The notes: generated by a model from the sequence alone, not told the origin. 64,000 nucleotides of DNA from Fibrobacter sp. UWB2 (GCF_002210425.1 NZ_MWQK01000003.1:124001-188000), one strand, 5' to 3'; numbered from the stretch's first letter, positions 1 through 64,000 are shown. A program made the numbers and translations.

Positions 1-62
1 TGCAAATACAACACATCACTATCTTTCAGCATCTGCTTGAATTCTTGTGAAATCACTCGCAT
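1..62 (-). CDS. Partial hypothetical gene, 5' end only
   Basis: The gene runs off the left edge; only about 20 codons (MRVISQEFKQMLKDSDVLYL) are visible. The ATG at 62 is preceded by a strong Shine-Dalgarno GGAGGT at a good distance, which is why I call it a real start. It follows two small ORFs on the same strand (224-376 and 95-220), so it may be the last gene of a short operon. The family cannot be named from this much sequence. Confidence 0.5.
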   Translation of the reverse strand, partial: MRVISQEFKQMLKDSDVLYL

Positions 63-94
63 AATAGACCTCCAATAACAAATATATACTAATA

Positions 95-220
95 CTAATT
101 GGCGATAAAAGGCAAGTCGCCGAACTCAAAGGCAAAGTCCAAAAGAAGGCTATAGAAGCATTCATCTGACAAATACCTTTTTACAGAAAAAGATGTTCCC
201 TTTTGAATCCATCTTTTCAT
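95..220 (-). CDS. Small hypothetical ORF (41 aa)
   Basis: A short ORF starting ATG at 220 with GGAG about nine bases upstream. It begins MKRWIQKGTSFSVKRY and ends LPFIAN. It sits between two other minus-strand ORFs, 3 nt after the end of the upstream one and 32 nt before the downstream gene at 62. I do not recognise a family. The support is the ribosome binding site and the tight spacing only. Confidence 0.35.
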   Translation of the reverse strand: MKRWIQKGTSFSVKRYLSDECFYSLLLDFAFEFGDLPFIAN

Positions 221-223
221 ATT

Positions 224-376
224 TTACTCCAAATCAACGACAACTTCATCATTTTGATAGAATTTTAAAGGTTGAAGATGTTTTACTTCAATGTTTATTT
301 CCGCAGTTTCATAGGCAAAATTGTTTACAAAAGTGCGTTGGCGGGCTTCACTATGCGTTTCGCGCATACTGAGCAT
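224..376 (-). CDS. Small hypothetical ORF (50 aa)
   Basis: A 50-codon ORF (start at 376, or at 367 giving MRETHSEARQRTFVNNFAYE) ending NDEVVVDLE. The composition is that of a normal soluble protein, and it is immediately followed by the ORF at 220 and then the gene at 62. No ribosome binding site stands out before either start and no family was recognised. It could be a chance ORF or the 3' end of a decayed gene. Confidence 0.3.
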   Translation of the reverse strand: MLSMRETHSEARQRTFVNNFAYETAEINIEVKHLQPLKFYQNDEVVVDLE

Positions 377-446
377 GAAAACTTGGTATTTTGCGAGGTT
401 TGCACAATTATTTATATTAAAAGCGTAGAAAGAAAAGGAACAAACT

Positions 447-571
447 ATGAAACTAGGGACGATTATGACGATGCTTGGTATGGGTGCGGTGCTTGCCGCA
501 TGTGACTGCTGTCCGCAAGACGGGGCGAAGACGCTTTCGCAGGACAAGGAACTGCGTGCCGTGATGGATAC
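447..571 (+). pseudogene. Lipoprotein signal segment cut off from the downstream CMD/cupin gene by a frameshift
   Basis: ATG at 447, behind AAAGGAAC, opens a clear lipoprotein signal (MKLGTIMTMLGMGAVLAACD, lipobox LAAC) that continues CCPQDGAKTLSQDKELRAVMDT. In the same frame it then becomes arginine-rich and stops at about 615. Adding one G in 'acgagg' near 570 restores reading as MDTEVPAATPLVEKREVELI, straight into the CMD protein at 596. This is therefore the true 5' end of that gene, separated by a one-base deletion that is either a real mutation or a sequencing error. Confidence 0.7.
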
Positions 572-595
572 GAGGTTCCGGCGGCGACTCCGCTT

Positions 596-1666
596 GTGGA
601 AAAGCGCGAGGTGGAGTTGATTCGCCTGGTGTCGCTTGTGACGCAACAGTCGGGCGATCTTTTGCAAGAAGAAGTGGCGACGGCGCTTGCGCAGGGGCTA
701 GCTCCCGAAGAGATTCTCGAGGCGATTTACCAGTGCGCCCCTTACACCGGGTTCCCGCGGACGGTGGATGCTGTGGAAATTGCCCGCAGCGTGTTCAAGG
801 CGAAGAACGTAAAGGTGGACGAAAACCGTGCAACGGTGACGGCGCAGTCCCGTTTGCAGGCGGGTGCAGACGCGCAGGGAACGCTGTTCGGCCAGACTTT
901 CCGCGACATGGCGAAAAACGGTAAGAGCGGTATGCCGACTATCAATTACTTCTTGGCGAGCAACTGCTTTGGCGATTACTACACCCGCAAGGGGCTCGAC
1001 CTGAATACTCGCGAACTCTTGACGATGGCGATTCTCGTGAACCTGGGAACGGAGCCGCAGCTCAAGGCGCATATCGGCGCGAACCTGAAGATTCGCACGG
1101 CCGAATACGTGGAACAGGCGATTTATAATTGCTTGCCGTATTGCGGTTATCCGCGCACGCTGAACGCGTTGCGACTGCTCAAGGAAGCGGTGGCGGAGGC
1201 GAAGGCTGGTGCTGTAAACGCGGCGGACACAAAGGTCGCTGAGCAAGGTCGAAGCGTGCCGGGCAAAGACTGGAGCGTGTTTCCGGTGGGCAAGCCGAAC
1301 GATGCCTACGCCAAGTTTTTCGTGGGCAAGAGCTATCTCGACATGATCAGCAAGGAACAGGTGGGCGTCGGGAATGTGACTTTTGAACCGGCGTGCCGCA
1401 ACAACTGGCATATCCATCATGCAAAGAAGGGCGGTGGCCAGATTCTCATTGCGACGGCGGGACGCGGCTACTACCAGGAATGGGGCAAGCCGGCGGTGGA
1501 ACTGAAGCCCGGCGACGTGGTGAACATTCCAGCTGGCGTCAAGCATTGGCACGGGGCGGCTCCGGATTCCTGGTTCCAGCATTTGGCGATTGAAGTCCCT
1601 GGCGAAGGTGGTCGCAACGAATGGCTTGAGCCCGTGAGCGACGAAGACTACGGGAAGTTGAAATAA
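596..1666 (+). CDS. Carboxymuconolactone decarboxylase (AhpD-like) / cupin fusion protein
   Basis: Two tandem CMD/AhpD-type helical repeats (about residues 5-65 and 95-195, with matching YQCAPYTGFPRT and YNCLPYCGYPRT segments) are followed by a C-terminal cupin barrel (about 255-345). The cupin shows HIHHAKKGGGQ, PGDVVNIPAGVKHWHG and a late His, likely metal ligands. CMD/cupin fusions of this type are usually small oxidoreductase-like or detoxifying proteins; the substrate cannot be told. GTG at 596 is only the first start left in this frame. The natural start is probably ATG 447, which would add a lipoprotein signal and place the protein outside the cytoplasm. Confidence 0.8.
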   Translation: MEKREVELIRLVSLVTQQSGDLLQEEVATALAQGLAPEEILEAIYQCAPYTGFPRTVDAVEIARSVFKAKNVKVDENRATVTAQSRLQAGADAQGTLFGQTFRDMAKNGKSGMPTINYFLASNCFGDYYTRKGLDLNTRELLTMAILVNLGTEPQLKAHIGANLKIRTAEYVEQAIYNCLPYCGYPRTLNALRLLKEAVAEAKAGAVNAADTKVAEQGRSVPGKDWSVFPVGKPNDAYAKFFVGKSYLDMISKEQVGVGNVTFEPACRNNWHIHHAKKGGGQILIATAGRGYYQEWGKPAVELKPGDVVNIPAGVKHWHGAAPDSWFQHLAIEVPGEGGRNEWLEPVSDEDYGKLK

Positions 1667-1677
1667 AATCGGGCCTA

Positions 1678-2197
1678 ATGACGCGAATGGTTTTGCTCAT
1701 GAATACGTTTAGGTTGTTGGCTTGTGCGATTTTGTGGTTCTCGGCGGCGTCGCTTGCGGCGGCACCTGCGCCCGAGGGATTCGTGCTTATCAAGGGCGGG
1801 ACTTGAACTCGTGAAGCCCTATTCCGACGACTACAACACCGTCTTGAAACAGGCGCAGAACGACCAGCACAAACAGGCGCGCCCGGCCCTCAAGAAAAAG
1901 CCCGACGCAAAGAAGTGGGCCGATTACGAAACGATTATCATCGGTTACCCCAACTGGTGGGCAAGTATTCCGATGCCTATTGCGACTTTGCTCGAAAGTT
2001 ACGACTTTACGGGCAAGCGGATTTTGCCGTTCTGCTCCCACGGTGGCGGGCGCTTTGGCCAGAGCATCACCGCGATTGCGAAACTCGCGCCCAACGCAAA
2101 AATCGGCGAAGGCCTTTCGGTGCATTACTCCGGCGGTTCGAGTCTCTCGAAAGATGTGGCCAAGTGGCTCGAGAAAAACGGCGTGAAGACGAAATAA
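1678..2197 (+). pseudogene. Flavodoxin remnant joined to an unrelated signal peptide
   Basis: From ATG 1678 an exported leader is read (MNTFRLLACAILWFSAASLA) followed by APEGFVLIKGGT and a stop at 1804-1806. 'EGFVLIKGGT' is the usual opening of SUMF1/formylglycine-generating-enzyme-like domains. In another frame, from about 1799, comes the C-terminal two thirds of a flavodoxin: GLELVKPYSDDYN, the IIIGYPNWW flavin-loop segment, and KRILPFCSHGGG to the end at 2197. The N-terminal phosphate loop of flavodoxin is missing. The simplest reading is a deletion that removed a SUMF1 body and the flavodoxin N-terminus. The fragment is unlikely to be functional. Confidence 0.65.
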
Positions 2198-2212
2198 TGT
2201 ATATTCCTTGAT

Positions 2213-2878
2213 ATGCCTATTTCCGCTAAAATTCGTATGCCACTTGATATCGCGATGACGGTCGCGACGCTCGTGCTGATGGGCGGCAATTACTTCTTTG
2301 AATCGACTGCCGTTCACGAGATTCTGGGCGTGGTGCTGCTTGTTCTGTGGGCGGTGCACATCACGCTGAACCGGCGATTTTTCCTTTCGCTGTTCAAGGG
2401 CCGCTACAACGTATTCCGCATTTTGCAGGCAGTCGTGAATTGCGGAATCCTTTTGTGCGCGATTTTCCTGATGGTAAGTGGCATCATGCTTTCGAACCAC
2501 GTGTTCGCCTGGCTCGGGATTGAATCGGGCGCAAGTTTTGCCCGCACGGCGCACCTGCTTGCAAGCCACTGGTATTACGCGCTCATGTCGCTCCACATCG
2601 GGCTGCATGTGAGCCTGATTGCAAACCGCTTGGGACTTGCTGGAGCATTCAAGTCAAAGGCGGCGCTTGTCGCAACCCGCGTGGTTGCCGTTCTTGTGGC
2701 GGGTTACGGAATTTACGTCTTTGTGATTCGCGGGCTTTGGAAATACTTGTTCCTGCAGCAGTCGTTCTTTTTCTTTGACACGGAACGCGGCTACGCCCTC
2801 TTTTTCGTGGACTATATCGCCATCGTCGTGTTGTTTGCCGTCGCGGTGCATTATGTGGCAAAACTCATGAAAGCGTAG
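2213..2878 (+). CDS. DUF4405-type membrane protein, cytochrome b561-like
   Basis: A 221-residue protein with about five hydrophobic helices. The first four (roughly residues 11-28, 33-52, 72-95 and 108-135) carry histidines in the helix pattern of DUF4405 and cytochrome b561-like proteins, for example LLVLWAVHITLNRRFF and WYYALMSLHIGLHV. These are possible haem ligands, so a membrane electron-transfer role is an inference from the family. It follows the flavodoxin remnant by 15 nt and may once have been its redox partner. The ribosome binding site is weak. Confidence 0.7.
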   Translation: MPISAKIRMPLDIAMTVATLVLMGGNYFFESTAVHEILGVVLLVLWAVHITLNRRFFLSLFKGRYNVFRILQAVVNCGILLCAIFLMVSGIMLSNHVFAWLGIESGASFARTAHLLASHWYYALMSLHIGLHVSLIANRLGLAGAFKSKAALVATRVVAVLVAGYGIYVFVIRGLWKYLFLQQSFFFFDTERGYALFFVDYIAIVVLFAVAVHYVAKLMKA

Positions 2879-2898
2879 ATTTGTACATTATTAGTACA

Positions 2899-3218
2899 AT
2901 GAAGCGTATTAAACAAAACATTCTTTCGATGATTGCAGTCGCGTTATTCACGATTCTTTCTGCTATTGTCGAGGGTTCTTTTGTTTACGATTACGGCGCT
3001 GAACTTGGTCAGGTTGCAGAAAGTGAGAAAGTTTTCACTGCTCACGATTTTGCCGATAATCCGTTATACCTGTCACGCGAATCAACAGCGGATGCTATAC
3101 TGCTTACGCGCAGGTCGGGCCAACAGGTTTCATTGCGAACATCGCGAAGCAGCAGCCTTCAAGGCTATGGCGGGCGCAGTTCGGCAACGTCCAAACAGGC
3201 TACACCGTTGGCGACTAA
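2899..3218 (+). pseudogene. Frameshifted small exported or membrane-anchored protein
   Basis: ATG 2899 opens MKRIKQNILSMIAVALFTIL, one hydrophobic segment, then a normal-looking protein to STADAILLT near 3107. After that the frame turns into low-quality serine/arginine-rich sequence. In the next frame a plausible C-terminus reads AQVGPTGFIANIAKQQPSRL and ends TGYTVGD at 3218. One extra G in 'acgcg' at about 3108 would join the two. The defect has the same form as the one at 570. No family was recognised; a single N-terminal helix is consistent with an exported or pilin-like protein. Confidence 0.5.
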
Positions 3219-3414
3219 AATCGCGCGGTCAACTATTTGCATTCATTGCGGCTTCCCTTTACCGCTAGTTTATCAAAAACCTAAAGAATATTACGTTTAC
3301 ACGCTAGAGCGAATACTCTGTTAGCAAGTTCTTTCTCCAAGCCTTAAACACTAGTAAATGGCCGCGGCCCTTACCGGGTGCGCGACATCATTCATTTTAA
3401 AAAAGAGAAAGAAC

Positions 3415-3816
3415 ATGGAAAACATTTCCAAGATGGAGATGGCTAACGCCCTCTTCAATAAGCCCTATATCAAGACTAAAAAGAAGTTTTTCGGTTTCAA
3501 AACCAATGTCACCTACACTAAGACGAATTCACCCGTTGTGGGAATATGCCTGGAGTTTAGCCCCACGGAAGGGCAAAAAGTCCAGGCGATTGTCGAAGCG
3601 TCTTTGGAATCTCTGGATGCAACAATTCAAAGAGAGGGGCGGCCTAAAACAAGCGACAATGGAAACCTCCGGCTGAATCTTTGCTATTCGCAGGACCGCG
3701 AATTTGTGGCACTGCACTTGCAGCAGTTTTCGGGATTTGAATACCATACACTAGGTGAAATCCGATTTGCTGAAGGTGACGAGGCGCATAAACTTCTCGC
3801 CGCTTTCATGAAATAA
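3415..3816 (+). CDS. Hypothetical soluble protein (133 aa)
   Basis: It begins MENISKMEMANALFNKPYIK at ATG 3415, behind an AAAGAGAAAGAAC purine-rich tract; an ATG at 3358 in the same frame has no such site. The protein has a mixed alpha/beta composition with no signal peptide, membrane segment or recognisable motif. The preceding 80 bases hold no gene. I do not recognise the family. Confidence 0.6.
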   Translation: MENISKMEMANALFNKPYIKTKKKFFGFKTNVTYTKTNSPVVGICLEFSPTEGQKVQAIVEASLESLDATIQREGRPKTSDNGNLRLNLCYSQDREFVALHLQQFSGFEYHTLGEIRFAEGDEAHKLLAAFMK

Positions 3817-3831
3817 ACGGACATATCGTCA

Positions 3832-3862
3832 AAAAGGCTCCCTCGGAAACGGGGGGCCTTGA
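3832..3862 (+). terminator. Possible hairpin terminator
   Basis: Downstream of the 133-residue gene an imperfect stem pairs AAGGCTCCC with GGGGGCCTT around a short loop. There is no strong T-run after it, so termination is only a suggestion. Confidence 0.3.
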
Positions 3863-3901
3863 TGCCGATGCCGCTATAGCATAACCAATCGCAATAATCG
3901 T

Positions 3902-5065
3902 TTATTTGAAATCAATTCCTTCAAACACGATTTTGTCAACTTCTAGATAAGTTCCGCTTCTCATAAAAATGCTAAACAGACCGATTTCGTGAGAAATCTT
4001 TTTCCACTCCACTTGATAGGAGCTTTCTTCAAGAACTTCCTTACCGGGGTGCAAGATGATTTCATTCCAGTTTTCAGCCGCTTTGGCCTTCCATAACGAT
4101 TTTTTAAAGGTATTTTCTCCAACTTCACGGTAATGTTCCAAAGCGATATTCAATTCACAGTCGCCTCTTACCGTAAGGCGAATCGCCGTGAGATTGCTCA
4201 GGTCGAAAAATCCTGTATCAAGTCCTAGATGAGTTCCGAGCAAAACGAAGCCTGTATCTATTGCGAATTTAACAGCGAGATACTTTCCATGATCGTTATC
4301 TTCTTTTAATACGGATGAGAAACTTTCAGCACTATCAGGTATTGCAAAATTCGCTTTGCCAACAGCATTAAAATACCATCCGTAGTTAGGATAAGTTTTG
4401 GCGAGGTTATTCAAACTATCTCCATCGTCAAAGTCTTCGAAAACATACTCAACAGACTTTCCTGGAACAGGAACAAGCGTATCTGCGGATTCGTTTGGCG
4501 CAAGCGCCACTTCTGCGACGGTCGAATCTCCAGCAACAATAGTAAAGGACCCTGCCGGCACATGCGCAAACACATACTCGCTACCGAAGCGGTTTGCAAA
4601 ATAGGGGGTCGATTCCAGTTGAACATTTTCTAACAGGCCTTCGATTTCTTGGGTCGAAACGCCAGTACGTACAATGAGCGAAGCCGAAGGCAACAATGCA
4701 ATTTCCTGAACCGAGGTATCTGCAAAATCGACCGGCGACCAACTCATGAATGCGGAATCTTCGCCCGCAAGGGCTTCTACAAAACAGCCTTGGTCTGTGC
4801 AGATGCCGAGTTTGTCATTAAAAGAAACTCGTCCGCTTGAATCCGAAAGGGCGCTATCAATGACCGAGAAGGCATCTTTTGAATACACCTTCATTTGTGC
4901 GCAAGCGAACGGCTTATTTAAACTGTCAACGACGTTGAAGGCAATTCCATTTGTCGTTTCACTTGTGGCACCTGCGGTGTTACTTTCTGAACAACCTAAA
5001 AACAGCGACAGGCAAAGCAAGGCGCAAAACGAAACACAAAACGAAGTTTCCATACCTTTTTTCAT
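3902..5065 (-). CDS. Fibrobacter-type lipoprotein with Ig-like and carbohydrate-binding-like regions
   Basis: The 387-residue protein starts with a signal ending in the lipobox LFLGCS (Cys about residue 25), so it is probably anchored in a membrane as a lipoprotein. Residues of about 40-110 resemble a carboxypeptidase-regulatory/Ig-like fold (GIAFNVVDSLNKPFACAQMK). Residues of about 205-385 (VFEDFDDGDSLNN to the end) resemble the jelly-roll, carbohydrate-binding-like module common in Fibrobacter surface proteins. The gene overlaps the TIGR02147 regulator by 4 nt (ATGA), so the two are co-translated. Its ligand is unknown; the divergent mannanase hints at polysaccharide. Confidence 0.65.
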   Translation of the reverse strand: MKKGMETSFCVSFCALLCLSLFLGCSESNTAGATSETTNGIAFNVVDSLNKPFACAQMKVYSKDAFSVIDSALSDSSGRVSFNDKLGICTDQGCFVEALAGEDSAFMSWSPVDFADTSVQEIALLPSASLIVRTGVSTQEIEGLLENVQLESTPYFANRFGSEYVFAHVPAGSFTIVAGDSTVAEVALAPNESADTLVPVPGKSVEYVFEDFDDGDSLNNLAKTYPNYGWYFNAVGKANFAIPDSAESFSSVLKEDNDHGKYLAVKFAIDTGFVLLGTHLGLDTGFFDLSNLTAIRLTVRGDCELNIALEHYREVGENTFKKSLWKAKAAENWNEIILHPGKEVLEESSYQVEWKKISHEIGLFSIFMRSGTYLEVDKIVFEGIDFK

Positions 5066-5910
5066 TGTTCTTCCTTTTTCATCATCGGAAACAACTGAAA
5101 GTTTAACTGATAAACGCTATCGCAAATTTGCGGAGGCATCGCATTGACTACGTTTACGATGGCTTTTCTCGTTTTGGCGAGGATTTCACGAATTTTATCA
5201 ATTTGTCGCGAATCAAGAGCCATCGTGAGCGTGCTGATGTCGCGCTTTTCTTTGGGTGTGTTTTGGATGGATTTGCCGGCCAGTTCCGCAATGCTGCTTT
5301 GGTAATCGCTGATACAGGCACTCAGCCAGTGTTCCATAGTCTTGAGATGAGCTTCGGTCGGAACCACGCGACCGTCATTGCGGGCATGCGCAAGTCCGAG
5401 CTGCAACAAAGCATCGACAGCGTTTTCTACTTGCGAAGCGGAAAGCTTTGGAATGCAGCATTCCCCAAGGGCGGCAGCATCTTGTGTACCGCGATAATTG
5501 AATACATCGAGCGCCGAGCGGATCATCGGATAATACCATTGCTGAAAATAGCGGTACCGGGCTTCGTCGAGTTCTCGGCTGGCTGCAGGTCGCATTTTTT
5601 GAAGCGTTTCAAAATGGCTACGCACATCCTCATCGTTTTTCGCCTTGCCGTAAGCAATCATTTCGCGGAAGTATTCCGCCTTAGCATCCTTGAAATGGAA
5701 AAAATTAACGAAAACATCTATGCATTTCGGAGAAATGTGGCGTTTACCCTGCAATATTTTCAAAAGCAGGCTTGCGTCCATGCCAACCGCCGCAGCAAAC
5801 ACTCGATAACTGAACGAGGAATCCAGCGATTTTTCGAGTTCATAGAACTCTTGCAGGAACTTGCGGTAGTCCGAATAGTCGTAGATGTTGATTTTGTTTT
5901 TTGCAAACAT
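5062..5910 (-). CDS. TIGR02147-family DNA-binding regulator
   Basis: The 282-residue protein opens with the family's typical block: INIYDYSDYRKFLQEFYE, then FSYRVFAAAVGMDASLLLKI, a helix-turn-helix-like segment, then GKRHISPKC. TIGR02147 is a large paralogous family best known from Fibrobacter, and its members often sit beside lipoprotein genes as here. A regulatory role is inferred from the HTH-like N-terminus and the operon. It is first in a two-gene operon with the lipoprotein and is divergent from the mannanase. An inverted repeat lies in the shared promoter region (5992-6009). Confidence 0.85.
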   Translation of the reverse strand: MFAKNKINIYDYSDYRKFLQEFYELEKSLDSSFSYRVFAAAVGMDASLLLKILQGKRHISPKCIDVFVNFFHFKDAKAEYFREMIAYGKAKNDEDVRSHFETLQKMRPAASRELDEARYRYFQQWYYPMIRSALDVFNYRGTQDAAALGECCIPKLSASQVENAVDALLQLGLAHARNDGRVVPTEAHLKTMEHWLSACISDYQSSIAELAGKSIQNTPKEKRDISTLTMALDSRQIDKIREILAKTRKAIVNVVNAMPPQICDSVYQLNFQLFPMMKKEEQ

Positions 5911-5991
5911 AAAGCGTCTCGCCAGATATAAAAAGCCCTATTTGAAAAATCGCTTCATTTCCTGGCGTCTCGTAAAAAAAATATACAATTC

Positions 5992-6009
5992 GTGGACATT
6001 TTTGTCCAC
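5992..6009. promoter_or_regulatory. Inverted repeat GTGGACA-N4-TGTCCAC in a divergent promoter region
   Basis: A perfect 7-bp inverted repeat with a 4-nt centre lies between the start of the TIGR02147 gene (5910) and the mannanase (6077). Its symmetry and position suit an operator, possibly for the adjacent TIGR02147 protein. A small hairpin in an RNA leader is the alternative. Confidence 0.45.
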
Positions 6010-6027
6010 ACCATTCGAAAAAAACAA

Positions 6028-6054
6028 TTGATAAATATACTTGGGGAATATAAT
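6028..6054 (+). promoter_or_regulatory. Candidate sigma-70-type promoter of the mannanase gene
   Basis: TTGATA at 6028 and TATAAT at 6049 lie upstream of the mannanase start, which has a good GGAGG site at 6064. The 15-nt spacer is shorter than usual, so this is tentative. Confidence 0.35.
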
Positions 6055-6076
6055 TTCGTAAAATGGAGGAACCCCT

Positions 6077-7732
6077 ATGATTAAAAGAAAAAACTTCATT
6101 ATTTTGATTCTTGCTCTTTCGAGTATGGCATTTGCAACTAAGTACGAAGCTGAAGCAGCGACTCTTTCCGGAGGAGCAAAAAATGTCAACGCATCCGGAG
6201 TTTCGGGAACAGGTTATGCCGACTTGCAAGAAGGAAATATTTCTTTTAATGGAGTCACCGCAGAGAGTGCGGGCAAGTACCAAGTGACCATCCATTACAA
6301 GGCCGGAGATTTCAAAGCAAACTACTTGAAAGTAAACGGCGCAACAGCAGGCACCATCGACTTTAACGCCACCACTTCGTGGGCGGACGTCACGACAGTC
6401 GCTACACTTAAAGCCGGGACAAACACAATCTCTATCGAAAAATACTGGGGCTGGATTAGCGTGGACTATATTGAGGTTGAGCCTTATCATTCCTCCCCTT
6501 TCAAAATATCCGCAACACCGGTTACCCCGAACGCCACCGAAAGCGCCGTCAAACTCTACAGTTTTTTGCGTGAAAACTTTGGCAAAAAGACGATTAGCGG
6601 CATGATGACCGGCGACATGAGCGGTTACACCATGGGAGCCGACTTCAAGACGCACGACGACGTGAAATACACCTACACGCGCACAGGAAAGTACCCGGCT
6701 CTTGTCGGGCTTGATTTCTTGTTTGCGAGTGGCCCGAAGGCAAATGAAAGTTGGAACAAGGAATACACGGACAAGGCAATTTCCATCGCGAAAGGCCTTT
6801 GGAAAGCGGGCGGCATCCCTGCATTCACTTGGCACTGGAAAGATCCGCTAGACAAAAAAGACGCCTTCTATATCCAAAGTGCAGCAAACGGAGGCGAATA
6901 CACCGATTTCGATTTCTCTACAGGTTTCAAGCCAGGCACCACTGAATGGAATACCGAAAGTGCTGCTTACAAAGGAATCGTAGCCGACATTGACCACATC
7001 GCCGATTACTTCCTTGAATTGCAGAAAGAAGGTGTAGCGGGAATCTTTCGCCCCTTGCATGAAGCTGGCGGAAAGTGGTTCTGGTGGAGTATTAATTCCG
7101 GAGAACAGTTTGCAGCCCTCTATCGCCTCGTCTATGACCGCATGGTCAAAGTCAAGGGTGTAAAAAACATGATTTGGGTCTATAACCCTGAAGGAAGTAC
7201 CGTAAACTCTTGGGATCCGGGTAGCGAATACTATGATATTCTCTCCATCGACATCTACAATAGCGCAAACGACCATTCCAGTAACGCTAGCGCCTTTGAC
7301 AAATTCAAAGGCGCATCGAAAAGCACGAAAATTATCGCACTCAGCGAAAATGGTCCCATTCCCGATGTGAACAACATGCATACCGACGAAGCCGTATGGA
7401 GTTGGTGGATGCCGTGGTACAGCACCTGGAGCGGAACTTGGCCCGGCCAAACAAAAGATGGCGTTTGGAAGAGCAACATGAATGACGAGCGTATCATTAC
7501 TCTCGAAGACATGCCAGGTTGGGACAAGTACATAGCAATAACCAAGCCTGACACAAGTACCACCAGTATCGCAACCATGCCACGCATGGCCGGGACTGCA
7601 ACCACCGTTGGGATTTTTGACATGAACGGTCATTACTTGGGAATCACCACACAAGGACTTCCGCAAGGGCACTATGTTATACGTAAAAAGATTCAAGGAC
7701 ACATTGTGAATACGGTGTATCTCAAGAAATAA
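6077..7732 (+). CDS. Secreted GH26 endo-beta-1,4-mannanase with N-terminal CBM
   Basis: The 551-residue enzyme should cleave beta-1,4-mannan outside the cell. It has a signal peptide (residues 1-21, ending MAFA). Next comes a CBM35/CBM6-like module of about 22-137 (KYEAEAATLSGGAKN, ending GWISVDYIEVE), then a GH26 catalytic domain of about 145-470. GH26 signatures are present: acid/base Glu329 in RPLHEAGGKWFWW and nucleophile Glu424 in IIALSENGP, with WVYNPEG between them. The last 60 or so residues form a small C-terminal module ending VIRKKIQGHIVNTVYLKK, like the basic terminal domains of secreted Fibrobacter enzymes. ATG 6077 follows a strong GGAGG. Confidence 0.93.
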   Translation: MIKRKNFIILILALSSMAFATKYEAEAATLSGGAKNVNASGVSGTGYADLQEGNISFNGVTAESAGKYQVTIHYKAGDFKANYLKVNGATAGTIDFNATTSWADVTTVATLKAGTNTISIEKYWGWISVDYIEVEPYHSSPFKISATPVTPNATESAVKLYSFLRENFGKKTISGMMTGDMSGYTMGADFKTHDDVKYTYTRTGKYPALVGLDFLFASGPKANESWNKEYTDKAISIAKGLWKAGGIPAFTWHWKDPLDKKDAFYIQSAANGGEYTDFDFSTGFKPGTTEWNTESAAYKGIVADIDHIADYFLELQKEGVAGIFRPLHEAGGKWFWWSINSGEQFAALYRLVYDRMVKVKGVKNMIWVYNPEGSTVNSWDPGSEYYDILSIDIYNSANDHSSNASAFDKFKGASKSTKIIALSENGPIPDVNNMHTDEAVWSWWMPWYSTWSGTWPGQTKDGVWKSNMNDERIITLEDMPGWDKYIAITKPDTSTTSIATMPRMAGTATTVGIFDMNGHYLGITTQGLPQGHYVIRKKIQGHIVNTVYLKK

Positions 7733-7786
7733 AATTATTGGGTGTAGGGCGACGCGACAAAAGAACATTACGCATTCACGCTAAAT

Positions 7787-7810
7787 CGGATGTCGAAAAC
7801 TCGGCATCCG
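7787..7810. terminator. Bidirectional hairpin terminator
   Basis: The stem CGGATGTCG/CGGCATCCG, with one mismatch and an A-rich loop, lies between the convergent mannanase and ECF ATPase genes. It is followed by a T-rich stretch on the plus strand. Confidence 0.6.
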
Positions 7811-7814
7811 TTTC

Positions 7815-9281
7815 TCATTTCACCATCGCCTTGACAAGCTGTTTCTCATTCCCTAACAGCGGATACTGTTCTACGACTTTTCCGTGTTCCATGCGTATCA
7901 CAGATTGACAACTATTCAAAATAAATTCAGGGTCATGGGTAATTACGAGCAAAGTTTTTCCGCTTGCAGCAAGTTTTTTAAGCGTTGCAGAAACAGCAAG
8001 CATTTGCCGATAGTCAAGACCGCTTGTGGGTTCATCGAAAACAACAATTTCACTGCCGCTTGAAATTCCGCTCGCTACAGCGACACGCTGTTTTTGCCCG
8101 CCCGAAAGTGCCATCGGATGATTTTCCGTATATTGCTTGAGATTGAGTCCATCAAGAATTTCAAGAGCAAGTTTTTCATTTTGCGGTTTCATGCCCAGCA
8201 AGACCTCGTCCAGAACGCTTTCGGTAAAAAACTGGTGGTTCACGTCTTGCATAATTAGGTATGCGCCGCGTTTGCGTGCTGCACGCTTTTGATGCCAGCT
8301 CCCCAGCAAGCCGCACAGCACTTGGGCAAGCGTCGATTTGCCCGCACCATTATGGCCAACCAGTGCCGTAATTTGTCCACATGGGAGTTCAAGACGGTCA
8401 ATATCGAGAATTGGATGCTTGCGATGGTAAGAGAAAGTGAGATTGTTGAATATTATGGATTGTCGCAATTGTGAACACGAGAGATAATGGATCCTATCGC
8501 CTTCGGCTCCAGGATGACAGACTGAATTCAACATTTCCAGATTCATGCATCGGAGTCCGAGGCTTGATGCATATTCAGCGCCTTTGGCTTCAAGTTCTGC
8601 CGGAGTCCATTCGTACGCAATTTGCCCATCTTTCACATAACAAATTCTGTCGGCGACATCACGCAAATAGTAAAGGCGATGCTCCACGATAACGACCGTC
8701 TTCCCCGCCTTTTTCCATCGCGAAACAATTTCCTTCAAATCCGCAATCGTCTTGAGATCCAGATTTGCAGAAGGTTCATCGAGCACAAAAATTTCAGGTC
8801 CTGTCGCCGAAACAGATGCGCACGCAATTTTCTGTTTTTCGCCGCCCGAAAGGTTAAAGATGCTACGGCCAAGCAAATGCTCTAAATGAAATTCCTGAAC
8901 AACATTCTCCATGCGCTGTTTGATTTCTTCGGGATCCATTCCCAAATTTTCGCAGCCAAAAGCAAGTTCGCAATCCGTATCGATGTTGAAAAATTGCGAA
9001 CGCGGATTCTGAAAAACGGAACCCACAACTCGTGAAATTTCGGCTAGCGTCATATCGGCGGTATTTTTTTCGCCGAGCAACACATCGCCATCCATCGTTC
9101 CCGAATGGTAATGCGGAATCAAACCGTTAATGAGCTTTGAAATCGTCGTCTTCCCGCAGCCCGACTCCCCCGCCAGCACAACACACTCGCCCGAACGAAT
9201 TTCCAGATTCAAGTTTTTGAGAATCGCATCGTCAAGGGAATCAGAGTAAGAAAAGGAAATGTTTTTTAGAGAAATGTTCAT
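7815..9281 (-). CDS. ECF transporter ATPase, two ABC domains in one chain
   Basis: Supplies ATP hydrolysis for the energy-coupling-factor importer encoded with the next two genes. In 488 residues there are two complete ABC domains. The first (about 1-230) has Walker A GESGCGKTT, signature LSGGEKQ and Walker B FVLDEPSANLD. The second (about 275-488) has GHNGAGKST, LSGGQKQ and VFDEPTSGLD. It therefore equals a fused EcfA1-EcfA2 pair. The linker at residues 255-265 (SVCHPGAEGDR) is encoded by a copy of the dispersed hairpin repeat (8489-8519), an in-frame insertion into a tolerant site. It is last in the operon S, T, A. Confidence 0.9.
   Translation of the reverse strand: MNISLKNISFSYSDSLDDAILKNLNLEIRSGECVVLAGESGCGKTTISKLINGLIPHYHSGTMDGDVLLGEKNTADMTLAEISRVVGSVFQNPRSQFFNIDTDCELAFGCENLGMDPEEIKQRMENVVQEFHLEHLLGRSIFNLSGGEKQKIACASVSATGPEIFVLDEPSANLDLKTIADLKEIVSRWKKAGKTVVIVEHRLYYLRDVADRICYVKDGQIAYEWTPAELEAKGAEYASSLGLRCMNLEMLNSVCHPGAEGDRIHYLSCSQLRQSIIFNNLTFSYHRKHPILDIDRLELPCGQITALVGHNGAGKSTLAQVLCGLLGSWHQKRAARKRGAYLIMQDVNHQFFTESVLDEVLLGMKPQNEKLALEILDGLNLKQYTENHPMALSGGQKQRVAVASGISSGSEIVVFDEPTSGLDYRQMLAVSATLKKLAASGKTLLVITHDPEFILNSCQSVIRMEHGKVVEQYPLLGNEKQLVKAMVK
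8489..8519 (-). repeat. Dispersed hairpin repeat inside the ECF ATPase gene
   Basis: On the minus strand this reads TGTCATCCTGGAGCCGAAGG and onward to GATAGGATCC, with paired ATCCT/AGGAT and GCC/GGC arms around TTCG. It has the same TGTCAT opening as the other copies in the window. It lies in frame in the linker between the two ABC domains. Confidence 0.6.
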
Positions 9282-9291
9282 TTTTCCACCT

Positions 9292-9345
9292 TGTCATGCC
9301 CGCCAGAGCCTGTGCTGAGCAAAGCCGAAGTAAGCGGGCATCTCC
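9292..9345. repeat. Dispersed hairpin repeat filling the ecfT-ecfA gap
   Basis: The sequence opens TGTCATGCCCGCC and closes GCGGGCATCTCC, pairing ATGCCCGC with GCGGGCAT around a longer loop. It occupies most of the 73-nt gap between the T-subunit stop and the ATPase start, so it could act as an mRNA stem between these genes. Confidence 0.6.
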
Positions 9346-9354
9346 TTTTCAATG

Positions 9355-10059
9355 CTATACGGAAGGGAGAATCCCGGTTAAACCGGGAATGACATAAAAC
9401 AAAACAACAGCAATACAATAAGCGCACACAACAAAATCCGCCCAGCGAAATCCAATCTTTGCAACGCAAGTGCGTTTCGTTTCTGCCGAGAGTCCACGAG
9501 TTACCGCCGCAATCGAAAGTTCATCGCCAATTTTCGTAATAGAAACCAAAAGCGGAACTAGCCGATATTCAAGAAACGCCACCGGATTTTTTAAAGTCCG
9601 CAAACTGAACAAGCGGATTCCGCGCATTCGCATTGCATTGCCAATCGCACGGGATTCATCATACACCGTCGGGAAAAATCGAATCATCACAATCAAGGGT
9701 ATCGTCACCTTGTTCGAAACATGCATTCGCGACATGCATGCCAAAAATTCATTGACCTTGGTAGTTGTTATCACATAATAAAGCACAGCGCAGGCCGGCA
9801 TAATACGGTACATCAAAAACAACGATGCAAGAATTATCGTACCCGAGGTACCAATATCCAAATTTTTCACCTGACCAAAGAAAAAGCCTGCACTCAAATA
9901 AACAAAAAAGAAAGTGCAAACAAATTTCCACTTTCCCTCAAGCAACAGCAAAACAGACGCTACAACAACCATCAACAAGCTATAGACAAGCGGAGCGGTA
10001 AAAATCATACCATTTGCCACCACAGCTAAAAACAGTTTTGTCCGCGGGTCTAGTTTCAC
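9355..10059 (-). CDS. ECF transporter T component (EcfT-like)
   Basis: Membrane coupling subunit that links the S component to the ATPase. It has 234 residues, starts MKLDPRTKLFLAVVAN, a typical EcfT opening, and has about five to six hydrophobic helices. The conserved cytoplasmic region follows (SRAIGNAMRMRGI and LSIAAVTRGL, matching the Ala-Arg-Gly coupling motifs of the family). The start overlaps the stop of the S-component gene by 4 nt. The C-terminal VIPGLTGILPSV is encoded by a repeat element (9366-9394), so the native end of the protein has been replaced or extended. Confidence 0.85.
   Translation of the reverse strand: MKLDPRTKLFLAVVANGMIFTAPLVYSLLMVVVASVLLLLEGKWKFVCTFFFVYLSAGFFFGQVKNLDIGTSGTIILASLFLMYRIMPACAVLYYVITTTKVNEFLACMSRMHVSNKVTIPLIVMIRFFPTVYDESRAIGNAMRMRGIRLFSLRTLKNPVAFLEYRLVPLLVSITKIGDELSIAAVTRGLSAETKRTCVAKIGFRWADFVVCAYCIAVVLFYVIPGLTGILPSV
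9366..9394. repeat. Dispersed hairpin repeat encoding the C-terminus of the T subunit
   Basis: On the minus strand this is TGTCATTCCCGGTTTAACCG and onward to GGATTCTC, with the stem TCCCGGT/ACCGGGA. It is in the reading frame of the T subunit and gives its last residues, VIPGLTGILP. Confidence 0.65.
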
Positions 10060-10661
10060 TGGGCAAGTCCGATGCGTTCAAAATGCTTTTTCATCATGCG
10101 ACGAGCAATAAAGCCACCCACCACAGCACCTGCGGCACCAAATCCAAAAAGACCAATCAAAGGCCAATAGCTGCTAGAAAGCTCCGCCAAATGAGCAATA
10201 TAAGCCTTATCACAAATAGAACTGCAATACGCCAAATATTCTTCGGTCGAAGACCAAAGCGGAATCATCATCGAAGAAGGTACAAAACTTATCATCACAT
10301 TAGCAAGCAGACATCCCACAAAATTCTTGTGGAACAGCTTTAAGCAAAGGCCCGCCAAAACGCCATACACCACGCAAAGCAAACCAAAAGAAATTCCGTG
10401 ACCAGAGATTGTCATGACAATTCCGAAAAGCGTGCAAAGTAGCACACAGCAAAGTAAAGGTCTTTCGACTTTCGAAAAGAAAAGGAATAGCGGGACGCTC
10501 GTCACCAAGCTCACTACGCATGTGGAAACCACAATAAATGCAGGAATAAAACCGATGCTCGCTCCAAGTCCAGAAAGCACAAGGTAAAGAGCACCAAAAA
10601 TGCCCACGTTCACTAGGTCGCGCACCAATGTATTCGAAGATTTTTTACCAGTAGTTCTCAT
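10056..10661 (-). CDS. ECF transporter S component (MptD/Trep_Strep-like)
   Basis: Membrane substrate-binding subunit with about six helices. The N-terminal block VRDLVNVGIFGALYLVLSGL and the C-terminal FGAAGAVVGGFIARRMMKKH resemble the Trep_Strep/MptD group of S components, whose substrates are mostly unknown. I chose ATG 10661 (MRTTGKKSSN); a TTG at 10670 in the same frame would add three residues. The gene heads the operon S-T-A. No riboswitch was recognised upstream, so the substrate cannot be inferred from regulation. Confidence 0.75.
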   Translation of the reverse strand: MRTTGKKSSNTLVRDLVNVGIFGALYLVLSGLGASIGFIPAFIVVSTCVVSLVTSVPLFLFFSKVERPLLCCVLLCTLFGIVMTISGHGISFGLLCVVYGVLAGLCLKLFHKNFVGCLLANVMISFVPSSMMIPLWSSTEEYLAYCSSICDKAYIAHLAELSSSYWPLIGLFGFGAAGAVVGGFIARRMMKKHFERIGLAQ

Positions 10662-10835
10662 AGCCGCCAAAACTTGAAAAATCCCACAAAAAAAGCTACT
10701 CCATTTAGACGCAGTTTAGCCCCGTTTAACATTTTCCACACATACTATATCAACCCTTGCTCCTAACGCGTCCGAATGGAGTAGAAAAACAAAACTCGTT
10801 ATGTTATTTTCGGGCAAAATTTTTGGGGAGGAAAC

Positions 10836-13205
10836 ATGCAAGTTTCTCGCGTTAATAAAGTTTTCGCCCGTCTGGGGCGTTTTCAAGTCAAATTCCGTTG
10901 GCTGATTTTACTCGCAACAATTCTTGAGACTCTCGCCGCATGCCTCGGGCTTCCGCAACTGCAAATGACCAGCAGCGAAGAAGAATGGTTTGACGATTGG
11001 GACAAAGTCAAAATCGACCAAGCGCACTTCAATGACGTTTTCGGCAGCGATGACGGCTATATGGTGATGGTCCGTGCTAACGATGTTTTTGCGCCCGAAG
11101 TTTTAAGCGCCATCGACCGACTTTCAAAACGCCTCGAAAATGAAGTCCCTTACGCTGACCGCGTCGTTTCACTCACGCATAACTTATCCATCCCCATCGC
11201 AAACAACGAGGGCTTTGAAGTCATCGACCCGTTCGAAGGCGGCATCCCGACAGATTCAGCACAACTCGCCGCCAAGAAATCGCTCATCATGAGCCGAGAA
11301 TCGCTGGTAAACAACATCGTCTCTGACGACGCCAAAGAAACATGGGTTATTCTCTCGTTGAAATCATACGAAGGCGGCATCGATTTCGGCAAAGACAGCA
11401 TCGCACCTTTCGCCCGCAACGTCATTCTCTCCGATGAATTCAAAAGCGACAAGTTCGAGATGCTCCCAACCGGCATGAGCTACACCGAAATGGAAGAGAA
11501 CGAAGTTATCTCGCGTGAATGCGCTATGCGCATTATCTTCGGCTTTGCCGTCATGCTCACATGCCTTATTTTATTCGTACGCTCTTTGCGAGGAGTCATC
11601 GTCCCCGCCATCGCCACCGTCGGAGGAATCGCATCTGTTCTCGGCGTAAACGCTTGGCTCGGCATCATTGGCGACGAAAGCATGGTCGCGCTCCCCGTAC
11701 TTTTGGGCATGGCACTTTCGGTGGGCTACTCTATCCATTACATCAATTCATTCCGCATGCACTTTAGGCGCACGGGCAACCGCCGCGAATCCGTGATAAA
11801 CGCCGTCGAAGAAACAGGCTGGCCGATCCTCTTCACTGTTATCACTACCGTAGCCTCGCTGATTTCGTTCTTGTTCGCTGGCATCCGCCCTATCCGCTGG
11901 ATTGGAGGCATTTCGGCAGGCATCGTGTTCATGGTTTATTTATACGTCATCATCTTGATTCCGATTCTCATGAGCTTCGGTAAAAATACAAAGCCCGACC
12001 CGACAGAAGTGAAAGCGGCCGGCGCCACCAAAACCGACATCCTCTTTGAATTCTTCGGTCGCAAAGTTTGCAGGCACAGCGGTATCGTCGCCGCGATTTC
12101 GGCCGCCTTAATGTTAGCGCAAATGCCGGGCGTGATGAACATTGACGTGAACATGGACTACACAAAAACGATGGGCGAAAAAATCCCGTTCGTCACAAGA
12201 CTGATGGACATGCTCAGCGGCAAGCTCGGAAGCCTCTACGATTTCAACGTGATGGTCGAATTCAACGACGGCGATGCACTCAAAGATCCCGCCAATATGA
12301 AACGCATCGAAACGCTTGAGCAAAAACTCGGCACGCTCCAGCTCACAAAAATTTCAGGCGACAAGCCCCGCGTGCAATCCGTAACGCGGCTCGTGAAAGA
12401 AATGAACCGCACGCTGAACAGCGACAGCACGGAATACTACAAGATTCCCGATGCGCAGGATATGCTCACGCAATTGCTGTTCCTCTACGAAATTTCAGAT
12501 GCGGATGCCCTCTTTGAACGCATGGACGAAGATTACAAAACAACATACATCCACATAGAACTTTCCGGATACGACGCCAAGAAAATCGTCGAAGACCTCG
12601 ATTCCGCAAAATCGTACGCCGTCCAAATCTTCCCGGACGCCAAAACATCCATCGTCGGTGAAGTCGTAAACTACGCCGAAATGAACGGCAAACTCGTGAA
12701 CGGACTGTTGCGTTCGTTCGGAGGCTCTTTCGTGATTATCGCCATCATGATGATTCTCGCATTCGGAAGCATCAAGGCAGGCCTCATCGGCATGATTCCA
12801 AACGTCGCGCCCGTACTTTTAATCGGCGGTGTCATGGGCTATTCGGGAATGCCGCTTGACATGATAACGATGATTGTGATGCCGATGATTTTGGGCATCG
12901 CTGTTGACGACACCATCCACATGAATAACCACATCAAATACGGTTATGAACGCACAGGCAGCTACAAAAAAGCGCTATTGCTCTCTTACCGCGAAATCGG
13001 AAAGACGATGGGCATGACGACATTCATTCTCTGCGCAATGTTCTTCGTGTTCATCTTCAGCCCCATGGGTGCATTGCACAACGTCGGATTACTCTCCATC
13101 ATCGGCCTTGCAGCAGCCCTCGTTGCCGACTACACGCTTACCACCGCCCTTGTGTACGTCACCAAGCCCTACGGAAGAGAGAAACGAAATAAACAAGTCC
13201 GCTAA
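10836..13205 (+). CDS. RND/MMPL-family exporter
   Basis: A 789-residue inner-membrane transporter with two repeats of the RND type: a TM helix near the N-terminus, a large periplasmic loop (about 45-215), five helices (about 220-385), then the same pattern again. Helix-4-like motifs ALSVGYSIHYINSF and GIAVDDTIHMNNH occur at equivalent places; the second has the acidic pair expected for proton coupling, while the first lacks Asp. These proteins export lipids, hopanoids or drugs with the proton gradient; the substrate here is unknown. The start has a strong GGGGAGG site. It stands alone with its own terminator and has no adjacent membrane-fusion partner gene. Confidence 0.85.
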   Translation: MQVSRVNKVFARLGRFQVKFRWLILLATILETLAACLGLPQLQMTSSEEEWFDDWDKVKIDQAHFNDVFGSDDGYMVMVRANDVFAPEVLSAIDRLSKRLENEVPYADRVVSLTHNLSIPIANNEGFEVIDPFEGGIPTDSAQLAAKKSLIMSRESLVNNIVSDDAKETWVILSLKSYEGGIDFGKDSIAPFARNVILSDEFKSDKFEMLPTGMSYTEMEENEVISRECAMRIIFGFAVMLTCLILFVRSLRGVIVPAIATVGGIASVLGVNAWLGIIGDESMVALPVLLGMALSVGYSIHYINSFRMHFRRTGNRRESVINAVEETGWPILFTVITTVASLISFLFAGIRPIRWIGGISAGIVFMVYLYVIILIPILMSFGKNTKPDPTEVKAAGATKTDILFEFFGRKVCRHSGIVAAISAALMLAQMPGVMNIDVNMDYTKTMGEKIPFVTRLMDMLSGKLGSLYDFNVMVEFNDGDALKDPANMKRIETLEQKLGTLQLTKISGDKPRVQSVTRLVKEMNRTLNSDSTEYYKIPDAQDMLTQLLFLYEISDADALFERMDEDYKTTYIHIELSGYDAKKIVEDLDSAKSYAVQIFPDAKTSIVGEVVNYAEMNGKLVNGLLRSFGGSFVIIAIMMILAFGSIKAGLIGMIPNVAPVLLIGGVMGYSGMPLDMITMIVMPMILGIAVDDTIHMNNHIKYGYERTGSYKKALLLSYREIGKTMGMTTFILCAMFFVFIFSPMGALHNVGLLSIIGLAAALVADYTLTTALVYVTKPYGREKRNKQVR

Positions 13206-13208
13206 CGA

Positions 13209-13237
13209 TGTCATGCCCGCCTTGAGCGGGCATCCCC
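13209..13237. repeat. Dispersed hairpin repeat after the RND gene
   Basis: TGTCATGCCCGCCTTGAGCG then GGCATCCCC, forming ATGCCCGC/GCGGGCAT. It begins 4 nt after the stop codon of the exporter gene. Confidence 0.6.
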
Positions 13238-13253
13238 ATCTAAAATATCGCAA

Positions 13254-13279
13254 AAAAGGTAGTCTTTCGACTACCTTTT
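13254..13279. terminator. Terminator between convergent RND and Rpn genes
   Basis: A perfect 10-bp stem, AAAAGGTAGT paired with ACTACCTTTT, around CTTTCG. The A/T ends make it usable as an intrinsic terminator from both sides. Confidence 0.75.
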
Positions 13280-13327
13280 CGCAAACATTTTGAATTTTTA
13301 CGCTTTCAATTTGAAGAGCACTGGTCT

Positions 13328-14263
13328 TCACTTTCCACAAATTTGTTCTTCCGTCAGATTAAATCTGCGAACGAGAGTCTCTAAGGGAACCCCATCTTCA
13401 TAAAGTCCCCTAGCCGTTTTAAGCATTTCTTCTTCAGCTTTTTTCCGTTCTTCGTCCACTTCTTTGCGAGCTTCGGCAAGTCTTTGACGAAACACATCAC
13501 CGGCACTAACAAAGCCGTATTTTTGTCCAACACTTACAAATGCCATATCCAGCTCCTTGAGAACACCTTCATCAACGTACTCTTTCAAATATATGTTTAT
13601 TTTTTGCAATAGACAAGACGCCTCATTACGGTGCATTTTTCGCAAGGAATCACGGAATTGAGGCAAGACCTCTAACAGCTTTTCCTTATTGAACGCATAC
13701 TTCATTGCGACAACGCCCATTCCAGTTGCAACGTCTTCGCATGTCAAACAGTCGCTATCGGGTATATCCGCCATATTCACAAAAGCGCAATGGAAGGGCA
13801 ATACAGAACCACGAAAATACTCCGGATAACCCTCTTCAAGTCTCTTAAGTGGATTCCAATTTTCCCGTCCATTATAAAAGATAATTGCCATCGTCGGAAT
13901 TCCGCTAAATGCACGATTCTTATCATAAATCTTCATCACAGAATTGACATAACGAGCAATCTGATCAAGAACATTTGGATCCCGTCCCGATTTATGTTCT
14001 AACAGAATTCCAACCAAAATCGGAGCACCTGTCGACACATTCACACGAAACGCCAAATCCGCTTCACCCGTATCGTCAACCTCTGAATACGAATCTGGAA
14101 TACGGACAAGAGTATCCATATTTATAGTCGATATGAATTCGCCAACATCATAATTTACTTTGCCAGCAAGTTCCAACAGATTTCTAAGATGCCCAACATC
14201 AGAAAACAGCCAACGGAAAAACGGATCGTGGTTTCGTCTCGTTGCATTATTTTCTTCGCTCAT
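13328..14263 (-). CDS. Rpn-family PD-(D/E)XK nuclease (putative transposase group)
   Basis: A 311-residue protein of the Rpn/PDDEXK transposase-like group: N-terminal HDPFFRWLFSDVGHLRNLLE, then a nuclease core with AFRVNVSTGAPILVGILLEHKSG (acidic plus EHK) and IIFYNGRENW. The tail is a charged coiled coil followed by DGVPLETLVRRFNLTEEQI, a C-terminal helical segment seen in this family. Rpn proteins promote RecA-independent recombination in E. coli; that is family knowledge, not shown here. ATG 14263 has an upstream GAAAGGAA. It is monocistronic. Confidence 0.85.
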   Translation of the reverse strand: MSEENNATRRNHDPFFRWLFSDVGHLRNLLELAGKVNYDVGEFISTINMDTLVRIPDSYSEVDDTGEADLAFRVNVSTGAPILVGILLEHKSGRDPNVLDQIARYVNSVMKIYDKNRAFSGIPTMAIIFYNGRENWNPLKRLEEGYPEYFRGSVLPFHCAFVNMADIPDSDCLTCEDVATGMGVVAMKYAFNKEKLLEVLPQFRDSLRKMHRNEASCLLQKINIYLKEYVDEGVLKELDMAFVSVGQKYGFVSAGDVFRQRLAEARKEVDEERKKAEEEMLKTARGLYEDGVPLETLVRRFNLTEEQICGK

Positions 14264-14641
14264 ATAATTCCTTTCTCAAGAAGAGAATCAACACAAACAC
14301 CTGAGTAAAAACTCAGACTTCATTTAGCAAAGGATATAAGAAAGGATATAAATAACGATATAATAAAAATCAGCCGCATTTAATCGGCTAAAATCAATGT
14401 ATAAAACTAAACAGATAAAAACAAGAGGTCAAAGAGTTTTTCGTTCATTTTGCAAACAACCGTTTGCAAAAGATTCTTCAAGCATCCATTTAACCTTTTA
14501 CGCAACGTACAGAATAAGCATTTTCTTGACTAAAAAAAATAGTAATATAGATTCTTTACATCATCTTTGTACATACAAAGCGACAAACAACGCAAGAATC
14601 AACATTCCTCAATAATTACAACCGAGTAAAATCAAAAAAAG

Positions 14642-14667
14642 TATTCCCAAAAGCAAAGGGAATACTT
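14642..14667. terminator. Hairpin, probable terminator
   Basis: GTATTCCC pairs with GGGAATAC across a short A-rich loop, with A-runs before and T-rich sequence after. It lies downstream of the P-type ATPase gene (minus strand). Confidence 0.5.
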
Positions 14668-14677
14668 AATTCAAGAA

Positions 14678-14707
14678 GGAGATGCCCGCTCGGAGGCGGG
14701 AATGACA
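14678..14707. repeat. Dispersed hairpin repeat after the P-type ATPase gene
   Basis: On the minus strand TGTCATTCCCGCCTCCGAGC then GGGCATCTCC, with the stem CCCGCCTCCGAGCGGG. It is almost identical to the copy at 17797-17826. Confidence 0.65.
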
Positions 14708-14751
14708 GTTTTTCGCGGACAAGACAAGTCAGGCGCATTTACGCACGACGT

Positions 14752-16851
14752 TTAATCCACTTTCAGCTTGGTCATGCTTTTTGCACAGATGCCCATGGTC
14801 GATACGTTGTGCAAGAATGCAGACGTTGTCGGAGAAAGCAGACCGAAGAATCCGCCTACAAGCAAACTTGTATTGAACGTGATGATAAAGCGGTAGTTCT
14901 TCATGATGCGTTCCATCAGCTTTTGGCTCAAGAGGCGCAGTTCCACGAGGTCTTCGAGATTTTCGCGGCGGAGCGTTACATCGGCTGTTTCGCGAGCAAT
15001 GTCACTGGCATCGCTCATGGCGACAGAGACATTCGCTGCAGCAAGAGCAGGAGCATCATTAATGCCGTCGCCCACCATAATCACACGCTTGCCTTCGGCC
15101 TTCATGCGTTCCACATAATGGTGCTTGTCTTCTGGCAAGACCTGCGCGAAGAACGTATCGATTCCCAAATGTTCCGCAACGCGTTCTGCAGCATTCAAGC
15201 TATCGCCCGTCAGCATCACCACATTCTTGATGCCACTTTCACGCAGTCCGCGAATGGCATCTGCAGCTTCTTCACGCGGAGGATCACCAATGCAAATGGC
15301 ACCCGCCAACTCGCCGCCAATGCCGAGGTAAATCACGGACGCAGCGCCTGCCTGTTGGTCAATAATCGCCTGGTTCGCTTCGGAGACATTGACCTTTTCG
15401 TCTTCGATGACAAAGTGCTTGCTTCCGATGACCACGCGCTTGCCCTTGAGCGAAGTTGCGATACCGTGCGCCACGATGTACTGCACATCGGCATGTTCTT
15501 CGGCGTGATTGATATTGCGTTCCATTGCCGCCTTGACAATCGCACGAGCCATGCTATGCGGGAAATGTTCCTCGATGCATGCCGCAATTTTCAAGATTCG
15601 CTTTTCGGAATATTCGCCGAACGGAATAATCTTTTCGAGACGCGGTTCCGCCTTTGTGAGCGTTCCCGTCTTGTCGAACACAATCGTATCGGCAAGAGCA
15701 AGCTCTTCCAAATACTTGCCGCCCTTCACCGTCATGTCCATATCCGCCGCTTCACGCAGTGCAGAAATCACGGAAATCGGCGTTGAAAGCTTTATCGCGC
15801 AAGAGTAATCCACCATCAAGATGGAAACTGCTCGCGAGATATTCTGCGTCAACAAGAGCGTAAGCCCAAAGCCAAGGAAGCTAAACGGCACGATGCTATC
15901 GGCCAAATGTTCCGCGCGGCTCTGCACGCTTGCCTTCAAGTCTTCGCTACGATCGATCAGTTCCACGATTTTCTGGATTTTCGTATTGCTGTTGACCGCA
16001 TGGACCTTCACGAGAATCGCGCCTTCTTCAAGAACGGTCCCGGCAAAAACGATTCTGCCAGCAGTCTTCATCACCGCCTTGGATTCACCCGTCATCGTCG
16101 ATTCGTTCACAAAGGCTTCGCCTTCAATCACGCGTCCATCAACAGGAATCATGCTACCGGAGCGGATGCGGACCAAGTCATCGACCTGGACGTCCTTCAT
16201 ATCCACCAATGTATCCACGCCGTCTTTCACGACCCAGACCTTATCCACCTTGACGGCAAGGCTACCCGTCAAAGCCGTGCGCGTACGCGCCTTGGTATAA
16301 TCTTCCAGCAAGCCCGACACGCCCAAAAGGAACATGACCGTTCCGGCAGATTCGTAATTGCGTTGCAACAGCGAAGCGCCAATTGCAGCACCGTCCAAAA
16401 CATCGACGGTGAGCTTTCCGCTCATGAGCGTCGAAACGCCACGCGCCACATAACGCAACCCGCGAACCACCGTAATTGCCGTGCGAATCGGAAGCGGTAA
16501 GAACCAACGCGACAAATAGCGCCTTGCAATCATTCCCGTGAGGCTTGCTTTAAAGCCATCGTCCAATGCTTGCAACTGGTATTCCGTTTCACCATCGCAT
16601 TCAGGCAACTCTTTGGGGTTGAGCGCACTTACAAAATCAAGAATCTGCTTACGGCTCGTCTCGAAATCGCCCGCCTTGGCGGAATATTCAAAAAGGAGGC
16701 CGCCATTGACGCTACGCACCACAACACTTTTAACGCAAGGCTCACTCAAGCAAGCCTTGTGAATGCGCGCTTCATATTCACGTTCAAAAGCGTACGCCCC
16801 AGCACGCAAGCGAAGGCGACCCGGCTTATCGTAAACGATTCTGAATCTCAT
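14752..16851 (-). CDS. Heavy-metal P1B-type ATPase, CtpC-like
   Basis: A 699-residue metal pump. It has an N-terminal HMA-like domain without the CXXC metal site (about 1-80), TM helices, an actuator domain with TGES (NESTMTGESKAV), a phosphorylation site DKTGTLT and the hinge GDGINDAPALAAA. The transport-helix motif is SCAIKLSTP instead of the classical CPC. This is characteristic of the CtpC-like branch linked to Mn or Zn export, so that is the most likely substrate class. It is downstream of, and co-transcribed with, the DUF6110 gene (13-nt gap). Iron-type operators lie further upstream. Confidence 0.88.
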   Translation of the reverse strand: MRFRIVYDKPGRLRLRAGAYAFEREYEARIHKACLSEPCVKSVVVRSVNGGLLFEYSAKAGDFETSRKQILDFVSALNPKELPECDGETEYQLQALDDGFKASLTGMIARRYLSRWFLPLPIRTAITVVRGLRYVARGVSTLMSGKLTVDVLDGAAIGASLLQRNYESAGTVMFLLGVSGLLEDYTKARTRTALTGSLAVKVDKVWVVKDGVDTLVDMKDVQVDDLVRIRSGSMIPVDGRVIEGEAFVNESTMTGESKAVMKTAGRIVFAGTVLEEGAILVKVHAVNSNTKIQKIVELIDRSEDLKASVQSRAEHLADSIVPFSFLGFGLTLLLTQNISRAVSILMVDYSCAIKLSTPISVISALREAADMDMTVKGGKYLEELALADTIVFDKTGTLTKAEPRLEKIIPFGEYSEKRILKIAACIEEHFPHSMARAIVKAAMERNINHAEEHADVQYIVAHGIATSLKGKRVVIGSKHFVIEDEKVNVSEANQAIIDQQAGAASVIYLGIGGELAGAICIGDPPREEAADAIRGLRESGIKNVVMLTGDSLNAAERVAEHLGIDTFFAQVLPEDKHHYVERMKAEGKRVIMVGDGINDAPALAAANVSVAMSDASDIARETADVTLRRENLEDLVELRLLSQKLMERIMKNYRFIITFNTSLLVGGFFGLLSPTTSAFLHNVSTMGICAKSMTKLKVD

Positions 16852-16864
16852 AAGCGTTCGCTTC

Positions 16865-17092
16865 TTACTTGTCGAGACCTGCTTCTGCCTTAGCGTCGTT
16901 GCAAATGTCGCTAGCTTCGTCCTTCATATCTTGGAAAGCAGCCTTGGCGTCAGCCGTGAACTTCATGCCATGAGCAAGTCCCTGAACAGCAAGTTCGCGG
17001 GTCTTCTTTGCCTTGAGCACTTTCTTAGCGACAGCGGAGCCCACAGCACCAGCAATAACGAGCCAGAATTTTTCGTTTTTGAACATAGACAT
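16865..17092 (-). CDS. DUF6110-like small protein, partner of the P-type ATPase
   Basis: 75 residues: a hydrophobic, glycine-rich N-terminal helix (FWLVIAGAVGSAVAKKVL), a basic patch KAKKTRELAVQGLAHGM, and an acidic C-terminus with one Cys (ASDICNDAKAEAGLDK). The pattern matches DUF6110 proteins, which commonly sit directly before CtpC-like ATPases. A role in metal delivery or in regulating the pump is an inference from that linkage. ATG 17092 has AAGGAG upstream. Confidence 0.65.
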   Translation of the reverse strand: MSMFKNEKFWLVIAGAVGSAVAKKVLKAKKTRELAVQGLAHGMKFTADAKAAFQDMKDEASDICNDAKAEAGLDK

Positions 17093-17238
17093 ATCATTCT
17101 CCTTATTAAAGAAAAATCAGCGGAGCACCTGCCCGCTTTTAAAAATTAGATACTCTCCCTTCCAACGGCTAATTACAAATAAATTAAACACACAACTCTC
17201 GCAACCCCGCACCGCAGTTGAGTTTCACGAGATTGACG

Positions 17239-17289
17239 CTAACATTGTTAGTGATTTTCTAACAATGTTAGACTCTCTAATTTTGTTAG
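17239..17289. promoter_or_regulatory. Three tandem CTAA-N5-TTAG palindromes, likely metal-regulator operators
   Basis: CTAACATTGTTAG (17239-17251), CTAACAATGTTAG (17259-17271) and CTAATTTTGTTAG (17277-17289) are spaced 18-20 bp centre to centre, on roughly the same DNA face. The third differs at one base from CTAATTTTATTAG upstream of the DtxR/feo genes (23771). They lie between the flavodoxin stop and the DUF6110-ATPase start. A DtxR-family repressor controlling the DUF6110-ATPase transcript is the natural candidate. The first two also form a perfect 13-bp hairpin. Confidence 0.55.
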
Positions 17290-17326
17290 AGAGCCTAACA
17301 TTTCATGGATCATCGAGACTCAACAA

Positions 17327-17755
17327 TTACGCAAGTGCAAGGATCTTGCCGAGTTCACGGCACTTTTCCTTGCCTGCATCATCCGGAGCACCTTCAATAG
17401 CGAGCGGGTCATCAGCAAGCACGAGGCCCGCATTTGCAGCATCTTCTTTCCACGGATTCATCCATTCGCCGCCACCCCAGCCGTAAGAGCCGAAAAGCAC
17501 GACTTTCTTGCCCGAAATCTGAGCCTTCAGCTGATCATAAAGCGGCTGGAATTCGCTATCTTCAAGTTCTTCGGCACCCATCGCCGGGCAGCCCAAAGCA
17601 AACTTGTCAAATTCCTGGGCCTTATCGGTAGAAAAAGCAGACGTATTGAAAAGCGTCACATCGGCGCCAGCTTCCTTTGCGCCAGCAACCACTTCATTCG
17701 CCATAACTTCGGTGTTACCCGTACCTGTCCAGAAAATAACAGCAATTTTGTTCAT
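17327..17755 (-). CDS. Flavodoxin (short-chain, clostridial type)
   Basis: A 142-residue FMN-binding electron carrier. The N-terminal phosphate loop WTGTGNTEVMA follows strand MNKIAVIF. The flavin loops are ALGCPAMGAEELE and LFGSYGWGGGEWM, which has the aromatic Tyr-Gly-Trp stacking residues. It is complete and standard length, unlike the remnant at 1678-2197. Flavodoxin replaces ferredoxin when iron is scarce, and its position among iron-uptake genes fits that. ATG 17755 has an AAAGGAAC site. Confidence 0.92.
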   Translation of the reverse strand: MNKIAVIFWTGTGNTEVMANEVVAGAKEAGADVTLFNTSAFSTDKAQEFDKFALGCPAMGAEELEDSEFQPLYDQLKAQISGKKVVLFGSYGWGGGEWMNPWKEDAANAGLVLADDPLAIEGAPDDAGKEKCRELGKILALA

Positions 17756-17796
17756 TTTATGTTCCTTTTGTTATCGGTTAGTTTTCAAATCTTTTC

Positions 17797-17826
17797 TGTC
17801 ATGCCCGCCTCCGAGCGGGCATCCCC
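17797..17826. repeat. Dispersed hairpin repeat, first of a pair
   Basis: TGTCATGCCCGCCTCCGAGC then GGGCATCCCC; ATGCCCGC pairs with GCGGGCAT. It sits between the DUF3793 stop and the flavodoxin start. Confidence 0.65.
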
Positions 17827-17842
17827 TTACTTATTTCTAGAA

Positions 17843-17871
17843 GGAGATTCCCGGTCAAGCCGGGAATGACA
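17843..17871. repeat. Dispersed hairpin repeat, second of a pair in opposite orientation
   Basis: GGAGATTCCCGGTCAAGCCG then GGAATGACA, with the stem TTCCCGG/CCGGGAA. It is the inverse orientation to the copy at 17797, only 16 nt away, so the pair could form one composite structure as in BIME-type elements. Confidence 0.65.
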
Positions 17872-17888
17872 ACATTGTTGATTTTTCA

Positions 17889-18464
17889 TCAACTTGCAAC
17901 TGTCAACTGCTCCAAAGTTTCACCAAGTTCAAATCGTTCTCGTAAAATCTTTTGACACTTTTTGTATACTTCAAAAATGTGCATGGAATTCGGCACGTCG
18001 TTATAGACCTTCCAGCAGCCAATCAGCTTGTATTTTTTACCGCCGTACGTAATAAAATCTTTCACATCGTCAAGCGGGTATCCCAAAAACACGCCCACTT
18101 CGTGCGGAAAACACACCGAACGCGTCATGCGAACCTGAAAAAAGTTCAAAAGCGATTCAGCATCAAAGCAACTGTAGCCAAAACCTTTCAAAAAATTACG
18201 TACTTCGCAAGAGCATCCCAAATTCTGTAAAGCGCTATTCCGGTAGACATAAATAAAATAACGTCCACAGCGTTCAGCAATAACGCGAGCAATAACGCCC
18301 TTAGGGTTCAAGGCCTGATTCCAACGAGCAAGGATATTGCAAAGCAAAACACCATCAGCAACATCAACACAAAAGAGATTGCCCAACTTGTGCCCCGCAA
18401 GTGTCGGGGCACATTGTCGAACCAAGCAGGAATCAAGGTTTCTATCCATGAACAACCTAAGCAT
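17889..18464 (-). CDS. DUF3793 family protein
   Basis: A 191-residue cysteine-rich soluble protein. The diagnostic C-terminal block HEVGVFLGYPLDDVKDFI followed by YKLIGCWKVYND matches DUF3793, a family of unknown function often found near flavodoxin, FeoAB and DtxR genes, as here. The N-terminal part has several Cys (DSCLVRQCAPTLAGHKLGN). It probably works in iron or redox metabolism, by context only. No good ribosome binding site precedes ATG 18464; ATG 18449 is an alternative. A leader with an inverted repeat and a terminator-like stem precedes it. Confidence 0.8.
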   Translation of the reverse strand: MLRLFMDRNLDSCLVRQCAPTLAGHKLGNLFCVDVADGVLLCNILARWNQALNPKGVIARVIAERCGRYFIYVYRNSALQNLGCSCEVRNFLKGFGYSCFDAESLLNFFQVRMTRSVCFPHEVGVFLGYPLDDVKDFITYGGKKYKLIGCWKVYNDVPNSMHIFEVYKKCQKILRERFELGETLEQLTVAS

Positions 18465-18477
18465 TTAGTATAAAGTC

Positions 18478-18511
18478 AAAAATCCCGCCGTTAGCCTTCG
18501 CCACGGCGGGA
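18478..18511 (-). terminator. Terminator-like stem just before DUF3793
   Basis: On the minus strand TCCCGCCG pairs with CGGCGGGA around a 13-nt loop, followed by TTTTT. It ends only 14 nt before the DUF3793 start, so it either ends a short upstream transcript or works as an attenuator. Confidence 0.6.
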
Positions 18512-18520
18512 TAACCTATT

Positions 18521-18555
18521 CTAGCATATATGAGGTAACGAAATCTATATGCTAG
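18521..18555 (-). promoter_or_regulatory. Inverted repeat in the DUF3793 leader
   Basis: CTAGCATATA and TATATGCTAG form a perfect 10-bp inverted repeat around a 15-nt loop, directly upstream of the terminator-like stem at 18478-18511. Together they resemble a structured leader. No known riboswitch class was recognised. Confidence 0.45.
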
Positions 18556-18646
18556 CCGAGCTTCTATGGCAATAGTCTCTGGGATATATTTTAGAATTTT
18601 TCATACTGTAACTCAACTCCAAATAGACTCAAAACAATCCTTAAAG

Positions 18647-18660
18647 TTAGATTAATCTAA
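18647..18660. promoter_or_regulatory. TTAGATTAATCTAA palindrome, possible DtxR-type operator
   Basis: A perfect 14-bp palindrome of the form TTAG-N6-CTAA, as also found at 20048 and 23780. It lies upstream of the DUF3793 leader and just past the porin terminator. Confidence 0.45.
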
Positions 18661-18676
18661 TAAAATTTATCTATAC

Positions 18677-18709
18677 AAAAATCCCGCCACGACATTCATC
18701 GAGGCGGGA
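18677..18709 (-). terminator. Intrinsic terminator of the porin gene
   Basis: On the minus strand TCCCGCC pairs with GGCGGGA across a 14-nt loop, then TTTTT. It lies 22 nt after the porin stop. Confidence 0.75.
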
Positions 18710-18730
18710 AGTTTATCCTATGGCAAAATC

Positions 18731-19855
18731 TTAGAATGCGAACACAGTTTCGAGACCGAAGCCGAGGCCAGTATCATCGCCAGCATCATCGCCGACCGGG
18801 ATATTGAACTTGGCAAAGCCAGTCACTTCAAGACCTTCGACCGGAGTGAAGTAAGCACGGAGGCCTACGTTGAACGTAGAGACGTCATCGTCCTTATCAA
18901 GCGTGTTCGTGTGGTATTCCAACGGAAGGCCAAGAGCGATTGCATCGTTGATCTTTACGCCCGGTTCACCATAGACAAAGAAGTATTCAGGAATTTCTTC
19001 GCCATGGACAGTCGGAGCCTTGTCGTCGAAAATAGCGTAGAGCACAGAGGCCTTGACATTGAACGTGCCGAGATCAAGAGCCGGTTCGAAAAGCAATGCA
19101 TGAGTTGCTTCCGGAGCGTCTTCGGTAAGAGCGTCAACATGAGCACCGTAAACGAAGTGGAATGTGAAAGCATCGAACTTCAGGTTTGCATCAAGACCGG
19201 CGTGCAATTCGTTGTGCTTGCCTTCCTGATAAGACTTGTAATCTACAAACGGACGCAACACATGTTCGCCAAGGCCGAGTTCGTAAGCGAGGTGGAGGTC
19301 ATAGGCAACACCTACGCATTTTTCTTCACCATCTTCTTCAACGCAAACCTGATTGTCGTTGTCGCCGCGACCAAAGCCGAGGCCAAAAACAAGTCCGTTA
19401 TAGTCAATTTCAAATCCTCGAATATCGTGTTCTGCCATGCCGGCGGCATTATCAGCTGGATCATCATAATCGTAGAAGTTCAGGAAAGCACCTTCCGAGA
19501 AAGTCAAGTCACCAAACTTCACAGCAAACTTGTCATTATGCGTGTACTGGACAAATGCGCCATTGTAAATAGCGGTCGGATCTGTCGTTTCGCCATCAGC
19601 TTCCAACTGTACAGATGCAGACCATTTTTCGTTAAGCTTAACATCAACGTTCAAATCGAAAGTAGAAGCGTAGCTATGGCTCTGCTTATCGTCATTAATC
19701 ACATCGCCCGTGTAGGCGTCAAATTCTACTTCGCCAGAGAACTTGACTTCCGGGCCTTTAGATGCGGCTTCAGCTTCCTGAGCAAGCGCCGGAACGGCAA
19801 GGATAGATGCAGCAGCAAGACCAAACAAGAGGTTGGATGTTAAACGAGTCTTCAT
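18731..19855 (-). CDS. Outer-membrane porin-like beta-barrel protein
   Basis: A 374-residue protein with a signal peptide (MKTRLTSNLLFGLAAASILA, cleavage after ALAQ) and alternating amphipathic strands ending in an aromatic terminal strand (GFGLETVFAF, Phe at the C-terminus as is usual for outer-membrane barrels). The segments EVEFDAYTGDVI and AVKFGDLTFSEGAFLNFYDY and the many Asp/Glu-rich loops suggest a porin that could favour cations. Its place between DUF3793 and FeoB, with a TTAG-N6-CTAA site upstream, suggests metal-linked regulation. Substrate specificity is unknown. Confidence 0.75.
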   Translation of the reverse strand: MKTRLTSNLLFGLAAASILAVPALAQEAEAASKGPEVKFSGEVEFDAYTGDVINDDKQSHSYASTFDLNVDVKLNEKWSASVQLEADGETTDPTAIYNGAFVQYTHNDKFAVKFGDLTFSEGAFLNFYDYDDPADNAAGMAEHDIRGFEIDYNGLVFGLGFGRGDNDNQVCVEEDGEEKCVGVAYDLHLAYELGLGEHVLRPFVDYKSYQEGKHNELHAGLDANLKFDAFTFHFVYGAHVDALTEDAPEATHALLFEPALDLGTFNVKASVLYAIFDDKAPTVHGEEIPEYFFVYGEPGVKINDAIALGLPLEYHTNTLDKDDDVSTFNVGLRAYFTPVEGLEVTGFAKFNIPVGDDAGDDTGLGFGLETVFAF

Positions 19856-19885
19856 TTTTCACTCCTATGACGGATTCTTTTGATT

Positions 19886-19931
19886 TTTTGTAACACTCCG
19901 TCAAGCGTTTTACATTTTGTGTTACAAAACT
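19886..19931. promoter_or_regulatory. Inverted repeat upstream of the porin gene
   Basis: TTTTGTAACAC (19886-19896) and GTGTTACAAAA (19921-19931) are perfect 11-bp inverted arms separated by 24 nt, starting 31 nt upstream of the porin start. It could be a leader stem-loop or paired half-sites of a regulator. Confidence 0.45.
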
Positions 19932-20047
19932 CTAGGCTTTTCGCCCTTTTTACTCTTCTTAAAGCAAAGAGCGTGCCAATTATTTTTCAGTTCGTTCCAT
20001 TCAGAATCATTTTTTTCTGCGCCCATTGTTAGTTTCTCCTATCTTTG

Positions 20048-20061
20048 TTAGTTTAGTCTAA
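20048..20061. promoter_or_regulatory. TTAG-N6-CTAA site upstream of the porin gene
   Basis: TTAGTTTAGTCTAA lies in the 281-nt gap between the porin and feoB genes and matches the arrangement seen upstream of the DtxR/feo operon (TTAGACGAGACTAA). The gap holds no gene; the rest is AT-rich. Confidence 0.45.
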
Positions 20062-20080
20062 TTAAGAGCGTTTAATTAAG

Positions 20081-20111
20081 GGCTGGCAGGTTTCGGGCCT
20101 ACCAGCCCTTA
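20081..20111 (-). terminator. Intrinsic terminator of the feo operon
   Basis: AAGGGCTGG pairs with CCAGCCCTT around a loop, with flanking A/T-rich sequence, 26 nt after the feoB stop on the minus strand. Confidence 0.65.
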
Positions 20112-20136
20112 ATAATGATTCTTGACTCAAATGCAA

Positions 20137-23019
20137 TTAGTCTTCGAAACGCCCTTTCTTATTTGCGCTCATACCAAAAAGCTTAAGGAACACGAATGTT
20201 GCCACAAGCACGATGATCGAGCTTACAATCCAGAACACATTGCCACCAACTGGCACCTGGTAGAGGAGCACCGCGACAGCCCAAGCGAGGATCGTCTGCA
20301 CCACAGCCATCAGCACACCGAGTCCAAGGCCGATTTCGCGAACCACGACACCCATCGCAGCAAGGCACGGCACATAGAGCAAGATGAAGATGAGGAATGC
20401 AAACACCTGCCAGTTAAATCCATCGACCGGGTTTCCGTTCTTGTCCGGGTTGTGGAAGTAAGAGCGGAGGTTGGCATAGATGTCAGCCGTTTCGCTCAAG
20501 TCGCCTTCTTCGAGAGCGCCGATTTCATCTTCGCTCAGCGTGAGACCAGCGGCAGCGAGCTTTGCAAAGACTTCTTCGCGAGCCTTGTCGGCACCTTCAT
20601 CTTCACTGAAGGTTTCGATAGAAGCATACTCTTCGCAAGTAATCGCTTTTGCATCAAGAATCTTATCAAGCGTGACCTTCTTGAGTTCTGCTGCATTCTG
20701 CGCTTCGAGTTCACCAGAAGTTCCGAGAATGTCCGTGAGAGAGCCGAAAACTTCACTCAAGTTTTCCGGAATCGTGCCAAGGGCTTCCTTGAATGCACCG
20801 AGAATATCCGGAGCACCACCTTCTTCCTCTTCTTCAGCAGGGCATTCGTCCACGCCAGCGATGAGGGGCTTTTCTTCAGCGGGCGCTTCGGCAGACTCAG
20901 CGACCTTTTCAGCAGCAGCACTGTCTGCGACAACTGCGCTATCAGCGACTGCGGAATCAGCAACAGCGACCTTTGCAGAATCGGCAACTGCGACAGGTTC
21001 TGCAGCAGGCGCCGGAGCTTCAGCCACCTTTTCAACAGCAGCGGGTTCGGCAGCCTTCGGAGCTTCAGCAGCATCGCCAGGGCCTGCCATAGAGTACAGC
21101 GAGTTCATCGTACCAATCACAGCTTCCTTAGCAAGGAGGCCCGTGAAGAGCGACACAGAAGCAGGCCAGTTGTTCGATTCCACACCGAACGGTTCAAAAA
21201 CCGGGGTAATTGCCTTACCGATTACAGAAAGCAAGCTGTTTTCGGAATCACCGTTACCCGCCGTAAATTCGCTTTCCGTCTGGACCTTGGATTCGTCAAT
21301 CACAACACCTTCGGGGAGCGGGACTTCCTTTTCATCCTGCACCATGGCGTAGCCTTCTTCGCTCTTCACGATTTCGGTCTTTTCACCATTGATTTCGGTA
21401 TAGAGTTTGTCCACAAAGCCAAAGCTGTTGAGGAAGCCGAGAATGGCAACGGCAATCGTAATCACCTTACCGGCGCGAATCACGTAGTCGCGCAAACGGA
21501 GCCAAGAGTGGATCATGAGCGACTTGAACTTCGGCAAGTGATAAGGCGGCAGCTCCATGACAAAGTTGCTAGCCTCACCCACAAACAAGGAGCGGCGAAG
21601 AATCAAGCCGTACACGATCGCAAAGAGAACGCCCGCGAGGTAGAGGGCAAACACGACCGTCCCAGCCTGCGTTCCAAAGAATGCAGCCGCAAACAGCGCA
21701 TACACCGGGAGGCGAGCGCCGCAGCTCATGAACGGCACAAGGAAAATCGTGAGGAAACGTTCACGCTTGGATTCGAGCACGCGAGAGCCCATAATGCCCG
21801 GCACGCCGCAACCAAAGCCAACCATCATCGGCACGAATGCACGGCCCGGGAGTCCGAGGAATCGCATAAAGCGGTCTGCCACAAAAGCCGCACGTGCCAT
21901 GTAACCCGAGTCTTCCAAGAAAGAAAGGCAGAGGAACATGAAGAAGATGACCGGAATGAACGTCGACACCGTCTGGATACCGGCACCGATACCATCGGCG
22001 AGGATTGCAGACACAAAGCCCGGCGCATGGAACACATCCGTGAGCAAGTAGCCAAGGCCATCCACAAAGATAGCGCCAAACAGCACGTCAAAGAAATCAA
22101 TGAACGCAGAACCGATCGTCACTGCGACCCAGAAGACCAGGTACATGACCAAGAGGAAAATCGGGAGCGAAGCCCAGCGATTCAAAAGCACGGAGTCAAG
22201 CTTATCGGACCAGGTTCTCTTAGAACGGTTCGAAAGAATCGTCTTACCTGCAATTTCGTGAGCCAAACTGTAGCGTGAATCCGCCATTGCAAATTCGCTT
22301 TCTTCGCCGAGAATCTGCGTGACTTCGGCCTTGTTAATCTGCACCTTGGCTTCGGCAAACTTGTCTGCATAGCTCTTTTCGTTGCCCAAGTACATGAGCG
22401 AAACCCAGCGGGCATCCGCATCCAAAAGCTTTGCAACCGGCTCGACCTTCGGCTCCAAATACTTGACAGCAGCTTCAACCTTCTCGCCGTAATCAATCGC
22501 CTTGGGCGTCATCTTCTTGCCCGCAACAACATGCGCCATTTCGCTGATGAAGTTCGTGATGCTTCTTTCGTTCACGGCAGAAAGCGGAATCACCGGCACA
22601 CCGAAACGTTCAGCGAGGATATCCAAATCCAAATGCAAGCCGCGCTTTTCCGCGATGTCGATCATGTTCGCCGCAATCACCATCGGGATCTGCATATCGA
22701 CAAGCTGAGAAGTCAAGAACAAGTTACGTTCAATGTTCGAGGCATCAATGATATTGACAATGAGGTCCGCTTCGCGAGTGAGCAAGTAGTCCACAGCGGC
22801 GCGTTCGTCTTCGGCATTCGCGAAAAGCGCATAAGTACCCGGCAAGTCCACCACGCGGATATGCTGGTTACCGAGTTCAAAAAAGCCTTCCTTCTTTTCG
22901 ACAGTCACGCCCGGCCAGTTACCAACACTCTGGCGAGCACCCGTAAGGGCATTAAACAGAGCCGTTTTACCGCAGTTCGGGTTACCGGCAATTGCAATAG
23001 TAAAAAGCTTCGGAGCCAT
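20137..23019 (-). CDS. feoB: Ferrous iron transporter FeoB with an extra Ala-rich insertion
   Basis: Inner-membrane Fe2+ importer. The N-terminal G domain shows G1 GNPNCGKTALFN, G3 DLPGTYAL and G4 NMID (about residues 11-120). A helical domain follows, then the Gate-type membrane region (from about 275), with GFGCGVPGIMGSRVLESKRE and PFMSCGARLPVY. At 960 residues it is longer than a usual FeoB (about 700-800). The extra is a low-complexity Ala/Glu/Pro/Val segment at about 649-735 (repeats of AVADSAV and AEAP type, then an acidic EEEEE run) plus a charged helical stretch before the last TM helices. feoA is directly upstream, with TAATG stop/start overlap. It is likely repressed by the DtxR protein encoded upstream. 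Confidence 0.95.
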   Translation of the reverse strand: MAPKLFTIAIAGNPNCGKTALFNALTGARQSVGNWPGVTVEKKEGFFELGNQHIRVVDLPGTYALFANAEDERAAVDYLLTREADLIVNIIDASNIERNLFLTSQLVDMQIPMVIAANMIDIAEKRGLHLDLDILAERFGVPVIPLSAVNERSITNFISEMAHVVAGKKMTPKAIDYGEKVEAAVKYLEPKVEPVAKLLDADARWVSLMYLGNEKSYADKFAEAKVQINKAEVTQILGEESEFAMADSRYSLAHEIAGKTILSNRSKRTWSDKLDSVLLNRWASLPIFLLVMYLVFWVAVTIGSAFIDFFDVLFGAIFVDGLGYLLTDVFHAPGFVSAILADGIGAGIQTVSTFIPVIFFMFLCLSFLEDSGYMARAAFVADRFMRFLGLPGRAFVPMMVGFGCGVPGIMGSRVLESKRERFLTIFLVPFMSCGARLPVYALFAAAFFGTQAGTVVFALYLAGVLFAIVYGLILRRSLFVGEASNFVMELPPYHLPKFKSLMIHSWLRLRDYVIRAGKVITIAVAILGFLNSFGFVDKLYTEINGEKTEIVKSEEGYAMVQDEKEVPLPEGVVIDESKVQTESEFTAGNGDSENSLLSVIGKAITPVFEPFGVESNNWPASVSLFTGLLAKEAVIGTMNSLYSMAGPGDAAEAPKAAEPAAVEKVAEAPAPAAEPVAVADSAKVAVADSAVADSAVVADSAAAEKVAESAEAPAEEKPLIAGVDECPAEEEEEGGAPDILGAFKEALGTIPENLSEVFGSLTDILGTSGELEAQNAAELKKVTLDKILDAKAITCEEYASIETFSEDEGADKAREEVFAKLAAAGLTLSEDEIGALEEGDLSETADIYANLRSYFHNPDKNGNPVDGFNWQVFAFLIFILLYVPCLAAMGVVVREIGLGLGVLMAVVQTILAWAVAVLLYQVPVGGNVFWIVSSIIVLVATFVFLKLFGMSANKKGRFED

Positions 23020-23303
23020 TAGACCCTCTTCAATTTAAGAACGTTCGCTTCTTGTCTGCGAAGCGACAAACGGTAAGAAAGAACACTCACCTCGATCGGA
23101 TCCCCGAGAGGTGCAATCTGCAAGACTTCAAGCGTTACACCACGGACAAGTCCCATCGACAAAAGCTTGGACTTGTAGCGGGCATCGCCCTCATTGTAGC
23201 CGACAATTTCAACCTTGTCGCCCTTCTTGAGATCCGAAAATTTCGGTTCCAAATCCCATTTTTTAGTTTGCGACTTGCCGCCGCAACCACAATTACAACC
23301 CAT
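23019..23303 (-). CDS. feoA: FeoA, cytosolic partner of FeoB
   Basis: A 94-residue SH3-like protein required for Fe2+ uptake by FeoB. The core has the FeoA pattern: LKKGDKVEIVGYNEGDA, KLLSMGLVRGVTLEV, APLGDPIEVSV and YRLSLRRQEA. A short N-terminal extension, MGCNCGCGG, carries three Cys that could bind metal or a cluster, unusual for plain FeoA. The stop overlaps the feoB start by one base. It starts 2 nt after the DtxR-type gene, so all three form one transcript. Confidence 0.92.
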   Translation of the reverse strand: MGCNCGCGGKSQTKKWDLEPKFSDLKKGDKVEIVGYNEGDARYKSKLLSMGLVRGVTLEVLQIAPLGDPIEVSVLSYRLSLRRQEANVLKLKRV

Positions 23304-23305
23304 TG

Positions 23306-23740
23306 TTATTTTCCTTTTTTTGCCTTTAATGCATTCGCCTTTTTCGCAACGACGCCTTCATTTCCTTTTTTCATGAAGTCTTCGATTATCGAAAGGGTTT
23401 CAGCCGAAAGAATATGTTCCATGCTGCAGGCGTCCTTATCTGCAATTGCTTCGGAAACGCCGAGACGGATTAAAAAGCCCTTCAAAAGAATATGGCGGTT
23501 CAGCACATCGGCAGCCGCCTTACGCCCTTCTTCGGTGAGTTCCACACCGCTATAGGGTTCCTGAGTCACAAGGCCCAGCTTTTTAAGTTCAAGAATCGCT
23601 TTTGCCACAGAAGGCATCTTCACAGAAAGGGCGGCGGCAATATCCTTGACACGGGCAATCCCGTTTGCCAAGCGAAGCATATGCACCATTTCCAGATAGT
23701 CTTCGAGGCTCTGGCTGAGCTTTACGTGATTGTTTTCCAT
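23306..23740 (-). CDS. DtxR/MntR-family metal-dependent repressor
   Basis: A 144-residue regulator with an N-terminal winged helix (SQSLEDYLEMVHML, RVKDIAAALSVKMPSVAKAI, LGLVTQEPYSGVELTEEGRK). The C-terminal dimerisation and metal-binding part has HILLKGFL, the conserved DACSMEHILS block and a Lys-rich tail. There is no SH3-like third domain, so it is closer to MntR/IdeR-short forms. It is first in the operon dtxR-feoA-feoB and probably autoregulates through TTAG/CTAA palindromes in its promoter (23771-23817). Confidence 0.9.
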   Translation of the reverse strand: MENNHVKLSQSLEDYLEMVHMLRLANGIARVKDIAAALSVKMPSVAKAILELKKLGLVTQEPYSGVELTEEGRKAAADVLNRHILLKGFLIRLGVSEAIADKDACSMEHILSAETLSIIEDFMKKGNEGVVAKKANALKAKKGK

Positions 23741-23770
23741 ATTTGATGATCCTTTAAACGTTAACGTCGC

Positions 23771-23817
23771 CTAATTTTATTAGACGAGACTAAAATTAGT
23801 AAGCCTCGGCTAATTAG
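23771..23817. promoter_or_regulatory. Cluster of TTAG/CTAA palindromes in the dtxR-feoAB promoter
   Basis: In 47 bases there are CTAATTTTATTAG (23771-23783), TTAGACGAGACTAA (23780-23793), CTAAAATTAG (23790-23799) and CTAATTAG (23810-23817). The TTAG...CTAA half-sites resemble those of DtxR/IdeR boxes (TTAGG...CCTAA). They lie 31-77 bp upstream of the regulator's start codon, where an autoregulatory operator is expected. Confidence 0.6.
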
Positions 23818-23983
23818 TCAAGGCTAAACTTTTGAATTTTCGCAGAAATATGAGAAACGCAAGAAAAGATATAGGGAGGGCCTATAACATATTACATGGA
23901 CTCATCATTTGGGCCACTTTATACCATTTTTCATGAGAAAATGACCAACAATGCCAAAATCTTGTGTTTTTCGAAAAAAAGCA

Positions 23984-24061
23984 CATTTAGAGAGTTATAC
24001 CGCAAAAAAGTGCTTATAATTCTCTAAATGTCTTGTTTTTGAGGACATTTAGAGAATTATA
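23984..24061 (-). promoter_or_regulatory. Three-copy CATTTAGAGA repeat with a perfect 18-bp stem, downstream of jetD
   Basis: TATAATTCTCTAAATGTC (24015-24032) and its exact complement (24044-24061) flank an 11-nt loop. A third, near-identical arm (CATTTAGAGAGTTATA) lies at 23984-23999. Read on the minus strand, a shorter AGCAC...GTGCT pairing is followed by a run of seven T. This could be a 3'-end structure or terminator of the Wadjet transcript, or a small RNA. The rest of the 352-nt gap (23741-24092) shows no gene. Confidence 0.5.
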
Positions 24062-24092
24062 GAGAGGTTTTTGTTAAATAGCCATTTTCATA

Positions 24093-25331
24093 TTAAACAA
24101 TTACTTCAGGATTCATCCAACTGATAATTTCCTGTTCTAGCTTGATTTTATTATTTAACATAAAAGTTGTTATATTAGCATATTTTTTCGCAGCAATTAA
24201 AGATTCCGCTTTTTTGAAGTCATTAGATTCAAAAGGCTTGGCATAATTCCGATATTTTTCCAAATTTTCAATATCCATGCAATAGGGTTTGAAATCTATG
24301 CCTGTCTTATTCCTTAAATTATCAAGAATATAAAAGCCATCGGGATCAATATCGCCAAAATGATAATACGAAATTTCTTTGTTTTGGTTTTGCACAAAAG
24401 TCTTTTTAAGAAACAATTGTTTTGTACTATTGTGATATCCACTCAAATACAAGAAAAATACGTCAGTTCCCCGAACCCTGTTAAAAGAAGTCAAGTTTTC
24501 AACAGTCATTATGGATTTACTGTTGATTTCAATTTCATCAATATCGTCAACTTCAGTTGAGGGAAGGGCCAAAGCCTTATTATTTGCGACATTTAATACT
24601 CGACCATCAACAAACATTATTTTCGCACTTCCTTTAAAATAGATGTAAGAAGGATTTTTATAAATATTTAAGTTTTCTAAAATTGTATCATAAATTTCCT
24701 TCGTTTCCTCTAAACCATCAACAGTTTCATTAAATTTTCCGCTTTCATGAAGAATTTTGCAAACTTTTGTTCGATATGATTTTTCCCACGCTTTCGAATC
24801 GTGAAGAACTTCTATAGACAGTTCTCGCTCAAGAATTTCTGGATGATTTGACAAAATATAGTCAAGAAGTTTTATGATATTTGCCGATTCTTCCAAAGGG
24901 TATGCGGCCTTTTTGTCAGCCTCAATACGATTGATTTGCGTTTTGCAGAAATCAACAATAATCGAATTCTTCGAAAGAAAACTTCTGTAAAAATCACGTT
25001 CTTCTTGTTGTTGGAGCTTTTTATCCTTTACACCTAAAATATCTCGCACTCTTAACCAATAATCATCCGATGTATTGGCTAAAATTTTTACAACATGTTG
25101 ATTTCTGCTTTCCGTAGAAATCAGGTTTTCAGACTCAAGATTCTTTAACTCTTTTTCAAAATCCTCAATTGAATTAACATCTTCAAAATCATCGTTATAT
25201 TTGGGGTAAACATCTGTCGGCGCTATAGAAAACGTCTGGCGAACAGAGTTTTCGCCCTTATAGGTTTTGCTACCTTCATACTTATGCAAAAGTTTTTCTA
25301 GAATCAGTTTTTGACGACTATTTAAATTCAT
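24093..25331 (-). CDS. jetD: Wadjet nuclease subunit JetD
   Basis: A 412-residue DNA-cleaving subunit of Wadjet, the SMC-like system that extrudes and cuts closed circular plasmids. The C-terminal half is a Toprim-type DUF2220 domain with the conserved acidic residues VENLTSF (Glu near residue 278) and YHFGDIDPDGFY (about 326-337). The N-terminal half is the DUF3322-like arm. The start codon overlaps the jetC stop by 4 nt (ATGA). It is the last gene of the operon jetA-jetB-jetC-jetD. Confidence 0.88.
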   Translation of the reverse strand: MNLNSRQKLILEKLLHKYEGSKTYKGENSVRQTFSIAPTDVYPKYNDDFEDVNSIEDFEKELKNLESENLISTESRNQHVVKILANTSDDYWLRVRDILGVKDKKLQQQEERDFYRSFLSKNSIIVDFCKTQINRIEADKKAAYPLEESANIIKLLDYILSNHPEILERELSIEVLHDSKAWEKSYRTKVCKILHESGKFNETVDGLEETKEIYDTILENLNIYKNPSYIYFKGSAKIMFVDGRVLNVANNKALALPSTEVDDIDEIEINSKSIMTVENLTSFNRVRGTDVFFLYLSGYHNSTKQLFLKKTFVQNQNKEISYYHFGDIDPDGFYILDNLRNKTGIDFKPYCMDIENLEKYRNYAKPFESNDFKKAESLIAAKKYANITTFMLNNKIKLEQEIISWMNPEVIV

Positions 25332-28300
25332 ACTACGGCCTTTCGCAACCCTTCTTCGGCGATGGTATATTTTCCATCAGAATACAGTGCAACAGTATTG
25401 TCAATATGGCTGCCAATGCTATCTATTTTTTCTGGTGGAGCGGCGTAGAACACCTGAAAGTGATTTTCTTCTAAGAACCGAACCATCTGTTCAATACGTT
25501 CCTTAGACAAAGCCGAGAACGCTTCATCTATAAATGCTAGGCGGGCGCAATTTTTATCCTTTGGATAGAATTGCATTAAGCTTGCAGCAAGAATGATGAA
25601 ATAGGGAGTTTGTTTTTCGCCACCGCTTGCCGAGCCTTGCTTCTGGGAAAGGTTCATTTCTTCACCAGTTTTACGACGGATACTCATGTCATAAACAAAA
25701 TAGTTTCTGTAGTCAGAGTATTCCATTTCGTCGGAGCCTTGCTGCAGAATATCAGCCAAAAATCTCTGCACATCGGCATTGAATTTTTCTTGGGAAACCT
25801 TCTGTGGATTGAAAAAATCCGGATCTTTGATATAGCTTTCAAGATTGCTGCATATATCAAAGAAAATCTTTCGATCAGGTCTTTCTTCCATTTTGAATTG
25901 GTAAAAGTCAATACCAAAAGGAATTTTCTTCAATTCCCTATTGATGACATCAATTTCTTCCTTAGCCTTTTCAATATTTTCCTTGAGTTCCGCAATGAAA
26001 TCGTGAAGGAACGCGTTGCGAAGCTTTGTAGAGGCTACTTCCAATTTATTCTTCGCTTCATCAAGTTTTGCGTTGGCAATATCGCGATACTCTTCTCGGT
26101 AGAACCAAATATAGGCTACGCCGCGTTCGTTCAAATCCTTTCCTGCTAATTTATTGTATTCAAGTTGGATATTCTCTAAGGACCGCTCTTTTTCTTTCAA
26201 TTCAGATTCCGCATTCTTTAACGTCTTTTCTGCAATAACAATCACATTGTTTTGTTGTCTAGCCATCTGATTGTACAGATTAAGCATTTCCTGCTCAAGA
26301 TCCAGATTTTCCCGAACCAAACCTTGGTAATAGTCTGTTCGTTCACCAATTTTTTGATTCAAATTTGCAATAGACTGATTATTAGATTTGTTGAAAATAT
26401 CATTCTTTACTAATTCTCCATTAACACTATTAAATATTTGTTGGAGATTAGCGACTTTTTCCTTTGCCATTTCAATTTCTTGAATAGCGCGAAGCATCTC
26501 AGAACTTTTCTTAAGATCTTCAATTTCATTTGCAATCTGTCCAAGTCGCCCTTTCAACTGTGGGACTTTTTCTACAGACTCAAAAACATATTCTTCTGGA
26601 TCCCATTCAATATTGTCACACAAGCGCAACAAATCCCCAAATACATTTATTTGGTCGATAAGTCTTTGCAGGTTTGCAGAGGTCAATTCCTTTTCCCTCT
26701 TCTTCATTTCCAACTGCATTTCAGCGACATTTTTGCCCAAACAAGGAACAACGTCATTGATTTTCATCATCGTAGCAGCATAGCTCTTGGTCAGCATGCC
26801 ATCCTTCATTAAGCCTCCCTTCGGATGATCATGAAGTTCTTCGATGGTATCGCAAAGATGAATTCCATTCAGCAAATAATTGGCATACTTACGCGCAGCC
26901 TTGTTTTTGATTTCCAAAATTTCTGCGGCAGAATTCTTTTCAATATCGCTATCGGGAATTTTGTCAGACAAAACGATATTTGCGTTAGTGAGCTTTTTAT
27001 CCTTCAAAATTCTTAAGGCGACATCACAATATTCGTCATCAACAATTAGGTAATAACGTTTACGACCAAGGAAAGTTTCTATAGCCCTACGCCAGCTTTC
27101 ATCCTTGATTTCTTCCACCAATTCTGCAAAGAAGCGCACCTCAGACGTTATGGAACGACATTCAAATTCATTTTGAATTATTTGTTTAGCATTTTCGGCA
27201 TCTCGCGGGAAAATGATTTTCTTAGACTGCAAATCTTTGATATCTTTTTCAATATCAGATAGGGCATTAATACATTCTTTCTTCTTGTCTTCTAAACGAA
27301 CTTTATCAGCCGAATATTGATCACAAGCAGCTTTGATTTGATCCCCAAATTCAATAAAGCGAGTTTGTTTTTCAAATGGATCGATTCCTGGCTCTGCCAG
27401 ATTCTTAAGAACTTCCTGAGATTCTCTAGAAACCTGAAAATCACTTTCAATCTGAGGAATCAATTGCGTTATCGCAATCTGAAGATTTTTTAAATCAGCG
27501 ATAGCAGATTCGCATTTTTCAATTTCATCTTTACACTTCTTAAGTTCATTATTTTTATCATTTAGTAAATCACTAAGTGTTCTGTTTGAACTTTCAACTT
27601 TAGTAAGATTTTTACGAGCAAGCTCTAACTCTGAGTCAACAGAATTTTTTTGCTTTTCAAGCGTTCCCTTTTCAAGTTCTAACGTTTTAGAACGAATTTT
27701 ACATTGTTTTAATTCCAGCTGATCTTTTTGAAGAAACTGATAACTATACATCATCTTACGAATCTTCATATATTTCAACTGTTTTTCGTAAGCAAATGTT
27801 GCTGTTTCAATTTTTTCTAAAAGTTCCTTACGCTTTTGGTTATTCTCCAACATTTGAACAGCTTCACTATAATGATTTTTCTGTTCTCTCAAAGATTGTA
27901 AAGAATTCACGTCATTCTGCACAAGTACAGAATCCTTCACAAACTTTTCAACATTTTTTTCTGGCTTAAAAGCCATCATCTTTAAAATTTTTTCAACATA
28001 TTTTTTAAATTCGCCATCATTTACGCGAAGCCCCAAAGCTCTCGCAATCTGAGGTTTTGCTTTATCACGTCCCAACATTTCTGAAGCTTTTACAGGAACA
28101 CCCTTTCTTGTGAGATTTCTTCCGCTGACAACACTTAACTTTCCACTTTCAATAGACCTAAAATTAAAATCCTCAATTTTTGCATTTTGGAAGATAAACC
28201 ATTTAGACTCCGCAGAATCCTGCGCGGAACGAGATTCTATGTTCACGCCAACAACAAAATCGCCTTCTGTTGGGGAATTAAATTCCATTACAATATAACT

Positions 28301-28570
28301 GACTACGGCATCTTTTCGAAGGTATCTGTTGGAACCGTTTGTCTTGCGGTCACCATGAATGTAAGCATTTACCGTTCTTTCTTTATCGTCTGCAGCACGA
28401 TTGAACTGCGTATTGGCAAACAGCAAATAAGACATTGCGTCGAGTATTGTGGTCTTTCCAGTGCCGTTAACACCAGTAAATAGGGTGGAACTACCCAATT
28501 CAATACAAACATTCTGGAAGCAAGACCAGTTTAACAACAGAAGTTTCTTTGCGGTTTTACGGAATTCCAT
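25328..28570 (-). CDS. jetC: Wadjet SMC-like ATPase JetC
   Basis: A 1080-residue SMC/MukB-like motor. The N-terminal ATPase half has Walker A FTGVNGTGKTT (about residue 33). Long coiled coils follow (about 230-470 and 640-900) around a hinge-like region near 480-620. The C-terminal half has signature SGGEKQTPYF and Walker B LAFIDEAFSALS (about 1015-1030). Coiled-coil content and motif spacing match Wadjet JetC. Known function: loop extrusion on plasmid DNA with JetA and JetB, feeding JetD. The region is AT-rich compared with the flanking genes. Confidence 0.92.
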   Translation of the reverse strand: MEFRKTAKKLLLLNWSCFQNVCIELGSSTLFTGVNGTGKTTILDAMSYLLFANTQFNRAADDKERTVNAYIHGDRKTNGSNRYLRKDAVVSYIVMEFNSPTEGDFVVGVNIESRSAQDSAESKWFIFQNAKIEDFNFRSIESGKLSVVSGRNLTRKGVPVKASEMLGRDKAKPQIARALGLRVNDGEFKKYVEKILKMMAFKPEKNVEKFVKDSVLVQNDVNSLQSLREQKNHYSEAVQMLENNQKRKELLEKIETATFAYEKQLKYMKIRKMMYSYQFLQKDQLELKQCKIRSKTLELEKGTLEKQKNSVDSELELARKNLTKVESSNRTLSDLLNDKNNELKKCKDEIEKCESAIADLKNLQIAITQLIPQIESDFQVSRESQEVLKNLAEPGIDPFEKQTRFIEFGDQIKAACDQYSADKVRLEDKKKECINALSDIEKDIKDLQSKKIIFPRDAENAKQIIQNEFECRSITSEVRFFAELVEEIKDESWRRAIETFLGRKRYYLIVDDEYCDVALRILKDKKLTNANIVLSDKIPDSDIEKNSAAEILEIKNKAARKYANYLLNGIHLCDTIEELHDHPKGGLMKDGMLTKSYAATMMKINDVVPCLGKNVAEMQLEMKKREKELTSANLQRLIDQINVFGDLLRLCDNIEWDPEEYVFESVEKVPQLKGRLGQIANEIEDLKKSSEMLRAIQEIEMAKEKVANLQQIFNSVNGELVKNDIFNKSNNQSIANLNQKIGERTDYYQGLVRENLDLEQEMLNLYNQMARQQNNVIVIAEKTLKNAESELKEKERSLENIQLEYNKLAGKDLNERGVAYIWFYREEYRDIANAKLDEAKNKLEVASTKLRNAFLHDFIAELKENIEKAKEEIDVINRELKKIPFGIDFYQFKMEERPDRKIFFDICSNLESYIKDPDFFNPQKVSQEKFNADVQRFLADILQQGSDEMEYSDYRNYFVYDMSIRRKTGEEMNLSQKQGSASGGEKQTPYFIILAASLMQFYPKDKNCARLAFIDEAFSALSKERIEQMVRFLEENHFQVFYAAPPEKIDSIGSHIDNTVALYSDGKYTIAEEGLRKAVV

Positions 28571-28572
28571 TA

Positions 28573-29226
28573 TTATTCCTCCTCTTCTTCTGCATCAAAG
28601 TTATCTTCGGCAACATCCTCGTTTTGAGGACCCGCATTCATCATTCTTTCTCGCACTCCAATAACAAATGTCGCGAATTCAGATTCATCTAAAGCAAATT
28701 GAATAGACGGATAAAGAACAATCACTCGTTCATTATCAGAGGCATTCCAATTTACAAAAATCAGATTGTATCTTGCAAATAGTTGAAGCGCGTTTTTCAA
28801 ATTACTTTTAACGTCAAAAGCGCCCTTGAATTCAAACTTTTCCAATTCAGCATTCAATTCAGGGAAAGTCGTCGTGATTTGCTTGGATAAGGAGCCTGAT
28901 TGAATTTTATCCATATACAAGGTCCACAAGCAACAAAGAATGATGCTTTGGAATTTATTAAACCTCTGCTTGGAAACAACAACATCGGCACTATTATTCT
29001 GAAGCATTACAACTCCATTGTCCCTCACAACAATATCAAAGCCAATCAAGTTCAAATAATCCGAAAAAAGCCCTTCGTTTGATTTAACAAAGAAGAACAT
29101 CTTGCGATTATCATCGTCTATGTCTCGAACGATGAAGGTTTCTTTCAAAAGTCGGCGGCAGCACTTTTTAAACACCAACTGTTCAGAAGAAGTGAGATCG
29201 TCCCACATTTCATTAATTGTTGACAT
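28573..29226 (-). CDS. jetB: Wadjet subunit JetB (MukE-like)
   Basis: About 217 residues, the KITE/MukE-like winged-helix subunit that bridges JetA and JetC. I chose ATG 29226 (MSTINEMWDDLTSSEQLVFK) because it has a GGAGGG site and only a 14-nt overlap with jetA; an upstream in-frame ATG at 29286 would overlap by 74 nt. The winged-helix-like part includes VKSNEGLFSDYLNLIGFDI. The acidic C-terminus (DVAEDNFDAEEEEE) is notable. The content is closer to the DUF6063 form of type II systems than to DUF4194, but I cannot confirm this by alignment. Confidence 0.8.
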   Translation of the reverse strand: MSTINEMWDDLTSSEQLVFKKCCRRLLKETFIVRDIDDDNRKMFFFVKSNEGLFSDYLNLIGFDIVVRDNGVVMLQNNSADVVVSKQRFNKFQSIILCCLWTLYMDKIQSGSLSKQITTTFPELNAELEKFEFKGAFDVKSNLKNALQLFARYNLIFVNWNASDNERVIVLYPSIQFALDESEFATFVIGVRERMMNAGPQNEDVAEDNFDAEEEEE

Positions 29227-30622
29227 CTTTTTTTGCCCTCCAATGCCGAATCTTAAATTCGTCTGACTCAATAAAATCTTCATCAATTTCTATCAGGTAT
29301 CCGTTTTCGCGAGCGTATGTTACTGCAGCCATAGACGCAAGAACATCTTTTTTTTCGTCCAGACTAAGATTTAAACTGTCTATCTTGCCATTAACGGATT
29401 GACTATCCAAGAATTTTTTCATCAGTTCTTTGGAATACGGATTATATGATTCATTCTGCAATTGGCGTTTTTGACGTTCTCGCTCTTCAACGCTCATCTC
29501 GATTACATCAGCCTCGATATTCGATTGAATACTTTGGTTTTTGTGAGGATATTGCAAAGATGTTCTATCTACAAATTCATAATCATGAATATGGAAAAGA
29601 TTTTGGATTTCTTCGTCTATCTTATTCAACTTATCTTCATCAAAATTTTGGACTAGATATCGTATAGTTTCTTCTACATTTCCACGGTTATCCTTACCCT
29701 TATTTCGAAGAATACGTTCTCGTGCAACCGCAATTTTAATATACGCATTAATTTGATCCTTAATACGTTTCATAATCTTATTGTAATCGTCATGGATAAA
29801 GCGTCTGGTGCTATCCAGCATCCTTACAACTTTATCTTCTGCTGCGCTTCTGGAACAGCCTTCCTCATCCATAACGCTTTGCGTAAGGGATCCAAAATAT
29901 CCGATTCCTTTGAATTCCTCTAATCGCCTAGATATCTTTTCACGATATAGATGGATATTTTGTTGCTGAACAAGGCGCGAATACTCTTTGATAAAGTCAC
30001 CGTCACAATATTTGATGATATTCTCCGTCAAACTGACCAAGGAACCTTCTCGGAGCATGCCTTCAATGATTTTTTTGATAGAGGTGGCAAGTTTCTTCAG
30101 TGCCGAGGAAAGTTTGCGGGCTTCATCATACACTGGTGTTAGAATCAGTTTATAAGGATTCTGTTCCCCTTGCGCCCAATGTTCTAAGGTATTGAAAATG
30201 TTATAAATGGAAACAGAAAATTCTGAGCGAACAGGATTCTTTAGATTTTCAATAAACTGAGCCAAGGCAATCCCGTTATCAGGCATAACAATCATCTTTT
30301 CAAGTGTTGAATCGTCTGTTTCTTCTTCTAGCCAACCAACACTCACAAAACGTCTAATAATAAAATTCGCCTTAGCATTCCAGTCAGGTTCCAACCCCAA
30401 TTCAGTCGCATCTTCGCCCTGTATTTCAATATGATTTTCCAACAAGTAAGCGGCTATCGTATCACGAACAATATCTCGAAGAATTCTATATGAAATTTCG
30501 TCATCAAAGAGCTTATAGATTTTCAACAACAATTCCGAATAAACAGCTTGATTACGGTTCCCACTACCGAGAATCGTAAAAAAATCGTTAGGAATTACAT
30601 TAAAAACACTATGCATATTCAT
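29213..30622 (-). CDS. jetA: Wadjet subunit JetA (MukF/kleisin-like)
   Basis: About 469 residues, the kleisin-like subunit. It opens MNMHSVFNVIPNDFFTILGS, which matches the start of type II JetA (formerly DUF5716) rather than DUF3375 of type I. It continues with helical segments and ends FIESDEFKIRHWRAKKDVNN. I prefer ATG 30622 or 30616; an in-frame start at 30700 gives an unlikely N-terminus. No clear ribosome binding site is seen. It heads the operon, with the chain overlapping jetB. Confidence 0.82.
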   Translation of the reverse strand: MNMHSVFNVIPNDFFTILGSGNRNQAVYSELLLKIYKLFDDEISYRILRDIVRDTIAAYLLENHIEIQGEDATELGLEPDWNAKANFIIRRFVSVGWLEEETDDSTLEKMIVMPDNGIALAQFIENLKNPVRSEFSVSIYNIFNTLEHWAQGEQNPYKLILTPVYDEARKLSSALKKLATSIKKIIEGMLREGSLVSLTENIIKYCDGDFIKEYSRLVQQQNIHLYREKISRRLEEFKGIGYFGSLTQSVMDEEGCSRSAAEDKVVRMLDSTRRFIHDDYNKIMKRIKDQINAYIKIAVARERILRNKGKDNRGNVEETIRYLVQNFDEDKLNKIDEEIQNLFHIHDYEFVDRTSLQYPHKNQSIQSNIEADVIEMSVEERERQKRQLQNESYNPYSKELMKKFLDSQSVNGKIDSLNLSLDEKKDVLASMAAVTYARENGYLIEIDEDFIESDEFKIRHWRAKKDVNN

Positions 30623-30844
30623 GAGGAAATATACGCAAAAATCTTGACACTTTAATGACAAAATCAACAATTTTTCATCATTCAGCCAGAACAAGAGCAT
30701 TCATAGTACCTGCTCTGCCTAATCTTCCATATTATACTTCATCTATCCATCAACAATCAAGACATAACAGCTAAAAAAGACGAACCTACTTTTATCAAAA
30801 AACTCAATAAAACAGATGAAGAAAATCCACATCCATTACTTACC

Positions 30845-33820
30845 CTATTTCCAAAACATTTTTTCCTTATATCCGCAAGCAGGATAATTAGAACATCCAA
30901 CAAAATTATATCCATTATAGGCTTTCCGTTTTACAAGGAAACCGCCACATTCAGGACATATTTTAGGACTTGACAAAATAGTCACGTCTCTTTGCGCATA
31001 CCTACACCGAGGAAAATTAGAGCATCCCACAAAAGTTTTTCCATCATGTTCAACTTTTAGCAAGTCTCCAGTTTTGCAAAGAGGGCATTTCGTCTGTTTT
31101 TCGCTAATTTTTCTCCTTGTTGATTTAAAGAATACTGATGTAGATTCTGAGAATTCCTTGAAAAAAAGCGATGGATTCTTGTTGTCCACAAGGACATAGG
31201 TTCTATTTTTAGTTCGGGTAATAGCAACATAAAACAGGCGACGTTCTTCTGCAAATCTGTAATCTTCTGCATTTGTAAGAACAAAGTTCAAAACAGGATC
31301 ATCAATTATCTGATTCGGGAACCCAAGTTTGTCATTTCTAAAATTCAGCAAAATAACATTATCCGCTTCCAACCCCTTTGATTTGTGAACGGAAAGGAAT
31401 TGTATTTGCAACTTCGGATTCTGAACGTACTCTAGTGCATCTACACCATTTTTCCGAATCTTTCGGAACAAGCCTGTATCTTTTGCAATTTCTATATCGT
31501 AATTCGTTCGTCCCAAAAGTAAAATGGACGAATTCGCTCCATAATCCAAAGCAATTTTATTGATTATCGCTTGTAACGCATTTTTCGGATTGTCGTCGAA
31601 CCCCCAAAAAACAAGGGGATAATCTAACTTTTTATCGGAGCGTAAACTTTTCTTGAGTTGGAGCGGATTTTGCAAAATAAAACGCGATGCTTCATCGATT
31701 AATTTTTGCGAATTACGATATGTTTTCTCAATTTTTAATATTTTCGTTTTTCCAAAATACTTTGCAATATCAGTGAATAATGAAATATCGCTACCGGCAA
31801 ATCGATATATAGATTGCCAGTCATCCCCTACACAGAATAACTTTGCTTTTGTTTTATCAACAATTGCCTTCAACAAATTAAATCTTGCCTTTGAAATATC
31901 TTGATATTCATCTACAATCACATATTTATACAAAGGAATATCGCAACCAGCATTAACATTCTCTGTTGCATTGTTTATCATATCAGAGAAATCAATTGAA
32001 TTATTGGCTATTAAGTATTTTTGATATTCTTCCAATATCACTCTTATTATATTCAAAAAAGTGTTGTTTCTTCTTTGCAAGAATTTGTTATCTTCTGACG
32101 AAAGCCAATCTTTCCAATTATCAATCGTTTCTATTGTATAATTATTAGACTTAAAAAGTACAATAAACGTTCCGCACAGCTTCACAAACTCAGAAAAATA
32201 CTTATTCGTCTTGGTTGCATAAACAGTATTGAAAATATCCATGAAGTCTCGTGATTTCAGAACAACTCCATTTTGTTTCAAAATCTCTTCAAGCTTTTGT
32301 AAAAGCACCCCTTCAGAATTGTAGTATGAATAGGTTTCAATCAACTTGGTATTATTCTGCTTGTGAAGTTCTCTTTTCCAATCAATTCCATCTAAGTATT
32401 TTTTTGCTTCAACGGGCGAAAGCCATGGAACCGTATTGTTCCTTGTGATTCCAAAGTGTTCCAAATAAATATCATAATCTTTCAAATAAAAATCAGGTCT
32501 GTACGCTTTTCGCAAGGGATCAGAATTTTCAAATGGGTAGAGTTTTTCATATTCGTAATTTACACCGTTTAAAAAAAGAAAATTTGCGATTTGAACTTCT
32601 TCGAGACTTTTAACTTTTTCATTTTTTAGCGTTGTATGATTCTGCGACTTCTTTATTTTTTCTTCTTGAATATACTTCTCTTGATCATATTTCGACCTAA
32701 GCGTTTCCAAATCCACGCTTTTTTCGGCCTCATACATTTCGCCCAATGAGGAATAATCCTCCATATTCTTAGGGATATCAATATAGTATGCAAAATACTC
32801 AATTAAATTTTTTACCAATTCAGGATAATTGACCAATTCCTTTTCAAAAAAGTTATGTATAAATTCATTAAAAAGAGATTCATCAAGAACATCGGGTCTT
32901 TTTCCAACAGCACTTTTGATTATATCAAGACCCAATTTATGAAAAGTTGTTGATTTAACAGGGATTCCCAACTTTCCCTGAATTCTATCGGTCATTTCTT
33001 GAGCAGATTTTTTCGTAAACGAAATAAGCAGTATTTCTTCCGGACTTACATTCTTTACGTCACATAAATACTTGACCTTACCTGCAATCGTTAGTGTTTT
33101 TCCGCTACCAGCTCCTGCAAGCACAAGAATTCTATCTTCATCGGTTACGACAGCTTCTCTTTGTTGCATATCTAAGGACTTTCCATCTATGTTGGAAAAC
33201 AGATAATCATATTTTTGAGATTCCTGAGCAAAAAACGTTTCATTCGCTTTTTCCAAATAATTTGAAAAATCCTTATAGATTATTTTAAAAAGATTTATTT
33301 TTCCATATTCTTCATCATTCGCTTTTAAATTGCAAGTTGCAACATCTTGAGACAATTTTTCCCACTTCTGACGAAATATTTCTCCATCAGCCTCCGTGAC
33401 ATAACGACTTGTCAAGAAACTAAGTTCATCAAGAAAAACATTCACATATTGTATAAGCGATTTGAGACATTCCTTACGCTTAATCTCTGCATTTGACGCA
33501 AAAACGAGTCCTGGGAAATCCTTGTACTGTTTCTTAAAATCTTCTAGCTTTACAAAATCTTCAACTTTTGACGAAATGCCACTATACCTTTGTAATTCAT
33601 GATATAGAACTTTATACTTTAAAATAAAAGCATCTCTTTCAGCATCCTGAATATAATGCTTAAATAACCCGTCAAATTCAACGAAAAACGAATCACATAC
33701 TTCTATGAAACTCCGTACTTTTTCTTCAAATTCTTTAGCAAGCCGTTTTCGATGAGCTACATAACAAGCAACAAATATTACTAGCAATACAATTATTAAA
33801 ACAAACATACCTAGCGACAA
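30845..33820 (-). CDS. Helicase IV (HelD)-like UvrD-family helicase with inserted nuclease-like domain and two Cys4 zinc fingers
   Basis: A 991-residue protein. It has an N-terminal hydrophobic helix (FVLIIVLLVIFVACYVAH) and a HelD-like stalk. Walker A LAGAGSGKT lies near residue 236, DExx-type VDEYQDIS near 640, and the late motif YVAITRTK matches helicase IV. Between the first motifs is an insertion (about 400-460) with EVQIANFLFLNGVNYEYE and RPDFYLKDYDIYLEHFGI, the pattern of a PD-(D/E)XK nuclease. Two topoisomerase-type zinc fingers end the protein (CPLCKTG...GCSNFPRC and CPECGGF...GCSNYPAC). It follows the HNH gene by 3 nt. The start is TTG 33820 behind AAGGGG, or ATG 33808. Confidence 0.85.
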   Translation of the reverse strand: MSLGMFVLIIVLLVIFVACYVAHRKRLAKEFEEKVRSFIEVCDSFFVEFDGLFKHYIQDAERDAFILKYKVLYHELQRYSGISSKVEDFVKLEDFKKQYKDFPGLVFASNAEIKRKECLKSLIQYVNVFLDELSFLTSRYVTEADGEIFRQKWEKLSQDVATCNLKANDEEYGKINLFKIIYKDFSNYLEKANETFFAQESQKYDYLFSNIDGKSLDMQQREAVVTDEDRILVLAGAGSGKTLTIAGKVKYLCDVKNVSPEEILLISFTKKSAQEMTDRIQGKLGIPVKSTTFHKLGLDIIKSAVGKRPDVLDESLFNEFIHNFFEKELVNYPELVKNLIEYFAYYIDIPKNMEDYSSLGEMYEAEKSVDLETLRSKYDQEKYIQEEKIKKSQNHTTLKNEKVKSLEEVQIANFLFLNGVNYEYEKLYPFENSDPLRKAYRPDFYLKDYDIYLEHFGITRNNTVPWLSPVEAKKYLDGIDWKRELHKQNNTKLIETYSYYNSEGVLLQKLEEILKQNGVVLKSRDFMDIFNTVYATKTNKYFSEFVKLCGTFIVLFKSNNYTIETIDNWKDWLSSEDNKFLQRRNNTFLNIIRVILEEYQKYLIANNSIDFSDMINNATENVNAGCDIPLYKYVIVDEYQDISKARFNLLKAIVDKTKAKLFCVGDDWQSIYRFAGSDISLFTDIAKYFGKTKILKIEKTYRNSQKLIDEASRFILQNPLQLKKSLRSDKKLDYPLVFWGFDDNPKNALQAIINKIALDYGANSSILLLGRTNYDIEIAKDTGLFRKIRKNGVDALEYVQNPKLQIQFLSVHKSKGLEADNVILLNFRNDKLGFPNQIIDDPVLNFVLTNAEDYRFAEERRLFYVAITRTKNRTYVLVDNKNPSLFFKEFSESTSVFFKSTRRKISEKQTKCPLCKTGDLLKVEHDGKTFVGCSNFPRCRYAQRDVTILSSPKICPECGGFLVKRKAYNGYNFVGCSNYPACGYKEKMFWK

Positions 33821-33823
33821 CCA

Positions 33824-35005
33824 TCACCCCTTAAATTTCCATATTTCATATCCTTGCCGCCTTGCGGAATCATACACAGGTTGCATGTTCTTCCGTAAAA
33901 TGTTGACAAATTCATTCTTACTGTTACCGGGTTTAAACAATTCCGTTTCAGCCCATATTGAATGGATGTTGTCGCGGTAGCATTTCTCGAAGCGGCTGCG
34001 AACGAATTCGTCATCCCACATCAAACGGTACATTTCATATTGGTTGTCAGCAAATCGGTTGAAAAATGTCCAATGCGGCAGGCGATTATTCTTGGAAGAG
34101 TTTAACGAAGAATCCATCGGGATCAGATTCCACAATTCATCGTTCATCACGAACGACCATGGAATAAAATGGTCAATATCGTAATCATTTTCAATAGGCT
34201 TGTTTGTATAGATGTCAAGAATCGTTTCTCGTTGCAGGATTATTTTCCATAGTTTGCGGACTTGTTCAAGTTTTCGAACACTCGCATCCATAGGCGAGAG
34301 CTTATATACAATCCCAGGGACTTCGGGATTGTTGACCTGCAGCCACTTGGATTTTTCATGTTGAATCCATCCGAGTAACGCAACAGAATTATCTTGGATA
34401 TATTGCTTCCAAACGGGATTGAACACAACGACACGATTCAGTTGCGAGCCTTCGTCAAAGGTGTACGGCAGCAAAATACGACGATTCACAGCTTGCGTAT
34501 ATCCGACAATTTCCGAAGCACTATTCCAATTAACTTTCGCGCCACCTCCCTGTTCGTAACGATTGTAGAATCCAGCCAGAGCACGATAGGGTACGTATTT
34601 AGTTAACGCAACTTTATACTTTTTTATATCTGTGTTATATTGCTTAATGGCGTTCTTGATTTCGACCTTCGAGGCATTGGATGGGAGTTCACTTTTAGCA
34701 GCCAACTGCACGATGGCAAGTTCCAACGCATCACGAAATTCACCTTTCAGCATCCCGCTCAAGTGAACATGATATTCCAGCACAGTGTACCAGGCATTTG
34801 CAATCATCTCATCGATAATAGCATCGAATGTCGCCTGCGCAAAATCTTCATCAATAAGTTTGACAATCGCCTCAAGCCAGTAAAACTTGTAGCAATATGT
34901 CGGATTTTTCATCATAAGCGAAAAGCACTCGACATCAAGCTGATTACAATAAGGCGAACTAATATCTAAAGCTAGGCTTTGCGGGAAAGAATTATATTCA
35001 TCCAT
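33824..35005 (-). CDS. HNH endonuclease domain protein
   Basis: A 393-residue protein. The HNH core is near residues 270-305: NDYDIDHFIPWSFV then ELWNLIPMDSSLNSSKNNRL, giving the Asp-His, Asn and Asn-Lys positions of a metal-dependent HNH nuclease. The N-terminal 250 residues are helical with no named family. It starts inside the 3' end of the methyltransferase gene (34-nt overlap) and is followed after 3 nt by the helicase gene, so the three form one operon. A restriction-like DNA cleavage role is inferred. Confidence 0.8.
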   Translation of the reverse strand: MDEYNSFPQSLALDISSPYCNQLDVECFSLMMKNPTYCYKFYWLEAIVKLIDEDFAQATFDAIIDEMIANAWYTVLEYHVHLSGMLKGEFRDALELAIVQLAAKSELPSNASKVEIKNAIKQYNTDIKKYKVALTKYVPYRALAGFYNRYEQGGGAKVNWNSASEIVGYTQAVNRRILLPYTFDEGSQLNRVVVFNPVWKQYIQDNSVALLGWIQHEKSKWLQVNNPEVPGIVYKLSPMDASVRKLEQVRKLWKIILQRETILDIYTNKPIENDYDIDHFIPWSFVMNDELWNLIPMDSSLNSSKNNRLPHWTFFNRFADNQYEMYRLMWDDEFVRSRFEKCYRDNIHSIWAETELFKPGNSKNEFVNILRKNMQPVYDSARRQGYEIWKFKG

Positions 35006-35562
35006 TTTTCGTCTTTCCTATTCGGTCTAACATCTGTAGAAATCCAATATTCTCTACATTGTAATTCTGGAACAAGTGTAAGCATTTCATTTAGACGATT
35101 TTCCGTAAAATCTATAAAAAAGCGACCTTGACGTTCGCCAGAAAAATCACCATACTTGAAGGATGTATAAATTACTCCAGTATTTTTCAGTGCAACGGCC
35201 ATTTTATGCAATACTGAAATCAAGTCATCCCATTGCAAATGGAGAATAGAGGCGCAGGCCCAAATTCCATCATATTCGTTTACTGATGCAAATTCTTGAA
35301 AATACAACTGCTTAACAGGAATTCCCGTATAGGCACTTGCCAATCGGCAAAATTCCCTAGAACCATCAACAGCATCAACATCATAACCTTTATCCAAAAA
35401 ATATTTGGTATCCCGACCAGAACCACATCCAAAATCGAGAATTTTCGCATACGATGGCATATACCGCAGGAACCGCTCCTGCGTCGCAGAAAAATCAACA
35501 CAAACAGTGCTACGAGAATACTCTAGAGCATTTCTATTATAATATTCAATGGTCGATGTCAT
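34972..35562 (-). CDS. Class I SAM-dependent methyltransferase
   Basis: A 196-residue protein with motif I ILDFGCGSGRDTKYFLDKGY, an acidic motif II (VDAVDGS) and YDGIWACASILHLQWDDL at the motif IV/post-IV place. This last form is typical of small-molecule or non-DNA methyltransferases (no DPPY or NPPY), so DNA modification is not evident. It is first in the operon methyltransferase-HNH-helicase, with a 34-nt overlap onto the HNH gene. What it methylates is unknown. Confidence 0.8.
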   Translation of the reverse strand: MTSTIEYYNRNALEYSRSTVCVDFSATQERFLRYMPSYAKILDFGCGSGRDTKYFLDKGYDVDAVDGSREFCRLASAYTGIPVKQLYFQEFASVNEYDGIWACASILHLQWDDLISVLHKMAVALKNTGVIYTSFKYGDFSGERQGRFFIDFTENRLNEMLTLVPELQCREYWISTDVRPNRKDEKWMNIILSRKA

Positions 35563-35655
35563 ACAACATCTTTAAAATACTTTATTTCAGCCACTCTCAT
35601 AAACTTATTTTTCAAAATGTCACTTCAAATCAAGGAAATCTTAGAGAATGACTAC

Positions 35656-35686
35656 TAAAAAAAGCCGGATGTATAAAACAATCCGA
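35656..35686 (-). terminator. Intrinsic terminator of the Rpn gene
   Basis: On the minus strand CGGATTGT pairs with ACATCCG (one bulge), followed by TTTTTTT. It lies 30 nt after the Rpn stop. Confidence 0.65.
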
Positions 35687-35715
35687 CCCATTACATAAAC
35701 AGCAACAACGTGAAT

Positions 35716-36642
35716 TTATAGAGCCTTGACCTCTTCTTCGGTAAGGCCGGTAAATTCAATAATTTCTTTAACAGGCATATTCTTGCTTTTCATCTTCTTC
35801 GCAATTTCACGAGTATTTTTAGATACATTTTTAGAAATCTCCGCGTTGATTTCATCCGCGAATTCCTCAAAGAAGCCCCGTCTAAGGACATTATGATCCC
35901 ATCTGTCGTGATGCATTTTCTGATAAGCCTCGAATTCTTTTTTACTGAATTTAGATACTTTGGAACTCTCCGTCAACTGTTTGAATTTTTTGTCAGAAAG
36001 CTCTTCGGGGAGCTCTCGCAGCTTATCCAAATAACGGAAAAAGAACAGCCATTTGCTAAGATTGTCCTTGCCGATAAAGAACGGGACCTTCGAAAGTTCA
36101 ATAATCGTATAGTTATACGCATCCATAATCTGTTCGCCGGTTTCCAAATCCAAAGTCGTAGCGCGGTGAACAATTCGATTGTCATTTTCGAAAATGCGGT
36201 ACTGAGCAAGAGCAATGACATAAGTCGGCTTCACGTCATAATCCCATTCACCGGGTTCCGCCTGGTTCGCAACAAGTTCACTCGCATAGAACGCAAGACG
36301 TTTCAAGAAGTTGTCCATTTCACGAATCTGAACTTCAATTTCTATCAAATTTCCAGCATCGTCTTCGCAGTGTAAGTCAAAAATCGCCGTGCGGGACACC
36401 TTACTTCCGCTCAGATTTTTAGCCACATTGCGGGTTTTCACGCTCTTGATGGGATGCTTGAGTTGCGGAGCCAAAAGGTCGTTCAACAGGTTCACTAGGT
36501 TTTCGCGGCTGACAGGTTTGTCTGGGTCAAACGCTTTCTTAAAAGCGAGATCAATCAACAAATTTGCATACGGACTTTGTTCGCCCGGCTTTACGAGATA
36601 GTCTTCGAGTGACTTGTGAGTAGTAACATTTTTCTTTTTCAT
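35716..36642 (-). CDS. Rpn-family PD-(D/E)XK nuclease (TIGR01784 type)
   Basis: A 308-residue protein of the transposase-like PDDEXK group: ANLLIDLAFKKAFDPDKPVS, then RTAIFDLHCEDDAGNLIEIE (Asp and the E-x-E strand), then RLAFYASELVANQ, YVIALAQYRIF and the C-terminal helical tail NMPVKEIIEFTGLTEEEVK. It differs in sequence from the Rpn gene at 13328-14263, so the two are separate acquisitions or old paralogues. It borders the defence genes on the right and is divergent from xpt. Confidence 0.88.
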   Translation of the reverse strand: MKKKNVTTHKSLEDYLVKPGEQSPYANLLIDLAFKKAFDPDKPVSRENLVNLLNDLLAPQLKHPIKSVKTRNVAKNLSGSKVSRTAIFDLHCEDDAGNLIEIEVQIREMDNFLKRLAFYASELVANQAEPGEWDYDVKPTYVIALAQYRIFENDNRIVHRATTLDLETGEQIMDAYNYTIIELSKVPFFIGKDNLSKWLFFFRYLDKLRELPEELSDKKFKQLTESSKVSKFSKKEFEAYQKMHHDRWDHNVLRRGFFEEFADEINAEISKNVSKNTREIAKKMKSKNMPVKEIIEFTGLTEEEVKAL

Positions 36643-36722
36643 GCGGCAATATATGCGAAATTCATGCCAACCGAAAAAATGCTAATTTCACGCGAAAAAC
36701 GGCAAATTGCAATTTGCGAAAA

Positions 36723-36756
36723 AGTGATTAATCGATTTAATCACTGATTAATCACT
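36723..36756. promoter_or_regulatory. Triple AGTGATTAA/TTAATCACT repeat upstream of xpt
   Basis: AGTGATTAA (36723-36731) and TTAATCACT (36737-36745) form a perfect palindrome, followed by a second TTAATCACT at 36748-36756. The cluster lies between the divergent Rpn and xpt genes and has the look of a repeated operator, for example for a purine or xanthine regulator. No purine riboswitch was recognised. Confidence 0.45.
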
Positions 36757-36888
36757 TCACGCAACACATGTTCAAGCGTCCCGTTTTTCGACATTTCGCC
36801 CACTTCTAAGGAAATTCCGACAATCTCACCCCATAATGTAAGCAATTCGAATAATTGCAAAAATGGCGCTTTTTGCTAGATTTCATGC

Positions 36889-37470
36889 ATGAACTTCCTT
36901 GAGCAAAAAATCCTTGCCGATGGCGTAGTCAAACCCGGCAACGTCCTTAAAGTTGACAGTTTCTTAAACCACCAAATTGACATCCGCCTGATGCAAAAAA
37001 TCGGCGAAGAGTTCAAACGCCGTTTTGCCGACGTCCAGTTCAATAAGGTGCTCACCATCGAGGCAAGCGGTATCGCCATCGCGGCATTTATCGCCTACCT
37101 GAACGACGTGCCCGTGGTATTCGCCAAGAAGGGCCAAACCGTCAACAGCACCGACGACAAATACGTTGCCAAGGCATATTCCTTCACGCACAAAAAGTTC
37201 AACGACATTTTCGTTTCGCGCCCGTACCTCAAGCCGACCGACAAAATTCTCATCGTAGACGATTTCCTCGCTGACGGTGAAGCAAGCAAGGCACTCATCG
37301 ACCTCGTGAAGCAAGCAAGCGCTGAACTCGTCGGTGTCGGCATCGCCATCGAAAAGGGCATGCAGCCCGGTGGAGCAAAGCTCCGCGCCGCAGGCGTACG
37401 CCTCGAATCCATCGCCATCGTCGATAGCATGGACCCCGAAACCGGATTCATCAAGTTCCGCGAACAGTAA
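36889..37470 (+). CDS. xpt: Xanthine phosphoribosyltransferase
   Basis: Converts xanthine plus PRPP to XMP in purine salvage. It has 193 residues, the usual length. The N-terminus matches the family (NFLEQKILADGVVKPGNVLKVDSFLNHQ). The PRPP-binding loop is ILIVDDFLADGEASKAL (about residues 119-135), with the substrate hood at VRLESIAIVDSMD. No strong ribosome binding site precedes ATG 36889. A nucleobase permease gene follows after 35 nt, giving an uptake-and-salvage operon. Confidence 0.95.
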   Translation: MNFLEQKILADGVVKPGNVLKVDSFLNHQIDIRLMQKIGEEFKRRFADVQFNKVLTIEASGIAIAAFIAYLNDVPVVFAKKGQTVNSTDDKYVAKAYSFTHKKFNDIFVSRPYLKPTDKILIVDDFLADGEASKALIDLVKQASAELVGVGIAIEKGMQPGGAKLRAAGVRLESIAIVDSMDPETGFIKFREQ

Positions 37471-37505
37471 CTAGATTGCCGCAGGCAAAGCATTCAAGGT
37501 AAAGC

Positions 37506-38825
37506 ATGAAGACTTCGGACAACATCTACCAGCTTGACGGACGCGTTCCGCTTTTACAGGCAATTCCATTCGGCTTGCAGCACGTGCTCGCCATGTTCGT
37601 AAGTAACATTACGCCGATCATCATCCTTGCAAACGTCGTCGGGATTGAAAAAGGCCTCACCGCCTCGCTTATCCAGAACTGCATGATTATCGCAAGCATC
37701 GGTACGCTCATCCAGCTCTACCCCGTCTGGAAAATCGGCTCCCGCCTCCCCATCGTCATGGGCATCAGTTTCACATTCCTCTCCGTCTCCATTTCCATCG
37801 GAGTATCGCAAGGCATGGGAACGCTCATGGGCGCCGTCATCGTTGGCGGTATTGTCGAAGGACTTCTCGGTCTCTGCGCCAAATACTGGCTCAAGCTCAT
37901 CCCGCACATCGTCGCGGCCACCGTCGTGACCTCCATCGGATTTTCGCTTTTGCCCATCGGCGCTAATTCATTCGCAGGCGGTCAAGGCGCCGCTGACTTC
38001 GGTTCTGCACAGAACTGGATTGTCGGAAGCGTCACGCTCCTCACCTGCTTGCTCACGCAGATTTTTGCGAAAGGATTCTTGCGTTCACTCTCCGTTTTGG
38101 TCGGCCTCATCGTCGGTTACATTCTCGCACTCTGCATGGGCATGGTCGATTTCTCGGGCATCACAAGCAACGGCTTTTTCGCACTCCCCAAATTCCTCCC
38201 GTTCACCCCAGAATTTAACTTGGGCGCCATCCTCTCCGTCATCGCCATCTATCTCGTGTCCGCCACGGAAACCGTCGGTGACTCCAGCGCCCTTTGCAGC
38301 GGTGCCCTCAAGCGCCAGATCCACAAAGTCGAAATGGGTGGCGCCATCAGCTGCGACGGTTTCGTAAGTTCCATTTCCGGCCTCTTCGGCTGCACCCCGA
38401 TTACATCGTTCAGCCAGAACGTCGGCCTCGCCTCGCTCTCTGGCGTTGTGAACCGCTTCGCCATCGCGACAAGCGCAGGCATCATGCTCCTCGGCGGCCT
38501 CTTCCCGCCCGTAGGTACCCTCCTCACGACCATCCCGCAAGCCGTTCTCGGTGGCTGCACCATCATGATGTTCGGTTCCATCCTCTTCGCAGGATTCGGC
38601 ATGATTGCGAAAAGCGGTTTCTCGCAGCGTAACATGATTATCGTTAGCTTGTCCTTAAGCACCGGCCTCGGATTCACATCCGCATCGCAGATGTTCAAAA
38701 TCTTCCCGCAGATTATCCAGACCATCTTCGCCGAAAACTGCGTCGCTGTGGTATTCATCCTCGCCGTTGCATTGAACTTGGTATTGCCCAAGGACAAGGA
38801 AGAAAAAGCAGCAGAAGCAAAATAA
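37506..38825 (+). CDS. NCS2-family xanthine/uracil permease
   Basis: A 439-residue inner-membrane nucleobase transporter. The N-terminus LLQAIPFGLQHVLAMFVSNI is the family opening and is followed by about 12-14 helices. The functional segments SATETVGDSSALC and ISCDGFVSSISGLFGCTPIT match NCS2. Clustering with xpt makes xanthine the likely substrate. It ends at a strong terminator (38850-38879). Confidence 0.9.
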   Translation: MKTSDNIYQLDGRVPLLQAIPFGLQHVLAMFVSNITPIIILANVVGIEKGLTASLIQNCMIIASIGTLIQLYPVWKIGSRLPIVMGISFTFLSVSISIGVSQGMGTLMGAVIVGGIVEGLLGLCAKYWLKLIPHIVAATVVTSIGFSLLPIGANSFAGGQGAADFGSAQNWIVGSVTLLTCLLTQIFAKGFLRSLSVLVGLIVGYILALCMGMVDFSGITSNGFFALPKFLPFTPEFNLGAILSVIAIYLVSATETVGDSSALCSGALKRQIHKVEMGGAISCDGFVSSISGLFGCTPITSFSQNVGLASLSGVVNRFAIATSAGIMLLGGLFPPVGTLLTTIPQAVLGGCTIMMFGSILFAGFGMIAKSGFSQRNMIIVSLSLSTGLGFTSASQMFKIFPQIIQTIFAENCVAVVFILAVALNLVLPKDKEEKAAEAK

Positions 38826-38849
38826 CCATTAAACAAATTTTAATTAAAA

Positions 38850-38879
38850 ACCCAGCCAAGCCGGCTGGGTATTTTTTTT
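38850..38879 (+). terminator. Strong intrinsic terminator of xpt-permease operon
   Basis: ACCCAGCC pairs with GGCTGGGT around a 5-nt loop, followed by eight T. The sequence is also preceded by A-runs, so it may serve the convergent dGTPase-like gene as well. Confidence 0.9.
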
Positions 38880-38884
38880 GCACA

Positions 38885-40060
38885 TTACTTTTCCCCAAAA
38901 CTCACGCCGAATGACTTTGGCATCACGATTTCCTTATAGGCGTTCATCAGGTAGTCATCGGTCATTCCAGAGACGTAATCAGCAACAATGCGCGGGAGCG
39001 ATGTCGTTTCTTTGTACTTTTCGCCAAGCGATTCACACCAGTGATTGATTCCTGTTGCCTTTTTCACGCCAGACTTGAGTTCATCAAGGCATTCTTCCAA
39101 GACGGTACGGAACATCATCCTGATTTTTTCGTCCTGGGTTGACTTTTTCGGATTCAAATAGATGTTTTTGTAGTTCCAGTTTTTCAGCTGGTTAAGCGCA
39201 TCGAAAACTTCAGGCGAAAACACAAGCGTTTCTTTGTCTAAACTATTGTTGACAAGGTCTGTAATAAGCGTGTTGACGATTTCGCTATTTTTGCTACCGA
39301 GAACTTTCGTGATTTCTTGGGGGATATCTTCGCGCTTCACTAGTTTCAAGATGATGGCATCTTCGATGTCGCGGCCAACGTACGCAATCACGTCCGAGAT
39401 TCGCATGACACATCCTTCCAATGTCATCGGGACCATCTCTTTCGATTTCAGCGTTCCGCTTAAGCTGTTTCTGTATTCTTCCAGCAGTTTTTCTGGAGTC
39501 TTGCTACGGTTGCAGCCGTATTCGTTTTTCAGGATTTCGCCGTTGTGGCAGATGATTCCGTCGAGCACTTGCGCGGTAAGGTTCAGTCCCTTGCCGTACG
39601 CTTCGAGATCATTGAACAATCTAAAGCTTTGAACATTGTGTTCAAAAATTCCTTCTCCGCAATCTTGCAAAAACTTCGAGACAATCCGTTCGCCATCGTG
39701 CCCAAAAGGCGTATGGCCCACATCGTGACCTAGCGAAATCGCCTCAATCAAATCCTCGTTCAGATTCAAAAAGCGTCCAATGGTCCTTGCGATTTTAGCG
39801 ACCAGCTGCACGTGCAGCACACGATGCGTGATGTGGTCATTTTCAACAAGGTAAAATGCCTGGGTTTTGTCAATGTATCGGCTATAGCAATAGGAATGGA
39901 TAATCTTATCCGCATCGCGGGAAAAGTTCGGGCGGATATCGTCCGGCACTTCGTGATAGCGAATTGCGGAAGCGGACTTGCAGGCGTATTCTGCAAGCGA
40001 GTTTTCCTTTTCCATCAAGCGGGATTCAATTTGTTTTTTGACTGAGGCGTTCCATTCCAT
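38885..40060 (-). CDS. dGTPase-like HD-domain nucleotide triphosphohydrolase
   Basis: A 391-residue HD hydrolase expected to split a dNTP to nucleoside plus triphosphate. The family motifs are clear: SRYIDKTQAFYL, THRVLHVQLVAKIAR (first His), the metal HD in SLGHDVGHTPFGHDGER (about residues 110-125) and the later ICHNGEIL and MRISDVIAYVGRDIED segments. It starts 5 nt after the stop of the 2TM-Rossmann-RyR gene, so both are on one transcript. dGTPases are housekeeping enzymes but some deplete dNTPs as phage defence; the pairing here raises the second possibility. Confidence 0.88.
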   Translation of the reverse strand: MEWNASVKKQIESRLMEKENSLAEYACKSASAIRYHEVPDDIRPNFSRDADKIIHSYCYSRYIDKTQAFYLVENDHITHRVLHVQLVAKIARTIGRFLNLNEDLIEAISLGHDVGHTPFGHDGERIVSKFLQDCGEGIFEHNVQSFRLFNDLEAYGKGLNLTAQVLDGIICHNGEILKNEYGCNRSKTPEKLLEEYRNSLSGTLKSKEMVPMTLEGCVMRISDVIAYVGRDIEDAIILKLVKREDIPQEITKVLGSKNSEIVNTLITDLVNNSLDKETLVFSPEVFDALNQLKNWNYKNIYLNPKKSTQDEKIRMMFRTVLEECLDELKSGVKKATGINHWCESLGEKYKETTSLPRIVADYVSGMTDDYLMNAYKEIVMPKSFGVSFGEK

Positions 40061-40065
40061 AAAAA

Positions 40066-41712
40066 TTACCCGTTCATAATGTATTCGGCATTTTCGAGAA
40101 TGTACGAATCTTTGGACTTTTGTTCTTCGGGGAGGCGGTCAAACGGAATGATGTCATGACGTGTGAAAGTCCGTTCATCGGTGGGACCCGAGCGGTAACC
40201 CATAAGGAGCATGGACATCATCCAGCGGCGATGTTCTGCGTCGCGCAACAAAGCATCATCGTCCGTGATTTCAAAACAGCGTTTGCGGAGCGGGAGCGCA
40301 TTCGCGCAGTAAATGGCAGACGTTTTATCGGCTTCGCTCAAGCGGTACCACATTTTTTCTTCGGTGTCGCGAGTATCAGGATTTTCGTTCCTTTCGCGAA
40401 CGTAGTTTGCACGCTGGCCGCGTTCCACGCGTTTGGAGTGCACGAATTCCTTCATTTCGTCGATATCACCCATGATGCGCACGTAACCGTACATTCCGCT
40501 TTCGTTGATGCGCTTGATAATGTCATCGTTTGCTTCGCGCCAGTAGACGGCAATGTCGGCGTTGTCGTAAACAGCTCGCGGCAAATGCACAAGTGTCGAG
40601 ATGGCCTTGGAAGCGTCTTCCTTGCAAATGCAAACGACAAGGCGTTCCCTTGGGCTTGCGGCCACGGCTGCAATAAAATTGCGCGCCAGGTCTGCTTCGC
40701 AATAGGCATCGACAAAGTTCCATTCGACATCCAGGTAATCGCCTCGCGTTGTCTCCGGGTCGTGCGTAACCTTGTTTCCATTGGCGTCGACGTAGGTGTA
40801 CTTCGAGAGTCTAAAAAGCCCCATGCGAGAAACGACCAAGCGGTCTACCCACTTTTCACAATCTTCATCCACAAACGTAATGCAGGTCTTCAAGTTTGTA
40901 CGTTTGAAATTCGGATAATGGCAAACGTTTGCAACGGCAAAGGCAACCGCCTGCGCAATCGGGCCGGTTCCCAATAGTACAACGTGCAAGCGTTCATTTT
41001 CGGCTTCGCGAATAGTCGGCAAAAAGTCCGTACCGACAAGCAACTGTTCCGACATGAATTCGTATTCGTTAAAAACGTCAACCAGCAAATGGCCCTTATT
41101 CTGTTCAGGGGCCTTCAGGTACCACAAAATTTCGGAGGTCGAGGGGTCGCTCAACAACAAATGGCAATGGATATCGCGTGGGGACTTTTCGCACACGTTG
41201 CGCAATACTTCGATGCAGTGCAAATTGCGCGAATCGCGTTCGGGGCCGTCTTCGCCAATCACCAAAATTTGGCTTGCCAAAAGAGCGCCTGCATAAATCA
41301 GATCTTCTTCGTTTTCGTAATCCTTTTTATAATGGATAAAATGCCCATCGATATCGCGGCGGCTCACAACAACTATCGGGCGCTTATCGTCCTTGAGCGC
41401 ACGCAATATACTTTTAAGCTGGTGGCCCGCACCAAGTACAAGCACATGGCCACGGACATCGACATGCTTTTTGCCTTCACGCATGGATTCGGACGTGTTC
41501 TTGAACACATTGATCATCACGCTGATGAAGAGCACCGCGAAAACGACGTAGCCCGACAAGAAGCCTTTCCAGCCGAGCGTCTTTTCGCCAAGCACCCATG
41601 AACCAAGCAAAACGCCAATGACAAAGATAACCAGCGACAGGCCAAGCAAAATCAAGAGTTTCTTGGCGATGCCATTCGACCAGGCGCCTTTAATAAGTCC
41701 GTTATAATTCAT
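40066..41712 (-). CDS. 2TM protein with Rossmann (RCK/TrkA-N-like) domains and a C-terminal RyR domain
   Basis: 548 residues. Two TM helices come first (about 19-43 and 47-71), then a TrkA-N/RCK-like nucleotide-binding fold (VRGHVLVLGAGHQLKSILRAL, about 85-210). A second Rossmann-like unit follows (LHVVLLGTGPIAQAVAFAVA, about 240-360). The C-terminus (about 485-545) has the pattern of the RyR domain: DAEHRRWMMSMLLMGYRSGP, then HDIIPFDRLPEEQKSKD. RyR domains in bacteria are thought to bind nucleotide-like ligands. Architecture suggests a ligand-gated membrane channel or sensor. It is first in an operon with the dGTPase-like gene and has a palindromic promoter. Confidence 0.7.
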   Translation of the reverse strand: MNYNGLIKGAWSNGIAKKLLILLGLSLVIFVIGVLLGSWVLGEKTLGWKGFLSGYVVFAVLFISVMINVFKNTSESMREGKKHVDVRGHVLVLGAGHQLKSILRALKDDKRPIVVVSRRDIDGHFIHYKKDYENEEDLIYAGALLASQILVIGEDGPERDSRNLHCIEVLRNVCEKSPRDIHCHLLLSDPSTSEILWYLKAPEQNKGHLLVDVFNEYEFMSEQLLVGTDFLPTIREAENERLHVVLLGTGPIAQAVAFAVANVCHYPNFKRTNLKTCITFVDEDCEKWVDRLVVSRMGLFRLSKYTYVDANGNKVTHDPETTRGDYLDVEWNFVDAYCEADLARNFIAAVAASPRERLVVCICKEDASKAISTLVHLPRAVYDNADIAVYWREANDDIIKRINESGMYGYVRIMGDIDEMKEFVHSKRVERGQRANYVRERNENPDTRDTEEKMWYRLSEADKTSAIYCANALPLRKRCFEITDDDALLRDAEHRRWMMSMLLMGYRSGPTDERTFTRHDIIPFDRLPEEQKSKDSYILENAEYIMNG

Positions 41713-41732
41713 GAAACGCTCCCGATAAATCC

Positions 41733-41750
41733 AACTATAATATTATAGTT
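41733..41750 (-). promoter_or_regulatory. 18-bp perfect palindrome over the -10 box of the RyR-dGTPase operon
   Basis: AACTATAATATTATAGTT is its own complement and contains TATAAT on the minus strand about 20 nt before the ATG at 41712. Its position at the promoter makes it a candidate operator, so the operon is likely controlled separately from sbcC upstream. Confidence 0.5.
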
Positions 41751-41768
41751 AATTTCTCGGGATCCGAT

Positions 41769-44700
41769 TCAAGGCCGGGACGACACAACACCAGCTCCGC
41801 TGAGGATACTGCGGCCACCGCAAGGCGTAACGTCAATATGCGTCCTGAGTTCGCTCTTGACCAAATCCACGTGCGTGATGACGCCCAAAAGCTTGCCCTT
41901 TTCCTGTTGCATTTTTTGGAGCACGATGACCGTTTCCTGGAGCATCTTGGAGTCTAGCGTTCCAAAGCCTTCATCGAGGAACATGGAATCAATACGCACA
42001 TTGCGGCTGGCAAGTGTCGAAATTCCAAGCGCCAACGAAAGACTCACGAGGAACCCTTCGCCACCGGAAATGTTGTCAATCGGGCGCACGGCATCGCTAT
42101 TGTCATGGTCCACAAGCTGGATGTTGAGCGTATTCGGCTCGGTCACCATCTCGTAACGCGGGAACATATCGCGCAGGTAGCCATTTGCTATTTTCAGCAA
42201 ATTGCGGAGCGTAATCGTCTGGATGAACTTGACAAACACATCGCCGTTGCCCGTATCAAGCCTGTTGCCGTTAAACCAGCGCTGCATCTGTTCCCAGTCG
42301 CTGCGCTTAGACTTGAGCACGGTCAATTCCGCCTGCATATCACTGAACGTCTGGCGCTGTCTTTCGTCATTCTTTTTCTGTTCCGTCCATGTCGCAAGAT
42401 TTACGGTGCATTCGTTCAGCTTGGACTTTGCAGAATCGCGATTCTGCTTTGCCACATCTTCGGATTCTTCGAAGTTGCGCTTTTGCTGATGCTCTGAAAG
42501 CTGGTCGTTGAAATTCTTGACCGATGTCTGCGCAGTCATCCAGTTGTCATCCACGGACTTTTGCTTTTGCTGGAGCGTTTTGCGTTCCGATTCCGGGAGT
42601 TTCGCGGTCATGAATTCCTGCTCATTCGCAAAATTCTTCGAAGCGAGATTCTCGAGGAAAAGCGCCTGGAGTTCAGCAAGTTTCGGTTCAGCATCTGCAA
42701 TGTGGCGGTTCAATTCCGCAATGGAATTGTCAAGCGCAATTTTCGCTTCGCGCATTTGCTGTTCCAAACGGCGGGCTTCATTGGACACACGTTCAGCCGT
42801 GTCGCGCAAGGTTCTCGCCTTGTTGCGTTCATCATCCACAGACTTTTCACCAAAGAGCTCGTTACGGCTCTTTTCGAGCGTGGCGAGATTTTCGCGAAGG
42901 CCGTCTAGCTTGCGCTTGGTTTCATCGAGTCTCGACTGAGCCTGTTCAAGATTTTCCTTGAGCTGCTCCACATTCGAGCGGAACGTTTCCAAGTCGCTTT
43001 CGACCTTGACCTTTTTATCTTGAGCCTTGCTCCACCAGTCATTCTTCTTTTCGAGTTCGACAAGGAGCGCGTCCATATCTTCCATGCGGATATTCGAGAA
43101 CCACGGTTCAAGCAATTTTTCGATTTTCTGCGAGAACTCCTGCACCTTATCTTGTGCCTTTTTAAGAGTTTCCTCTGTACGGCTCAGGTTGCCCACGAGA
43201 TTTGCTCTTTCAACAGCGGCACTGTTGACCTTGTTTTGCAAGTCATCGGCATTCTCTTTTTTTTGCAAATATGTTGTCTTAAGCGTCTGCAGATTCTGCA
43301 AAACCTCACGAGCATTTTCAAGAGTCACGCTTCCAAGAGTCGCGCATTCCTTCCACGGCTCAAGTTTAGCGTTCAAAAGTTCAAGCGAGGCCGCTTCGGC
43401 AATGGACTCATCATTCTGCTTTTGCGAACTTTCGCGAAGCAATTCTTCAAGATTCTGCTGTTGCGTTGCAAAGCCATCCAGCTTGCGCTGGACCTGTTCC
43501 ATTTCGCCATTGATCTTACGCAACTTGGCGGCAAAATCGTTCAAGCGTTCCGCGCCATTTTCAACCTTTGCCGAATCGTCACACGAGAGGTGTTCACGCG
43601 AGCCGCAAACAGGGCACGGTTCGCCCGGCTTCAACGCGTGGCGGAGTTCAGCAACAACAACGGGAATATCATCCTGGATAATCGTTTCCTTCTCATTCAG
43701 GAGCGTTGACAATTTCGTCTGAGCCTGTTCACGTTCACATGTCAAACCAGCAATTTGCTTTTGCTTAGATTCAATATCACTCTGCAAACGCACAGATTCA
43801 CCGTGATGGCGTTCCGCATCGCTAGCACAGCCATTCATTTCGGGCAACAAATTCACAAGGTCCGCATCGATCTGATGTTCGTTCAAATAATCCCGCAACG
43901 CACTCAAATCTTGCTTTTGCTGTTCGCTTGCTTCATCAAATTTCTGCAGCCCTTTTTTCAGGGCATCGAAATGCAGAGATTCAACAGCAACTGTAGCGTT
44001 TTCATGGTCTCTTTCCAGGGCAATCGCTTTCAAGAGAGGCAACAAGCCATCAATCGCATCATCTTTTTCGTTGTCTTCAATGTACTTTTTGACTTTTTCA
44101 AGAGCGCCTTCATTTTCAGAAATCCGGTCACCGAACTCCTTGATTTTCGTCTGGGTCGTGCTAATTTCAGATGCAATTTTCACGACATCAGCGTCCGCAT
44201 TTTTCACCTGCGTACGTGCATTTCGAATATCGCCATCCAGCGTAGAAACCTGCTGCCAGACAGATTCATTGGCAACATATTCTGCCTTGCATTTTTCAAA
44301 TGCGGCCTGCTTTTCGCCATTATCCTTTGCAGCACTTTCGAGTTTTTCTTCGGCTTCGGGGAGTCGCTTTTGGCACTCGCCGAGTTGCATTTTCATGTGT
44401 TCAAGATTTCCACGCACAGAATTGAACTCTGCATACGACGATTCCACTTCCTGAGCGCGCAATGCGCGTTCCAACTTTTCGCGGTTCGGTTCAAATTCAG
44501 CCTTGGCGCGTTCTGCAGTTACGAGCAGCCCCTTGGCCGTGTCCAAATGCGATTCAATGCCATGCAGAGTTTCGAACCAAGTGCAAATATTGCGGAAGCG
44601 TTCTTCTTCATGAGCGAGCGTATCCTTTTGAGAAGTCGCCTCTTCAATTTTTTTGCCCAATGCATCAAGCTCTTCTTCAGTCAGCAACGTGACTGCGCCC

Positions 44701-45320
44701 ATCTTGGTTTCAACGTCTTCGACAGCCCTGTTTGCATTAGCATACAAGTCATGAACCGCCACTGCAATTTTTCTGTAGATCCCATCGCCCGTCAGCTTTT
44801 CAAGAATCGCCGCACGTTCATTTTCATTGCATTTCAGGAACTTGTTGAACTCGCCCTGCGCAAGCATCATGGACTTGGTGAACTGTCCAAAGTCAAGACC
44901 AATCACGCGCGTCATCGTCGATTCGATTTCGGCCTGCTTAGAAAAAGACGCTTCAATAGTCTGCGAAGTTTCATTCGTCAGCGCCCAGGAATATTTCTGC
45001 AACTTATTCGTTCTCAAAGAGCGGTGCTGATTCCAGCATGCCGAATAGACAACGCCCTTGCATTCAAAAGTCACTTTTGCAGAACAGCTCTTGGCCCCGT
45101 AAGTCATCACCTCATTGGAATCGCCCACGATGGCGCCCAAGCGCGGCGTCTTGCCATAAAGTCCAAGGCAAATCGCATCGAGAATCGACGTTTTTCCGGA
45201 ACCAGTCGGGCCCGAAATGCAGAACATGCCGCTATTCGCAAAATCCGGCGATTCAAAATCGATCGTCCATTCGCCGGCAAGGGAATTGATATTACTGAAT
45301 TCAACCTTCTTAATCTTCAT
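41769..45320 (-). CDS. sbcC: SbcC, ATPase subunit of the SbcCD nuclease (Rad50-like)
   Basis: A 1183-residue SMC-type ATPase that, with SbcD, cleaves DNA hairpins and end-blocked DNA. The N-terminal Walker A is SGPTGSGKTSILDAICLGLY. Long coiled coils flank the zinc hook CPVCGSREH (about residue 570). The C-terminal signature is SGGEGFLVSLSLALG and Walker B is MFLDEGFGTLD. It starts 11 nt after sbcD, with GGGAG upstream. The last residues (GAGVVSSRP) are encoded by a degenerate copy of the dispersed repeat. Confidence 0.95.
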   Translation of the reverse strand: MKIKKVEFSNINSLAGEWTIDFESPDFANSGMFCISGPTGSGKTSILDAICLGLYGKTPRLGAIVGDSNEVMTYGAKSCSAKVTFECKGVVYSACWNQHRSLRTNKLQKYSWALTNETSQTIEASFSKQAEIESTMTRVIGLDFGQFTKSMMLAQGEFNKFLKCNENERAAILEKLTGDGIYRKIAVAVHDLYANANRAVEDVETKMGAVTLLTEEELDALGKKIEEATSQKDTLAHEEERFRNICTWFETLHGIESHLDTAKGLLVTAERAKAEFEPNREKLERALRAQEVESSYAEFNSVRGNLEHMKMQLGECQKRLPEAEEKLESAAKDNGEKQAAFEKCKAEYVANESVWQQVSTLDGDIRNARTQVKNADADVVKIASEISTTQTKIKEFGDRISENEGALEKVKKYIEDNEKDDAIDGLLPLLKAIALERDHENATVAVESLHFDALKKGLQKFDEASEQQKQDLSALRDYLNEHQIDADLVNLLPEMNGCASDAERHHGESVRLQSDIESKQKQIAGLTCEREQAQTKLSTLLNEKETIIQDDIPVVVAELRHALKPGEPCPVCGSREHLSCDDSAKVENGAERLNDFAAKLRKINGEMEQVQRKLDGFATQQQNLEELLRESSQKQNDESIAEAASLELLNAKLEPWKECATLGSVTLENAREVLQNLQTLKTTYLQKKENADDLQNKVNSAAVERANLVGNLSRTEETLKKAQDKVQEFSQKIEKLLEPWFSNIRMEDMDALLVELEKKNDWWSKAQDKKVKVESDLETFRSNVEQLKENLEQAQSRLDETKRKLDGLRENLATLEKSRNELFGEKSVDDERNKARTLRDTAERVSNEARRLEQQMREAKIALDNSIAELNRHIADAEPKLAELQALFLENLASKNFANEQEFMTAKLPESERKTLQQKQKSVDDNWMTAQTSVKNFNDQLSEHQQKRNFEESEDVAKQNRDSAKSKLNECTVNLATWTEQKKNDERQRQTFSDMQAELTVLKSKRSDWEQMQRWFNGNRLDTGNGDVFVKFIQTITLRNLLKIANGYLRDMFPRYEMVTEPNTLNIQLVDHDNSDAVRPIDNISGGEGFLVSLSLALGISTLASRNVRIDSMFLDEGFGTLDSKMLQETVIVLQKMQQEKGKLLGVITHVDLVKSELRTHIDVTPCGGRSILSGAGVVSSRP

Positions 45321-45331
45321 CGAGCACTCCC

Positions 45332-46627
45332 TTAAACATTGTCCTGAGCTTTGGCGACAGCTTCGTTAAACAGACTGATAAACTTATTGTACTGATTTTT
45401 CACAACTTCAGATTCATCGCTTTCTTGAGCGTTCGATGCAATGAGCATTCTGAAATAATCTTCCTTGGTGTACTGCTTTGTAGATTCCACGCAGTCATCA
45501 AACGCATTTGCACCACGCAAAACCTCTCGAGAAACGCGATGGCGCTTGACCACAAAATGCTTGCCCGATTCTTCGGCTTCGAGCGCATCGTTCAAGTTCA
45601 CAAAATTACCCGTTGTCAAAAGCAAGTCGACATACGTTTCCATCGGATTTGCAATGAGCTCTTTTTCAAGATTTCGCAAATCGCGCTTGAGAGTTTCAAG
45701 ATCGCCCTTGAACTGTTCAAAACGCATCGATTTCGGGACTTCCGCCTTTTCAACAACAGGCGCCTCATTCGGCTTCACATCGACCGTAAGCACAACGCGC
45801 TTGCAATTCGATTCATCAAAGCCCATCACGAACGGCGAGCCCGAATAGCGCACCTTCGGATTCTTGGCAACCATCGAAGCATAATGAATATGCCCTAGCG
45901 CCACATAATCGAGTTCACTCGGGAACGTCGAAATATCCACATTGCCAAGCGTCCCGATAACTTCACGGACACCATCTTCTACAGAATTTTCAGGAATTGC
46001 AGCATTGCCATCCGCGCTAGATTCTCGCTCATCGCCGTTACGGCCCGAAAGGTTCGAAGCGTACAGATGCCCGGTCGCAATAATCGGAATATTCCTATCC
46101 CCGCGCAATTCTACGGCATAGCGGTACACATCACCATAAAGGCGTTTCAGTAAATCTTCGTCAGAAACCGCATCTCCACAATCCTTATAGAACTGCTCCA
46201 GTTCCAAATTGCGCATGAACGGCACGGCGCAGCAAATGCCGATAACATTTTCATCGCCATCCTTGAGCTCGACCACCAAATCTTCAACTTTGCGGTCATT
46301 GATTGAACCCACGACCTTGATGTTCAGCGCTTCGAGAACACCCCCCGGCGCATCAAGAAGCGAGCCGGAATCATGGTTACCGCCAACGACAACGACATTG
46401 GTGCAGTTCGTTTTCAGGAGCGAAGCCAAGAATTTGTAATACTGCGTTTTCGCCACATTCGAAGGATTCACGACATCAAAAATGTCGCCTGCAATGATAA
46501 GCGCCTGGGCACCGACGCGTTCAATTTCACTTTTCAGCCATTTCAGGAACGCAGCCGTTTCATCCGTGCGGTCAATGTCGTGCATCATATTGCCAAGATG
46601 CCAGTCTGCGGTATGGATAAATTTCAT
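45332..46627 (-). CDS. sbcD: SbcD, nuclease subunit of SbcCD (Mre11-like)
   Basis: A 431-residue metallophosphoesterase nuclease. The metal-binding motifs are in order: TADWHLGNMMHD, IIAGDIFD, VVGGNHDSGS, TGHLYAS and LGHIHYAS. The capping domain and a C-terminal SbcC-contact region follow. It is first in the sbcD-sbcC operon, transcribed from the promoter region near 46640-46675. Confidence 0.96.
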   Translation of the reverse strand: MKFIHTADWHLGNMMHDIDRTDETAAFLKWLKSEIERVGAQALIIAGDIFDVVNPSNVAKTQYYKFLASLLKTNCTNVVVVGGNHDSGSLLDAPGGVLEALNIKVVGSINDRKVEDLVVELKDGDENVIGICCAVPFMRNLELEQFYKDCGDAVSDEDLLKRLYGDVYRYAVELRGDRNIPIIATGHLYASNLSGRNGDERESSADGNAAIPENSVEDGVREVIGTLGNVDISTFPSELDYVALGHIHYASMVAKNPKVRYSGSPFVMGFDESNCKRVVLTVDVKPNEAPVVEKAEVPKSMRFEQFKGDLETLKRDLRNLEKELIANPMETYVDLLLTTGNFVNLNDALEAEESGKHFVVKRHRVSREVLRGANAFDDCVESTKQYTKEDYFRMLIASNAQESDESEVVKNQYNKFISLFNEAVAKAQDNV

Positions 46628-46910
46628 CTTCTAAAAACCTCTAATTCTTTATCGTTTTAAATATAAAAAATGTAAATGTCTATTTATGACAAATCTAGAG
46701 CTTTCAGCTTGAAGGCATTTTATAATGCTGAAATGAAAGTTATGCGGGCGGGGCCCCAGCTCGGAGTTGACGCCTCCGGCGTCAGCGGCTTCACTCGGTT
46801 ATGCCGGTCTGCTAGCAGCCCGTCGCAACACTCGTTTTGCACGCTACTGCGAAGATAATACCTTGGCCGTCGCCAAAAAGCGAAGTTCTAGGTTTTACTA
46901 TAATTCAATC
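46628..46910. other. Intergenic region with a GC-rich block
   Basis: The left part (46628-46735) is AT-rich and should hold the sbcD promoter. From 46740 to 46870 there is a sharply GC-rich block including GGGGCCCC and a GACGCC/GGCGTC hairpin. Frames in it read GLLAARRNTRFARYC, without gene-like support. It may be a dispersed element; it is not a separate gene as far as I can see. Confidence 0.4.
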
Positions 46911-47306
46911 ATGGATTACGAATATAGTGTTATCGGGTCGGTTTATTGTAACGCGGAGGCGCTTGCATCGGTGCCGGATACCCCTGTTGAATATACGTAC
47001 AAGGGCTACAAGTTTTTGCTCCGAAAGTTTAGCGAACAGATAAGCATTAGCCTGCGCGGTATCACCGACAGTAATTCAAAAAGCGAATCCATCAGCATTC
47101 AAGAAATCTGCAAGAACATCCCGGAATCCATCATCACCGAAGTCTGCAAACAGCTTTCCGAAAAGTTTGCCTGCACCGTTTCCATGCGCAAGGGCTACGA
47201 AGTCTACGGAAACGCAAACGTCTTTAACGGCGGTTCCGACTACGAAGTTATCGAAGAAAAGTGGTTTACCGTCGAATTTGACAACGGCGTGCAAAAAACT
47301 ATTTAA
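46911..47306 (+). CDS. Hypothetical protein (131 aa)
   Basis: It begins MDYEYSVIGSVYCNAEALAS and ends WFTVEFDNGVQKTI. It is a small soluble protein with no signal peptide or membrane segment and no recognisable motif. An in-frame extension back to 46767 runs through the GC-rich block and is unlikely. Its last 8 bases overlap the convergent histidine kinase gene. Confidence 0.6.
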   Translation: MDYEYSVIGSVYCNAEALASVPDTPVEYTYKGYKFLLRKFSEQISISLRGITDSNSKSESISIQEICKNIPESIITEVCKQLSEKFACTVSMRKGYEVYGNANVFNGGSDYEVIEEKWFTVEFDNGVQKTI

Positions 47307-50300
47307 AGAACCTGGCGAGGGTAGCGCAGAGGACGTTTACATCCACGGGTTTTGCCACATGATCGTTCATGCCCGATTCTAAGGCAGCGCGCTTGTCTTC
47401 TTCAAATGCGTTTGCGGTCATCGCAATAATCGGCACATTCGCGACTTCCCTGTTTTCTAGGTTACGAATCCGGCGAGCCGCCTCATAACCGTCAATACCC
47501 GGCATCTGGATATCCATCAAAATCGCATCGTACTTGACAGACGAATACTTGAGTTTTTCTACAGCCAAGTCGCCACGTTCCATCGCCGTCACTTCTATAC
47601 CGCGGTCTTCCAGAATTTCCGTTGCAATTTCACGGTTCAGTTCGTTATCTTCAACAAGCATGACCTTGCGACCCGTAAAGTCATACGTTTGGGGCTGATT
47701 CGAAAGCATCTTCAACGCAGAATCAGATTCCAGCGAAATTTCCGAAGAATTCCCACAGAACTTTTCGAGCATTCGCCTTAAATCCGAGGGGAACAAGGGC
47801 TTTGCAAAGAACGAGGTCACGCCCGCTTCAAGCGCTTCTTTTTCAATGTCAAGCCAGTCATAAGAGGTAAGCACCACAATCGGCGTTTTCGGCCCAAGCA
47901 CCTTGCGGATCTTGCGCGAAATCTGAATGCCCCTCATCTCTTGCACATTCCAGTCAATCAAAATCAGCTGGTAATCATCCTCTGCAGTGCGGGATTTTTC
48001 AATGCATTCGAGAGCGCCAGCATCCGATGTACAGAAATCATAGCGCAAGCCTTCACCTTTCAAAGACGCATCAACGGTTCTGCAAATATTCGGGCGGTCA
48101 TTAACGACGAGGCAATGCAAGCCCTTGAACTTTCCGGTTTCAAGAGTCGATTCAGAATCTTCGCAAAGTTTAAACTTAAATGTCATCAAGACTTCGGTGC
48201 CAAAATTTTCTTCACTCGAAACCTTAATCGTCCCGCCCATCATGTCAATGATATTCTTCGTGATGGACATGCCAAGACCTGTGCCCTGAATGCCGCTCAC
48301 CGTCGAAGAATTCACGCGGGTAAACGGATCGAAAATCTGCTTCAGGAATGCTTCGCTCATGCCGATGCCGTTATCTTTCACCAGGAACTCATAAACGCCA
48401 TAGCCCGATTCAGCAGGCAATTCCTTGACATTCATCGTAATGAGTCCATTTTTCGGCGTGTACTTGATGGCATTGGAAACAACGTTTAACAGCACCTGAT
48501 TCAAGCGCAACTTGTCACAGAAAATCATTTCATTGTGAACGTTTTCAAGTTCCACAAAGAACTGCTGTTTGCGATTGCGGACATCCGAAAGCACAATTCC
48601 CTTAAGCGTGTGGATAATATCCGAAAGGCGTTCCGGACGAGCGGTAATGTTCATCTTGCCCGATTCGATGCGGCTCATGTCGAGCACGTCATTGATAAGC
48701 GCAAGCAAGTGTTCCGAAGACTGCCCGATTTTCGAGAGGTAATCGGCAACCTGTTCCTTGTTGTCGATATGTTCTGCAGCAAGGCCCGTAAACCCGATAA
48801 TAGCGTTCATCGGTGTACGGATATCGTGACTCATGTTGTTGAGGAACGTCGTCTTTGCGCGGCTTGCAGAATTTGCCATCTGTAGCGCCCGTTCCAAAGC
48901 TTCCTGGTCTTTCTTCTGCTTGCGAGTTTCTTCGTCAACGCTATGGAAACCCGCCACAATCTGCACTGGGTTCGTTGCAGTCAGCACAAACTTGATTTGC
49001 CAATATTCAACGTGTCCAAAGACATTCGCCTTGAAGTTCACGTAATAGGCATTCTTGTTTTTGAGGTTTTCAAGAACAATTTCCCGACGTGTCGCCTTAC
49101 AGAAGCCTTCGCGGTCCTCTTCGCAGACAAACTTTTCGACAATGGCATCAATTCGATTTGCAAAGCCTTGAATTTCGTTCCAGTTCGGGAACAAACGCAA
49201 GAAGACGTCCGTACAGCGGTACACGTTTTCGTGCATGGAAACAGCATCAATATAGCACACCAAGTCAAAGTCTTCGGCAAGGCCTTGAATCACCGCCTGC
49301 TGCTGGATTTCCTTGCGGAGCTCGTCATCCTTGTCGGCAAAACCAAGCGCCGCAAATTTCGGATGGTCCGAATCGCCCACCTTCACGAACTTCATCTCGC
49401 AATAGCGATTGAGGAAGTTCACGTACATCGTATTAAAGCTTTTCTGGGTGGCAAGTTGCTCGCGGATATTCTTGATAGCCCCCGCCTGGAGCATGCGATT
49501 CTTATAGATGCCGCTCACAAACTTGTCGACGTAAACAGAGTACGCTACCGAATACTTGACGTTACGCTTGAACGTTTCACCAAACGAGTTCGCCGTCGCC
49601 TTATTCATGGAATAAGGCGTAATCTCTTCGGTTTCGAGATTGATGTAGTACACCGACGTGTATTCAGACGATAGCGCTTCGATAATGGAAATATTGCGTT
49701 CGAGTTCTACTTTCTGTTCTGCAATTTTTTTGTTCAGCTGAATCCTTTCGGCACGTTTCTTGTCCACTGCGGCAAACGTCATAATCACAAGAGTCGCAAC
49801 GCCATTGCGGCGTTCCACGACCTGCATCACAAAGCTTATCCACGGGTTCTTGAAAATCGAAGCCTTAAAGAGCAATTCGCGACGGTCATCGTAAGCAAGG
49901 AGACGCTGGATATACTGCGGGCTTGCAAGGCGCATCCATTCTTCCTTGTATTCGCTATCGACAATCTGCACCATTCGGCTAGCGCGATAAGAACATGTAT
50001 TGCGCTCTTGCTCGTTGCCAAAATCAACATTTTTCGAGGGCAAAATTTCACGGGCCGTATCGTTCGACAAATCGCAAAGAAGTATCGCCTCGTACTCCGC
50101 CATAATCTTTTCGTGAACAAAGCGTGCGCTAACCTCGTCATCACGGTTTGCAAAGGCGACCACCATTGCCGTCGGCTCTTCATTTTCATCATCGACCTTC
50201 ACGAACTTCATTTCGCTGTAGCGGATTTGCCCCGCAACATTTGAACGGAACAACGTCACATAGGTCTTATTGTTCTTAAGGTAAGCCTTGATGTTGTTGA

Positions 50301-51810
50301 GTTCACCAGCCTCAAACATTTTTGGCTTATCGGCGTCATAAACAAATTCTTTTACAAAGCTCAGGTACACTTCATTGTAGAGCGCACCCTTTTTTATCAT
50401 CGTCTCATAATAACGCTGCGACAACTCGTTCATGGAATATGGAATCACCTCTTTGGTCATGAGGTTCACATACATCACCGAGGAATATTCCGACGCAAGC
50501 ACGTCGATAATCGAAAGGTTGATTTCCAGTTCCTTTTTCTGCTGCACGAGCTTTTCGTTCAAGCTGAGCCTTTCGGACTGGTCCCTATCCACAACCGAGG
50601 CCGTCATGACAAGCGTTACCGGGACACCGTCAATCCTATCCAGGACACGGAATACGTTGCGACACCAAAAATACGAGCCGTCACCCGTCAAATGCTTGAA
50701 AACAATTTCCCGGCTATCTGTAGTCGCAAAAATACGTTTCAAGTTTTCAATACTTCCAAACTTATTCCACTGTTCCCGAAATTCTTCATGAACAAATGCA
50801 GACGCGTTCTTGAAGCCGACTTCAAAAGGAATAATATCCTTTTCTTTTACGCCATTGTAATATTTTGACCTGCGAACAACCTGTATGATATTCTCTTCCA
50901 AATTGATAAGGTCAATGTTTGCAAATTCTTCACTGACTTTTTCGTTGATTTTTTTATTGATGACTTCATCGTTCTTGTTGACAAAGCCCACCAAAAATTC
51001 ATTATCGTCACCGATATCAAAACGCATCACGCGCGCTTCGTACCAGCGGGCATAACCAAGAGCAATATCACGGAACAGGTAGCGGAAATTACGCTCGCGA
51101 GAAAGGCGGTCAAGGACATTGTTTATGTCAAGGCCTTTCTTCATCATCTCCCGATCAGCGGGATGAATGACGTCCATGACAACAAGCCCACCTATTCCAT
51201 TGAGCTTGCCCTCGGCCGGAAAAAGACCTTTGAGTTCGTCCTTGCAATACAAAGTCCTGAATGTCTTTTTTGTCGGATTGAAGACAAAAACGGACTCCAC
51301 CTTTTCGCCAAACTTCATGACGATATTTTCGTTGAGGTGGCGTTCAAGTTCGTAGCGTTGCTTGGAACGGATATCGCGGTCCACATTGCGCAGTCTTAAA
51401 GTAAAGCCCTTAAGCATACCGGACTTGTCGCGGTCGGCAAAGAAGTTCATCTGGAAATAAACTTCGGCACCATCCAGTTCACATCTAAACGGAACTATAT
51501 ATTGAGTGGCTTTTTCAAGATTTTGCGCAATCACTTCGCGACGGGTTCGTTCACGAAAATCATCACGATCTTCGGAGCAAACGAAATTATCGCAAATGAG
51601 CTTAAACCGCTTACGGAGATTGCGCTCTCCACGGAGAGCGGGTACACGGGCAACCAAGAACTGGCTAGCATGGAAAATATCGACATCATCTTCATCTAGA
51701 TTTTTTGCCAAATCGACATAGCAGACACAGTCAAATTCATCAGCGATGGAATCGATGATGGCATTGCTCTTTTCAATCCAGGATTGTTGATTTACGTCTT
51801 TATTTATCAT
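47299..51810 (-). CDS. Large hybrid sensor histidine kinase with repeated PAS-like domains and two receiver domains
   Basis: 1503 residues with no obvious TM helices, so probably cytoplasmic. The first 960 residues hold several repeats of a PAS-like unit (recurring ELERNISIIEALSSEYTSVY and TPYSMN-type segments, at least three copies). Next is a HisKA region with His995 in FLNNMSHDIRTPMN and a HATPase (NAIKYTPKNG, GTGLGMSI). Two receivers follow: Asp1286 in LILIDWNVQ and Asp1433 in AILMDIQMPGIDGYEAARR. Phosphate would move His to Asp within the chain; no HPt domain or DNA-binding partner lies beside it, so the output is unknown. It is monocistronic. Confidence 0.88.
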   Translation of the reverse strand: MINKDVNQQSWIEKSNAIIDSIADEFDCVCYVDLAKNLDEDDVDIFHASQFLVARVPALRGERNLRKRFKLICDNFVCSEDRDDFRERTRREVIAQNLEKATQYIVPFRCELDGAEVYFQMNFFADRDKSGMLKGFTLRLRNVDRDIRSKQRYELERHLNENIVMKFGEKVESVFVFNPTKKTFRTLYCKDELKGLFPAEGKLNGIGGLVVMDVIHPADREMMKKGLDINNVLDRLSRERNFRYLFRDIALGYARWYEARVMRFDIGDDNEFLVGFVNKNDEVINKKINEKVSEEFANIDLINLEENIIQVVRRSKYYNGVKEKDIIPFEVGFKNASAFVHEEFREQWNKFGSIENLKRIFATTDSREIVFKHLTGDGSYFWCRNVFRVLDRIDGVPVTLVMTASVVDRDQSERLSLNEKLVQQKKELEINLSIIDVLASEYSSVMYVNLMTKEVIPYSMNELSQRYYETMIKKGALYNEVYLSFVKEFVYDADKPKMFEAGELNNIKAYLKNNKTYVTLFRSNVAGQIRYSEMKFVKVDDENEEPTAMVVAFANRDDEVSARFVHEKIMAEYEAILLCDLSNDTAREILPSKNVDFGNEQERNTCSYRASRMVQIVDSEYKEEWMRLASPQYIQRLLAYDDRRELLFKASIFKNPWISFVMQVVERRNGVATLVIMTFAAVDKKRAERIQLNKKIAEQKVELERNISIIEALSSEYTSVYYINLETEEITPYSMNKATANSFGETFKRNVKYSVAYSVYVDKFVSGIYKNRMLQAGAIKNIREQLATQKSFNTMYVNFLNRYCEMKFVKVGDSDHPKFAALGFADKDDELRKEIQQQAVIQGLAEDFDLVCYIDAVSMHENVYRCTDVFLRLFPNWNEIQGFANRIDAIVEKFVCEEDREGFCKATRREIVLENLKNKNAYYVNFKANVFGHVEYWQIKFVLTATNPVQIVAGFHSVDEETRKQKKDQEALERALQMANSASRAKTTFLNNMSHDIRTPMNAIIGFTGLAAEHIDNKEQVADYLSKIGQSSEHLLALINDVLDMSRIESGKMNITARPERLSDIIHTLKGIVLSDVRNRKQQFFVELENVHNEMIFCDKLRLNQVLLNVVSNAIKYTPKNGLITMNVKELPAESGYGVYEFLVKDNGIGMSEAFLKQIFDPFTRVNSSTVSGIQGTGLGMSITKNIIDMMGGTIKVSSEENFGTEVLMTFKFKLCEDSESTLETGKFKGLHCLVVNDRPNICRTVDASLKGEGLRYDFCTSDAGALECIEKSRTAEDDYQLILIDWNVQEMRGIQISRKIRKVLGPKTPIVVLTSYDWLDIEKEALEAGVTSFFAKPLFPSDLRRMLEKFCGNSSEISLESDSALKMLSNQPQTYDFTGRKVMLVEDNELNREIATEILEDRGIEVTAMERGDLAVEKLKYSSVKYDAILMDIQMPGIDGYEAARRIRNLENREVANVPIIAMTANAFEEDKRAALESGMNDHVAKPVDVNVLCATLARFFK

Positions 51811-51978
51811 TCATGCTCCGTCCCTATTAAATATATGAAAAATCCCCAAAAAGCAAATGTTTTCCCCAAAAACATGAGATTAAGGTCACAGGCCCAAAAG
51901 CCTCAAAAAAGAGGAAATTTTGCAATTTTTTAGCTGTCAACGCCTGTTTTTGACACATGTGAAAGATATATTGTAGCC

Positions 51979-54900
51979 ATGCTATATCTGAAATTCGCGT
52001 TAAACCTTGAAAATCTCGCCGACGAACTGATCGAGGCGGTATCCAAAGCATGGACAAACCCGTTTGAAGCCCCGGCCGTCCTCTTCCCGGACCCGAAACT
52101 GGAGCAGTGGTTCAGGCTAAAATGGGTACAGAAAAAGAAGTCCCTTGTCGGATTCAATTCGATGATGATCGACCGTTTCCTCATGGAAATCCTCATCGGC
52201 GACGATCCGCACAAGCAAAAGCTGAATTCCGATATGCTCCGGAACGTGATTCTCGCGTATCTCGTCAAGGAGACAAACGGCACGCCGAACTACATGCTGA
52301 TGGACGACGAGGTCAAGCGCTACCTGGTCATCGATGGAGCGCTCGACGAAACACACCTTTTCGATTTTGCAAGCAAGATGGCATCGCTATTCTTGGAATA
52401 CGAAACAAGCAGGCCGAGCGATTTCATTCGCGGCATTGACGGGAAGTCTGCGCCGGGCATTCTCGATAAGTGGAAGCAAGAGCAATTAGATGACTTTTTT
52501 GGAATGGCGAACCACGACATAGCAAAGCGTGAAGCCTGGCAGCGCGAACTGTACTCCGCCATTTTCCACGCCCACGACGGAAACCTTTCGCTGCTTTCTG
52601 AAGTTTTCGAAAACGAAGCAAAGCGCAAAGGAATTGAACGCACGGAATACATGACGATTCCGTACCTCTACATTGCATGCCAAGATGATAAAGGCAATGT
52701 CACATTCCACACGGAACACACGGGCAACACGCCGCTATTCATTTTTGGTCTTGGCGGCATGGGCCAGTTCTACCGCGTGATTTTGCAGAAATACGCCGAA
52801 ACGCACGACGTTTACGCCTACATCCAGAACCCCTGTATGGAATTCTGGGAAGATACTTCAACCGTTCACAACCAAAACGCCAACATCCACCGAAACTGGA
52901 TTTCGCGCAGTGGACAGTGGAGCGACAAGAGCGGGAACATCGAAAATGTCAAAGCAAAGATGTCTGTCGGTATTTCAGATGCCGGCGAAAGCAATGACGT
53001 CGACGACATCCCCGAATACACAATCGCAGAAGCGGAAGCCGAAAATACATTGCTCTGCAACTGGGGACGTTCCGGCCGCGACAACATCAAGCTCTGGTGC
53101 CAAGCCGCCAATTACGATTTCGACTTTAGCACAAGCGATGCAAGCGAGCTTCCGCACGATACGCTTTTGCACAAGGTGCAGTACGCGATTGCAAACCGCA
53201 TCAACACATTGCCTGACTTTGCCGCAAGCGATTGCAAATCAAAAGATTTTAGCCTAGATGTGACCGCAGCGCCGACCAAGATTCGCGAAGTCGAAGCGCT
53301 CCACACCAGCATCTGCAAGCTCATGCAGGAAGGCGCACGAGTGAACGACATTCTCGTCGTATCGCCTGCGCTAGACGATTACCGCACCGCCATCAAGACG
53401 ATTTTCGACCAGACTCCCGAAAGGAAAAAGTATGCCAGCGAAAACGACAGGGACGGATTTTTGCACATCCCGTTTGCGATTGTCGATTCACCGGCCAGAA
53501 GTTCGCAGACCGAAAATGTACTGGACAACTTGTTCTCGATTTTGGAACAGGGAACCATTACACGCCCGACATTCTTTGCGCTTTTGCGCAATCCGGTCGT
53601 GCAGCAGACGCGCCACATCAGCGAAGACGACGTGAACAATTGGGAAAGCTGGATTGAAGAGACAAACGTCTATCGCGACCGCGAGCACAAAAAAGAGGAC
53701 TGGCTCGGAGGCGTTCGCCGATTGCTCCTTGCAAAAATGACGAAGAATCCCGTTGCATTTTCACACGGGGATTCTAGCGAAACGCTCATGCCGTATGCCG
53801 ACATGGCAACAAGCGACAGCCGCTCGCTTTGCAAGTTTGTGGAATGCATCGAAGCTCTCAAGAAGTGGATGGATTTCGGAAAGGCCGGGCAAGTCGCGGA
53901 CCTCAACAAGCTCAGTGATTTTATCAGCGAATGGATTACGATGTCTGGCGCACCCGACGGTTTCGCCAGCGAAACGATTATCGTCAACAACGTGATGCAG
54001 GCCATCGAAGGTCTCCGCAACCAGATGGATGCCGGGCTCGAAAGCATCTCGTGGAAAGTCGTCAAGCAGACGCTTCTCACCGCCGCACAGTCATCCGCTT
54101 ACAGCTGCGGAACACTTTTCGTCAACGGCATCACGTTCATGAACTTCATCCCGAACCGCATTATCCCTGTAAAGCACTTGTTCTTTATCGGCGGCGATTC
54201 CATGAACTTCCCGGGTGCAAAACAGCACAACACGCTAGACCTCCGCAAGTCTTGCCGCCCGTGGCCGGGCGACGATTCACCCATCGCCAAGCGCCGTTAC
54301 GCGTTCCTCTGCCAGCTCATGAGCACAAGCGCAAGTTTCCACGTGAGCTACGTGAATCAGGACATCCGCAAGGATGCCGAACTTTACCCGACCTCCGTCG
54401 TAAATGACATCCGAAAGTTTTTGGTCAACGCTATCAATTGCGATAAGAACGGCGCGACCGCCGAGAAAATCGGGCTTTCCGAAGCGTGGCCCGAGAACAA
54501 AATTTCGCTGGATGAAACTCGAGACTTTACGGAACTATTCACGCAAAAGAGCCTCCGCAACAAACGCGCATTCTTGAACATGATGCAGGACGGATTTGCG
54601 CACGTGAATCCCGCAACTGGCGCCATGCAATCTGCAGACGAAGACGTCGCCGTCAAATTGCCCGAACGCGTCCCGTTGTATATGCTCAGCGATTTTTTGA
54701 AAGACCCGTTCGAATTCCGCATCAGCCAAATGCTTGCCGCCTCCGAATCTGACGACCCAGAAAAGGAACTGTTCGAGCCGATTCATTTTGAACCGCTACA
54801 AAAGAGCGAACTTCTCAAGATGATGGTTGCCGCAGAACTTTCGCACAAGTCCGAAGAGCTTGAGAAATTCAAGAAGGAATCAGCGCTTAAAGGCAACATG

Positions 54901-55620
54901 CCCGATGGCATCTTCGGCGAAAAACTTCTTGCCGAAATGGAATCGCAAAAGAACTTGATCCTTGCAAAAATGGGAGAAAATCTCGTTTCACAAATCAAGG
55001 AATCCTGGAGCTATCAGGCAAAAATTCAGGACATTCAAATAAACCGCGGCGCCGACAGCAAGTGGACTCTTTCGGGAACGCTCGACTGGTGCAATAGCGA
55101 AAATCTCGACAACATTTCCGAGATGATTACCGTCTCTTCGTCTTACAGCAAGACGACTTTAGACAAGTTCTTATCCCCTTACGTCAAGGCACTAGCCGTC
55201 ATTGCACAGAGAGCAAGTACACTCGACGCAAATTCAGAACAGACTGTAAAGATTTCCATCTACAATACTGAAGCTACCGCAGAACCCTCGACCGCGACGG
55301 TCTCCATGACACCGCAAAAGGCGACCGAAACATTGCAAGAAATCTACACCGCCGCATTCGGTAACGAAACAGAGCGCCCTTATTCCAAGGCCGTTCCCGC
55401 CAGCTTGCTCGACACGCAGGGCATTACAAATATCCGCGCGTTCAAGGACAAGCTTTTAGACTGCTGGAAATATTTCGACAAGAAATCACTTTTCGACCCC
55501 ATCACCGATGTCGGTTTTGAAGCCAATAACTTTACAAACCAATGGGCCGATGCGATAAAGAAAATGCGCAGCCTCATGCTGATTACAGTCACCGAAAACA
55601 CAAAGAAAAGGAAGGCATAA
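51979..55620 (+). CDS. recC: RecC-like subunit of exonuclease V
   Basis: A 1213-residue RecC-type protein (a helicase-fold subunit that recognises Chi sequences in RecBCD). It opens YLKFALNLENLADELIEAVS and contains the RecC segments FPDPKLEQWFRLKW, NTPLFIFGLGGMGQFY and FIGGDSMNFPG. It lacks Walker A, as expected for RecC. The gene heads the operon recC-recB-recD, with 2-nt and 1-nt gaps. The intergenic region on its left (51811-51978) should hold divergent promoters for this operon and the histidine kinase. Confidence 0.92.
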   Translation: MLYLKFALNLENLADELIEAVSKAWTNPFEAPAVLFPDPKLEQWFRLKWVQKKKSLVGFNSMMIDRFLMEILIGDDPHKQKLNSDMLRNVILAYLVKETNGTPNYMLMDDEVKRYLVIDGALDETHLFDFASKMASLFLEYETSRPSDFIRGIDGKSAPGILDKWKQEQLDDFFGMANHDIAKREAWQRELYSAIFHAHDGNLSLLSEVFENEAKRKGIERTEYMTIPYLYIACQDDKGNVTFHTEHTGNTPLFIFGLGGMGQFYRVILQKYAETHDVYAYIQNPCMEFWEDTSTVHNQNANIHRNWISRSGQWSDKSGNIENVKAKMSVGISDAGESNDVDDIPEYTIAEAEAENTLLCNWGRSGRDNIKLWCQAANYDFDFSTSDASELPHDTLLHKVQYAIANRINTLPDFAASDCKSKDFSLDVTAAPTKIREVEALHTSICKLMQEGARVNDILVVSPALDDYRTAIKTIFDQTPERKKYASENDRDGFLHIPFAIVDSPARSSQTENVLDNLFSILEQGTITRPTFFALLRNPVVQQTRHISEDDVNNWESWIEETNVYRDREHKKEDWLGGVRRLLLAKMTKNPVAFSHGDSSETLMPYADMATSDSRSLCKFVECIEALKKWMDFGKAGQVADLNKLSDFISEWITMSGAPDGFASETIIVNNVMQAIEGLRNQMDAGLESISWKVVKQTLLTAAQSSAYSCGTLFVNGITFMNFIPNRIIPVKHLFFIGGDSMNFPGAKQHNTLDLRKSCRPWPGDDSPIAKRRYAFLCQLMSTSASFHVSYVNQDIRKDAELYPTSVVNDIRKFLVNAINCDKNGATAEKIGLSEAWPENKISLDETRDFTELFTQKSLRNKRAFLNMMQDGFAHVNPATGAMQSADEDVAVKLPERVPLYMLSDFLKDPFEFRISQMLAASESDDPEKELFEPIHFEPLQKSELLKMMVAAELSHKSEELEKFKKESALKGNMPDGIFGEKLLAEMESQKNLILAKMGENLVSQIKESWSYQAKIQDIQINRGADSKWTLSGTLDWCNSENLDNISEMITVSSSYSKTTLDKFLSPYVKALAVIAQRASTLDANSEQTVKISIYNTEATAEPSTATVSMTPQKATETLQEIYTAAFGNETERPYSKAVPASLLDTQGITNIRAFKDKLLDCWKYFDKKSLFDPITDVGFEANNFTNQWADAIKKMRSLMLITVTENTKKRKA

Positions 55621-55622
55621 TC

Positions 55623-58600
55623 ATGGAAAATTTCAGTCTCCAAAAATTCGACCCTTCCAAAAGCCTTTTCATTGAAGCCTCGGCAGGTACAGGCAAAACG
55701 TACACCATCCAATTGATGGTCGCAAAGCTCATCAGCCTCGGTACACCGCTCAAGAAAATCCTCATCGTCACGTACACCGAAAAAGCCGCCGGCGAGCTCA
55801 AGGACCGCATTCGCAAAAAAATTGACGAAGTCCTCGTGAGCCGCAAACTCGACAAGACTAACGAAGCAGAAAAGGAACTCGACGACGCTACACTTGCACT
55901 GTTTTCCAAAGCCTACCAAGATGTAGACAACGCCGCCATTTTCACGATTCATTCGTTCTGCCAAAAGGCGCTCAAGGAATACGCCTACGATGCAGGCAGA
56001 CCATTTGACATGTCGATGATTGACGATAGCGAAGTTCACGATCTTGTCGAACAGTTCATTCGCGACAAGTGGAGCGACAATAGCAATTTCCAGTTTTTGC
56101 TCAAGACCGATTCTGCACAGTCCATCGCTAACAAAGTTGCAACCGGCCTCGAAAACATCGTCAACGTCTATCGCGGTAGTGAAGGCGACCGAGAAATCAT
56201 TCCTCTCGACAAGCCTGAACAAATCACGTTCGGCGATACAGCTTTAAGCGATGATGACATTCGCACCATCGCCATTGCAAAAACGTTTGACGACATTCTC
56301 GGCATCCCTGTTTTTGGCGACGCATTTTCAACACTCGAAAAGCATCCGGCCGAAAAATTTGGCAAGACATCTAAGAATTGCATTAGCGATTTTTTAAGTG
56401 CGCTCAAGCTCTGGGAAAAAGACAAGACACTCTTTTCAGGAGTCTCGTTCAAGGATAGCGATTTCGTTCGCACAACATGGCCGACCGACGCTTACGAAGC
56501 ATTCTTATCTTTCAAAGCATTGAAAGAATTGCTCCCCTCCATCAATAACGTTTTGCTCAACAACTTCTTGATTTCGCAAGCCGCAAGCGTTTTTGACGAA
56601 TGGCAAAAGTACAAGACCGAAAAGAAATGCCAGTCATTCAACGACATGATTCTCTCGGTTCACCGCGCAGCACTTGACACAAGCAAAGGCGATTCCTTGC
56701 TCAAGAGCAGGCTCCGCGCGCAATACACGTACGCCATCATTGACGAATTCCAAGACACGAACCAGTTGCAATGGGATATTTTCAGTGCCATTTTCGACAA
56801 GATTTTTGTCGTGGGCGATCCCAAGCAATCTATTTACAGTTTCCAAAGTGCCGACGTGAATGTCTATCAAAAAGCGATTCACGAAATCAAAAACGGCATG
56901 TCGCTACAGACAAATTTCAGGTCCACCACGGGAATCATCAACGGTTGTAACGAACTTTTCAAAGGCGATTTTTTCACACCGAACGAAGGGGCGACAAAAC
57001 TCGTCGATTTTGAGCCATCGCTCCCGCCGCAAAATGAAAAGCAAGTCAAGGCTCCGCCTAAAATTAACGACAATGAAGTAGCCCCCATCTGGATTAGCGA
57101 ACAAGACATCAACGAAGTGGATTTTGCACGCGCCGCCGTTCAAAAAATCATTGACTGGTGCACTTTTGTCGATGGCAAAACCGTATTGCAAGTTTTCAAA
57201 AAAGAGGACTGCACGCAATACCGGAACGTGACTTTCAAGGACTTCGCCGTACTCGCCCGCAGCCGTAGCGAAATGGACGCTATCGAAGATGCGATGCGTT
57301 CTGCAGGCGTTCCGTTCAGCCGTTACAAGGACAGCAATCTTTTCAGTTGCCGTGAATGCGCTGAATGGATTGCCATTTTCAAGGCCATCAACGCGCCCGA
57401 TTTCTCGGCATGGAACAGACGCCTTTTAAGCGAAGCGCTCATCACGGACTTTTTCAGAATCGCCCGCCAGGACATTCACTACGCCGAAAGCAAAGCATTC
57501 GATGACCCAAACAATCCCGTGCGCCAAAAATTAAACACATGGACGGAATTGGCGCAAAAACGCCGTTACGCCGAAATGCTCGAACGCATTTACAGCGATA
57601 CGCAAGTCGAAGAACGCTTGACCGAAATTTCCAGATTGCAGAATTTGGCAAGACTCCGTCAAATCGGCAATTACGCCATCGAATACCTTTACAATCACAA
57701 CTGTTCCATTGAAGATCTCGTGCGGCACTTGGAAGCGCTCGCAAGCTACAGCGAAAACGCCGATGATGAAGACGGCAACCTCGTCGAAAAAAGTAGCGAT
57801 TACGACGCCGTGCAAGTCATGACGATTCACGCCTCGAAAGGCCTTGAATTCCCCGTCGTGATTTCTGTTGCAGGTTTCAAAGGCAAGCGCCCAGCAACAG
57901 TCCCGTTCCTTTACCATGACAACGATGAAATCCGTCTTGGATTCAGCGAACACGCCAAGACCACTCGCGAACGCGAAGAACTTGAAGAATGGAAGCGCCT
58001 CTTCTACGTTGACTTCACACGTGCATCTTCGATTCTCATGTTGCCACGTTACGAGAAATGGAAAAATACCAAAGGCGTCAAGCCGGAATACGTATTCCTT
58101 GAAAGTTCCATCAACAGACTCATCGAGAAAGCATCGGAACTGACAGCGATTTTACCGAAAGCGGAAAACAGGAATCCGCAACAGCTAAGCGAAACCGTTA
58201 AGGAGCGCATTTTAAAACCGCTCAATGAAAATTCCGAAATCGGGAAAGCGTTAAGCACCGATGAAATTCGGGATAACATCATCCAGCAAAAATGCGCCAT
58301 GGCAAGTTTGCAAGGTAAGCTCGCCGACGCAAGCATCATGCAGTATTCGTACAGCTCACTTTCGGGCAAGGCCGATACTCTCGTAGACGCCGATGACGGG
58401 AATCGCACGAACCGCGAAGGCGAAGAAATCGCAACATCGCGCACGTCAACGGTCCAGATTCGCGATATCGATACCGCAGCCGTCAACTGCACCATCGCAG
58501 CCGATGCTTCGCTTGATTATCAGACGCATTTGAACGAGAGCGCACACAAGTTCCCGCGCGGTTCACACGCCGGTAACGCACTCCACCGCATTTTCGAATG

Positions 58601-59399
58601 CACCCAATTTCAAAAGTTCGGTCTGGAAAACAAGACGCTCGAAGACGCGCTCGCGAATCCGCAAACGAGAAACATCATCGAAGAAGAATTCAAGCGCGAA
58701 TCGCTTCCCATCTGGAATCATCGAGACGCCTGGATTGACATTGCAACACGCTACACGTGGAATACGTTAAATGCAAGATTGCCAGAAATCGCGGGCAACT
58801 CCGTGCAATACACAGAGCAAGATTCCGCAGGGAACGCTAAACAAGATGCGCCGCAGACATTTGCGCTGATCGACATTCCGCTAAGCGACCACAAGCCCGA
58901 AGTACAGTTCAACCAGAATGCCACCGATGAAAATGACGAAAAATGCACAAGCGACGAAAAACGCGCCGAAAGCGACATTCTCAAGCGTTTCTGCAAAGGC
59001 TTCATCGACTTGCTTTTCGTCCGCACCATAAACAGTCAAAAGTACTATTCCATTCTCGACTGGAAATCGGATATGCTCGAGAACAACAATTACACGCCCG
59101 AAGCACTCAAGGAAAAAGTCGATAACGATTACTCCATCCAACGCGTGCTTTACAGCTACTGTTTGATCCAATGGCTCAAGCAGTTCTACGGCGAAGGCAC
59201 AGCCGAGAACTTGAGCGAAGATGACATTTTCAAAAAGCACTTCGGTGGCATTTATTACGCGTTCATCCGCGGCACCGAAGGCGGCACCCCCAAGGGAATT
59301 TACGCACAAACTTGGAATAGCTACACTGAACTTGCAAACGCCTATCAAAAAGTAAAAGACCTTATGAGCAAGCCCTCCATCGTTAAGGAGGAAAACTAA
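55623..59399 (+). CDS. recB: RecB, helicase-nuclease subunit of exonuclease V
   Basis: A 1258-residue UvrD-type 3'-5' helicase with a C-terminal RecB nuclease. Walker A is EASAGTGKTYTI (about residues 16-27). DExx is VIDEFQDTNQLQWD and other motifs are GDPKQSIYSFQ, HASKGLEFPVV and VDFTRAS. The nuclease motif YYSILDWKSDMLE is near residue 1146. ATG 55623 is preferred because it starts right after recC; an upstream ATG at 55542 would overlap recC out of frame. It processes double-strand breaks and degrades foreign linear DNA. Confidence 0.95.
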   Translation: MENFSLQKFDPSKSLFIEASAGTGKTYTIQLMVAKLISLGTPLKKILIVTYTEKAAGELKDRIRKKIDEVLVSRKLDKTNEAEKELDDATLALFSKAYQDVDNAAIFTIHSFCQKALKEYAYDAGRPFDMSMIDDSEVHDLVEQFIRDKWSDNSNFQFLLKTDSAQSIANKVATGLENIVNVYRGSEGDREIIPLDKPEQITFGDTALSDDDIRTIAIAKTFDDILGIPVFGDAFSTLEKHPAEKFGKTSKNCISDFLSALKLWEKDKTLFSGVSFKDSDFVRTTWPTDAYEAFLSFKALKELLPSINNVLLNNFLISQAASVFDEWQKYKTEKKCQSFNDMILSVHRAALDTSKGDSLLKSRLRAQYTYAIIDEFQDTNQLQWDIFSAIFDKIFVVGDPKQSIYSFQSADVNVYQKAIHEIKNGMSLQTNFRSTTGIINGCNELFKGDFFTPNEGATKLVDFEPSLPPQNEKQVKAPPKINDNEVAPIWISEQDINEVDFARAAVQKIIDWCTFVDGKTVLQVFKKEDCTQYRNVTFKDFAVLARSRSEMDAIEDAMRSAGVPFSRYKDSNLFSCRECAEWIAIFKAINAPDFSAWNRRLLSEALITDFFRIARQDIHYAESKAFDDPNNPVRQKLNTWTELAQKRRYAEMLERIYSDTQVEERLTEISRLQNLARLRQIGNYAIEYLYNHNCSIEDLVRHLEALASYSENADDEDGNLVEKSSDYDAVQVMTIHASKGLEFPVVISVAGFKGKRPATVPFLYHDNDEIRLGFSEHAKTTREREELEEWKRLFYVDFTRASSILMLPRYEKWKNTKGVKPEYVFLESSINRLIEKASELTAILPKAENRNPQQLSETVKERILKPLNENSEIGKALSTDEIRDNIIQQKCAMASLQGKLADASIMQYSYSSLSGKADTLVDADDGNRTNREGEEIATSRTSTVQIRDIDTAAVNCTIAADASLDYQTHLNESAHKFPRGSHAGNALHRIFECTQFQKFGLENKTLEDALANPQTRNIIEEEFKRESLPIWNHRDAWIDIATRYTWNTLNARLPEIAGNSVQYTEQDSAGNAKQDAPQTFALIDIPLSDHKPEVQFNQNATDENDEKCTSDEKRAESDILKRFCKGFIDLLFVRTINSQKYYSILDWKSDMLENNNYTPEALKEKVDNDYSIQRVLYSYCLIQWLKQFYGEGTAENLSEDDIFKKHFGGIYYAFIRGTEGGTPKGIYAQTWNSYTELANAYQKVKDLMSKPSIVKEEN

Positions 59400-59400
59400 A

Positions 59401-61506
59401 ATGGACAATAAAATACTCGCAACAGAATCGATTGACGAATTCATCGACGCCCTCATTGAAATGCGCGGGCTCGTTCCGCTTGACAAGCACTTGCTCCACC
59501 TGCTTTTTGAAATCAAAAGCGACATTCCACTCCATACGCAAAAATTCCTGACGCTATGCATGTCGCTCCTCGACGACGGCAACACGCGCGTTCCGCTAGA
59601 TGCATTGCAATTCACGGATATGTGGACCCGCAAATGGAACGGCCTCGTGATGCTCCGCATCAGCACCGCCGAAGAAGATATCGACGAAAGCGCATTTGCA
59701 ACCGCAGACGATTTTGCAAGCATTATCACGAACGGCATTCAAGACCTCCTGACAAGTGACTTTTCTGCCATTATGGAAAGCCGAGAAACCGACACGGCTT
59801 CCACCGAAGATTCTTTAAGCAAGCCGTTCATTCTCGCCAAGCGCGAAAGCGGTACGCACCTCTATTTCACCAAGCATTTCGATGCCAAATGCGTGATTGA
59901 AAAAGCAGCGAATATTTTGTTCAAAAACGGTAGCAAGCCGACCGACGAAGAAATCGCGCAGTGCACCGAAAAAGTCGCAAGCATCTGTAAGCCATTCGGC
60001 GACAAGCCCTTCCTCATCAAGAAGCGCCAGGCCGAAGCCATAATCCGCGGGCAAACCGAAAACCTCGTTGTCACAGGTGGCCCGGGCACCGGCAAGACTA
60101 CCGTCGTTCTCTACATTCTGTGGAACCTGCTTGCAAGCCATAGCGAAATGCTCGATTGGAACATCTATCTCGCCGCTCCGAGCGGCAAAGCCGCCGACCG
60201 CATGCGCGAAAGCCTTATCGATGGTCTCGCGAGAATCCGCGACGAACAAAAGAGCGACAACGAGCGCATTTTCCGCAAGCTGAACGAACTCGAAAGCAGT
60301 ACCATCCACCGTCTGCTCCGATTCTCCAAAAGCAAAGGCGGCTTCATGTACAATCACGAAGAGCAATTCCCCAAGAATTCCATCTTCGTCATTGACGAAG
60401 CGAGCATGATAGACATCGAAATGTTCGCTGCACTTCTCGAAGCCATCCCCGAAGGCGCACGCCTCTTCATTCTCGGTGACCCGTTCCAGCTCCCGTCTGT
60501 TGATTCCGGCGCCGTCCTCGGCGAAATCTTGAAAGTGCAATCCGGCAAGGATTTTTCCGTCAAGCTCAACGAATCCAATCGATTTGACGACCGTTCAAAC
60601 ATCGGCAAACTCGCCGCAGAAATCAAGGAAGTCGCCGAGAGCAAGAACAACAACAAGTTCGTCCCGCACAAATTCATAAGTGGCGAGGCATTTGACGACC
60701 TCGCAAACGAAAACTCCGCAACCTTCAAGGACAAAGTTTTCTACAGAAAGCTCGAAACAGACAACAACCCACTCACTAAAAAAGAAGAAGACAAACGCAT
60801 CGAATCGTTCATTGCCGAATGGTCCCGCAATTTTGCCAAGCTCCCCGAGCTCGCTGAACAGATTCATCCGCAACGCACCGGCACCGAAGCAGACGATCCC
60901 GACCACAGCGAAACCGCCCGACGCAATCAAATCTGGCAACTATCGCTGACAAAGCGAATCCTCTGTGCCGAACGCCGAGGCCTCCGTGGCATCGAAAACA
61001 TAAACAAAAAAGTTTGCTCTAAAATCAAGAGCCTCTGGCGCGCCAAAAAGAAATCGCAAGGCGAAACCGTCCAATGGGATGATTCCGGCTACTTCCCGGG
61101 TCAACTCCTCATCATCACGCGAAACCAGGAAATGTTCAAGCTCTACAACGGCGACACGGGAATCGTCGTCTTCGACGGCAACACCCCCTGCCTCATGCTC
61201 AAAAAAGCGCCTCCCCAAGGCAGCGAAAGGACACGCGACGACTTCGTCTTCTACCCGCTCTCGGTCCTCCCCGAAGATTCCATTGCGACAGCATTTGCCA
61301 TCACCATCCACAAATCGCAAGGCTCCGAATATAAACACGTCACCATGTTCCTGCCAACTAAAATCGGCCACCCCCTCCTCACCAACCAAATCATATACAC
61401 AGGCATCACCCGCGCCAAGGAGAGCGTCACCATCATCGCAGGCGATGACACGTTCAAAGCCGCAGTCACCACCGTCAGCGAGCGCGACACGGGAATTTCG
61501 CTATAG
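59401..61506 (+). CDS. recD: RecD, 5'-3' helicase subunit of exonuclease V
   Basis: A 701-residue SF1B helicase. Walker A is VTGGPGTGKTTVVLYILWN (about residues 222-240). Walker B is FVIDEASMIDIEMF. Later motifs are ILGDPFQLPSVDSGAVL and the C-terminal AFAITIHKSQGSEYKHVTMF, with TGITRAKESVTI. It follows recB after one base (TAA then ATG) and completes the operon. Confidence 0.95.
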   Translation: MDNKILATESIDEFIDALIEMRGLVPLDKHLLHLLFEIKSDIPLHTQKFLTLCMSLLDDGNTRVPLDALQFTDMWTRKWNGLVMLRISTAEEDIDESAFATADDFASIITNGIQDLLTSDFSAIMESRETDTASTEDSLSKPFILAKRESGTHLYFTKHFDAKCVIEKAANILFKNGSKPTDEEIAQCTEKVASICKPFGDKPFLIKKRQAEAIIRGQTENLVVTGGPGTGKTTVVLYILWNLLASHSEMLDWNIYLAAPSGKAADRMRESLIDGLARIRDEQKSDNERIFRKLNELESSTIHRLLRFSKSKGGFMYNHEEQFPKNSIFVIDEASMIDIEMFAALLEAIPEGARLFILGDPFQLPSVDSGAVLGEILKVQSGKDFSVKLNESNRFDDRSNIGKLAAEIKEVAESKNNNKFVPHKFISGEAFDDLANENSATFKDKVFYRKLETDNNPLTKKEEDKRIESFIAEWSRNFAKLPELAEQIHPQRTGTEADDPDHSETARRNQIWQLSLTKRILCAERRGLRGIENINKKVCSKIKSLWRAKKKSQGETVQWDDSGYFPGQLLIITRNQEMFKLYNGDTGIVVFDGNTPCLMLKKAPPQGSERTRDDFVFYPLSVLPEDSIATAFAITIHKSQGSEYKHVTMFLPTKIGHPLLTNQIIYTGITRAKESVTIIAGDDTFKAAVTTVSERDTGISL

Positions 61507-61577
61507 TTTTACAATTCCTTGTACCCGCGCCCACATTTCTGTGTATATTTAAGTAAGAAAAAAATAAAGGAAGAAAA

Positions 61578-62279
61578 ATGGCAACAATCAAAGAACTCAA
61601 AGCAAATGGCGCCCCGCGTTTCAAAGTCCCGGGCAAAGAAGAAATCTACGACGCATTCGACCAGTACCTCGCTGAGAACTTTCTCGGTGAAACCGTCGAA
61701 GCCATCCCCGCAGCACCGACCAACGGCGAATTCGCCCCGCAGGCAGTCGCACTCTACGCCATCGCCAACACAGGCAAAGGCAATGCAGGCCTCTGGAAAG
61801 CAGGCACCGGCACGTCCTCCAAGAACTGGGACCTCAGCTTTTTGCAGGGCATCCTGAACCAGTTTTCCACCCTCCCGGCAGCCACCCGCGGCAAGACCGT
61901 TTCCGAAATCAAGGAACAGCTCGAAGACTTCGCTTCCAAGAAGTTTGCAAAGAACCCTGCAAACGCCCGTAACGGACTTTTGCACCTCTGCAACCCGAAC
62001 ATCTACGCCCCGATTTACTCATTTGCAGACAAACTCGCAATCTGTAAGGAACAGTCCCGTTTGCTCGAAGACTTCAAACTTTCGAAGCGCTGGGATAGCG
62101 GCCTCTTGAAACTCAAAGTCTTCCGCAAAGACGGCTACGTCGCCATCCAAACCGATGAACAACTTTGCTGGATTTTCGATAAACTCTCGACCATGCACAA
62201 AATCGAAGACGAAGAATTCGAAGTTTTCATGAAGAACTACTTCACCGCTCCGAAAAAGAGCACTGCGAAGAAGAAGTAG
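61578..62279 (+). CDS. Hypothetical protein (233 aa)
   Basis: It begins MATIKELKANGAPRFKVPGK behind AAAGGAAG. It is soluble, with no membrane segment, and includes KNPANARNGLLHLCNPNIYA, ending in a Lys-rich tail (APKKSTAKKK). I do not recognise the family. It lies 71 nt after recD and may have its own promoter. Confidence 0.65.
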   Translation: MATIKELKANGAPRFKVPGKEEIYDAFDQYLAENFLGETVEAIPAAPTNGEFAPQAVALYAIANTGKGNAGLWKAGTGTSSKNWDLSFLQGILNQFSTLPAATRGKTVSEIKEQLEDFASKKFAKNPANARNGLLHLCNPNIYAPIYSFADKLAICKEQSRLLEDFKLSKRWDSGLLKLKVFRKDGYVAIQTDEQLCWIFDKLSTMHKIEDEEFEVFMKNYFTAPKKSTAKKK

Positions 62280-62287
62280 TAATAGAA

Positions 62288-62317
62288 TGTCACCCCGGAT
62301 TTATTCCGGGGCCGCCA
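62288..62317. repeat. Degenerate dispersed hairpin repeat
   Basis: TGTCACCCCGGATTTATTCC then GGGGCCGCC, with the stem CCCCGGA/TCCGGGG. It has the TGTCA opening of the other copies and lies after the hypothetical gene ending at 62279. Confidence 0.5.
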
Positions 62318-62338
62318 TACACAAATGTTTACAGCGCA

Positions 62339-62367
62339 TCGCCCGCAATTACGCGGGCGATTTTTTT
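62339..62367 (+). terminator. Strong intrinsic terminator
   Basis: TCGCCCGC pairs with GCGGGCGA around a 6-nt loop, followed by TTTTTTT. It ends the transcript of the hypothetical gene or the whole recCBD group. Confidence 0.9.
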
Positions 62368-62393
62368 ATTTTCGTCGCAAACAAAAAAGCACT

Positions 62394-62620
62394 ACCCAAA
62401 CCTACCCAGTCCTATCCAATATAGCGAAAAAGAGCTTTTGATTCTCCAAGTCCTCAAAAGCAATCCCTCTATGACGCAAGGAGAAATGGCTCAATCATTG
62501 GGAATGGATTCAAACCAAATAAAGTATTACCTTAACAAGCTTAAGAACGGTCCTAATCCGGCAATCCGCCATATCGGTACAACGCGTAACGGATATTGGG
62601 AAGTGTTGGTAGAAATCTAG
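62394..62620 (+). pseudogene. C-terminal winged-helix remnant
   Basis: An open frame without a proper start reads YPNLPSPIQYSEKELLIL, then a clear winged-helix segment (SNPSMTQGEMAQSLGMDSNQ, YYLNKLKNGPNPAI) and ends WEVLVEI. Such modules form the C-terminus of larger regulatory or ATP-binding proteins. Only TTG 62438 is a possible start and it lacks a ribosome binding site. It is probably a truncated copy left after a deletion. Confidence 0.5.
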
Positions 62621-62825
62621 TAGGGAGGAAAAGATGGCTGCGTAAATTCGCAGGAAGTAGTAGGTTATGTAAAATTTTCTTGCCCCTCTTGCCAGTTTTT
62701 TGGATATTAGGTACATTACATCTCAGCGCGTCATTCCGTAAAAAGGAATGATGCGCTTTTGCTTTATTCGGCTTTGCCATATTGCAAGGGCGCTCCCAGT
62801 AAAAACAATAAACACAGGAGACCCT

Positions 62826-63665
62826 ATGACTAAAAAAGAAGTTACCACTTATTCTCAACAGACGTTTGAAAACATCAAGCACTTTGATGAAAACGGGAAT
62901 GAATTTTGGTATGCAAGAGAACTGCAAACGGCTTTGGAATATACAGAATGGAGAAATTTCGAAAAAAGCATAAAACGAGCAAAGGAAGCATGCGCATCAA
63001 GCGGTTTTGTTGAGACAGACCATTTTGTTGGCGTCAACAAAATGGTTACTCTTGGTTCTGGTTCACAGCGTGAAATTACCGATATCAAGCTTTCCCGTTA
63101 CGCTTGTTACCTGATTGTAATGAACGGGGACCCCCGTAAAGAAGTAATTGCTCTTGGACAAACATATTTTGCAGTAAAGACTCGTCAAAAAGAAATTTCG
63201 GATACAATGTCGCAACTTTCGGAAGATGAAAAACGATTGGCTATTCGCGATGAGGTTACGATTCGCAACAAATTCCTAGCCAGTTCTGCGAAAGCAGCTG
63301 GTGTTGAAACGCCCGTGGATTATGCGGTGTTCCAAAATCGCGGATATCAGGGGCTTTACAACGGCTTGGGAATGAAAGACATTCACAAGCGTAAAGGTCT
63401 CAAGAAAAACGAGCAAATACTGGACCACATGGGAGCTACAGAGCTTGCTGCAAATCTTTTCCGCATTACACAAACAGATGACAAACTCCGTCGTGAAAAC
63501 ATCAAGGGAAAAGAATTGGCAAATGAAACTCATTTTGCCGTAGGCAAGAAAGTTCGCCAAACAATCGCCGAACTTGGTGGAACAATGCCAGAAAACCTCC
63601 CCACGCCCAAAATCAGTGCTAAAAAGTTGAAACAGGAACGCAAGAAAACCATCGCGAAGAAATAA
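62826..63665 (+). CDS. dinD: DinD, DNA-damage-inducible protein D
   Basis: A 279-residue DinD-family protein with an N-terminal Bro-N-like part (FDENGNEFWYARELQTALEY, then the RYACYLIVMNGDP and FAVKTRQKEI blocks). The second half includes DYAVFQNRGYQGLYNGLGM and a basic tail. E. coli DinD is SOS-regulated and inhibits RecA; that is family knowledge. I chose ATG 62826, preceded by AGGAGA; ATG 62748 in the same frame has no such site. Confidence 0.88.
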   Translation: MTKKEVTTYSQQTFENIKHFDENGNEFWYARELQTALEYTEWRNFEKSIKRAKEACASSGFVETDHFVGVNKMVTLGSGSQREITDIKLSRYACYLIVMNGDPRKEVIALGQTYFAVKTRQKEISDTMSQLSEDEKRLAIRDEVTIRNKFLASSAKAAGVETPVDYAVFQNRGYQGLYNGLGMKDIHKRKGLKKNEQILDHMGATELAANLFRITQTDDKLRRENIKGKELANETHFAVGKKVRQTIAELGGTMPENLPTPKISAKKLKQERKKTIAKK

Positions 63666-64000
63666 CAAATCTCGCCAAAACATCCCCATTTCATTTTGAC
63701 GCACCGATTGTTTCACTGGCGAAACACCGACCGTCACTTTCTGAAATACCCGCCTCGTCTGCGACCTTCCAATCGCATTTTTCAGCCACCCGCGCACACA
63801 TTTTTGCACTTTTTTCGCCGTTTCACCCATCAAAAATTGCGTTTTTTCATCAAATTTCGCCATTTTTGCAATTTTCGCCATCACCTCACAAAAAAATTTT
63901 TCTGCACAAGCCTCAAAAAAGAAAAAGTTGGCACGGCTTTAGCTTAAGGTAGGGTGTAAAACAAAAGGGCCAACGGTAAACGCCGAGCCCGCAACAAAAA
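63666..64000. other. Intergenic region, G-poor, with a sigma-54-like promoter at its right end
   Basis: 335 bases with no convincing gene. From about 63750 to 63895 it is poor in G on the plus strand and repeats short units such as TTTTCGCC and TTTTTGCA. The promoter at 63928-63944 drives something beyond the window edge. Confidence 0.6.
63928..63944 (+). promoter_or_regulatory. Sigma-54-type (-24/-12) promoter
   Basis: TTGGCACG, four bases, then TAGCT: the GG and GC doublets are 12 nt apart as required, and only one base differs from the TTGGCACG-N4-TTGCT consensus. Transcription would start near 63955 and run out of the window. Confidence 0.6.

What the first reader, a model, noticed from the sequence alone, without database searches (positions are those of the whole stretch)
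38885..41712. Operon of a 2TM-Rossmann-RyR protein and a dGTPase-like hydrolase
The membrane protein ends in a clear RyR domain (AEHRRWMMSMLLMGY, HDIIPFDRLPEEQKSKD) after RCK/TrkA-N-like folds and two TM helices. The HD hydrolase begins 5 nt later. RyR domains are proposed nucleotide-ligand sensors in conflict systems and dGTPases can starve phages of dNTPs. One protein could sense or gate while the other alters nucleotide pools. A dedicated palindromic promoter supports a unit.
Basis: partly seen in the sequence, partly recalled or inferred. Interest (0 to 1): 0.85.

Follow-up and report, generated by a model that had tools for sequence, protein, structure and literature searches.

The report
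Orphan RyR-domain membrane protein, TIR-linked kin
A rumen Fibrobacter carries a membrane protein built like a nucleotide-gated ion channel but ending in a ryanodine-receptor-type ligand pocket; its enzyme neighbour is an accident of genome rearrangement, yet its relatives in other bacteria sit beside TIR immune enzymes, which suggests that the pocket senses an ADP-ribose-type signal.

Summary
The genes are as described: 40066-41712(-) encodes 2TM + tandem RCK (CASTOR/DMI1/GsuK fold, Z 18-20) + a C-terminal RyR domain (profile E 2e-23 to RyR1), and an HD dGTPase starts 5 nt downstream. The "operon" is not a unit. Among 80 Fibrobacter genomes the RyR gene is in 18, the dGTPase in 23, both in 9, and they are adjacent only here. 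Homology to relatives breaks exactly between the two genes (40062/40063). In the relatives examined the RyR gene has its own conserved -10 box and terminator; its former downstream flank lies on another contig of this genome.
What is interesting is elsewhere. Full-length homologues in another phylum, and a divergent Fibrobacter homologue, lie next to TIR-domain genes (gaps 3-23 nt; TIR catalytic Glu intact in the ten aligned). Phage RyR domains bind or cleave 2'/3'cADPR (PMC13232231), so RyR is a plausible receptor for TIR-made signals. The window clade has lost both the TIR neighbour and the pore loop but is under strong purifying selection (dN/dS about 0.02-0.07). Best reading: an orphan, probably non-conducting, membrane-anchored RCK-RyR nucleotide sensor derived from TIR-coupled channel-like effectors. 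Defence function is inferred, not shown.

The parts
40066..41712 (-). RyR-domain membrane protein gene, 548 aa (stop codon 40066-40068)
41590..41670 (-). TM helix 1 (residues about 15-41)
   Evidence: hydropathy; AF2 model
41479..41571 (-). TM helix 2 (residues about 48-78); the loop between TM1 and TM2 is only a few residues, pore loop absent
41023..41454 (-). RCK1 / TrkA-N-like Rossmann domain (residues 87-230)
   Evidence: MthK RCK Z about 14.7 rmsd 1.8 over 114 aa, CASTOR/DMI1 Z about 20 over the tandem
40465..41007 (-). RCK2-like second Rossmann domain (residues 236-416)
40069..40434 (-). RyR domain (residues about 427-548), pocket equivalents H494, W497, R518, D535
   Evidence: residue roles from PMC13232231
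41742..41747 (-). conserved -10-like TATAAT upstream of the RyR gene (inside the 41734-41749 palindrome, which itself is not conserved)
40061..40067 (.). rearrangement junction: homology to the RyR/sbcDC locus of relatives starts at 40063-40067; homology to the dGTPase-xanthine permease-xpt locus of G004 ends at 40062
38885..40060 (-). HD-domain dGTP triphosphohydrolase-family enzyme, 391 aa; neighbour by rearrangement, not part of the RyR unit
41769..45320 (-). SbcC (Rad50-like) gene; upstream neighbour of the RyR gene in 17 of 18 genomes
45332..46627 (-). SbcD (Mre11-like) gene

Best explanation
The RyR gene is a stand-alone gene (own -10 box; terminator in the relatives examined) encoding a membrane-anchored, tandem-RCK gating-ring protein of the CASTOR/DMI1/GsuK fold whose C-terminal RyR domain is a ligand pocket. 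It descends from a wider family of 2TM-RCK-RCK-RyR proteins often encoded beside TIR-domain enzymes. In that family a TIR enzyme most likely makes an ADP-ribose-type nucleotide from NAD+; the RyR domain binds it and the RCK ring passes the change to the membrane part. In the window's Fibrobacter clade the TIR neighbour and the pore loop are gone while the pocket residues H, W and (mostly) D and strong purifying selection remain. So this member most likely still senses an ADP-ribose/adenine-dinucleotide-type ligand but acts without conducting ions itself, for example as a membrane-bound sensor/regulator or signal sink. The dGTPase next door was brought there by a chromosomal rearrangement and is not its partner. 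Shown by computation: architecture, fold, conserved pocket, TIR linkage of homologues, pore-loop loss, junction. Inferred: the ligand class, the signalling direction, and the absence of conduction.
For: RyR homology. Tandem-RCK fold: (MtDMI1 7vm8 Z 20.0; LjCASTOR Z 19.5-19.9; GsuK Z about 17.9; next rows at about 16 and below). GsuK is gated by ADP and NAD+ (PMC3510474). Pocket: E493, H494, R496, W497 invariant in 26 diverse sequences and D535 in at least 90%; equivalents H75, W78 and D117 of RyDEP contact the ligand (PMC13232231). TIR linkage: searches (of 11 loci of one genus, 9 with the TIR gene directly adjacent to an unbroken RyR gene, one with a broken RyR gene, one with a truncated TIR ORF; 6 whole loci plus one split contig in three other genera; Fibrobacter G005/G128 gap 3 nt; G063 and G162 within a few genes), TIR catalytic Glu column in all ten aligned. 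Tree: the 548-aa clade (100/100) groups with a TIR-linked Fibrobacter homologue, and TIR-linked rows lie on both sides. Pore-loop loss. Constraint: dN/dS about 0.02-0.07 against about 0.09-0.18 for SbcC/SbcD. Stand-alone unit and junction. Precedent for a TM effector with an ADPR-binding domain in Thoeris: ThsA TM-macro (PMC11204291).
Against: No TIR_2 gene was found in the window's genome, so the source of a ligand here is unknown. The H100-equivalent is R518 here (His in outgroups) and D535 is Asn in two orthologues. Only one of the phage homologues tested cleaved cADPR and two of eight did not form a stable complex (PMC13232231), so RyR homology does not guarantee this ligand. The RyR part of the model is of moderate confidence (pLDDT mostly 66-89, loop 508-518 under 50). 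Pore-loop loss was judged from sequence and a monomer model only. Joins of long branches in the tree are unsure.
Confidence: 0.55

Rival explanations
1. A dedicated RyR-dGTPase defence operon: the membrane protein senses a nucleotide signal and the dGTPase depletes dNTPs during phage infection.
For: Same strand, 5 nt gap; dGTPase family used in phage defence (PADLOC dGTPase model 7.4e-63); a Wadjet-containing island lies 3 kb away; slight excess of genomes with both genes (9 observed, 5.2 expected, P 0.027 without correction for kinship).
Against: Adjacent in 1 of 9 genomes with both genes; 9 genomes have the RyR gene and lack this dGTPase, 14 have the dGTPase and lack the RyR gene. The homology break lies exactly between the genes and the RyR gene has a terminator in relatives. 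The antiphage dGTPase model NF041026 is far below its cut-off (147 against 400 bits).
Confidence: 0.04
2. A ligand-gated ion channel: despite the short TM1-TM2 loop the protein conducts ions (or does so with a partner subunit) and the RyR domain tunes K+ or Ca2+ flux in response to a metabolic nucleotide.
For: Fold match to CASTOR, DMI1, GsuK and MthK channels; homologue L073 carries a filter-like DAGN motif as in CASTOR ADS(A)GNHA (PMC6697748); strong purifying selection.
Against: The whole re-entrant loop is missing in the clade: TM1 and TM2 nearly abut, whereas relatives have about 24-35 residues between them. In CASTOR neutralising the filter Asp abolishes current (PMC6697748).
Confidence: 0.2
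3. A functional partner of SbcCD: the RyR protein reports a nucleotide signal to, or is co-regulated with, the SbcCD nuclease in DNA-end processing.
For: Downstream of sbcDC in 17 of 18 genomes (3 with a beta-helix ORF between), and this SbcD type is in 17 of 18 RyR genomes against 4.3 expected without correction for kinship.
Against: G130 keeps the RyR gene with local sbcDC gone; own -10 box; homologues elsewhere are not near sbcDC; shared clade ancestry explains co-occurrence; synonymous divergence of the RyR gene and sbcDC is discordant between G000 and G102 (0.74 against 0.04-0.15), so they do not always travel together.
Confidence: 0.1
4. The RyR|dGTPase junction is an assembly misjoin and the two genes are not neighbours even in this strain.
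For: The junction is unique to this assembly and falls within a few bases of both coding ends.
Against: It lies inside a 475 kb contig of a 15-contig genome that is 99.99% complete; a rearrangement nearby fits a 13 kb island insertion relative to G004. Reads were not available.
Confidence: 0.1

Closest known systems
RyDEP and phage RyR (Repeat12, PF02026) domain proteins
   Same: Homologous RyR domain; H, W and D pocket positions kept.
   Different: RyDEP is a small soluble phage glycosidase (relatives are sponges) for 2'/3'cADPR; here the domain is the C-terminus of a host membrane protein with tandem RCK domains, and the second pocket His is Arg.
CASTOR/POLLUX/DMI1 channels and GsuK (2TM + tandem RCK gating ring)
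   Same: 2TM followed by a tandem-RCK ring fold, Z about 18-20; nucleotide-gated precedent in GsuK (ADP, NAD+).
   Different: No selectivity-filter loop in the window clade; a C-terminal RyR domain is present; 10-14% sequence identity.
Thoeris defence (ThsB TIR + ThsA TM-macro or SIR2-SLOG effectors)
   Same: Homologues pair a TIR enzyme with a TM protein that carries a domain of a kind able to bind ADPR-type ligands.
   Different: RyR/RCK instead of macro or SLOG; no PADLOC model hits the RyR proteins; the window clade has no TIR partner and defence activity is untested.
Ryanodine receptor Repeat12/Repeat34 domains of animal RyR1-3
   Same: Clear sequence-profile homology (E 1.9e-23).
   Different: Tandem repeats in a giant Ca2+ release channel; one domain here.
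Anti-phage dGTPases (PADLOC dGTPase, NF041026) and TIGR01353 dGTPases
   Same: The neighbour at 38885-40060 is a TIGR01353 HD enzyme.
   Different: Below the antiphage subfamily cut-off; patchy in the genus with unrelated neighbours.

Membership tests
RyR domain (PF02026) | Pfam gathering score on the protein itself (27.4 bits) | tested here: not met
   No hit at E<=1 for the window protein; orthologue G145 19.7 bits.
RyR domain (PF02026) | Homology by profile | tested here: met
   hhalign 98.1% over 125 columns against nine PF02026-locus proteins; A5 profile to RyR1 E 1.9e-23.
RyR domain (PF02026) | Ligand-pocket residues H, W, H, D (RyDEP H75, W78, H100, D117) | tested here: inconclusive
   H494, W497, D535 present; third is R518 (His in outgroups and two orthologues).
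RyR domain (PF02026) | Binds ADPR/cADPR-type ligands | not testable with these tools
   Needs protein.
CASTOR/POLLUX/DMI1-type RCK channel | 2TM followed by a tandem RCK gating-ring fold | tested here: met
   Z 19.5-20.0 over 314-321 residues to 7vm8/6o7c/6o7a/6o6j.
CASTOR/POLLUX/DMI1-type RCK channel | Re-entrant pore loop with acidic filter (ADS/AGNHA) | tested here: not met
   Loop absent in the window clade; DAGN-like motif present in homologue L073.
Thoeris | Adjacent ThsB-type TIR gene | tested here: not met
   No TIR next to the 18 orthologues; no PF13676 match in G000. Present beside homologues L056, L139, L221 and others.
Thoeris | ThsA-type effector (SIR2-SLOG or TM-macro) | tested here: not met
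   No PADLOC hit for the window RyR protein or the homologues tested.
Anti-phage dGTPase (NF041026) | Curated score of at least 400 bits | tested here: not met
   147 bits.
dGTP triphosphohydrolase (TIGR01353) | Curated score of at least 152.35 bits, HD motif | tested here: met
   179 bits; HD at residues 112-113.

The most novel reading that the evidence does not exclude
TIR + 2TM-RCK-RCK-RyR gene pairs are an unlisted Thoeris-like system in which a host RyR domain is the receptor for a TIR-made cADPR-type signal and gates a CASTOR-like membrane effector; the Fibrobacter 548-aa clade is a pore-less, TIR-less derivative kept by selection as a membrane-tethered sensor or sink for such nucleotides.
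Probability: 0.3. Interest if true: 0.82.

Novelty: new variant of a known kind. Interest (0 to 1): 0.55.

Why it matters
RyR domains of phages were recently shown to bind or destroy TIR-made cADPR isomers. A host-encoded RyR domain on a channel-like membrane protein, encoded next to a TIR enzyme in homologues, is the natural candidate for the receptor that such phage proteins imitate. It also bears on the old question of whether the RyR repeat of animal ryanodine receptors is a cADPR site. The pore-less Fibrobacter clade offers a natural experiment on what the sensing half does without the pore. It also shows that a 5-nt gap between same-strand genes can be a fresh rearrangement rather than an operon.

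Tried and rejected
RyR-dGTPase unit: rejected by the 80-genome survey and the breakpoint. Palindromic operator: the palindrome is not conserved, only the -10 core. First AF2 model (11 mostly close sequences) left most of the RyR region under pLDDT 50; repeated with 26 diverse sequences. Plasmids gave no homologue, phages only short RyR-region matches at E 0.02-0.08. BFVD search listed phage RyR proteins only at E about 0.13-0.15. Foldseek and VIA-align rows were dominated by the RCK part, so the RyR fold was not tested on its own. Literature searches for a bacterial RyR-TrkA or TIR-RyR system in the open library found only PMC13232231; a 2015 Aravind-group paper on nucleotide-centric conflict systems, recalled from memory, is not held, so prior mention there cannot be excluded. 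Empty-site comparison: RyR-less Fibrobacter genomes have other genes after pyrC, so no clean empty site was found.

Full report
OBSERVATION. The window lies in a Fibrobacter genome (3.53 Mb, 15 contigs, window = C3:124001-188000). ORF 40066-41712(-) encodes 548 aa and ORF 38885-40060(-) 391 aa, 5 nt apart. The membrane protein has two TM helices, two Rossmann domains and a C-terminal RyR domain. As a single sequence the RyR domain escapes Pfam and is only hinted at by phmmer (E 0.0036 to a RyR1 chimera). With relatives it is clear: hhalign 98.1% over 125 columns against nine RyR-domain proteins taken from PF02026-hit loci, and an alignment profile hits RyR1-3 with E down to 1.9e-23. The neighbour is a TIGR01353 dGTPase-family HD enzyme.

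THE PAIR IS NOT A UNIT. The RyR gene (548-aa form) is in 18 of 80 Fibrobacter genomes (same genus set), the dGTPase (at least 72% identity) in 23, both in 9, and only in the window genome are they adjacent (places compared). The 17 other RyR loci have variable downstream genes, never the dGTPase (one locus, G018, is cut by its contig end). Dissimilar neighbours also surround the dGTPase elsewhere; in G004 it sits beside the same xanthine permease and xpt genes as here but without the RyR gene. BLASTN shows homology to the G004 dGTPase locus ending at window 40062 and homology to RyR loci of relatives starting at 40063-40067. In three relatives examined (G004, G001, G102) a GC-rich stem followed by T residues, of intrinsic-terminator type, follows the RyR stop codon directly or within about 70 nt. 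The usual downstream flank (lipoprotein gene, pyrC) is on contig C5 of the window genome. So the RyR gene is normally monocistronic and the dGTPase was placed behind it by a rearrangement (or, less likely, a misassembly).

WHAT IT IS. A second AlphaFold2 model from 26 diverse sequences (mean pLDDT 79, pTM 0.78; first attempt) matches the tandem-RCK gating rings of MtDMI1 and LjCASTOR (Z about 20, 314-321 residues) and the GsuK channel (Z about 17.9). GsuK is activated by ADP and NAD+ (PMC3510474). Homologues L073 and L006 and CASTOR-like channel proteins of other phyla (L098-L103) keep a loop between TM1 and TM2, in L073 with a DAGN motif like the CASTOR filter ADS(A)GNHA, whose Asp is required for current (PMC6697748). 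In the window clade the loop is gone.

TIR LINKAGE. Full-length 2TM-RCK-RCK-RyR homologues outside the phylum came from a search centred on G229. In one genus (11 loci) the TIR-domain gene is directly next to an unbroken RyR gene in 9, next to a broken one in 1 (L230), and is a truncated ORF in 1 (L225). In three further genera it is adjacent in 6 whole loci and on one split contig. Gaps measured in five of these loci and the Fibrobacter locus were 3-23 nt, and all ten aligned TIRs share the catalytic Glu column. Two Fibrobacter genomes with a 47-49% identical homologue (G005, G128; near-identical, one event) have a TIR gene 3 nt downstream. G063 and G162 have TIR genes within a few genes. Exceptions: G265 (L140), G118 (L073) and the whole window clade. 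A TIR-like prokaryotic STING gene lies near L232, a SLOG/TrkA-N relative. The tree puts TIR-linked rows on both sides of the window clade, but long branches make deep joins unsure. No TIR_2 gene was found in the window genome. PADLOC and NCBIfam have no model for the RyR proteins tested.

MECHANISM. Phage RyR domains bind or cleave 2'/3'cADPR through H75, W78, H100 and D117 (PMC13232231). The window protein keeps H494, W497 and D535 and has R518 in place of the second His; E493, H494, R496 and W497 are invariant in 26 sequences. The gene is under strong purifying selection (dN/dS against the window copy 0.021-0.070; SbcC/SbcD 0.093-0.184). I infer that TIR-linked homologues are receptors/effectors for a TIR-made ADPR-type signal, in the manner of Thoeris ThsA TM-macro proteins (PMC11204291), and that the Fibrobacter clade is an orphan, probably non-conducting derivative that still senses such a nucleotide. 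Its ligand source and output are unknown. The steady sbcDC neighbourhood (17 of 18) is probably positional: G130 retains the RyR gene with sbcDC gone from that site, and dS of the RyR gene and sbcDC is discordant between G000 and G102.

LIMITS. Presence/absence statistics are not corrected for kinship. Ortholog counts depend on genome completeness. The RyR fold was shown by sequence profiles, not by a separate structure search. No experiment bears on defence.

Noticed in passing
window 24093-30700 (-): Wadjet genes JetD, JetC-like SMC, DUF4194 (JetB-like) and JetA in order.
   Followed up: partly
window 23834-36854: About 13 kb present here but absent from the matching site in G004 (L048); holds Wadjet, a UvrD helicase, an HNH nuclease, a methyltransferase and a PD-(D/E)XK transposase-family gene: looks like a defence island.
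   Followed up: partly
L134, L135, L136, L137: Genomes with clusters of SLOG-like-RyR, AAA-ATPase-RyR and RCK-RyR proteins, several RyR genes per cluster.
   Followed up: partly
L232:471-1499 and 4968-7976: A TIR-prokaryotic STING protein near a SLOG/TrkA-N protein related to the RyR family.
   Followed up: no
L089:2519-7550: Tubulin-like and von Willebrand A genes next to the L073 homologue that keeps a DAGN filter-like motif.
   Followed up: no
L008, L009, L010, L079, L080, L084, L085: In a subclade a TPR protein of about 676 aa follows the RyR gene within a few to about 50 nt.
   Followed up: partly
L075 against window 40066-46627: RyR gene dS 0.74 to G102 while SbcD dS is 0.04 and SbcC 0.15: a recombination boundary between sbcC and the RyR gene.
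   Followed up: partly
G098:C117 and G123:C5: dGTPase orthologues with one in-frame TAA each.
   Followed up: no
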